Shown here piece after piece: positions 1 through 36,502 of a DNA stretch of 36,502 nt. The translations under genes and the position numbers were made by a program. Position 1 is the stretch's first letter. Every line of letters begins with the position of its first letter. The DNA comes from an uncultured Alphaproteobacteria bacterium (GTDB lineage: Bacteria > Pseudomonadota > Alphaproteobacteria > HIMB59 > GCA-002718135): positions 1-36,502 of the forward strand of contig CACOIH010000015.1 in NCBI GenBank assembly GCA_902627245.1, written 5' to 3'. Below the pieces are notes generated by a model that saw only the letters and a list, made by a program, of their open reading frames with translations, was not told the DNA's origin and made no database searches.

Positions 1-587
1 TTTGTTGTTTCTAAAAGTTGTTGGGATTCAATTTCATTAACAAGTAATATATCCACAAGATCAAAGAGTTCTCTATTAATTTTTTTAGCCGGTGCAGCGT
101 TTAAAAAAACTTTTATATTTCTTTTTTTTGCTTCTTTTGCAGCTACAATATTTATCTCTTCTTTAATTTCATTTTGAATCATTAAAAATGTGCAATCTTT
201 CCATAGATTATCATGGCTAAATATACTATCTGAAATCTCTAAGTTTGCTCCTGAAATTACCACTGCGCTATAATTGCCACTATTATTAGAAATGGCTACA
301 CTCATCCCAGACGTACCAATTGTTTTTGTTAGAAATTTATCTGATATATTATTTATATTTAATTGATTGATCAAAAAATTAGCAAAATCATCATTACCAA
401 TAGCGCTAACAAAATTTACATTAATATTCTCTTTAGATAATGCAACAGCTTGATTAGCTCCTTTGCCTCCTAACTTAGGATACCATTTTTTTCCAAGTAC
501 AGTTTCTCCAACTTCTGGTATTTTTTCTGATTCGATAAAAAGATCATAATGAAGACTTCCTAAAACTAGAATAGTTCTTGAGGTCAT
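1..587 (-). CDS. PfkB-family sugar kinase, ribokinase-like (3' end cut by window)
   Basis: This is the N-terminal 195 residues of a PfkB-family kinase, which would phosphorylate a sugar, typically a pentose, with ATP in the cytoplasm. Translation from the ATG at 587 gives the opening GSLHYDLF and the PfkB signature GGKGANQAVA (about residues 40-49), both typical of ribokinases. Ribokinases usually read GSxNxD at the opening, where Asn and Asp hold the sugar; here the Asn position is His13 while Asp15 is kept, so the substrate may not be ribose. The ATP-binding C-terminal part with the catalytic Asp lies outside the window. The start is 1 nt after the stop of the upstream isomerase gene, so the two are surely one leftward operon. 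Family assignment is firm; substrate is unknown. Confidence 0.85.
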   Translation of the reverse strand, partial: MTSRTILVLGSLHYDLFIESEKIPEVGETVLGKKWYPKLGGKGANQAVALSKENINVNFVSAIGNDDFANFLINQLNINNISDKFLTKTIGTSGMSVAISNNSGNYSAVVISGANLEISDSIFSHDNLWKDCTFLMIQNEIKEEINIVAAKEAKKRNIKVFLNAAPAKKINRELFDLVDILLVNEIESQQLLETT

Positions 588-588
588 C

Positions 589-1554
589 TTACGGGTACAA
601 AATACTGTTAAATATTTTATGAGAAGTTATTGAGTCTTGATTTTCTATTGCTGTTGTTAATTCACTATTTAACAAAAGTTTATCAACAACTTTAAATTGT
701 TTCTTAACAGTCTCAATGTTGAGTTCACATTCTTTTACTGGATCCATGTTAGTCGTATCTGGAAAAGTATCAAAATAAATTGAACCATTATAATTAGATT
801 TAGAGATATAATAAAGAAGTTCAATTGTAGCTAATTGATGGACTGAACCGACCATTAATCCATCATCCCTTTTTCCATAACCATCATTTAAATGTAATCC
901 TAAAATCTTAGAATGTTTGTCAATTAAAGCTGCAACTAAGGCTGGTTGTTCGTTTGAATACAATATGTGCGCAAAATCTATTGTTACTCCAATATTATTT
1001 AAATTTATTTCTTTAATTGCTAGGAGGGTTGTTCCTAAATTAGACAATAATGAATAGGCTCTTGGTTCATTAGGTTTATATTCAATACTGATTAAACAAT
1101 TTTTATCATATTCTGCAATTTCTTTTAGTGCATTAATTTCATCATCCCATATTTTTTTATAATCAACTTGAAAACCGTAATCAAATCCATCTTGACCAAG
1201 CCATATAGTTAATAAGTTAATATCAATTTCGTTAAGTTTATCTATAGCCCTTTTTGTTAGTTCAATTGCTTCTTGTCTAACTTTTCTATCAGGGTTAGTA
1301 AAAGCTCCAAGTTTAAAAGCAGGGTTAGTATAATATCTCATTGCTAAACCATTAATTTTCAACCCGCATTCATTAGTAAATTTAGAGATATCTTTCAAAT
1401 CGGGTTTACTATGATCTGGAAAATTCAAGTCGAGATGAGTAAGTCCATTTACAGTTGATGCTCTCTTAATTAAGTCTTGTATTGACGGTAATTCTAGGTT
1501 TTTCCAATTGGATTTGAAAGAATTCAGTCTTGTAGCGAACTTTTTTGTAAACAT
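589..1554 (-). CDS. Xylose-isomerase-like TIM-barrel sugar isomerase/epimerase
   Basis: A 321-residue protein of the xylose-isomerase-like TIM-barrel superfamily, which isomerises or epimerises free or phosphorylated sugars using a divalent metal. The likely metal and substrate residues are visible: E158 in IEYKPNEPR, D193 and H196 in TIDFAH, H221 and D224 in HLNDG, and D262 near the C-terminus. The pattern and the YKPNEPR strand resemble RhaI-type sugar isomerases, but I cannot assign the sugar. It is the first gene of a leftward pair with the PfkB kinase (1 nt apart), and it diverges from the sugar ABC transporter across a 102-bp gap. An isomerase next to kinases and a transporter suggests that it converts an imported aldose to a ketose. 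Confidence 0.75.
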   Translation of the reverse strand: MFTKKFATRLNSFKSNWKNLELPSIQDLIKRASTVNGLTHLDLNFPDHSKPDLKDISKFTNECGLKINGLAMRYYTNPAFKLGAFTNPDRKVRQEAIELTKRAIDKLNEIDINLLTIWLGQDGFDYGFQVDYKKIWDDEINALKEIAEYDKNCLISIEYKPNEPRAYSLLSNLGTTLLAIKEINLNNIGVTIDFAHILYSNEQPALVAALIDKHSKILGLHLNDGYGKRDDGLMVGSVHQLATIELLYYISKSNYNGSIYFDTFPDTTNMDPVKECELNIETVKKQFKVVDKLLLNSELTTAIENQDSITSHKIFNSILYP

Positions 1555-1656
1555 GATTTTATTAATATATTCTGATCTATTTTAGCGTTTTTCTTGTTGC
1601 CTTACTAATCTTATATTTATAAAACTTAAGTATTATAATTTTCATTGGAGGTAATA
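1555..1656. promoter_or_regulatory. Divergent intergenic region: isomerase/kinase operon versus transporter
   Basis: This 102-bp AT-rich gap separates two divergent units and must hold both promoters. On the + strand a TATATT hexamer at 1612-1617 is a possible -10 that would leave a leader of about 33 nt; no good -35 is seen. A perfect TATAAT at 1634-1639 lies too close to the ribosome-binding site to serve the transporter. ACTTAAGT at 1624-1631 is an 8-bp perfect palindrome, too short to call an operator. No convincing minus-strand promoter was found. Confidence 0.3.
1647..1651 (+). promoter_or_regulatory. Shine-Dalgarno GGAGG that sets the binding-protein start
   Basis: GGAGG sits 5 nt before the ATG at 1657. 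A longer reading starting at the TTG at 1645 would translate through this site, so the ATG at 1657 is the better start. Confidence 0.8.
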
Positions 1657-3324
1657 ATGAAAAAATCACTATATGAATATGCTGCTAAGCATGCCATTAA
1701 TAGACGTAGCTTTGTAAAAGGAGCTGCTTCTGCAGGTGCAATAGCTGCTATGAGTGGAGGTATATCTTCTATAGCAACAAATGCATTTGCTGATGGTCAT
1801 TCTGAGCTTAGAAAAGCTATTCTTCAAATTCCTGGTGTTGGTGCTGGTTCACCTGGGGATGCTGATTGGCAAAAGGTTGGTGAGATGTGCCTTGGACCAA
1901 CTAAAGAAAGAGTTAAAGAAGGTGAGTTCAAAGGAGTTGAATTAAACTTTTTAGGTTTGGACAGCTTAAACCTTCACAACATGCTTCACAGGGGTTTCTT
2001 AAAGCCTTGGGAAAAATATACAGGCGCAAAAATAAATTGGATCGACTTAGCTCAAGCTGATTACAATGCTAGACTACAACAATCAATTGCAACAGGTACT
2101 GTTGATTTTGATATTGTTCAATCTGGTGCTCCTTACGAGGGAGATCTTTGTGGTAAAAAGTTACTATCAGAGATGCCCGGTTGGGTTGCTGATCAAATCG
2201 ATTTAGGAGACTATGTTGGCTATTTGCAAGCTCCAGTTGGAACTTGGGAAGGTAAAACTTACCGAATTTCAATAGATGGTGATTGTCATAACTTCAATTA
2301 CAGAACTGACTATTTTGAAAATGAAGATTTAGCAAAAGCTTGGAAAGATGAAGGTCATGAAGGTAAATGGGAAGTTCCAACTACATGGCAAAAAGTAACT
2401 GAGGTTTCTAAATTCTTGAGAGGGAAAAAACATGCAGGTTTCCCTGCTTATGGATATCTAGATGTTCAAAAAGGTTGGGGTGGATTTGCTTTCTATTACT
2501 TAGGTAGTATTGCTACTGCTTACGGAAAACATCCTAGCAGTCCTGCTTTTCTATTTGAGCCAGATACGATGAAGCCTATGGTAAACAATCCAGCTTGGGT
2601 AAGAGCAATCCAGGATGTTCTTGATAGAAGAGATTGTCAGCCACCTGATCAAATAAATGCTGATCCAGGTGTTACTGGATTTAGTCAATTCTTAGCAGGC
2701 ACAGGATCTATGTGTGCTTGGTGGGGAGATGTTGGATCAAATGCCAATACTTCTGATGAGTCATTGATTCAAGGAAATGTAGGATTCGATATTTTACCTG
2801 GTTCAGATGATGTTTATAACTGGCAGACTGGCAAATGGGAAACTTTATCAAGTGGACCAAACTATGCGCCTAATATGGCTTACATAGGCTGGGGGCTTTA
2901 TTGTATGAAAACAGTAGATGATGATTCAGCTAAAAATAAAGCTGCTTGGTCTGCATGTTCTCATATTGGTGGTAAAGATCTATCTTTATGGATGTCAATG
3001 TATCCATCAGGGTTCCAGCCTTATAGAAACAGTCACTTCAATATAGATGAGTGGACTGGCGCTGGTTATACAGAAGCATTTGCTTCTGATTATCTTGCTT
3101 CTGAGGCTGATTCTTATAACCATCCAAATGCTGCTATTGAGCCACGTATTCCAGGTATTTTCCAATACTACAGTATTGCAGAAGATGAATTATCAAAAAT
3201 TTATGCTGGTCAATACGATGCTCAAACTGGCGCAGATAATATTGCTGCAGCTTGGGATAAAATTACAGACCAAATTGGTAGAGAAAACCAAATTAAGCTC
3301 TATAAAGCTTCATTAGGTATGTAA
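1657..3324 (+). CDS. Sugar ABC transporter substrate-binding protein (Tat-type signal)
   Basis: A 555-residue extracellular solute-binding protein of the carbohydrate ABC importer type (family 1, MalE-like fold). It would capture a sugar in the periplasm and deliver it to the two permeases encoded just downstream. The N-terminus carries a twin-arginine signal: NRRSFVKG at residues 15-22, a hydrophobic Ala/Gly stretch, then an AFA cleavage site near residue 45. Export already folded by the Tat system is therefore likely. The mature protein is rich in Trp and Tyr, as expected for sugar stacking. At 555 residues it is longer than MalE-type proteins (about 400), in line with a long-chain subgroup seen with CUT1 permeases. 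A hairpin follows directly, which would let this gene be expressed above the permeases. The ligand cannot be read from sequence. Confidence 0.88.
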   Translation: MKKSLYEYAAKHAINRRSFVKGAASAGAIAAMSGGISSIATNAFADGHSELRKAILQIPGVGAGSPGDADWQKVGEMCLGPTKERVKEGEFKGVELNFLGLDSLNLHNMLHRGFLKPWEKYTGAKINWIDLAQADYNARLQQSIATGTVDFDIVQSGAPYEGDLCGKKLLSEMPGWVADQIDLGDYVGYLQAPVGTWEGKTYRISIDGDCHNFNYRTDYFENEDLAKAWKDEGHEGKWEVPTTWQKVTEVSKFLRGKKHAGFPAYGYLDVQKGWGGFAFYYLGSIATAYGKHPSSPAFLFEPDTMKPMVNNPAWVRAIQDVLDRRDCQPPDQINADPGVTGFSQFLAGTGSMCAWWGDVGSNANTSDESLIQGNVGFDILPGSDDVYNWQTGKWETLSSGPNYAPNMAYIGWGLYCMKTVDDDSAKNKAAWSACSHIGGKDLSLWMSMYPSGFQPYRNSHFNIDEWTGAGYTEAFASDYLASEADSYNHPNAAIEPRIPGIFQYYSIAEDELSKIYAGQYDAQTGADNIAAAWDKITDQIGRENQIKLYKASLGM

Positions 3325-3336
3325 TTAATTTTTTAT

Positions 3337-3371
3337 ACTAGCGACTATTTATTAGTCGCTAGTTTTTCTTT
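3337..3371 (+). terminator. Rho-independent terminator-like hairpin between binding protein and permease
   Basis: A perfect 10-bp stem, ACTAGCGACT (3337-3346) pairing with AGTCGCTAGT (3354-3363), has a 7-nt loop and is followed by TTTTCTTTAT. It lies 13 nt after the binding-protein stop and 17 nt before the permease start region. In binding-protein operons such a hairpin usually stops part of the transcripts or protects the upstream mRNA, so that binding protein exceeds permease. Confidence 0.8.
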
Positions 3372-3387
3372 ATACTACTTCTAAGTT

Positions 3388-4506
3388 ATGAACGAAATTA
3401 ACCAAATGGAACGTGATCCATTATATGTTGTATCACCATCATATATCAGCCCAAAAACAAAAAGATTTGGAAAAGTTTTAGTATGGTCTGCATTTTTTTT
3501 AATGGCAACTATTGGAATAATTCAGATCTTATATAATCTAGAAAAAATAAGTTTTGGTTTTAAAAATTGGAGACCACTTCTTTATTCTTATATTTTATGG
3601 GCAATCGCAATAGGTTATTCAAGAGTATTGATCTACGGTGAAAAAGGAAAAAGAAATTTATTTATTTTTCCAGCAGTAATGTTCATAATTTCAATTGTAA
3701 TATTTCCAATGTTATTTGGTTTATATATTTCTTTTACTGATTGGAACCTAAGTTCTTTAGATGGAAGAAAGTTTAATGGTTTAGATAATTTCTATCAAAT
3801 GGTTTCTGATCCTTATTATTGGAATTCACTAAAGAATATGGTCTACTACATTCTCGCGGTATTAGTTGAGTTTGCTATAGCTTTTCTTTTAGCTTTATTG
3901 TTAAATTCTCAGATTAAAGGAAGGAAGTTTTTTAGGGTAGTTTTTTTAATACCCCTCATGCTCAGTCCTGTTGCTGTAAGTTGGATGGTTGGAAAGTCAA
4001 TGTTAGAACAAAGATTTGGTCCAGTAGCTAACTTTGCTAGATGGCTTGGATGGGAAACACCCACTTTTTTTAGCAGTCCTGAAATCGCAAGGTTAACAAT
4101 GATGTGTATGGATGCATGGACTTTTATTCCACTAATGATAATTATGCTTCTCGCTGGATTACAAGCATTGCCTAAAGAAGTTTTGGAAGCAGCTAAAGTT
4201 GATGGAGCAAATAAATGGACAATGTTTAAAAATATTATTTTCCCAATAATGCTTCCAGTATCCTTAACTACATTAGTAATAAGAATAATTTTTAAACTTA
4301 AGTTAGCGGATATAATTATTATTGTTACTGCTGGAGGTCCTGGTGGTGCTACGGATAGTGTAACTAGTTTTATAGTAAGAGAATACCGAGATAGATCTAA
4401 TGTAGGTTATGGTACATTACTTTCATTCGTCTATTTAATTTTAATTATTATTTTTATGACGGTTTTGATACGTTTTGTTAATCGTTGGTTGCAGAGGGCA
4501 GCATAA
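3388..4506 (+). CDS. Sugar ABC transporter permease 1 (MalF/UgpA-like)
   Basis: A 372-residue inner-membrane permease of the CUT1 carbohydrate ABC importer class. The cytoplasmic EAA loop that docks on the ATPase is clear at about residues 267-286 (EAAKVDGANKW, then FPIMLP). Before the usual six-helix core there is an N-terminal extension with two more hydrophobic segments (about residues 29-48 and 63-82), which explains the length above the usual 290-310. The core starts near residue 90 with LFIFPAVMF. Its stop overlaps the next start by 1 nt in a TAATG, so the two permeases are probably translated together. The start has no strong ribosome-binding site, in contrast to the binding protein. 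Confidence 0.88.
   Translation: MNEINQMERDPLYVVSPSYISPKTKRFGKVLVWSAFFLMATIGIIQILYNLEKISFGFKNWRPLLYSYILWAIAIGYSRVLIYGEKGKRNLFIFPAVMFIISIVIFPMLFGLYISFTDWNLSSLDGRKFNGLDNFYQMVSDPYYWNSLKNMVYYILAVLVEFAIAFLLALLLNSQIKGRKFFRVVFLIPLMLSPVAVSWMVGKSMLEQRFGPVANFARWLGWETPTFFSSPEIARLTMMCMDAWTFIPLMIIMLLAGLQALPKEVLEAAKVDGANKWTMFKNIIFPIMLPVSLTTLVIRIIFKLKLADIIIIVTAGGPGGATDSVTSFIVREYRDRSNVGYGTLLSFVYLILIIIFMTVLIRFVNRWLQRAA
4493..4498 (+). promoter_or_regulatory. Shine-Dalgarno AGAGGG for permease 2
   Basis: AGAGGG ends 7 nt before the ATG at 4506. It supports that ATG over an in-frame TTG at 4485, which would overlap the upstream gene by 22 nt. Confidence 0.6.
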
Positions 4507-5381
4507 TGCAAAATAATCTAACAGAAAAAATTTTTATATATAGTGTTCTTTTAATTTGGACATTTATATGTCTATTTCCAATTTATTGGACTGCTACGAC
4601 CTCATTTAAAACTGCTGCAAGCGTTACTCAAGGTTTATTAATACCTTGGCTAGATTTTGAGCCAGCTTGGAAAGGTTGGAAAAATCTTGGACTTTCTCCA
4701 GATACAATATTTACTGAATCTAATCCAAGAGAAGAATTCTTAGCTCGTTTTTTTAATACTGCTCTGATATCTTCATGTGCTTCTGGATTAGCGGTGATAA
4801 TGGGATCTTTTGCAGCATATGGACTAAGCAGATTCAATTATAAATTTGGCTTTATGCGAAATCCAGACATATCATTTTTCTTTTTATCACAATTAATTTT
4901 ACCACCTGTTGTTCTCGCTTTACCTGTATTAGTTCTATACCGAGAACTTGATTTACTGGATACACATATTGGAATGATTTTAATATATACATTGACTGTT
5001 CTGCCAATTGTAATTTGGATAATGAGAGATCAATTTAATGCAGTACCAATAGAACTCGAAGAAGCTGCCTTAGTTGATGGCGCTACAGTTTGGGGTAGTT
5101 TTTTTAAAATTGTATTACCAATTGTTTTACCCGGTATAGCAAGTGCATTTATTTTATGTTTAATATTATGCTGGAATGAATATTTTTTAGCAGCACTAAT
5201 AACAAGCACAGATGCTAAAACAATGCCTGTAATGGTTGCTTCTCAAATTTCTTCCCAAAGTATCAAATGGTGGAATATGGCTGCAATATCTCTTGCTCTA
5301 TGTTTTCCTTTGATTGTAGCTGCAATTTTTTTAGAAAGATATATCGTGAAAGGAATGGCTGCAGGGGCTATTAAAGGTTAG
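4506..5381 (+). CDS. Sugar ABC transporter permease 2 (MalG/UgpE-like)
   Basis: A 291-residue inner-membrane permease, partner of permease 1 in the CUT1 importer. It has an N-terminal membrane helix (about residues 8-30) and a TTSFK motif typical of MalG-type subunits. The EAA loop is at about residues 185-204 (LEEAALVDGATVW, then KIVLPIVLP). The last helix is followed by a short Gly/Ala tail. The chosen ATG at 4506 overlaps the stop of permease 1 by one base and has its own AGAGGG site. No ABC ATPase gene follows; instead the next gene is on the opposite strand and the two stop codons overlap by 4 bp. The complex must use an ATPase encoded elsewhere. Confidence 0.88.
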   Translation: MQNNLTEKIFIYSVLLIWTFICLFPIYWTATTSFKTAASVTQGLLIPWLDFEPAWKGWKNLGLSPDTIFTESNPREEFLARFFNTALISSCASGLAVIMGSFAAYGLSRFNYKFGFMRNPDISFFFLSQLILPPVVLALPVLVLYRELDLLDTHIGMILIYTLTVLPIVIWIMRDQFNAVPIELEEAALVDGATVWGSFFKIVLPIVLPGIASAFILCLILCWNEYFLAALITSTDAKTMPVMVASQISSQSIKWWNMAAISLALCFPLIVAAIFLERYIVKGMAAGAIKG

Positions 5382-6880
5382 TTATCTATTTTTTTCATTA
5401 AATCTTTTGTATTTTCATAAAGATCTCTGAACAACTCATAACCTTTACTGTAAACATCTTTATTTTTTGTATCTGCAATAATTTCATATTCTAGCTCATT
5501 CCATTTATTTATATCCTCTTTTTTTAATTCCCCGATAGTACATGCAGAAAGAAAAGCATCTCCATAAGAAGCTCCAATAGTTTTTTTTCTTAGTATTTGA
5601 TTTAATCCACTAACATCAGATGTTGTTTGCGACCAAATTGAGTTTTTTGTTCCCCCACCTACGCTATATATTTTTTCAGGTGTAGCATTTAATTCTTTAA
5701 AAACTTCAACAACATGGTTAGTTCCATAAGAAATTCCCTCAAAAATAGACCTGTACATGTCAGATCTTTGATGTGTTAAATCTAATCCAAAAAAAGTACC
5801 TTTTGCACTTGTGTCGTGGATAGGTGTTCTTTCGCCTGAAAAATACGGAAGAAATATTATACCTTTTGATCCAGGTGGAGAATTCTCAGCTTCCTTTGCA
5901 AGTTTTATAAATACGTCATCACTAGTTATTTCTTTTGCAAAATTATTCTTGAACCAGTGAGTTAATGTTCCACTTGTTGCGAGCCCACCCATAGAAGAAT
6001 GTTCGCCTTCAAAAAGCCAAGGCGAATACCATAACCTTTTATCTGATAAAATTTTATCTGTAACTAATATATAAAACATTGTCGATCCATACATCATCAT
6101 CATATCTTTTGGACCAATAACACCTACGCTAATTGCTTCAGCTGCTGCATCAATAGTTCCTGATGTTACAATAGTGCCTTCAGCTAAACCTGTTTCATCC
6201 GATGCTGATTTTGTAATTTTACCAACTATTTCGTTTGTCCAAACTAAATTTGGTAACTTTTCTAACTCTATAATTCCATCATTAAGTTCATTACTCCAGT
6301 TTTGTTTATTTATATCGTAAAGTGGGCTCAAAAAAGCCGCAGAAAAATGATCTATTGTATAATTCCCGGTTAATTTAAAATTAATAAAACCAGTTCCATT
6401 AACTATCTTTTCAGTTTTTGCATATATTTCTGGCCTATTATTCTTTAGCCATAATATTTTAGGACCAACTTGCTGAGAAGTAAGAACATTTCCATTAAAT
6501 TGCATTATTTTTTCTTCACCAATAGAGGAATTTAAATACTCAATTTCTTTATGTGCTCGTGTATCTACACCGTATAAAACACCGTTCATTAAAGGATTTC
6601 CTTCATTATCTAAAGGGAGCATACAAGGACCGATCGTACTGGCAGATACTGCTGAAATACTTTTTGGATTACATTTAGATTCATTGATTAGCTTTTTTGA
6701 AACATATTTAAAATCACCCCACCAATCCTCATTAGGCCTATGTTCTGCCCAACCACTTTGGGGTACAATCATGTCATGTTTTCTAGAAGCTTGATGAATA
6801 ATATCACCTGAAAGGTTAACCAATACACCTTTTGTCTCGTATGTACCTATATCAATACCAATAAAGAGTTTTTCTGACAT
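5378..6880 (-). CDS. FGGY-family carbohydrate kinase (xylulokinase-like)
   Basis: A 500-residue FGGY kinase, the length usual for xylulokinase, which transfers phosphate from ATP to a ketopentose, polyol or related sugar. Visible elements are the N-terminal phosphate-binding GIDIGTYETKG (residues 8-18, with D10 and T13), the catalytic Asp in SGTIDAAAEA (D244), FLPYFSGERTP (343-352), the ATP-binding GGGTKNSIW (408-416) and GASYGDAFL near 436-444. It is the last gene of the leftward island operon, 3 nt after the M42 gene. Its stop overlaps the stop of the convergent permease gene. With the split transketolase in the same operon it would feed a phosphorylated ketose into C2-unit transfer. D-Xylulose, D-ribulose or D-apulose are all possible substrates; sequence alone does not choose. 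Confidence 0.87.
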   Translation of the reverse strand: MSEKLFIGIDIGTYETKGVLVNLSGDIIHQASRKHDMIVPQSGWAEHRPNEDWWGDFKYVSKKLINESKCNPKSISAVSASTIGPCMLPLDNEGNPLMNGVLYGVDTRAHKEIEYLNSSIGEEKIMQFNGNVLTSQQVGPKILWLKNNRPEIYAKTEKIVNGTGFINFKLTGNYTIDHFSAAFLSPLYDINKQNWSNELNDGIIELEKLPNLVWTNEIVGKITKSASDETGLAEGTIVTSGTIDAAAEAISVGVIGPKDMMMMYGSTMFYILVTDKILSDKRLWYSPWLFEGEHSSMGGLATSGTLTHWFKNNFAKEITSDDVFIKLAKEAENSPPGSKGIIFLPYFSGERTPIHDTSAKGTFFGLDLTHQRSDMYRSIFEGISYGTNHVVEVFKELNATPEKIYSVGGGTKNSIWSQTTSDVSGLNQILRKKTIGASYGDAFLSACTIGELKKEDINKWNELEYEIIADTKNKDVYSKGYELFRDLYENTKDLMKKIDN

Positions 6881-6883
6881 TTA

Positions 6884-7987
6884 TTATCTTATTAGTTTTA
6901 ACTTATTATCAATTTTACCTATAGCACCTAAGATAAGATTTTTTAAATTAATAAGATCATCTAAATTGCAAACTTCTCTTGAAGAATGTGAATAACGCAT
7001 AGGAAAGCCTACATCTATAGTCGCAATACCGTTGTTAGTAAACTGAACATAGGATGCATCTGTTAAAATTCCTGAAGCTACACTTCGTTGTAAGTTAATT
7101 TTTTTTGATTTAGCGGCTTTTTCAAAAATTTCTACTATCGATGGATGAGGTATAACTCCGTTTAATGTCCCTCTTCCATGAAAAGAGAATAAACTAATAC
7201 ATGGTCCTCCACCAAGTATTACATCACTTGAATTATTCATATCTGGGGTGTCTGATGTTAATGTTAAATCAACCTGAATAGCAATATCTGGTTTTAATGA
7301 ATTAATTACAGGTAAAATCCCTCTTAAATTAAACTCTTCTTGGACAGAAAAAACGACATGAACAGTAGGTCTTTTTTTAATTTTTTTTAATGAACTAGCA
7401 ACATCTAAAATAACTGCACAACCTGCTCTATCATCAATAGAAGAGCCACATACGTTATTATTAGAAAGGGCTTTATAAAATGGAGCATAAGTAACTGGAC
7501 TTCCAATATTGATACCACTTTTCAAAACTTCACTTTTATTTTTAAAACCTGCATCGATGAAAATATTTTTTATTGCAGTCACGGTATATTTTTCATCTTG
7601 AAGAGTTGCATGATGAGACTTATTTCCAATGATACCTTTAATTAATTCATTTTTGTTATTAACGATTACAATATCTTGAGAAGCAAGAGCTTTTTCAGGT
7701 ATACCTCCTAACCTTTCAACACGCATAAAACCGTTATCTTCAATTTTTTTTACGATAAATCCAAGTTGATCCATATGAGCGAAAAGAATAACTGAAGGCA
7801 GATTGTCATCTCCTTTTAGAGTACAAGTTAAATTACCTAAAATATCAGTATTTGATTTAAGTGATTTAGTTTTTAATTTTTTTATTAAGTATGATCTAAC
7901 GTTATTTTCATATCCTGATAAACCAGAAATCAAAACTAATTCCTCTAATGTAGTATTGATAGAGTCAATTTCTTTTTTATTTGGCAT
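6884..7987 (-). CDS. M42-family metallopeptidase homologue (SgcX/FrvX type)
   Basis: A 367-residue protein of the M42 dinuclear-metal aminopeptidase family, which also holds proteins mislabelled as endoglucanases. All expected ligands are present: H71 and D73 in AHMDQLGF, D185 in SIDDRAG, the catalytic pair E217/E218 in VQEEFNLRG, D240, and H334 in RYSHSSREV. The enzyme should therefore be active. There is no signal peptide, so it works in the cytoplasm. It overlaps the upstream BtpA-like gene by 11 bp, so the two are translationally coupled. In E. coli the sgc sugar operon also pairs an M42 protein (SgcX) with a BtpA-family protein (SgcQ), and frvX sits in another sugar operon. The role of M42 enzymes in such operons is not settled; peptide or acyl removal from a sugar conjugate is possible. 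Confidence 0.88.
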   Translation of the reverse strand: MPNKKEIDSINTTLEELVLISGLSGYENNVRSYLIKKLKTKSLKSNTDILGNLTCTLKGDDNLPSVILFAHMDQLGFIVKKIEDNGFMRVERLGGIPEKALASQDIVIVNNKNELIKGIIGNKSHHATLQDEKYTVTAIKNIFIDAGFKNKSEVLKSGINIGSPVTYAPFYKALSNNNVCGSSIDDRAGCAVILDVASSLKKIKKRPTVHVVFSVQEEFNLRGILPVINSLKPDIAIQVDLTLTSDTPDMNNSSDVILGGGPCISLFSFHGRGTLNGVIPHPSIVEIFEKAAKSKKINLQRSVASGILTDASYVQFTNNGIATIDVGFPMRYSHSSREVCNLDDLINLKNLILGAIGKIDNKLKLIR

Positions 7988-8795
7988 TTTTTCTAAGAGA
8001 TTTTACTTTTGTCATAAATTTTTTTGCCCTATTAAAATCTACATTTTTCCAGGTATCACCATTTATTTTTAATGAGGAACCTATGATTACACCATCTGTT
8101 ACTCTAAGAATTTCTTCAACATTTTCTAAATTTACTCCAGTATTTGCTAGTACTGGAGTTTTTGGAATTATTTTACTAACTTCTTTAATTTCTTCTAGTT
8201 TCGCTGATTGGCCCGTAATTTGACCAGATACTAATACAGCATCGGGTATTGAAGAAAATACTGTGCTCTCAGCTCTTTCTGATATTGTCCTTCTATCCAT
8301 TGAGTAAGCAAATTCAGCTGAAATATTATAATACATTTGAATATCTTTTCTACCAAGAGAGTTTCTATATCGCATTGCTTCTCCAGCATTTGGACTCCAA
8401 ATACCCATGTCTGAGGCATAAGTTCCAGTAAATATTTCACGAACAAATTGAGCGTTTGTCGAAACTGCAAGAGCGATTGTGCTCATTGGATCCCACAACA
8501 CATTTACACCAAATGGAACACCAATTTTTTCTGAGAGTTTGCCAATCATATAGGACATAGTTGATAAAGTTGCGCTATTAACTTTTAATTCGTATGGACG
8601 ATCATTTTCGTTTCCAAACATGACTGCATCCACTCCAGCTTTTTGTAAATTCATTAAATCTTTTTCAATAGATTGGTAAATAAAATCTAATCCTTTTTTT
8701 TCATCGTATAATGGAGAACCTGGAAGTGCAGGAAAATGGACCATTGCAATAATGGGTTTCTTTGTTTTAAATAATTTATAAAAATTTTTCTTCAT
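7977..8795 (-). CDS. BtpA/SgcQ-family TIM-barrel protein
   Basis: A 272-residue member of the BtpA family (named after a photosystem I biogenesis factor; E. coli SgcQ is annotated as a putative nucleosidase). Family hallmarks seen are AMVHFPALPGSP (about residues 17-28), GVDAVMFGNENDRPY (54-68), FGVNVLWDP (95-103), the FVREIFTGTYASDMGIW strand, VLVSGQITG and the phosphate-loop-like DGVIIGSSLK near the C-terminus. The last motif suggests binding of a phosphorylated ligand, as in other TIM barrels. It starts 3 nt after the transketolase C-subunit stop and overlaps the M42 gene. Context points to a sugar or nucleoside catabolic step rather than photosynthesis. Family firm, reaction unknown. Confidence 0.85.
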   Translation of the reverse strand: MKKNFYKLFKTKKPIIAMVHFPALPGSPLYDEKKGLDFIYQSIEKDLMNLQKAGVDAVMFGNENDRPYELKVNSATLSTMSYMIGKLSEKIGVPFGVNVLWDPMSTIALAVSTNAQFVREIFTGTYASDMGIWSPNAGEAMRYRNSLGRKDIQMYYNISAEFAYSMDRRTISERAESTVFSSIPDAVLVSGQITGQSAKLEEIKEVSKIIPKTPVLANTGVNLENVEEILRVTDGVIIGSSLKINGDTWKNVDFNRAKKFMTKVKSLRKNAK

Positions 8796-8798
8796 AAC

Positions 8799-9803
8799 TT
8801 AAAGAGCTTCAGCTTTAGAGAGAGAATGAACATCTTCAATGCGTACTTTCCCTAAGTCTTGTTCTTCAATATTTAATTTTTGTCCTATAAATTTTTCTAT
8901 TGCATTAATCAATGCATATGCATCAAAACCATAGTATTTTGTTAGGTATTGCTTAGATCCTCCGTGAGCAAATGTATCTTTAAGGCCTAGTTTTATTAAT
9001 TTTTTTGATAAACCATGCTTTGATATTATTTCTGAAATTGTTGTTCCAAGGCCACCATTTACTAAATGGTTTTCCATTGTAATTACTCCAAGTTTAATAT
9101 TTGAAATTAAATCTAAAATTTTATCTTCATTGAAAGGTTTAAAAGTATGAATATGTAGATGTAAAATAGAAATACCCTGACTTATTAAAGCTGCTCTTGC
9201 TCGTAGCGCTTCTTCTGTACAGATACCTGATGTCATTAGTAAGATATCGGATCCAGAATTTAAAATTCGTATGTCACCTATTTTCAACGGACTATCAAAT
9301 AATCTTGGCACGGCTCCTCTCAGTATTCTACAATAAACAGGTCCATCAACATTATCTGCTTGCTCACATATGCTTTCAACCTCAGCTGCATCACCTGTTT
9401 CAATAACTGTCATGTTTGGTATTGTCCTCATAACTGCTATATCCTCAATCGCCTGATGGGTCATACCTGCTGGTGTTGTAATGCCTGGTAAAAACCCCAT
9501 TATACGAACTCTTCTCCTAGGATAGGCAATTGAAGCTAATAGCTGATCATAAGGTCTTCTATAAGCGAAAACTCCAAATGTATGTATGAATGGAGTAAAA
9601 CCACTCATAGCTAAACCACCAGCAAAACTCATCATATTTTGTTCTGCCATTCCCATAGAAACAAATTGATTTGGATACTCATCTCGAAAGATATCCACTT
9701 CACAAGAAGAAGTAAGGTCTCCGGATAAACATAAGATATTTTTATTTTGAGATGCATACTTTTTAAAGGATGTTCCGTAGGGTTTATTAACTATTTCAGT
9801 CAT
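8799..9803 (-). CDS. Transketolase C-terminal subunit
   Basis: A 334-residue protein equal to the pyrimidine-binding and C-terminal domains of transketolase. With the N-subunit encoded 2 nt upstream it forms a complete thiamine-diphosphate enzyme that moves a two-carbon unit from a ketose phosphate to an aldose phosphate. The catalytic Glu that activates the cofactor is E54 in GMAEQNM. YRRPYDQ (81-87) and THQAIEDIA (115-123) match the phosphate and substrate side of the family. A transketolase C-terminal domain follows from about residue 190. Split transketolases are common in bacterial sugar-utilisation clusters and are usually separate from the housekeeping enzyme, so a dedicated substrate is likely here. 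Confidence 0.88.
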   Translation of the reverse strand: MTEIVNKPYGTSFKKYASQNKNILCLSGDLTSSCEVDIFRDEYPNQFVSMGMAEQNMMSFAGGLAMSGFTPFIHTFGVFAYRRPYDQLLASIAYPRRRVRIMGFLPGITTPAGMTHQAIEDIAVMRTIPNMTVIETGDAAEVESICEQADNVDGPVYCRILRGAVPRLFDSPLKIGDIRILNSGSDILLMTSGICTEEALRARAALISQGISILHLHIHTFKPFNEDKILDLISNIKLGVITMENHLVNGGLGTTISEIISKHGLSKKLIKLGLKDTFAHGGSKQYLTKYYGFDAYALINAIEKFIGQKLNIEEQDLGKVRIEDVHSLSKAEAL

Positions 9804-9805
9804 AC

Positions 9806-10726
9806 TTAATAAATAATTGGATCTATTCCTAATTCTTTAGAAATTTCTAGATTCATTTTATTTCTTTCATCCTCAGATTTGAATCTTACGTAATGAAGTC
9901 TAGGAAATCTGGTTTTTAAAAAATTCATCCCTTTATATGGTGAAGTTCTTGCAAGTATTATTAAAGGCCTACCATCATGTTTTTCATTTTTTGCCTGCCT
10001 CATTGCATTAATATCATGACCATCAATTTCAATACACTTTGCACCAAATGAATTAATTTTTTTATTTATATCGCCAATATCTAAAACATCAGACATAGCA
10101 CCATCAACTTGCTGTTCATTTACATCTATAATTGCCCATAAATTATCTAATTTATAAAATACACTTACTTGAATGGCCTCCCAAATTTGTCCTTCCTGTA
10201 ATTCACCATCTGACATAAAGACACAAGTCTGACCTTTTTCATTATTTAGCTTTCTACCATATGCAATTCCAGCAGCTGTAGATAAACCGATTCCCAATGT
10301 GCCATTATGCATTTCCATACCTGGAGAATGTTCTGCACCAATAATTTCTACTGATGATCCATCTTTATTAAACATTGATAAACCTTCTTCGGACATACGG
10401 CCAACTTCTATTAAAGTTGCGTAAGCTACTAATGCATAATGTGCTGGTGCAAAAATTAATCGATCATAATCTTTGTTATTAGGTCCATTATAACCAGCTC
10501 CTGTTTTGTAATTTTTATTCGATGCACTTGGAACACCTTTAAATTCTTCTGGTATACTTGGTGCAATTGAGTCACCTAGATGTAAAGCCTCATTATATAA
10601 CCAAGCTAACTGTTCTGCAGATGAACATGCCTGACTGAGATAAGCACCGTTATTTTTAATACAATGTTCAAATACTCTTCGTCTTATACCTAAAGCAATT
10701 TTTTCAGAACTTAATGTATTTTTCAC
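9806..10726 (-). CDS. Transketolase N-terminal subunit (divergent)
   Basis: A 306-residue protein equal to the thiamine-pyrophosphate-binding domain of transketolase; the partner is the next gene. The cofactor motif is present as SDGELQEGQ (172-180) followed by N203 in DVNEQQ, and GTLGIGLSTAAGIA (142-155) is typical. Two features are unusual. The SKGH segment of most N-subunits reads APAH (residues 93-96), and a roughly 30-residue Gly/Pro/Asn-rich stretch (about 52-86) precedes it. Both lie near the active-site entrance in transketolases, which hints at a non-standard sugar phosphate. The gene starts 7 nt after the mutarotase stop. Function as a transketolase subunit is well supported; substrate is open. 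Confidence 0.86.
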   Translation of the reverse strand: MKNTLSSEKIALGIRRRVFEHCIKNNGAYLSQACSSAEQLAWLYNEALHLGDSIAPSIPEEFKGVPSASNKNYKTGAGYNGPNNKDYDRLIFAPAHYALVAYATLIEVGRMSEEGLSMFNKDGSSVEIIGAEHSPGMEMHNGTLGIGLSTAAGIAYGRKLNNEKGQTCVFMSDGELQEGQIWEAIQVSVFYKLDNLWAIIDVNEQQVDGAMSDVLDIGDINKKINSFGAKCIEIDGHDINAMRQAKNEKHDGRPLIILARTSPYKGMNFLKTRFPRLHYVRFKSEDERNKMNLEISKELGIDPIIY

Positions 10727-10733
10727 TTAATAA

Positions 10734-11186
10734 CTAAATTATCCAAACAGATCCATCTGGTTTTAAAACACCTTTAGTAAACATAAAACAACCATATGGT
10801 CTTGTATCACTAGTAGTGATTACTGCCATTGCTTTTTTTGCTTCAATATAAAATTTTTGACGTTCTACAGATCCAACTTTCCAATTATCTCCAGAAACTT
10901 TTTTTACAGTATTGATAAGATCTTGATGCACTTCATTTATTTCGTCGGGCTTTCCATCAATTTCCATTCTTTCCACTGGATGAGGAATAAAGCTATCTAA
11001 AGGAAAATGACTTAGTAAAGCTTCAGCAGCTTGAGCTATATTTAAACCATCCATTCTGTAAAGTTTATTGGCATGAGAATAGGATGGAAAATTGGCATCA
11101 CTTAAAACAAATTTATCCCCATGTCCCATAGATCTAATAAGCTGTAAAATTTCAGGGCTTATAAGAGGGTTTACATTAATCAACAT
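10734..11186 (-). CDS. RbsD/FucU-family sugar mutarotase
   Basis: A 150-residue protein of the RbsD/FucU family, which speeds the interconversion of sugar anomers (and pyranose/furanose forms for RbsD), giving kinases and isomerases the form they need. It matches the FucU branch: PLISPEILQLI at the N-terminus, then MGHGDKFVLSDANFP (20-34) with the catalytic H22 and D30, and TSDTRPYGCFMFTKGVL near the C-terminus. The length is that of FucU (about 140-150). A very good ribosome-binding site (AAGGAG, 7 nt spacing) and a possible internal promoter precede it. It sits at the head of the part of the operon carrying transketolase and FGGY kinase. The sugar could be fucose, ribose or another aldose. 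Confidence 0.85.
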   Translation of the reverse strand: MLINVNPLISPEILQLIRSMGHGDKFVLSDANFPSYSHANKLYRMDGLNIAQAAEALLSHFPLDSFIPHPVERMEIDGKPDEINEVHQDLINTVKKVSGDNWKVGSVERQKFYIEAKKAMAVITTSDTRPYGCFMFTKGVLKPDGSVWII

Positions 11187-11193
11187 AATTCAA

Positions 11194-11199
11194 CTCCTT
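11194..11199 (-). promoter_or_regulatory. Strong Shine-Dalgarno AAGGAG for the mutarotase gene
   Basis: On the minus strand AAGGAG lies 7 nt before the ATG at 11186. Most starts in this window have weak sites, so this gene may be translated at a higher level. Confidence 0.75.
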
Positions 11200-11210
11200 T
11201 TTGAAGAAAA

Positions 11211-11219
11211 ATTATAACA
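11211..11219 (-). promoter_or_regulatory. Candidate extended -10 promoter inside the sugar operon
   Basis: The minus strand reads TGTTATAAT, a full match to the extended -10 consensus TGnTATAAT, directly after the aldehyde dehydrogenase stop codon. Transcription would start near 11204, leaving about 18 nt before the mutarotase start, just enough for the AAGGAG site. No -35 hexamer is evident, which an extended -10 does not require. AT-rich DNA makes chance matches common. Confidence 0.4.
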
Positions 11220-11221
11220 CA

Positions 11222-13582
11222 TTACTCGCCGTAAGGTATCCAAATATTTTTTATTTGTGTACTTTCATGAAGAAATTCATTTAAAAAGCTCTCTTCATTA
11301 TTTAACCAATTTATATTTTTTGATTTTGGACACCAATATCTTTTTAAGTTTGAGACAGAATTATTTATAACTTGTTTTCTCTCTTTATCATCTCCACTAA
11401 ATAACCATACACCATCAATATTTTCATGTTCGGATAATACTTTATTTAAGCTATTTTGCTTTGTTGTTAAAAAATTAATATAACCAGCAGGAATATCAGA
11501 TGTATCTAATAATCTGTACATCTCTGAAGCAATCAATGATGTTTTTTCTCCTGGCAAAATAATATTTGCATTACCAGCTGCAAAATTTGAAGCTAATACT
11601 GTTACTAAACTTAAAAGAGGAAATTGATCATCTAATATTGAAGCCATTACACCAATTGGCTCTTTCACTGCAAGAGTTAATCCCCTTATAGGAGGATTAT
11701 GAATATTTCCTTCAAATTTATCTGCCATAGAAGCATAATAGAAAATTCGCTCTTTTGAATTATTAAATTCTTTTAAGGCTTCCTGTTTTTCCAATCCTAT
11801 TAACGAAGATAATAATTCAATAAAATTATTTTCATTATCCTGAAGGTTTTCTGCTAAATAAAATAGTATTTGAGATCTGTTAAAATTACTTAATTGTTTA
11901 TTTTTTACTTTAGATGCAATTTCAACACTGTCTCTTACATCTTTTCTGTTAGCATTTGGAATATCACAAATAAATTTATTTTTATGATTATAGATTGAAA
12001 AGGAATAACCACTGTCTGGTCTTTTTTGTTTTCCACCGATATACAATTTAGGTGTCTTATCAATTAAACTATTCTTGATGTTATTTTTATTAGAGATTTT
12101 TCTTTTGTTTTTTAAAAGAGGAAGTTCTAAGTTAGTATAGGCTCTGATACCTTCAGAACCACCTTCTCTACCAAAACCGCTTTCTTTATATCCACCAAAA
12201 CCACATGAAGCATCAAAAAGATTGGTTGAATTAATCCAAATAACACCGGCCTTAATTTTTGGCGCAATATCTAAAGCTAGATTAATATTTTCAGACCAAA
12301 TACTTGCAGCAAGCCCATATGGTGTATTATTTGCAATTGCTACAGCTTCACTAGGTGTTCTAAATGAAAGACTTGTTAATACTGGACCAAAAACTTCAAC
12401 TTGTGCAATAAAAGATGAAGGTGTTACATTTGTAAATAAAGAAGGTGGATAAAATAATCCATCTGTTGGACAAGACCATGATGGTTGCCATAGTTTATTG
12501 CCCTCCTTTTCAGCTTTTTTTACTAATTGATTAATTTGTTGAAGTTGTATTGGTGCAACAATAGCTCCAATATCAATGGATTTATCAAGAGGATTACCGA
12601 CTCTAAGTTTTTCCATTCTTTTTTTAAGTTTTTTAATAAAAGATTTTTCAATACTTTCTTGAATTAATAATCTTGATCCAGCGCAACAAACTTGTCCCTG
12701 ATTAAACCAGATAGCATCAACAATACCCTCAACTGCACTATCTAAATCTGCATCTTCAAAAACAATAAAAGGTGATTTACCTCCTAACTCCATTGTTAAT
12801 TTTCTATCTGGGTCTGGATTATTTTGAATTATTTTTTTTCCGACTTCTGTTGATCCAGTAAAAGCTATTTTTTTTATGTCCTTATGATTTGTAATATGTT
12901 GACCTGTAGACCCATCTCCAGTGACTATATTTACAACACCTTCAGGAATATTTGCTTTTTGACATAGTTCTGCAAAAAATAAGGCAGTAAGAGATGTATA
13001 TTCTGCTGGTTTTAAAACAACGGTGTTTCCAGTTGCTAAAGCGGGTGCAACCTTCCATGCTAACATGAGTAAGGGAAAATTCCATGGAATTATTTGCCCA
13101 ACAACACCTATAGGTTTATTTTTGAAACTTGTATCTTTTGCAGACCATCCAGCATGATAATAAAAATGTCTTGCTACAAGAGGAATGTCTATATCTCTTG
13201 TCTCTCTTATTGGTTTTCCATTATCAATAGTTTCTAGAACAGACAAAAATCTAGAATTTTTTTGTATCATTCTTGCTAATGCATATAAATATTTAGAACG
13301 TTCAAATGGTGATAATTTTGACCATTTAGGAAATGCCTTTTTTGCGGCTTTTACTGCTAAATCAACATCTTTTTTTGATGAAACTGATAATTTACCAATA
13401 TTTTTTTTATTACTTGGATTTATAATATTTAGTTTTTTGCTTCCTGAAGACTTAACAAATTTATTATTAATAAATATTTTATTTGGACTACTTAATTTAC
13501 TTATCCATAAATAAACCTCAGCACTATCTTCAGGTGCAGGACCGTAAGAAATATTCTTAAAATTTTTAATAATTTTATCCAT
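11222..13582 (-). CDS. Aldehyde dehydrogenase fused to a second, catalytically dead ALDH-like domain
   Basis: A 786-residue protein. Residues 1 to about 490 are a complete NAD(P)-dependent aldehyde dehydrogenase: IIPWNFP with N168, KPAE with K191, the nucleotide-loop GSTEVG (243-248), the general base E265 in MELGGKS, the catalytic C299 in GQVCCAGSR and E396 in EVFGP. Residues about 510-786 repeat the N-terminal half of the fold (EPIGVMASI, DDQFPLL, a weak KPAE-like LPGEK) but have no catalytic Cys or Glu and stop early, so this part is probably structural. Such long two-domain ALDHs are known next to deoC in alphaproteobacteria. The gene follows deoC by 1 nt. DeoC releases acetaldehyde from deoxyribose 5-phosphate, so oxidation of that or a related aldehyde to an acid is the likely role. 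The fusion appears genuine; no frameshift is seen. Confidence 0.88.
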   Translation of the reverse strand: MDKIIKNFKNISYGPAPEDSAEVYLWISKLSSPNKIFINNKFVKSSGSKKLNIINPSNKKNIGKLSVSSKKDVDLAVKAAKKAFPKWSKLSPFERSKYLYALARMIQKNSRFLSVLETIDNGKPIRETRDIDIPLVARHFYYHAGWSAKDTSFKNKPIGVVGQIIPWNFPLLMLAWKVAPALATGNTVVLKPAEYTSLTALFFAELCQKANIPEGVVNIVTGDGSTGQHITNHKDIKKIAFTGSTEVGKKIIQNNPDPDRKLTMELGGKSPFIVFEDADLDSAVEGIVDAIWFNQGQVCCAGSRLLIQESIEKSFIKKLKKRMEKLRVGNPLDKSIDIGAIVAPIQLQQINQLVKKAEKEGNKLWQPSWSCPTDGLFYPPSLFTNVTPSSFIAQVEVFGPVLTSLSFRTPSEAVAIANNTPYGLAASIWSENINLALDIAPKIKAGVIWINSTNLFDASCGFGGYKESGFGREGGSEGIRAYTNLELPLLKNKRKISNKNNIKNSLIDKTPKLYIGGKQKRPDSGYSFSIYNHKNKFICDIPNANRKDVRDSVEIASKVKNKQLSNFNRSQILFYLAENLQDNENNFIELLSSLIGLEKQEALKEFNNSKERIFYYASMADKFEGNIHNPPIRGLTLAVKEPIGVMASILDDQFPLLSLVTVLASNFAAGNANIILPGEKTSLIASEMYRLLDTSDIPAGYINFLTTKQNSLNKVLSEHENIDGVWLFSGDDKERKQVINNSVSNLKRYWCPKSKNINWLNNEESFLNEFLHESTQIKNIWIPYGE

Positions 13583-13583
13583 A

Positions 13584-14528
13584 TTAACCTAATGCTAGCT
13601 TTTCTTTATTTGCATATCGTCCACTTGTGTAATGATATAATTGTCTTTCAATATCAATTAATAAACTAGAAGCACCAATTCGCAATAATTTAGGGTTTAT
13701 CCATTCAAAACCAAGCTCTTCAGCAACTAAAATTAAAAATTCTAAAACAGATTTTGATGTTGATATTCCACCAGCAGGTTTAAAGCCAATTTTTTTTCCT
13801 GTTTTATTGTAAAAATCTCTAATCATTCGAAGCATCACAAGACTGTTGTTTAAGTTAGCATTAACATTTTCTTTGCCTGTTGATGTTTTGATAAAATCAG
13901 CACCTGCCATCATACAAACAAGAGAGGCTTTTGCAACATTACGTAGCGTTTCTAAATCTCCAACACCTAAGATTGCCTTAATTTTAGTATTACCTGCTGT
14001 TTTTTTAAATTCTTTAACTTCATCGTATAATTTATTCCAATTATTCTGAAGAACATAGCCGCGATTAATTACTATATCTATTTCATTTGCTCCATCTCTT
14101 ATAGAGTCACTGATTTCTTGTTTTCTAGTGCCAAAAGAAGATAATCCAGCTGGAAAACCAGTTGAAACTGCCGCTATAGGTAATTGATTATGGATAAGAT
14201 TTATACAATCTTTGATAAGATGATGATATACACAAACGGCTCCAACCCTAATCTCATTTTTACTTAATCCAAGTTCATTCAAAATATCCTTATCAATTGG
14301 ATTAAGTGCTTTATTACATAATCTTTCTACTTTTCCAAAAGTATCATCACCACTTAAAGTGGTTAAGTCTATAAGTGTTATTGCTTTTAACAACCAGGCA
14401 ACTTGATACTCTTTTTTTACCGTTCTTCTTTTCGTTAGGGTTGCTGTACGACGTTCAACAGCACTGAGATTAATTTTAATATTATTTACCCAACTTGTAT
14501 CAAGCTCATAGTATATTTTACTAGTCAT
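13584..14528 (-). CDS. deoC: Deoxyribose-phosphate aldolase
   Basis: A 314-residue DERA aldolase that cleaves 2-deoxy-D-ribose 5-phosphate to acetaldehyde and glyceraldehyde 3-phosphate through a Schiff base. The Schiff-base lysine is K214 in FIKTSTGKE, the second active-site lysine is K250 in GFKPAGGIS, and the active-site Asp is D151 in EIDIVINRG. The opening IDLTTLSGDDT (residues 53-63) and the length place it with the longer, eukaryote-like DERA branch rather than the 250-residue E. coli type. It starts 5 nt after gpsA and ends 1 nt before the aldehyde dehydrogenase. This pairing of aldolase and dehydrogenase is the best clue that a deoxy-sugar phosphate, or a compound giving one, is degraded here. 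Confidence 0.93.
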   Translation of the reverse strand: MTSKIYYELDTSWVNNIKINLSAVERRTATLTKRRTVKKEYQVAWLLKAITLIDLTTLSGDDTFGKVERLCNKALNPIDKDILNELGLSKNEIRVGAVCVYHHLIKDCINLIHNQLPIAAVSTGFPAGLSSFGTRKQEISDSIRDGANEIDIVINRGYVLQNNWNKLYDEVKEFKKTAGNTKIKAILGVGDLETLRNVAKASLVCMMAGADFIKTSTGKENVNANLNNSLVMLRMIRDFYNKTGKKIGFKPAGGISTSKSVLEFLILVAEELGFEWINPKLLRIGASSLLIDIERQLYHYTSGRYANKEKLALG

Positions 14529-14533
14529 AAATT

Positions 14534-15514
14534 TTAAATTACTTCTTCTTTCAATGAACGACTTAATAGCTTTATTAATTCTTCTTTCAAATCATATCTT
14601 TTATAAAGTATATTATATATAGACTCCATAATAGGCATCTCTATTTTATATTTTTGAGAAATATTAAAAACTGCTTCAACTGTATAATAACCCTCTGTTA
14701 CTTCTTGAGATTTTAATAAATCTGCATAATTTTCAAATTTTGAAGATGCAATTTTGATACCAAATTTAGTATTTCTTGAACTTTCAGAACTACAAGTAAG
14801 TATTAAATCTCCTAGTCCTGATAAGCCAAATAAAGTATTTTTATTAGCCTTAAAGATTTCCGCAAATCTTGTTATTTCAGCAAATGACCTTGAGATGAGA
14901 GCACTTTTTGCATTTTCGCCTAAATTTAAACCCTGAGATATACCAGCTGCAATTGCATATATATTTTTTAAAGCACCACCAATTTGAGCACCTATTATAT
15001 CACTTGTATAATAAACCCTAAATTCCTTGTGGGTTATTAATTTAGAAATATTTTCAAAATTTGATTTATCTTTTGTTGCTAAGGTTACAGCAGTAGGAAG
15101 ATTTTGTGCAACTTCTGTTGAGAAAGATGGGCCTGATAAAATACTTACACTATTAAAAGGCATCAATTCTTCTATAACTTCTGTTAGAAATTTTGATGAT
15201 GATATTTCTATTCCTTTAGAACAAATAACGATGTTATGTTTTTTATTATGAAATTGTTTTTGCGAAACCACTTCTCTAATCCTTTGAGCAGGTAATGCAA
15301 TAAATAGGTATTTAGAACTTTTTAATTCCTTTAAAGATGATGTAGCGGAAACATTTTCATTAAATGAGGAATATTTAAGCTTAGGATTTAATTTGTGATC
15401 ATTAATTGATTTAACAATATTTTCATCTCTTGCATAAATTAAAACCTTATTTTTGCTTAAAATTCTTGCAAGGGCACTACCCCATACACCACCGCCAATA
15501 ATACCTATAGTCAT
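14534..15514 (-). CDS. gpsA: Glycerol-3-phosphate dehydrogenase [NAD(P)+]
   Basis: A 326-residue GpsA, which reduces dihydroxyacetone phosphate to sn-glycerol 3-phosphate for phospholipid synthesis in the cytoplasm. The N-terminal Rossmann motif is GIIGGGVWGSALA (4-16). K100 (SKGIE), the catalytic K183 in ALKNIYAIAAG, D236 in GLGDLILTC and R247-N248 are all present. I place the start at the ATG at 15514, because AGAGGT lies 5 nt upstream and the Rossmann strand begins right after it; an in-frame start at 15550 would add 12 unlikely residues. It heads the leftward sugar operon (5 nt before deoC) and diverges from livK. It may mark the core-genome edge of the island, or supply a route for DHAP made by the pathway. 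Confidence 0.92.
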   Translation of the reverse strand: MTIGIIGGGVWGSALARILSKNKVLIYARDENIVKSINDHKLNPKLKYSSFNENVSATSSLKELKSSKYLFIALPAQRIREVVSQKQFHNKKHNIVICSKGIEISSSKFLTEVIEELMPFNSVSILSGPSFSTEVAQNLPTAVTLATKDKSNFENISKLITHKEFRVYYTSDIIGAQIGGALKNIYAIAAGISQGLNLGENAKSALISRSFAEITRFAEIFKANKNTLFGLSGLGDLILTCSSESSRNTKFGIKIASSKFENYADLLKSQEVTEGYYTVEAVFNISQKYKIEMPIMESIYNILYKRYDLKEELIKLLSRSLKEEVI

Positions 15515-15519
15515 AACGG

Positions 15520-15525
15520 ACCTCT
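15520..15525 (-). promoter_or_regulatory. Shine-Dalgarno AGAGGT that sets the gpsA start
   Basis: The minus strand reads AGAGGT with 5 nt before the ATG at 15514. It argues against the upstream in-frame start at 15550. Confidence 0.65.
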
Positions 15526-15662
15526 TATCTTCTGTGACAAATGAAGTCAATTTATGGTTTTTCTTGGTTTTTTAGTCATTTTTTTTGAAAAAACTGCATG
15601 ATTGATTTTTGTAACTAGTATAAGAGTGAAAATATTAAAAAGTATACTTTTTTGGAGGAAAT
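15526..15662. promoter_or_regulatory. Divergent gpsA/livK promoter region
   Basis: This gap must serve both gpsA (leftward) and livK (rightward). On the + strand TATAAG at 15619-15624 is a 5/6 match to the -10 consensus and would give a leader of about 30 nt ahead of the strong GGAGGA (15654-15659) of livK; its -35 is poor. On the minus strand TTGACT at 15545-15550 looks like a -35, but the matching -10 position would fall on the gpsA ribosome-binding site, so the gpsA promoter is unresolved. Confidence 0.35.
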
Positions 15663-16844
15663 ATGAAAAAATTACTTCTAGCTGTTATTGTAAGCTTGTC
15701 GACTGTATCGACTGCTGCATTAGCAGAAATTAAAGTAGGAATTATTCTTGGTTTTACAGGACCAATCGAATCTTTAACTCCTGCTATGAGAGATGGTGCT
15801 AGAATGGCATTCGATGAAGCATCAAACTCTGGAAACCTGTTAGGTGGTGAAACAATTACTATTTTAGAAGCTGACTCAACTTGTGTTGACTCTGCTGCTG
15901 CTACAGCAGCTGCTGAAGGATTAGTAGCTGATGGTGTAACTGCTATAATGGGTGCTGACTGTTCAGGTGTAACAGGCGCAATTAATGCTAACGTTGCTGT
16001 GCCAAATGGTTTGATCATGGTATCACCTTCAGCAACATCTCCTGGCCTAAGTAGTGTTCCAGATAATGGAACATTTTGGCGTACTGCTCCATCAGATGCA
16101 AAAGGTGGACAAGTACTTGCAAAGCTTGCTCTTAGCAGAGGAATTGAAAGCATTGCTGTAACTTATACAAACAATGACTATGGAAAAGGTCTAGCTGAAG
16201 TTTTTGAAAAAGCATTTGCTTCAGGTGGTGGAACAATTACAGCTTCTGCATCTCACGAAGATGGAAAAGCTGATTACTCTTCAGAAGTTGGTGTTCTTGC
16301 ATCAGCTGGTGGAGATGCCCTTCTAGTTATTGGTTATATTGATGATGGTGGAAAAGGAATGATTGAAGCATCTTTAGATTCAGGTGCATTTGATTTATTT
16401 GTTCTATCAGATGGTATGATCGGTCAATCAATAGTTGATAACATTGGTGCAGATTTAGAAGGTTCATTTGGTTCAATGCCAGGTGCAATTTCTAAAGGGT
16501 CAGCAAAGTTTGGTGAATTAGCAGCTGCTAATGGCATGGATGGAAGTGCTCCTTATGTTGGAGAGTCTTATGATGCTGCGGCAATTATAGCTCTTGCTAT
16601 TCAAGCTGGTGGATCTGCTGATAAACAATCAATTTTAAACAATATTAGTAAAGTATCTAATGCTCCAGGTATTGTAATTAACCCTGGTCAATTATCATAC
16701 GGCTTACAAATGTTAGCTGCAGGTAAAGATATTGATTACCAAGGTGCAACTGACGTAGAATTTAATGCGTTTGGTGATGCAGCTGGTGCATTTAAAGAGT
16801 TAGAAGTTAGTGGCGGTCAATTCGTTACTGTTGGTGCTCTTTAA
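15663..16844 (+). CDS. livK: Branched-chain amino-acid type ABC transporter substrate-binding protein
   Basis: A 393-residue periplasmic binding protein of the Leu/Ile/Val family (Peripla_BP_6). It has a Sec signal peptide: MKK, a hydrophobic core, and an ALA cleavage site at about residue 21, after which the mature protein starts EIKVGIILGFTGP, a classic opening of the family. Ala-Ser and Gly pairs and the GADCSGVTGA segment fit the ligand-binding hinge region. An excellent GGAGGA site lies 3 nt before the ATG, and a strong terminator follows 20 nt after the stop, so this is a highly expressed single-gene unit. Its ATPases and permeases are encoded on the opposite strand directly downstream. 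Ligands could be branched-chain or other amino acids, or amides. Confidence 0.9.
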   Translation: MKKLLLAVIVSLSTVSTAALAEIKVGIILGFTGPIESLTPAMRDGARMAFDEASNSGNLLGGETITILEADSTCVDSAAATAAAEGLVADGVTAIMGADCSGVTGAINANVAVPNGLIMVSPSATSPGLSSVPDNGTFWRTAPSDAKGGQVLAKLALSRGIESIAVTYTNNDYGKGLAEVFEKAFASGGGTITASASHEDGKADYSSEVGVLASAGGDALLVIGYIDDGGKGMIEASLDSGAFDLFVLSDGMIGQSIVDNIGADLEGSFGSMPGAISKGSAKFGELAAANGMDGSAPYVGESYDAAAIIALAIQAGGSADKQSILNNISKVSNAPGIVINPGQLSYGLQMLAAGKDIDYQGATDVEFNAFGDAAGAFKELEVSGGQFVTVGAL

Positions 16845-16864
16845 TACTTATTAACAACTTTTTT

Positions 16865-16892
16865 AAAACCCCGGTTATGCCGGGGTTTTTTT
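16865..16892 (+). terminator. Rho-independent terminator of livK
   Basis: AAAACCCCGG (16865-16874) pairs perfectly with CCGGGGTTTT (16880-16889) around a TTATG loop, followed by a run of Ts to 16892. This is the most GC-rich stem in the window. On the minus strand it lies just after livM, whose TAA stop at 16891-16893 overlaps the T run, so it may also slow or stop the long leftward transcript, though its minus-strand tail is TTTTAAAA only. Confidence 0.92.
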
Positions 16893-18264
16893 ATGAGTGT
16901 CTAACCCTTTCAGGAATTATGCCTTTGGGTCGGTAACGTAAAATTAATAATAAAATTAAGCCCATAAATAAATATCTAAAATAAGGAACACTATTAAGTA
17001 AGTGTAACTTTAATGCATTAGTTGGCTCTAAGCCTAATGTGAGTTGATTAATAATAAATGTTGTAAGAGGTGCTGCTTCAATCCAAGCAAACCAAATAAC
17101 GAAACCTCCAAAAATAGCCCCTAAATTGTTTCCACTTCCACCAACAATTACCATAATCCATATTATAAATGTAAATCGAAGCGGTCTGTATCCAGATGGG
17201 GTAAACAAACCATCTAATGTTACTAACATAGCTCCAGCTATACCTACAATTGCAGCTCCAATAACAAAAATAATTAAATGTTGTTTTACAACATCTTTAC
17301 CCATCGCATTAGCTGCTGTTTCATTATCTCTAATTGCTCTCATCATTCTACCCCATGGTGAAAGCTGAGCTTTATTAGCAAAATAAAAAATAATAAGCAT
17401 CACAATTAAAAATAATATTGCGTAAGATAGTTTTACAAATATTCCTGAACCATCAATAACAAGATTATTTAAAAGGTCTTGTCTGTCATTAATATCAATA
17501 ACATTATTTAGTTTAGAAGAATTTAGAAATGTAACAAGATTGATAAACCAATCAGAATTTTGTAAATCAATCTCATATGGGACTGGTCTTTTTAAACCAA
17601 TTACGTTTTTTACTCCTCTTGATAACCATTCTTCATGTTTTAAAACGCTAACAACAATCTCGGATATTCCTAAGGTTACAATTGCAAGATAATCTGATCT
17701 TAAACCAAGGGCTACTTTACCAATAACAAATGCTACACCTGCAGCAAATAAACCTCCTACAAACCATGAAAATATAATTGGTAAACCAAGACCGCCTAAA
17801 AATCCTGCTAATGCTGGATTTACATCTTCTATATTAGCAGTAGCATTTAAATAAAAATGTCTAATTGCAATAATACCTAAAAAAATAATTATGCCATTAA
17901 CCCAATATTTATGAGTTGTTTTTACAATAACTTTATTTATGTACATCACTGCAAATACCAACATTGCCAGCAGAACAAGACTTATACCTAAGCCTGTTCC
18001 ACCAACTTGCCATGCTTCTCTTATAGGTGGGTAAGAAACAATTACAGCAGCAAGTCCTCCCATCGCAAGAAAGCCCATTACACCAAAATTAATTACACCC
18101 GCATAACCCCAAGATATATTAACACCCATTGTCATAATAGCTGAAATAATACACATATTTAGGATAACTAAACTAAATGACCAACCTTGTATAAAACCAA
18201 CAAGGATAAAGAGTGAAATCATTATTCCTATTGCAATCCATTCATATCTTTCAAATTTCATCAT
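16891..18264 (-). CDS. livM: Branched-chain amino-acid ABC transporter permease LivM
   Basis: A 457-residue inner-membrane permease of the LivM family, the second channel subunit of the HAAT importer. The typical core motifs are present: GYAGVINFGVMGFLAMG (about residues 53-69), LGLRSDYLAIVTLGISEI, and near the C-terminus SPWGRMMRAIRDNETAA followed by GIAGAM and IWIMVIVGGSGN. The extra length over short LivM proteins lies in two places, a helix pair around residues 90-150 and a polar loop near 225-285 with the sequence DINDRQDLL. The start ATG overlaps the livH stop by 4 bp. It is the last gene of the 19-gene leftward run. Confidence 0.9.
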   Translation of the reverse strand: MMKFERYEWIAIGIMISLFILVGFIQGWSFSLVILNMCIISAIMTMGVNISWGYAGVINFGVMGFLAMGGLAAVIVSYPPIREAWQVGGTGLGISLVLLAMLVFAVMYINKVIVKTTHKYWVNGIIIFLGIIAIRHFYLNATANIEDVNPALAGFLGGLGLPIIFSWFVGGLFAAGVAFVIGKVALGLRSDYLAIVTLGISEIVVSVLKHEEWLSRGVKNVIGLKRPVPYEIDLQNSDWFINLVTFLNSSKLNNVIDINDRQDLLNNLVIDGSGIFVKLSYAILFLIVMLIIFYFANKAQLSPWGRMMRAIRDNETAANAMGKDVVKQHLIIFVIGAAIVGIAGAMLVTLDGLFTPSGYRPLRFTFIIWIMVIVGGSGNNLGAIFGGFVIWFAWIEAAPLTTFIINQLTLGLEPTNALKLHLLNSVPYFRYLFMGLILLLILRYRPKGIIPERVRHS

Positions 18265-19274
18265 AAAACTTTTCCTTTGAATATTCCTGAAGGACGTATT
18301 AATAAAACTATAACTAAAATTGTGAAGGAAACAGCAAATTTGTAGTCTGTAGATAGTAGTTGGATTAAGCCCGAAGGTTCCAACGGACCTGGCAGAAGGT
18401 AAACAAAAAATTTCTTATAAGCATATGTTATCATAATTTCTGAGAAAGCAATCACATATCCTCCTATAACAGCTCCAAAAGGATTTCCTATCCCGCCAAC
18501 AATTGCTGAAGCGAATACTGGTAAAACTAAATTCAGATATATTATTGGTTTGTAACTTTTATCTAAACCATATAAAGCTCCTGCTACACAAGCTAAAACA
18601 CCTACTATCATCCATGTAATAAAAACAACACGATCAGGATTAATGCCTGATAATAATGCTAAATCTTCATTATCTGAGAAAGCTCTCATAGATTTTCCTG
18701 TTTTAGTTTTTTGCAAAAACCAAAAAGTAAATGACAAAAGAACAATTGTTAATATAATTGTTATTGCTTGAGACGACTTAAAAGCTAATCCTTCATTTAA
18801 TCCTGTCATCACTTTAAATTGTTTTGCTTTCATAATAAATTTTTGACCATCTGAAAATTTGATTGTTTCTGTTCCAATAATTATTCTAATAATTGCATTA
18901 ATGACAAACATAACGCCAATGGAAACCATTGCTAGAACAACAGGAACGCTTTTTTGATGTCTATAATATTTAAAGACAAATTTATCAGAAATTAAACATA
19001 ATATAATTGTAGCTAAAACTCCTATTGGGAGTGCTAATAAAGCAGTTGGGAGAATACCAAGATTTATATTTTGAGATTGAAAAAACCAAGTAAGAAGAAT
19101 TGTTATCATTGCTCCAAATGACATTATTTCACCATGAGCAAAATTTGCAAAACGTAATATTGCATAAACAAATGTAACACCTAATGCGCCAAGTGCTAAT
19201 TGAGATCCATATGATAGTCCTGGTATAATTATAAAATTTAATAGTACTACCAAGGAGTTTAAAAAATCTACCAT
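18261..19274 (-). CDS. livH: Branched-chain amino-acid ABC transporter permease LivH
   Basis: A 337-residue inner-membrane permease of the LivH family with about eight hydrophobic segments. Diagnostic stretches are GALGVTFVYAILRFANFAHG near the N-terminus, which is the LivH opening helix, MRAFSDNEDLALLSGIN (about 195-211) and AIVGGIGNPFGAVIGGYVIA near 260-280. It begins 4 nt after livF and overlaps livM by 4 bp. It would pair with LivM as the membrane channel. The family also serves urea and amide importers; the neighbouring LivK and ATPases do not narrow this further. Confidence 0.9.
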   Translation of the reverse strand: MVDFLNSLVVLLNFIIIPGLSYGSQLALGALGVTFVYAILRFANFAHGEIMSFGAMITILLTWFFQSQNINLGILPTALLALPIGVLATIILCLISDKFVFKYYRHQKSVPVVLAMVSIGVMFVINAIIRIIIGTETIKFSDGQKFIMKAKQFKVMTGLNEGLAFKSSQAITIILTIVLLSFTFWFLQKTKTGKSMRAFSDNEDLALLSGINPDRVVFITWMIVGVLACVAGALYGLDKSYKPIIYLNLVLPVFASAIVGGIGNPFGAVIGGYVIAFSEIMITYAYKKFFVYLLPGPLEPSGLIQLLSTDYKFAVSFTILVIVLLIRPSGIFKGKVL

Positions 19275-19278
19275 TTAA

Positions 19279-19983
19279 CTAACCACCTAAAAAAGATTTA
19301 CGTACATCTGGATTATTCAAAAGCTGTTCACCAGATCCCTCTCTACTATTTTTTCCATTTACAAGGACATAACCTCTATCTGCAATACCTAGTGCTTGTT
19401 TTGCGTTTTGTTCTACCATTAAAATACCAACACCTGTTTTACGAACTTCCAAAATTCTAGAAAATAACTCATCCATTACTATAGGAGATACACCTGCAGT
19501 AGGTTCATCTAACATTAGTATTTTTGGTTTAGTCATTAATGCTCTGCCAAATGCTACCTGTTGCCTTTGACCTCCAGATAATTCTCCTGCATTTTGATTT
19601 CTTTTTTCTTTAAGAACAGGAAATAGACTAAAAACGTCATTTATAGTATGTGTAATTTCATCATCTCTTAAGAAACCTCCCATCTCAAGATTTTCTTCTA
19701 CTGTCATTCCTGTAAAAACATTTTGTGTTTGAGGAACGAATGCTAGACCTAGATTTATTCTGTTTTGAGGAAGCATTTTTGTTATTTCTTTATTCGAATA
19801 TTCAACTGAACCTGAAGTAAGATTTAACATGCCTAATAAAGCTTTCATAGCAGTTGATTTTCCAGCTCCATTTGGACCTACAATTACTACTATTTCACCT
19901 TCATTAACTTCTAAATTTATATCTTTAATTATATCTACCCCACCATATCCTGCTGTTAATTTATTTCCTCTTAAATTACTCAT
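19279..19983 (-). CDS. livF: Branched-chain amino-acid ABC transporter ATPase LivF
   Basis: A 234-residue ABC ATPase. Walker A is GPNGAGKS (36-43), the Q-loop lies in FVPQTQNVF (81-89), the ABC signature is LSGGQRQQ (134-141), Walker B is ILMLDEP (154-160) and the switch His region reads VEQN, as in LivF proteins. The length is that of LivF (about 235). It starts 7 nt after livG and ends 4 nt before livH. It powers the LivHM channel with LivG. Confidence 0.92.
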   Translation of the reverse strand: MSNLRGNKLTAGYGGVDIIKDINLEVNEGEIVVIVGPNGAGKSTAMKALLGMLNLTSGSVEYSNKEITKMLPQNRINLGLAFVPQTQNVFTGMTVEENLEMGGFLRDDEITHTINDVFSLFPVLKEKRNQNAGELSGGQRQQVAFGRALMTKPKILMLDEPTAGVSPIVMDELFSRILEVRKTGVGILMVEQNAKQALGIADRGYVLVNGKNSREGSGEQLLNNPDVRKSFLGG

Positions 19984-19990
19984 TTGAATT

Positions 19991-20758
19991 TTAATTTTTT
20001 CTAATTCCTTTACCTAAATATGCCTCAATAACATTTTCATTACTTCTAACCTCTTCAAAAGTACCTTTAAAAAGCACTGAACCTTCTGCCATAACTATTA
20101 CAGGATCACAAATTTTTTCAATCAAATCCATATCATGTTCAATAACAAAGAAAGTGTAGTTTTTTTCTTTATTCAACCTAAGAATTGCATCTGTGATTTC
20201 GTTTAAAAGAGTTCTATTAACGCCTGCTCCAACCTCATCAAGCAATACAATCTTTGGATCAACCATCATTGTTCTTCCTAATTCAAGTAATTTTTTTTGT
20301 CCACCTGATAGATTACCAGCTAACTCTTGTGTTAAGTGGCTTAAATTTAAAAATTTTATTACTTCTATTGCTTTTTCTCTTATTTTTTCTTCCTGTTGTT
20401 TAACTTTTTTATTGTTTAATAATGCATAAGTTAATTTTTCTCCAAACTGATTTGGAGGAACCATCATTAAATTCTCTAGTACTGTAAGAGTTGTAAATTC
20501 ATGAGCAATTTGAAAAGTTCTTAAAACACCTTTAGAAAATAATTCATGGGGTTTTAAAAAAGAAATATCCTGATTATTCAAGATTATATTACCATCATCT
20601 GGATCATAAATTCCAGCAATTGTATTAAATAAAGTAGTTTTACCTGCTCCATTTGGTCCAATTAAACCTGTAATTGAACCTTTTTCAACTCTCATAGAAG
20701 CATCATTTACAGCTTTTAATCCGCCAAAAAATTTATTTACATTTTTTATTTCAAGCAT
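19991..20758 (-). CDS. livG: Branched-chain amino-acid ABC transporter ATPase LivG
   Basis: A 255-residue ABC ATPase of the LivG type. Walker A is GPNGAGKT (34-41), the LivG-specific RTFQIAHEF Q-loop region is at 80-88, the signature is LSGGQKKL (150-157) and Walker B is IVLLDEV (170-176). The residue after the catalytic Glu is Val rather than the usual Pro, followed by GAGVN. A C-terminal LivG/BCA extension (EAYLGKG) ends the protein. Its ATG overlaps the rodA stop by 8 bp, so transporter synthesis is likely coupled to the cell-wall elongation operon. Confidence 0.92.
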   Translation of the reverse strand: MLEIKNVNKFFGGLKAVNDASMRVEKGSITGLIGPNGAGKTTLFNTIAGIYDPDDGNIILNNQDISFLKPHELFSKGVLRTFQIAHEFTTLTVLENLMMVPPNQFGEKLTYALLNNKKVKQQEEKIREKAIEVIKFLNLSHLTQELAGNLSGGQKKLLELGRTMMVDPKIVLLDEVGAGVNRTLLNEITDAILRLNKEKNYTFFVIEHDMDLIEKICDPVIVMAEGSVLFKGTFEEVRSNENVIEAYLGKGIRKN

Positions 20759-21851
20759 TTTTTAATTTTTTAATATTAGCATTTATTTCAATATTAAGAA
20801 CTAAGCCTATTGATATCATAATTGATAACATTGCAGAACCCCCATAAGATACAAGTGGTAGTGGAATACCAACAACTGGCATCAAACCTGATACCATTGA
20901 TATATTCATAATAACATAGATAAAAATATTAGTTCCAACACCTATACTTATCAGCCTACCAAAAATATGGTTTGATTTGATGCTTATATAAAAACAAATA
21001 CTAATTAATAATAAAAAAAGAAATATTATAAAAATTGTACCAATAAAGCCGAATTCCTCACCAATTAAAGTAAAGATAAAATCTGTCTGTTTTTCTGGCA
21101 AATATTGTAAGTATGATTGAGTACCTTCCAAAAATCCTTTTCCTGACAAACCTCCAGAACCAAGTGCGATTTTTGACTGCATTAATTGATATCCTCGACC
21201 CAGTGCATCTTCCTCAGGATTTAGAAATGAAATTACTCTATCTCTTTGATATGGTTTTAAATAATTTAATAATAAAGGTATAGATCCAAGTACCAAAAAT
21301 AAGCCAATAACAAACTTCCATAATCTGACACCACTTGCAAATAAAACAAATGCTCCTAAAATAACGATACTTAATGCAGTACCTAAATCAGGTTGGATAA
21401 CTACAAGAACGAATGGAATAAAAAGTATAATAAAAGGGAATATTAAGTTTAGAATATTTTTAATTTCTGCGAATTTTAAGTCGTGATAAAATCTCGCCAA
21501 AGCTAATATAATTGTAATTTTAACTAATTCTGAAGGCTGGAGACTAAATCCGAATAAGTTTATCCATCTTGTTGCTCCTTTACCAAAAACTCCAATTATT
21601 TCTACTGAAAATAATAATGCTAAACTTATAATAAAAATTAAATACGCAAACTTGTAAATTAATTTAATGTTAATAAGAGAAATAATTATAGCTAGTAGAA
21701 GTAAAAATAGAAGCCTTATAAGATGTCTTGAAGCCCATGGGGCATAAGAACCATCTGCTGCAGAATATAAGCCTGCTGCACCTATAAAAGATATTAATAT
21801 AACTAAAAAAATTAATAAATAATTTAATTTTTGTAATTTTAAAAGAATCAT
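20751..21851 (-). CDS. rodA: Peptidoglycan glycosyltransferase RodA (SEDS family)
   Basis: A 366-residue SEDS polymerase of the elongasome, which makes glycan strands from lipid II at the inner membrane together with PBP2. Multiple membrane helices are clear. Hallmarks are GATRWINLFGFSLQPSE (92-108), QPDLGTAL (153-160), the GRGYQLMQSKIALGSGG block (218-234) and EKQTDFIFTLIGEEFG, in which D257 matches the essential Asp of E. coli RodA. The C-terminus carries the GMxPVVGIPLPLVSYGG-type segment. The start overlaps the mrdA stop by 4 bp and the stop overlaps livG by 8 bp. Confidence 0.95.
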   Translation of the reverse strand: MILLKLQKLNYLLIFLVILISFIGAAGLYSAADGSYAPWASRHLIRLLFLLLLAIIISLINIKLIYKFAYLIFIISLALLFSVEIIGVFGKGATRWINLFGFSLQPSELVKITIILALARFYHDLKFAEIKNILNLIFPFIILFIPFVLVVIQPDLGTALSIVILGAFVLFASGVRLWKFVIGLFLVLGSIPLLLNYLKPYQRDRVISFLNPEEDALGRGYQLMQSKIALGSGGLSGKGFLEGTQSYLQYLPEKQTDFIFTLIGEEFGFIGTIFIIFLFLLLISICFYISIKSNHIFGRLISIGVGTNIFIYVIMNISMVSGLMPVVGIPLPLVSYGGSAMLSIMISIGLVLNIEINANIKKLKNA

Positions 21852-23650
21852 AATTCGAATTTATTTATGAACTGAAAAACTTGCTTTGCAATTGGAGCTG
21901 CCGTTGATGCTCCCGAGCCTCCATGTTCTATTACTACAGAAATTGCGTACTTTGGTTTATCATGAGGCATATAACCTACAAATAATGCATGGTCTCTTTT
22001 ATTCCACTCAATCTCTTTTTTTCTAAAATCATCACTCTCTCTTTCAGCAACAGTTATTCTTCTTACCTGAGAAGTACCCGTTTTACCTGAAAATATTACT
22101 TCATCAGATTTTGATTTAAATGCTGTTCCTCCAGTTTCATTTACTACCTTAAACATAGAATTTTTTACAACTTTTATTGCATCATTATATTTATTGAGAT
22201 TATCAAAACTATTAATTTTTTTATCATTAATTATTTTAGGTTCAATCATATTTCCTTCTGAAGCAATTATTGCTGTCATATTAGCTAACTGCAGAGGATT
22301 TGCTAAAACAAAACCTTGCCCGATAGCTGAAATTAAAGTTTCACCTGGATACCAGCTTTCACCAATTTTTTGTTTTTTCCAATCTTTTGAAGGTACTATA
22401 CCGAGCTTTTGGTTAATTAGAGGAATGTCATATATTTTTCCTAATCCAAAATCTTTTGCAACTTTAGCAATTCTGTCTATACCAATCTTTTTTGATATTT
22501 CGTAAAAAAAAACATCACAAGATTCCTGTATTGCACTATCAACATTCATGTTACCGTGACCGTTATTTTTCCAGCAATGATATAACCTTTGACCAAGTGA
22601 TACCTTACCATTGCAGAAATGGTTTGTTGACTTATTAATAACACCAAAATGCAATGCTGCTATTGCAACAATCATTTTAAATGTTGAACCTGGTGCATAC
22701 AATCCTTGAACACTTCTAAATGTCAAAGGTGACAACTTATTTTGTAAAATGGAATTCCAATAATCTTTATTAGGTTTTTTAATTATCTTATTTGGATCAT
22801 ATGAAGGAGTTGATGCCATGCAAAGTACATGACCATTCTCAATATTAATTACAACTATCGATCCTGCCCTATGCGAATTAAGAAGATTTAGCGAGTATTC
22901 TTGTAATCTTAAATCTAATGTTACTTGTACATCTTTTCCTTGTTTACTGTCCAATCTGGAAATTTCTCTTATTATTCTTCCCGAGGAATTAACCTCTATT
23001 TCTCTTTGACCAGCACTTCCAACTAAAACTGGATTGAATTTCTTTTCTAAACCCTCTTTTCCAATATCTAAATCTGGCATATTTGTAATAAACGGTAAAG
23101 ATATTTCATTTTCATTAGGCTTATTAATATATCCTAATAAATGAGAAAAAATTCTACCATAATTATAGACCCTCATATAATCTTGAGATATAAATATTCC
23201 CTCGATCTCAAGTTTATTTGCTTCAATTCTTTCTAAGTCACTCCAGTTTATATTTTCGAAGATTTTTATTTTTTCAAATTTTTTAACTTTTTTACTTAAT
23301 TCGATAATTTTCATTTTTTTTGCAAAATCTATTTTAATAATTTTAGATATTTGATTTAAAGTTTTATTAATGTTTGAAGTATTTTCAGGTATTAAATAAA
23401 TGTCATAGACTTTTTTATTTGAGACAAGAATATTATTGTTAATATCCAAAATTTTTCCTCTTAATGGATACAGAATTTCGATATCAATCTGGTTATTTTT
23501 AGATAAAGTTTTATATTTTTCAGAATCTTTAATTTGTATATTATACAATCTCCAACCAACAATACTAAATAAAGAAAGTTTTAATAAATATAAAAAGAAA
23601 GTTCTTCTATTTAAAACTGTATACTGTTTTTTATCATCTGAATAAAACAT
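21848..23650 (-). CDS. mrdA: Penicillin-binding protein 2 (elongasome transpeptidase)
   Basis: A 600-residue class B PBP that cross-links peptidoglycan during cell elongation. It has an N-terminal membrane anchor (about residues 17-35), a PBP dimer/pedestal domain with YPLRGKILDINN at 61-72, and a transpeptidase domain with SxxK at S322-K325 (GSTFK), the SxN-type SCD at 377-379 and KTGT at 523-526. Length fits PBP2 (about 600-630). mreD precedes it by 1 nt and rodA overlaps it by 4 bp, the classical partnership. The pedestal region is Lys/Asn/Ile-rich, as expected from base composition. Confidence 0.95.
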   Translation of the reverse strand: MFYSDDKKQYTVLNRRTFFLYLLKLSLFSIVGWRLYNIQIKDSEKYKTLSKNNQIDIEILYPLRGKILDINNNILVSNKKVYDIYLIPENTSNINKTLNQISKIIKIDFAKKMKIIELSKKVKKFEKIKIFENINWSDLERIEANKLEIEGIFISQDYMRVYNYGRIFSHLLGYINKPNENEISLPFITNMPDLDIGKEGLEKKFNPVLVGSAGQREIEVNSSGRIIREISRLDSKQGKDVQVTLDLRLQEYSLNLLNSHRAGSIVVINIENGHVLCMASTPSYDPNKIIKKPNKDYWNSILQNKLSPLTFRSVQGLYAPGSTFKMIVAIAALHFGVINKSTNHFCNGKVSLGQRLYHCWKNNGHGNMNVDSAIQESCDVFFYEISKKIGIDRIAKVAKDFGLGKIYDIPLINQKLGIVPSKDWKKQKIGESWYPGETLISAIGQGFVLANPLQLANMTAIIASEGNMIEPKIINDKKINSFDNLNKYNDAIKVVKNSMFKVVNETGGTAFKSKSDEVIFSGKTGTSQVRRITVAERESDDFRKKEIEWNKRDHALFVGYMPHDKPKYAISVVIEHGGSGASTAAPIAKQVFQFINKFEL

Positions 23651-23651
23651 T

Positions 23652-24134
23652 TTATTTATCTATTTTATTAAATATAAAAATTGATGGAATAAAAATAATT
23701 ATTGAAATTATTAAATAATTAGCAAATTTAGAAATAGTAAAATTAATATTATTAAATAAAAATACGAAAAAAGCTTCTGAGAATAAAGTTATAATTAATG
23801 TAAAATATATTGTAAGACTAATTCGAAAAGGCGAAAGCAAAAAAAGATATTTCTTCATAAGAATAAAAATTAAAATCAAAATAATAATACTCAAAAGATG
23901 AGCTGAGATTGAATTTAATAAAAAAATATCTAATAATAATCCGTACACAAAACCAATACAGAATATAGAGTAATGATAATGATAAAATAAATAATAAATA
24001 AAAGTTAAATGAAAAAAAATATAAAAAACTATATTAACAATTTGTATTTCAACAAATGAGTTAACACTAACTGAAAAGGAGAATAAAAGTATTATATTAA
24101 AATAAAGAAAAGGTGATAATACTTTTGAAAACAC
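23652..24134 (-). CDS. mreD: Rod shape-determining protein MreD
   Basis: A 160-residue, very hydrophobic protein with about five membrane segments, the size and topology of MreD. The family has little sequence conservation, so the call rests on topology and on the position between mreC (2 nt upstream) and mrdA (1 nt downstream). It would link MreC and the elongasome at the inner membrane. Aromatic-rich YYHYHYS sits between two helices at about residues 52-58. Confidence 0.88.
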   Translation of the reverse strand: MFSKVLSPFLYFNIILLFSFSVSVNSFVEIQIVNIVFYIFFHLTFIYYLFYHYHYSIFCIGFVYGLLLDIFLLNSISAHLLSIIILILIFILMKKYLFLLSPFRISLTIYFTLIITLFSEAFFVFLFNNINFTISKFANYLIISIIIFIPSIFIFNKIDK

Positions 24135-24136
24135 TT

Positions 24137-24958
24137 TTATTCAGAAGTCACAATTTGAACATAATCAATATTATTGAAATCTACAAATGGTAATACGTAA
24201 AATCTGTCTTTTTTAATTTTAGCTATCTTGCCTACAAGAAGATCAACTGGAAAGATTTGAGCTGTACCACTTGTTACAACAATATCACCAATTTTCGGCA
24301 TTTTATTTCCTTTAATAAAAGAACTTACTAAATATTTATCATCTCCTAAACCAGAGAGTAAAGAGAATGATCCATCAGAGATTGTTTTTACTGAAACAGA
24401 CATATTCGGATCAGTTAATAATAAAATTCTAGAATTATTTCGATGGGTATGAACAACTTTACCAATTAATCCCCTTTCATTGATTGCAGACATATTTATT
24501 TTTATTTTATCTTCATATCCTGCATTTATATTTATTAGTTTAGAAAAAAGAGCATCATTTCTATTTGTTAGAGAGGCTGTTTTAACTAAATTCAAGTTGT
24601 TATCAGTAGCTTGTAATAAATTCTTTAATACTCTATTTTCTCTTGAATTTTGAATTGCTAAAGTTTGCCATTTTTTTAATCGTATAATTTCTTCTTGAAG
24701 CATTTTATTTTCAAATTTTAAACTTTTAAATTGATTGTACTGGTTTACTATATTTGATGCCATTTTTATTGGAGATGAGATTATGTAAGTTGCTGGATTG
24801 ATAATGTTTGAAGAAATTGATTTGATATTATTAATTAAAAATAGATCACTTTTTGAAAATAAAATCAAAAAGAACGATAATATTGTAATTGAAATTACTG
24901 TGGTATTTTTAAATACTTTAGAATATTGAAAAAAACTTACTTTAAACCTAGGTGCCAT
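24137..24958 (-). CDS. mreC: Rod shape-determining protein MreC
   Basis: A 273-residue single-pass inner-membrane protein. A membrane helix at about residues 19-38 is followed by a coiled coil (about 70-115, with ENKMLQEEIIRLKKW), then the periplasmic beta domains with INERGLIGKVV, SRILLLTDPNMSVSV and GDIVVTSGTAQIFPVDL, all standard MreC landmarks. MreC bridges the MreB filaments and PBP2 and activates it. It starts 8 nt after mreB and ends 2 nt before mreD. Confidence 0.93.
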   Translation of the reverse strand: MAPRFKVSFFQYSKVFKNTTVISITILSFFLILFSKSDLFLINNIKSISSNIINPATYIISSPIKMASNIVNQYNQFKSLKFENKMLQEEIIRLKKWQTLAIQNSRENRVLKNLLQATDNNLNLVKTASLTNRNDALFSKLININAGYEDKIKINMSAINERGLIGKVVHTHRNNSRILLLTDPNMSVSVKTISDGSFSLLSGLGDDKYLVSSFIKGNKMPKIGDIVVTSGTAQIFPVDLLVGKIAKIKKDRFYVLPFVDFNNIDYVQIVTSE

Positions 24959-24966
24959 AAAATGAT

Positions 24967-26007
<1,041 letters not shown>

Positions 26008-26012
26008 TTATT

Positions 26013-27569
26013 TTATACTCCTCTTATTTGTAAGTTTGATGAATTTTCTTTGATTGATTTAGATTTTTTGAAAATTAATCTATTTAAGGCGTTAATATAA
26101 GCTTTAGCTGAAGCAACTATAATATCTGGGTCACTCCCTTTTGCTTGAGATGTTAAATCATCATCTTCTAATCTAACTGTTACTTCTCCTTGTGCATCAG
26201 TTCCAGCTGTAATAGCATTAACTTGGTACAACTTTAATTTAAAATCAGTTTCAGTTAGTTTTTTAATTGCATTGAAAGTAGCATCAACTGGACCATTACC
26301 ATTTATTTTTATTGATTTACTTTCATTATTCATATCAATTTTTAATCTTGCTTCTGGCTTTTCAACTGAACCAGCATTTACCTCTAACGACACAAATTTA
26401 ACATGTTCATCATAAGATGCTGACCTGTCTTCAGCTAAAGCTATTAAATCTTCTTCAAAAATTTCTTTTTTCTTATCTGCTAAGTCTTTAAATCGACCAA
26501 ATAACTCCATTAATGCATTATCTCCAGGCTCGTATCCTAGTTCTTTAAGTTTTTCTGAAAAAGCGTGTTTTCCTGAATGTTTACCCAATACCAAAGAGGA
26601 TTTATTTAATCCAACAGACTCAGGAGTCATTATTTCATATGTGCCTGAATGTTTAAGCATACCATCTTGATGTATACCAGCTTCATGAGCAAAAGCATTT
26701 GCTCCCACTATTGCTTTATTTGGCTGAACCGGAAAACCAGTAATTGAAGAAACAAGCCTAGATGCTTTCATAATTGACTCTGTTTTTATATCTGTATGAT
26801 AGGGCATTAAATCTTTTTTAACTTTTAATGTCATTACAATTTCTTCAAGTGATGAATTGCCAGCTCTTTCACCCATACCATTTATAGTACATTCAACTTG
26901 TCTGGCACCTTCTTTAATGGCAGCAACATTATTAGCTGTAGCTAAACCAAGATCATTATGTGTATGAGTTGATAAAATAGCTTTATCTATATTTACCACA
27001 TTGTTTTTAACGTTTCTAAAGATTTTTCCAAATTCCTCAGGTAGAGTATAACCAACTGTATCAGGAATATTAATTGTAGAGGCACCACAATTAATCGCAA
27101 GATCAATACATTTGTATAGAAAATTTAATTCTGACCTTCCTCCATCTTCACAACTCCACTCTATATTATCACATAAATTTCTAGCATGTGAAACTGTCTT
27201 TTTAATTGCTTCTAAAACTTCATCCTCAGTTTTTTTTAATTTATATTTCATATGTAGCGGACTAGTCGCAATAAAAGTATGAATTCTTGGGGATCTTGAA
27301 TGTTTAACAGCATCCCAAGCTCTATCAATATCTTTTAGGCTTGCTCTAGCAAGACCAGCAATTGTTGAATTTTTAACATTTTTGCTTACTTCTCTGACGG
27401 CCTCAAAATCACCATTAGATGCAATAGGAAATCCAGCTTCAATAATATCAACTTTCATTAAGTCTAGAACCTCAGCAATTTGAAGTTTCTCATCTAAGTT
27501 CATAGATGCGCCAGGAGATTGCTCACCATCCCTTAATGTTGTATCAAAAATATAAATCTTTTCTGTCAT
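26013..27569 (-). CDS. leuA: 2-isopropylmalate synthase
   Basis: A 518-residue LeuA, the first committed enzyme of leucine synthesis (acetyl-CoA plus 2-oxoisovalerate gives 2-isopropylmalate). The TIM-barrel catalytic domain opens with DTTLRDGEQSPGASM (9-23, with the active Arg13 and metal-binding Asp14). The HTHND metal motif is at 202-206. The GKHSGKHAF motif and the C-terminal regulatory domain (about 390-515) are present, so leucine feedback inhibition is likely. It lies between ilvC (44 nt upstream) and mreB (5 nt downstream). Confidence 0.96.
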   Translation of the reverse strand: MTEKIYIFDTTLRDGEQSPGASMNLDEKLQIAEVLDLMKVDIIEAGFPIASNGDFEAVREVSKNVKNSTIAGLARASLKDIDRAWDAVKHSRSPRIHTFIATSPLHMKYKLKKTEDEVLEAIKKTVSHARNLCDNIEWSCEDGGRSELNFLYKCIDLAINCGASTINIPDTVGYTLPEEFGKIFRNVKNNVVNIDKAILSTHTHNDLGLATANNVAAIKEGARQVECTINGMGERAGNSSLEEIVMTLKVKKDLMPYHTDIKTESIMKASRLVSSITGFPVQPNKAIVGANAFAHEAGIHQDGMLKHSGTYEIMTPESVGLNKSSLVLGKHSGKHAFSEKLKELGYEPGDNALMELFGRFKDLADKKKEIFEEDLIALAEDRSASYDEHVKFVSLEVNAGSVEKPEARLKIDMNNESKSIKINGNGPVDATFNAIKKLTETDFKLKLYQVNAITAGTDAQGEVTVRLEDDDLTSQAKGSDPDIIVASAKAYINALNRLIFKKSKSIKENSSNLQIRGV

Positions 27570-27595
27570 TATTTAATACCTATACACTAAACCAG

Positions 27596-27608
27596 AGTTT
27601 ATTAAACT
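27596..27608. repeat. 13-bp perfect inverted repeat in the ilvC-leuA gap
   Basis: AGTTTATTAAACT is AGTTTA and TAAACT around a central T, placed in the 44-bp gap between ilvC and leuA. It could be a weak operator or hairpin, but six AT-rich pairs can arise by chance in DNA of this composition. Confidence 0.2.
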
Positions 27609-27613
27609 TTCAT

Positions 27614-29174
<1,561 letters not shown>

Positions 29175-29175
<1 letters not shown>

Positions 29176-30941
29176 TAGACTAATATCTTACCTTTTTCTG
29201 CAGATTTTTTATCTTGCTTTTGATCCTTACTTAAAAGCATTTCATTATGTGCAGATCCACTCTGTATCATTGGAAAACAATTTTCCTCTTTAGTAACCCA
29301 AATGTCTGCAATTACAGTATTTTTTGTTTCCATCATTTCATTTATAACCTCATCTAAATCATCTGTAGTTTTAGCTCTAAGTCCTACAGCTTTATAACTT
29401 TCAGCCAATTTAACAAAATCGGGTAAACTATCCGTATAACTCTCAGAATACCTTCCGCCATGAAGAAGCTCCTGCCATTGTCTAACCATTCCCATATATT
29501 CATTGTTTAAAATAAATATTTTTACAGGGAGTCTATATTGAATAGCAGTACTCATTTCTTGAATATTCATTAGAATAGATGCATCACCTGCAATATCAAC
29601 TACAAGTGCATCTGGATTACCAACTTGTGCGCCTATTGCAGCTGGAAAACCATATCCCATCGTGCCTAATCCACCAGATGTTAGCCATCTATTTGGTTCT
29701 TCAAATTTGTAAAATTGTGCTGCCCACATTTGATGTTGACCAACCTCAGTGGTAATAAAAGTTTTTTTGTTTTTAGTTAATTCATAAAGTCTTTGAACAG
29801 CATATTGCGGTTTAATTTGTTTACTGTCACTATTATAACTTAAGCAATCAATTTCTTTCCACTTGTTGATCTTCATCCACCATTGTTTTAAAGCTTCTTG
29901 ATCTATTTTATAGTTTCTGTTTTTCCATAGACTTATCATTTGTTCGACAACCTGCTTTACATCACCAACTATTGGAACATCTACATTTATAGTTTTATTT
30001 ATATTGCTTGCATCAATATCAACATGAATTTTTTTTGAGTTTGGAGAAAAAGCATCCAATCTACCAGTAACTCTATCATCAAATCTGGCACCAATATTAA
30101 TCATAACATCACATTCATGCATAGCCATGTTGGCCTCATACATACCATGCATTCCTAACATGCCTAATGAATGTTTATCAGAAGAAGCAACTACACCTAA
30201 ACCCATTAAGGTCATAGTTACTGGGGATCCAACTAAATTTATAAAATCTCTTACCAGTTTTGAGGCTTTAGGTCCGGAATTAATACAACCTCCACCAATA
30301 TAGAAGATTGGTTTTTTAGATTTTGAAATTATTTCTACAGCCTCTTCAATTTTTTTAGTTTCAAAATTTGGGCTAGGTTCAAAAAGTCTATGAGAGGGAA
30401 TGACTATTTTATTTTTTTCAATATAAGATCCTTTTGCAAATTGAACATCCTTGGGAATATCAATTAATACTGGTCCTGGTCTTCCATTTTGGGCTATAGT
30501 AAATGCTTCATGAAAAACCGATGAAAGTTTATTTACATCTTTAACTAAGTAATTATGTTTTGTACAAGGTCTTGTAATTCCAGTTGTGTCGCATTCTTGA
30601 AAAGCATCACTTCCAATTAAATGTTGAGGTACCTGCCCAGTTATACAAACTACAGGAACACTATCCATCATTGCATCAGTTAAACCAGTTACAACGTTAG
30701 TTGCTCCTGGGCCTGAGGTAACAAGCACAACACCAGTTTTGCCTGTTGAACGTGCATAACCTTCTGCAGCGTGAATAGCCCCGCCTTCTTGTCTTACAAG
30801 AACATGTTTAATTGAATTCTGTTTAAAAAGTGTGTCATAAATTGGTAATACTGCTCCACCTGGATAACCAAAAACAACTTCTACTCCTTGTTCAGCAAGG
30901 CTTTTTAAAACTATTTCAGCACCTGTAATTTCATTATTCAT
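29175..30941 (-). CDS. ilvB: Acetolactate synthase large (catalytic) subunit
   Basis: A 588-residue thiamine-diphosphate enzyme for the first common step of valine, leucine and isoleucine synthesis. It shows GYPGGAVLPIYD (25-36), the cofactor-activating E52 in RQEGGAIHAAEG, the central FAD-binding domain, and the C-terminal ThDP motif GDASILMNIQE with NNEYMGMVRQWQ. Length matches IlvB/IlvI. It is 46 nt downstream of miaA; this gap has no clear leader peptide or attenuator. The name ilvI would be equally valid. Confidence 0.96.
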
Positions 30942-30987
30942 TAATTTAGCTCTTAGGCTGTGGATAAAATAAAATCAATAAATTACT

Positions 30988-31911
30988 TTAAAAATCAGTT
31001 AAATTAGTTAAATTTAAGTCAATTTCATCAGGAAATTGATTAAATTTTTCATGAATTGGCAATTTTGTTGATTTCCACCATGTATTTTGCCTCTTAACAT
31101 AATGTCTTGTAGCAAGTTGCATTTTTTCAATACACTCTTCTAAAGAAATAGATTTTTCTAGAAAAGATATTATTTCAGGTACTCCATGGGCCTTCATAAT
31201 TGGAAGTGTTTTTTCATAATTTAACTTTATTAATTTTTTAACTTCTTCAACAGCACCATTTTTAATCATATTTAAAACACGCTCATCTACACGATCATAA
31301 TTTTTTTTTCTATCAGGAAGAAATATAATTATTTTGTAATCTGTTGAATTTAAAAACTTTTTATTTTCTTTTTTTTGCCATAAACTAAATTTTTTGTTTG
31401 TATAATTATCTACTTCCCAAATTCGTTTTAATCTTTGTGAGTCATTTTTAGAAATTTTTTTTACTGACTCAGAATCTAATTTATAAACAAGTTCATAAAA
31501 ATTATTAATTCCCAAATCATTGAAGAGTTTGTTTGATGCTTCTTTAATTTTTTCTGGAATTGTAGGAATTGGTGTTATGCCTTTTATCAATGTTTCAACA
31601 TATAAGCCGGTGCCACCCACAAAGACTGGTACTTTATGTTTATTATTTAATGTATTAATTATTTTGACAGCATCGTGACACCATTTTTCAACGTTATATC
31701 TTTCATTACCATTTATATATCCATAAAGATGATGTTGAACTTTATTATTATCATAATTTGATGGTCTTGCTGTCAGAACTTTTAATTCTTTATAAATTTG
31801 CATACTATCAGCATTTATAATTTCACCGTTTATTTCTTTACATAAATCTAAAGCAAATTTTGATTTTCCTATAGCGGTAGGGCCGGTTATAAAGTAAATT
31901 TTCTTATTCAA
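30988..31911 (-). CDS. miaA: tRNA dimethylallyltransferase
   Basis: A 307-residue MiaA, which adds a dimethylallyl group to A37 of tRNAs reading UNN codons. The P-loop is GPTAIGKS (10-17), followed by INADSMQIY and RPSNYDNNKVQHHLYG, then VFVGGTGLYVETLIKG, all hallmark segments. A C-terminal RHYVKRQNTWWK matches the RQxTWFR-like family motif. Its start overlaps the protease stop by 4 bp. In E. coli miaA belongs to the same superoperon as hflKC, so this linkage is old, although the order differs here. Confidence 0.95.
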   Translation of the reverse strand: MNKKIYFITGPTAIGKSKFALDLCKEINGEIINADSMQIYKELKVLTARPSNYDNNKVQHHLYGYINGNERYNVEKWCHDAVKIINTLNNKHKVPVFVGGTGLYVETLIKGITPIPTIPEKIKEASNKLFNDLGINNFYELVYKLDSESVKKISKNDSQRLKRIWEVDNYTNKKFSLWQKKENKKFLNSTDYKIIIFLPDRKKNYDRVDERVLNMIKNGAVEEVKKLIKLNYEKTLPIMKAHGVPEIISFLEKSISLEECIEKMQLATRHYVKRQNTWWKSTKLPIHEKFNQFPDEIDLNLTNLTDF

Positions 31912-33266
31912 TTATTAAATCTTATTGTAACCCAAAGCTGTTCTTCGTCTCTTAAAATTTTAAGTAATAATGATGATCTTCCAGTTTTCTCTAGAGCGGT
32001 CACAACCTTTTTAAAAGAACCTGTATCGCTTACTGGTTCTCTATTAACTTCTAAAATAATATCTCCTATTTGCAGATTAGTATCTTGATCACTAATTTCA
32101 GTAACTTCGACGCCTTGATCATTATTAGATATTGAAATACCTAAAACATCAATATTTGTTTCATTGTTTAACGTTTCGTTATTTTGTCTTTCTGTAATTA
32201 CTTCCCCAGGTAATTCTCCCAAAATAACCTCGATATTAATTTGTTTATTTTTTCTCCATACTACTAAATATGCTGTTGATCCCACATCAGATTCTGCAAC
32301 TACTCTAGGTAAATCTGACATTTTAATTATTTCACTATTATTAAATTTTAAAATTACATCGCCAGGTTCCAATCCAGCATCCTTTGATGGGCCCTTGGGA
32401 TTAACATTTGAAACAAAAGCTCCTTTTTGATTTGGAAGACCTAGGCTTTCTGCAAAATCTTGTGTTACTGGTTGAATTTGAATACCCAACCAACCTCTTT
32501 TTGTTTTTCCAAAATCTTTAAGTTGTTGTACTATTTTTTTGGCACTATTAGAAGGGATAGCAAATCCTAGTCCAATACTTCCACCAGTTTGAGAAACGAT
32601 TGCGGTGTTTATACCTATAACTTTACCATTTAGGTTAAACAGTGGCCCCCCAGAATTTCCTCTATTTATTGAGGCATCTGTTTGTAGAAATTTTACATAT
32701 GGTCCACCACCAATATCCCTAGAGATAGCTGACAAAATACCAGCGGTAACTGTGCCACCTAAACCAAGAGGGTTTCCTATTGCAATCGTCCAATCACCGA
32801 CTCTCATATCATCAGAATTCCCCCATTCAACTGCATTTAAGTTTGAATTCTCAGAGTCAATTTTTAAAACTGCAATATCAGCTTTAGGATCTCTTCCAAG
32901 AAGTTGTGCTGTATGCTCTGTCTCATCTGACAATATTACTGTAATTTCATCTGCTCCTTCAATAACGTGATTGTTAGTTACGATAATACCATCATCACTA
33001 ATAATAAAACCAGATCCAAGTCCAGTCATTGGCCTTTGAGATCTTCTTTGATCTTTATCAAAATAATCTTTGAAAAATTCATCGAATGGAGAGCCTTCCG
33101 GAAATTGAGGAATTTGATTTTGTGAATTATTTTCGATTATAGTTGTTGAAGCAATGCTTACTACAGATGGAGATAATTTTTCAACAAGATCAGCAAAACT
33201 ACTTGGAACAGCAAATAAAGGTTTGAAGAAGAGAATTATTGAAAATATAGAAATTAATTTTATCAT
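31908..33266 (-). CDS. degP: Do-family periplasmic serine protease (DegP/DegQ-like)
   Basis: A 452-residue HtrA protease that degrades or chaperones misfolded envelope proteins. A Sec signal peptide (about residues 1-19, ending LFA) is followed by a trypsin-like domain with the triad H100 (VTNNHVIEG), D130 (ADIAVLKI) and S205 (RGNSGGPLF), then PDZ1 (about 259-349) and PDZ2 (about 371-450). The Q-linker-like stretch at 48-80 is part of the LA loop. It follows the yjeT-like gene with no gap and precedes miaA. In many bacteria the protease sits next to hflKC, so the unit looks like envelope quality control. DegP versus DegQ cannot be decided. Confidence 0.93.
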   Translation of the reverse strand: MIKLISIFSIILFFKPLFAVPSSFADLVEKLSPSVVSIASTTIIENNSQNQIPQFPEGSPFDEFFKDYFDKDQRRSQRPMTGLGSGFIISDDGIIVTNNHVIEGADEITVILSDETEHTAQLLGRDPKADIAVLKIDSENSNLNAVEWGNSDDMRVGDWTIAIGNPLGLGGTVTAGILSAISRDIGGGPYVKFLQTDASINRGNSGGPLFNLNGKVIGINTAIVSQTGGSIGLGFAIPSNSAKKIVQQLKDFGKTKRGWLGIQIQPVTQDFAESLGLPNQKGAFVSNVNPKGPSKDAGLEPGDVILKFNNSEIIKMSDLPRVVAESDVGSTAYLVVWRKNKQINIEVILGELPGEVITERQNNETLNNETNIDVLGISISNNDQGVEVTEISDQDTNLQIGDIILEVNREPVSDTGSFKKVVTALEKTGRSSLLLKILRDEEQLWVTIRFNN

Positions 33267-33473
33267 TTACTTTAAATTTCCATATATTTTAAACGTGAAA
33301 TAAATAAGGCATAATCCTGCTAATGCAACACTAAGACTTAATGTCTTGATTGTTTGTTTATTATATTTTTCAAGAATTTTGAGTAGTTTGTGAAGATTAT
33401 CTGAAATAAAAAAATATAATAAACCTTCTATTACTAGCACCAACCCAATGCTAACAAGCAAAACTTTTAACAT
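33267..33473 (-). CDS. Small membrane protein, DUF2065 (YjeT-like)
   Basis: A 68-residue protein with two hydrophobic helices (about 4-23 and 45-64). The pattern LVSIGLVLVIEGLLYF near the N-terminus is that of DUF2065, to which E. coli YjeT belongs. E. coli yjeT also lies directly after hflC. Here it overlaps hflC by one base and abuts the protease gene, so it is surely co-transcribed. Its function is not known. Confidence 0.85.
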   Translation of the reverse strand: MLKVLLVSIGLVLVIEGLLYFFISDNLHKLLKILEKYNKQTIKTLSLSVALAGLCLIYFTFKIYGNLK

Positions 33474-34348
33474 TAGTTTTGGATATCAATTTCACCAAAG
33501 AATTTTTCACAAACTTCTCCTGGAGCAATTACCATTGACATCTCTGTATCTCCAAAGGTATCTTTACAGGCTTGCATAGTTCTTAAAAAATCAAAAAATC
33601 CTTCGTCTAAACTATAAGCATTTCCAAGAATTTTATTTTTCTCAGCATCACCTTCACCTCTTAAAATAGAAGAGGTTCTTTCTGCTTCAGCTATAATTAC
33701 AGTTTGTTGACGATCAGCGGATGCTCTAATCTCTTTCGATAATTCTTCACCTTCGGCTCTAAGTAAGTTTGCTTCTTTTTCTCGTTCTGAACGCATACGT
33801 TGATAAACATTATTAGATACTTGCTCAGTCAAGTCTGTACGTCCAATTCTAATGTCTACAATTTCCACTCCAAAAGATTGTTCATTTATTTTTATTTGTT
33901 TTTCAATCTCACTCATAATGTTTATTCTTTCATCACTGAGAAGAGATGTGAGAGAATATTGAGCAATTACACCTCTAACTGCAGCATTTATAATTCTTCC
34001 GAATCTATCTGAGAAAGTTGTTTCATTTCTGACAGTTTGAAAAAATTTAAGTGGATCAATAATTTTATATCTTGCAAATGAGTCCACAATAATCCTTTTT
34101 TGATCAGATAAAATCATTTCCTCAGGTTGTGGATCTAAATTGAGTAATCTTGAATCAATGAAAACAGCATCTTGTATAAATGGGATCTTAAACTGTAACC
34201 CTGGTTTTGTAACAACTTTTCTTGGGTCACCAAATTGCAAGACCAAAGCTTGTTTTGTTTCGTTAACAATAAAAAAAGCGCCTGTGAATGTAAGAAAGGC
34301 AATAAATAATACTAATATAATTAAAAGATTTCTAACGTTAAATCTCAT
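33473..34348 (-). CDS. hflC: FtsH modulator HflC (SPFH/band 7)
   Basis: A 291-residue SPFH-domain protein anchored in the inner membrane by an N-terminal helix (about 7-28) with the bulk in the periplasm. It forms the HflKC cage that surrounds and modulates FtsH. Typical segments are NETKQALVLQFGDPRKVV, LLNLDPQPEEMIL, VDIRIGRTDLTEQVS and the coiled-coil RMRSEREKEANLLRAEGEE. It starts 1 nt after hflK. Confidence 0.95.
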   Translation of the reverse strand: MRFNVRNLLIILVLFIAFLTFTGAFFIVNETKQALVLQFGDPRKVVTKPGLQFKIPFIQDAVFIDSRLLNLDPQPEEMILSDQKRIIVDSFARYKIIDPLKFFQTVRNETTFSDRFGRIINAAVRGVIAQYSLTSLLSDERINIMSEIEKQIKINEQSFGVEIVDIRIGRTDLTEQVSNNVYQRMRSEREKEANLLRAEGEELSKEIRASADRQQTVIIAEAERTSSILRGEGDAEKNKILGNAYSLDEGFFDFLRTMQACKDTFGDTEMSMVIAPGEVCEKFFGEIDIQN

Positions 34349-34349
34349 C

Positions 34350-35450
34350 TTAGTTTGATCCTTTATTTTTTAATTCATTTAATGGTAAGTATGGAACAAC
34401 ACCTTGTCCATTACCCATGTCATCAAGTATAATTTTGTTTTCACCTTCAAGAACTTCTCTTAACGTTTCTAAATATATTCTTCTTTTAGTAACTTCGGGC
34501 GCGCTTGTATAACTATTGTAAACATCAATGAAATTTTGAGCTACACCTTCAGCCTGTTTCACAACTTGTTCTTTATAAGCCATTGCACCTTCTACAAGTT
34601 TAGCAGCTTCACCACGAGCATTTGGAACGATTTTATTTAAATAAGTATTGGCTTCATTAACAAGTCTTTCTTTATCCTGTCTGGCTCTTTGAACTTCATC
34701 AAATGCGTCAATAACTTGATCTGGTGGGTCAACACTTTGTAACTGAACTGATTGCACTAGAACACCGCTCTCATAAGAATCAAGAACTAGTTGAAGTTCG
34801 TTCCTAACTACTTGCTCTACCTCTTGACGTCCTTCGGTGAGTAAGAACTGAAGGTCTCTTTGACCTACCACCTCTCTAACAACACTTTCGGCCATATCCT
34901 TTACTGTAAGTTCAGGATTTCTGAGTTTGAATAAAAAATTTCCTGCATCTTTAATCTTAAATAAGACCGTAAATGCAACATCAGCAATGTTTTGGTCTCC
35001 TGTTAACATAAGACTTTCTTCGATTACTTTTCTTTCAGCATTTGTATTTGAAGAAAAACCCAAGTCGCTAGCACTTCTAAAGCCAACATTTATTTTTCTG
35101 ATTATTTCTACTTTTGGTGTTATTGTTTTGCCTATTGGTGTAGGAAAAAAATAATGAAGTCCTGGTTCAGTTGTTTGACCATTCCATTTGCCAAATAACA
35201 ATTCTACACCCTGCTCATCAGGTTCTACTCTATAAAATCCAGTAGCTAACCAAAAAAGAATAGCGATTATTATAAATATTGAGAAGTTTCTTTTGCCACC
35301 AAATTTAAATCTTCCAAATTTATCTTTTGCTTTTTTAATGGAGTCTTCAAAATCCATTTTATTAGAGCCATTATCACCTCCAGAACCCCAGGGATTATTA
35401 TTACCTGAGCCCCATGGATTATTATCATTATTATTTTTATTATAATTCAT
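34350..35450 (-). CDS. hflK: FtsH modulator HflK (SPFH/band 7)
   Basis: A 366-residue partner of HflC. The N-terminus is an Asn/Gly-rich cytoplasmic tail with two copies of NNPWGSG (residues 10-16 and 18-24), a motif also seen in other HflK tails. A membrane helix follows at about 57-73, then the SPFH domain opening YRVEPDEQGVELLFGKW and a long coiled coil with VQRARQDKERLVNEANTYL. It is the first gene of the leftward run and is divergent from mrp. No strong ribosome-binding site is seen. Confidence 0.95.
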   Translation of the reverse strand: MNYNKNNNDNNPWGSGNNNPWGSGGDNGSNKMDFEDSIKKAKDKFGRFKFGGKRNFSIFIIIAILFWLATGFYRVEPDEQGVELLFGKWNGQTTEPGLHYFFPTPIGKTITPKVEIIRKINVGFRSASDLGFSSNTNAERKVIEESLMLTGDQNIADVAFTVLFKIKDAGNFLFKLRNPELTVKDMAESVVREVVGQRDLQFLLTEGRQEVEQVVRNELQLVLDSYESGVLVQSVQLQSVDPPDQVIDAFDEVQRARQDKERLVNEANTYLNKIVPNARGEAAKLVEGAMAYKEQVVKQAEGVAQNFIDVYNSYTSAPEVTKRRIYLETLREVLEGENKIILDDMGNGQGVVPYLPLNELKNKGSN

Positions 35451-35537
35451 ATATTAATTGATATATTTGGTACTTTCTACTAACACTTATTATTTAATAT
35501 AATAACTAATATTTGAGTAATTCTGCAAAAATCAAGT
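35451..35537. promoter_or_regulatory. Divergent hflK/mrp promoter region
   Basis: An 87-bp, almost pure AT gap. A perfect TATAAT at 35498-35503 on the + strand is a plausible -10 for mrp, with a start near 35510 and a leader of about 28 nt; no convincing -35 is visible. The hflK promoter should lie here too, but no good minus-strand hexamers stand out. It may drive the whole 19-gene leftward run. Confidence 0.4.
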
Positions 35538-36502
35538 ATGTCAGACAATATTTTATCTTTAATTTATACTTTTTGTAAGAAATTTAATGATCCTGGCACA
35601 AATTTAGCATTTGATCCTAAAAATAAAAATGTTTCTGCAATCGTAAAAGATGGAAATGTTAATATTTTCCTTCAAATAAAAGGTGAAGAAACCATTATAT
35701 ATAAAGATATATTAAAACTATTAAAAAATAATGTTGAACAAATACCTGGCGTATCATCAGTAAATATAGCTATAACATCTGAAAAAATTCAGAAAAAACC
35801 TGAAAAAAAATTTAAAATTGATGCCAAAAATATAATAACAATTGCAAGTGGAAAGGGAGGAGTAGGCAAGTCAACTTTCTCAGTTAATTTATCATTAGCA
35901 CTTAAATCTATAGGCTTAAATATTGGATTGCTAGATGCAGATATTTATGGACCAAGCATCCCAAGAATGATGGGAGTTAATAAAAAACCTAAAATTAACG
36001 AAAATAAAAAATTAGTGCCAGTTGAAAACTATGGCATAAAATGTATGTCAATAGGATTTATAATAGATGAAGAAGCTCCAACTGTGTGGAGAGGACCAAT
36101 GGTCATGAAAGCCTTAGAACAAATGTTTAATGGTGTAGAGTGGGGAAAATTAGATTATTTAATCATTGATTTACCACCTGGCACTGGTGACGCTCAGCTT
36201 ACTCTTGCTCAGAGTTCAAAAATATCAGGTTCGATTATAATATCAACTCCTCAAGAAGTTGCCCTAGCAGATGCAAGAAAAGCAATTAATATGTTCAAAA
36301 AAGTAGATGTAGATATATTAGGTATCGTCGAAAATATGAGCTATTTTTTATGTGATAATTGTGATGAAAAACATTTTATATTTTCAAAAGATGGTGTTAA
36401 AAAAGAAGCTAATAAATTTAATATTCCATTTTTAGGTAATATTCCTATAAATAAAAATTTAAGGAAACAATCCGATATTGGCCAACCAAGTTACATTAAT
36501 GA
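35538..36502 (+). CDS. mrp: Mrp/ApbC iron-sulfur cluster carrier ATPase (3' end cut by window)
   Basis: The first 321 residues of a Mrp/NBP35-family P-loop ATPase that binds and delivers Fe-S clusters in the cytoplasm. Residues about 1-80 form a reduced DUF59/MIP18-like domain. The deviant Walker A is SGKGGVGKS (104-112), followed by GLLDADIYGPSIPRMMG and the IDLPPGTGDAQLT loop. The cluster-binding CxxC is C272-C275 in LCDNC. The coding sequence runs off the right edge, probably close to its natural end. It starts with ATG after a weak ribosome-binding site. Confidence 0.93.
   Translation, partial: MSDNILSLIYTFCKKFNDPGTNLAFDPKNKNVSAIVKDGNVNIFLQIKGEETIIYKDILKLLKNNVEQIPGVSSVNIAITSEKIQKKPEKKFKIDAKNIITIASGKGGVGKSTFSVNLSLALKSIGLNIGLLDADIYGPSIPRMMGVNKKPKINENKKLVPVENYGIKCMSIGFIIDEEAPTVWRGPMVMKALEQMFNGVEWGKLDYLIIDLPPGTGDAQLTLAQSSKISGSIIISTPQEVALADARKAINMFKKVDVDILGIVENMSYFLCDNCDEKHFIFSKDGVKKEANKFNIPFLGNIPINKNLRKQSDIGQPSYIN

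Follow-up and report, generated by a model that had tools for sequence, protein, structure and literature searches.

In this study, a window of 36,502 nucleotides from an uncultured alphaproteobacterium was analysed, and the sugar island at its left end probably represents a resident deoC-ALDH16-fucU-rbsK2 operon (half A) in which the fucU-rbsK2 end was swapped for a larger cassette with a fucU and an rbsK2 of its own. The cassette brings half B, which probably belongs to a separate conserved sugar pathway of Alphaproteobacteria. The gene content, the allele pattern of the exchange, the kinship of the proteins and the co-occurrence of their genes were observed directly. The island was two-branched, as the original prediction held, and neither the protein families nor the literature searched offered a single pathway for it. 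All gene types named in that prediction were found by family-profile and PDB matches; its list had omitted an M42 hydrolase and a BtpA/SgcQ protein, whose genes lie between those for the FGGY kinase and the split transketolase.

Gene organization and probable exchange of the cassette

Half A is a near-core locus of the family, with ALDH16 present in 90 of 110 genomes. In the window, its resident part consists of deoC (13584..14528, minus strand) and ALDH16 (11222..13582, minus strand) and is flanked by gpsA (14534..15550, minus strand; NF000942, 349 bits, above the cut-off), which adjoins deoC in most relatives mapped. Half B, comprising the importer, the isomerase, an additional PfkB kinase (rbsK1) and the FGGY, M42 and BtpA genes, is located between fucU and rbsK. 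In relatives, the island continues beyond the point where the window begins and includes a second PfkB kinase gene, rbsK2; the window's own contig ends before reaching it. The arrangement recurred in 18 relatives mapped (the maps of L021, L023, L028, L031, L035 and L038 end at contig ends) and is therefore not due to chance. BtpA, the marker of half B, occurred in 19 of the 110 family genomes, which are incomplete, as is the window's own genome (62% complete), and filled loci were found in three genera. The empty site, with deoC-ALDH16-fucU-rbsK2 in one run, was observed in 18 of 21 BtpA-negative family loci examined, drawn from the 72 ALDH16-positive genomes without BtpA.

For fucU, a short gene, filled and empty loci of the same genus shared 57% identity (51-62), whereas filled loci of different genera shared 79% (75-83). 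The rbsK2 gene followed the same pattern with a modest signal (63% versus 69%), and deoC showed the opposite one (84% versus 77%). The pattern switches between ALDH16 and fucU, and the cassette was accordingly judged to end on the right at about the ALDH16/fucU junction (11187..11221); the mutarotase gene beyond it (10734..11186, minus strand; PF05025) carries the cassette allele. Since filled fucU and rbsK alleles from different genera are more alike than filled and empty alleles from one genus, the cassette appears to have been exchanged. We infer the direction of the exchange and with it which alleles arrived later. Since filled loci occur in three genera, it may also be that a complete island was present earlier and was lost several times, with alleles being replaced as well. 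Under the preferred reading of cassette exchange, a group of bacteria with small genomes apparently gives up two genes and receives a cassette with ten to twelve.

The resident locus, half A

DeoC, a deoxyribose-phosphate aldolase, scored 134 bits with TIGR00126 (cut-off 117.3). The two-domain aldehyde dehydrogenase of ALDH16 type had its best PDB match in 6mvr (765 bits, residues 7-785, both domains covered), which we take to be a bacterial ALDH16 family member of Loktanella origin; in ALDH16, the second domain is inactive. The island protein thus matches bacterial ALDH16 (6mvr and its relatives) over the full length of both domains and differs in having deoC as its neighbor. Of 28 outside loci, 14 were retrieved; the two genes were adjacent in all of these, and ALDH16 gains a consistent partner in DeoC. 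The mutarotase of the window scored 86 bits with the FucU model and 33 bits with the RbsD model, each below its own cut-off, and is regarded as FucU-like. In all 50 distinct loci compared, the RbsK2 residue corresponding to Asn14 of E. coli RbsK was Val; this position presumably bears on the ribose versus deoxyribose pocket, and the residue suggests deoxyribose as the substrate. RbsK2 may use another sugar, because the same kinase was found in outside loci with no deoC nearby.

Half A probably serves the breakdown of the DNA sugar deoxyribose. FucU would interconvert sugar forms, RbsK2 would phosphorylate 2-deoxy-D-ribose, DeoC would split deoxyribose 5-phosphate into glyceraldehyde 3-phosphate and acetaldehyde, and ALDH16 would oxidize the acetaldehyde to acetate. 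In Salmonella, the DeoC step follows the first step of 2-deoxyribose use. A PfkB-type kinase is common to both systems, and the island has its kinase in the same locus as DeoC; unlike the Salmonella system, the island adds a FucU-type mutarotase and ALDH16, and the specificity of its kinase is putative. In the available text of PMC13432705, 2-deoxyribose use by Salmonella begins with DeoK.

The FGGY kinase and the split transketolase

The original prediction had pointed to the non-oxidative D-apiose route, in which the isomerase would form apulose, the FGGY enzyme (5378..6880, minus strand; PF00370/PF02782) would be an apulose kinase and the split transketolase (C-terminal subunit, 8799..9803, PF02779/PF02780; N-terminal subunit, 9806..10726, PF00456; both minus strand) would act on apulose 4-phosphate. 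The three enzyme types are indeed present, and the best PDB match of the isomerase, 3ktc, is labeled just "xylose isomerase", which would suit the route. However, the enzymes fall into clades separate from those of the apiose pathway, at 22-29% identity, and this assignment is very improbable. The FGGY kinase was 22% identical to the E. coli SE15 aplK product and lay outside the AplK/GlpK group (split 100/100); it branched on the XylB side, in a distinct clade of alphaproteobacterial sequences (100/100). It scored 322 bits with the XylB model (cut-off 380) and, in place of the MHG of XylB, carried GPC without exception in 80 loci. The transketolase subunits shared 28-29% identity with AptB/AptA of SE15 and lay outside their group, and AptB grouped with a copy from this genome's contig C14, apart from the island (99/100). 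The gene set on C14 is nearer to AptAB (45% and 34%). In these trees, the program flagged XylB, LyxK and TktA as long branches, and the groupings were used, not the root. Moreover, 6 of 18 related islands lacked the transketolase, and the Sodalis cluster with AplK/AptAB relatives (L203) carries a gene assigned by annotation to the L-fucose/L-arabinose isomerase family, whereas the island isomerase is a TIM barrel. The available text of PMC13001218 names aplK, aptA and aptB of E. coli SE15 and describes apiose growth tests in other cluster-bearing strains. The apiose route was rejected on the basis of the identities, the trees and the separate C14 set.

The subunits were 70% (C-terminal) and 72% (N-terminal) identical to RuBisCO-like-protein-linked subunits of another genome (G069). 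By sequence, the split transketolase is assigned to this group, not to AptAB. The same group includes split transketolases beside a RuBisCO-like protein at L177-L180, L204, L208 and in Vibrio nigripulchritudo (L046); unlike these loci, the island lacks a RuBisCO-like gene, none being present in the window and PF00016 not being found in the 62% complete genome. The transketolase was present in 13 of 19 islands and is an optional component. In the island versions that have it, it may add a route for ketose phosphates into the pentose phosphate pathway.

Proteins and loci of half B

The CUT1-type importer (1645-5381) is encoded by three genes on the plus strand, for a solute-binding protein (1645..3324, probable start ATG 1657, 555 aa; PF01547/PF13416), permease 1 (3388..4506; UgpA/MalF-type matches) and permease 2 (4506..5381; GlcU/MalG-type matches). 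No ABC ATPase gene was found in the island, and a UgpC-like one is encoded elsewhere in the genome, on a different contig. The solute-binding protein (query 1660-3324, without the first Met) was 68-69% identical to rhizobial plasmid proteins, the best among the matches listed, and has near its N-terminus NRRSFVKG, which we take to be a twin-arginine motif. A phmmer search (E 0.01) returned no PDB sequence relative, and its model (pLDDT 77) resembled many CUT1-type proteins. The matched proteins bind different ligands, and assignment of the importer ligand from the fold was dropped.

On the minus strand, the TIM-barrel sugar isomerase (589..1554; PF01261) matched 3ktc with 171 bits (next match, 71) and shared 56-58% identity with isomerases of rhizobia and Roseibium whose genes lie close to ribokinase and ABC genes. 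RbsK1 (3..587), truncated by the contig end, scored 74 bits with PF00294 and, as a gene fragment, 157 bits with the ribokinase model (cut-off 299.65). His occupied the position of E. coli RbsK Asn14 in 47 of 49 matches, the other two being the rbsK2 paralog. The SgcX-type M42 hydrolase (6884..7987; PF05343, 265 bits) was 37% identical to SgcX versus 28% to FrvX; the ligand residues H71, D185, E217, E218, D240 and H334 were invariant in the four sequences compared. The BtpA/SgcQ protein (7977..8795), a predicted phosphosugar-binding barrel, scored 264.4 bits with TIGR00259 (cut-off 153.4) and was 44% identical to SgcQ. An hmmsearch (E 0.01) found no PDB sequence relative; in fold comparisons with its model (pLDDT 92), KDPGal aldolase was among the matches with Z of about 19, and numerous phosphate-binding barrels matched equally well. 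The literature searched gave no enzymatic role for either BtpA/SgcQ or SgcX.

We infer all reactions and substrates of both halves. In half B, the importer would take up a sugar with an ATPase encoded elsewhere, and the M42 enzyme would hydrolyze this sugar or a derivative. The isomerase with RbsK1, plus the FGGY kinase, would then give ketose phosphates, and BtpA, as a barrel resembling KDPG aldolase or HPS, might isomerize or cleave a phosphosugar.

Outside the family, half B was found to be conserved as a locus among Rhizobiales and Rhodobacterales, with M42 in 68 and BtpA in 62 of 72 loci, the solute-binding protein in 52 and the isomerase in 36. In the literature searched, from which subscription papers were mostly absent, no description of this locus was found. 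An aldo/keto reductase gene, absent from the island, lay beside 46 of the 72. Lactonase-like genes (11/72) and a further candidate dehydratase gene (6/72), presumably fuconate-dehydratase-like, were too rare to define a pathway of L-fucose oxidation. An HxlB-like 6-phospho-3-hexuloisomerase was also rejected as a general partner after FGGY, with strict counts of just 11/72 and 10/70; a count of 64 such loci under loose clustering was an artefact, because clusters had been merged.

One pathway or two

The halves mostly occur apart, a pattern that the original prediction had itself named as refuting: 72 of the 90 ALDH16-positive family genomes showed no BtpA, no deoC or ALDH16 was found in the 72 outside loci within the stretch examined for each, and half A can carry its own CUT1 importer (L192, rbsK2-fucU-ALDH16-deoC). 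These data argue against the combined pathway originally proposed, in which a single imported compound would yield a 2-deoxypentose for half A and a ketose for half B, and which is rather unlikely. The separation is not complete, however. Both fucU (43/72) and rbsK2 (34/72) accompany half B in outside loci as well as half A, most of these loci have importer genes close to FGGY (permease 2 in 62/72), and G380, from another family, holds both halves in one locus (L191) in a different gene order that looks like a second joining. The halves may form one pathway after all, as L191 suggests. A loose salvage island, in which independent routes for ribose, deoxyribose and a ketopentose share one importer and are grouped by streamlining alone, would fit the isomerase-CUT2-RpiR-ribokinase module found apart in Roseibium and the importer-RbsD/FucU-ribokinase runs found apart in rhizobia. 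BtpA, M42, FGGY and the importer, however, stay joined in most of the 72 loci, including isolates of Roseobacter, Ruegeria, Hoeflea and Mesorhizobium, and such an island is a poor prospect.

The pairing of M42 and BtpA in a sugar operon is shared with the sgcXBCQAER operon of E. coli K-12, an operon of unassigned function in the available text of PMC13343008 and PMC5797941. Unlike the island, the sgc operon has a PTS in place of the ABC importer and the FGGY kinase, encodes the RPE-like SgcE, and lacks isomerase, rbsK and fucU; conversely, no PTS transporter or RPE-like epimerase was found among the island ORFs scanned. According to the available text of PMC13343008, sgc mutants grew without defect on standard substrates and on 190 Biolog carbon sources. 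A bolder and doubtful proposal is that half B is a new sugar pathway of Rhizobiales and Rhodobacterales with a BtpA-M42 core common to sgc, in which M42 would be a sugar hydrolase and not a peptidase, BtpA would be a phosphosugar aldolase or isomerase, and the deoxyribose branch would have been joined twice (in the window's family and in G380) as one compound yields a deoxypentose and a ketose.

In conclusion, BtpA/SgcQ and an SgcX-type M42 protein share an alphaproteobacterial locus with an importer, an isomerase and an FGGY kinase. Because Roseobacter, Ruegeria and Hoeflea isolates carry this linkage, the substrate is open to search by ligand binding and gene deletion.

Results

Leftward from gpsA, and like it on the minus strand, the island in the window carries deoC, ALDH16, fucU, a split transketolase (N then C part), BtpA, the M42 hydrolase and an FGGY kinase, followed leftward by a solute-binding protein (SBP) and two permeases on the plus strand and then, on the minus strand, by an isomerase and a PfkB kinase (rbsK1) cut by the contig end. 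The original prediction had this inventory largely right, overlooking BtpA (TIGR00259, 264 bits against a cut-off of 153) and M42 (PF05343, 265 bits). Relatives have one more PfkB kinase gene beyond rbsK1, namely rbsK2, which closes the island (four loci). The genome comprises 1.19 Mb, with an estimated completeness of 62%. No ATPase gene for the importer (window positions 1-5381) was present in the island; a UgpC-like ATPase (51%) on another contig (C4, 28103-29161) may be shared with it.

BtpA occurred in 19/110 genomes of the family, spread over three of its six genera, and the same island recurred in all 18 relatives mapped, six of these maps ending at contig ends. The split transketolase was missing from six of the 18 (L025, L026, L035-L038), leaving it in 13 of 19 islands counting the window, one of them truncated (L023); the island-type enzyme occurred in 14/110 family genomes (E 1e-100). 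Two genomes with islands lacking it (G046, G069) carried a 70% identical copy elsewhere, adjoining a RuBisCO-like protein in a cluster that also has DhaK/DhaL-, RpiB- and Gfo/Idh-type genes. These clusters (L204, 9009-19900, in G069; L208, 104-12973, in G046) additionally contained a bifunctional aldolase/dehydrogenase, a PfkB kinase and an epimerase, and presumably resemble the apionate or erythrulose type.

ALDH16 was detected in 90/110 family genomes (10/10 high-quality ones) and in 18 of the 19 BtpA genomes, the exception (G107) having an ALDH16 fragment at a contig end; thus, 72 of the 90 show no BtpA. In 18 of 21 such genomes mapped (20 fetched plus L181), deoC-ALDH16-fucU-rbsK2 (half A) was uninterrupted, which placed half B (importer, isomerase, rbsK1, FGGY, M42 and BtpA) between fucU and rbsK2. 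Of the remainder, L266 and L269 had no recognisable fucU, and L267 had FGGY alone between fucU and rbsK2. This partial cassette, without M42, BtpA, isomerase or importer, was seen in one genome (G062; L062, 9500-12500; L267, 7500-10500).

Half B was also found outside the family. Named genomes were scanned with the FGGY alignment, and the best 80 of 580 confirmed places comprised eight family members and 72 others. With author-chosen identity thresholds, these 72 loci (42 spanning at least 21 kb; FGGY in 72 by selection) carried M42 (68), BtpA (62), perm2 (62), perm1 (59), SBP (52), an aldo/keto reductase (46), fucU (43), isomerase (36), UgpC (35), rbsK2 (34), rbsK1 (32) and an HxlB-like gene (11); transketolase, deoC and ALDH16 were found in none of the 72. 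These counts mark half B as a locus found chiefly in Rhizobiales and Rhodobacterales. The isomerase and importer parts also occurred on rhizobial plasmids without island-type FGGY, L049 carrying a distant one (24%). In another family, L191 (G380) has the order UgpC-fucU-rbsK2-deoC-ALDH16-iso-rbsK1-BtpA-M42-FGGY plus importer; here the two halves seem to have been joined a second time, in a different order.

Protein identities were compared between loci with half B (filled) and without it (empty). For fucU, filled and empty loci of the same genus shared 57% (51-62, 252 pairs), whereas filled loci across genera shared 79% (75-83, 56 pairs); the corresponding values were 63% (56-66) and 69% (66-72) for rbsK2, 84% (75-97, 234 pairs) and 77% (74-81, 39 pairs) for deoC, and 77% and 74% for ALDH16. 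The rbsK2 comparison left out L021 and L032 (rbsK1 picked or short row), and four loci lacked rbsK2. By these identities, fucU and, less strongly, rbsK2 move with the cassette; deoC and ALDH16 follow the species. The right edge of the cassette lies near 11187-11221 and the left edge beyond the window; the identity of the newcomer allele is inferred.

Discussion

The original prediction likened one branch to the gene set of the non-oxidative D-apiose route, an interpretation rejected here. The aplK, aptA and aptB genes, used here as references, were named in E. coli SE15, and the parts of that report consulted describe apiose growth for other cluster-bearing strains, not SE15 (PMC13001218). By identity and tree, the island FGGY and transketolase are not orthologs of SE15 AplK and AptA/AptB. 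FGGY shared 22% with AplK, 26% with XylB and 41% with Deinococcus and Vibrio nigripulchritudo kinases; the AplK/GlpK side separated at 100/100, and the window FGGY fell in an alphaproteobacterial clade (100/100). An invariant GPC (80/80 loci, best 80 of 580) replaced the MHG of E. coli XylB, whose MH we take to act in the xylulokinase pocket, which makes such a pocket unlikely. On contig C14 of the same genome (L205, 6841-11229), a TIM isomerase, an FGGY resembling GlpK and AplK (27% to AplK and 36% to a fragment of GlpK), subunits of AptA/AptB type (45% and 34%) and CUT2-like ABC genes would form a better apulose-type candidate, if apiose is used.

M42 kept the H, D, E, E, D and H residues, presumably metal-related. 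The predicted BtpA structure (pLDDT 92.0) was a phosphate-binding TIM barrel, scoring Z 18.9 against KDPGal aldolase 2v81 (2.5 A, 200 residues) and 18.8 against HPS-PHI protein 9lj9 (3.0 A, 203 residues); these tie with many others, so the modelled fold would fit aldolase and isomerase alike. Both proteins have counterparts in the E. coli sgc operon, whose function is still described as open in the consulted parts of a 2026 study, with induction on some nitrogen-containing carbon sources and mutants without growth defect (PMC13343008).

For half A, 289 genomes of the class included 28 with ALDH16 outside the genus; in each of the 14 loci retrieved from this set, all outside the family, deoC adjoined ALDH16. 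One of the mapped loci, L192 (G160, 2900-12300), is a stand-alone rbsK2-fucU-ALDH16-deoC with its own distinct CUT1 importer (SBP 33%), a compact candidate deoxyribose operon. RbsK2 aligned to E. coli ribokinase (201 bits), with Val at the Asn14 position in 50/50 distinct loci; rbsK1 had His there in 47/49 hits, the other two being the rbsK2 paralog. We assume that this position touches the sugar 2-hydroxyl and differs in deoxyribokinase. As a shared substrate of the kinase, DeoC and ALDH, deoxyribose would be the simplest choice.

AEGEAN-169 was reported to use a wide range of sugars, in a study whose main text does not mention fucose, xylose, ribose or deoxyribose (PMC10308909). Our literature search found no account of the island locus. 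On the best reading, the island is a deoxyribose-type operon bearing an exchanged cassette for a putative BtpA-M42-FGGY sugar pathway.
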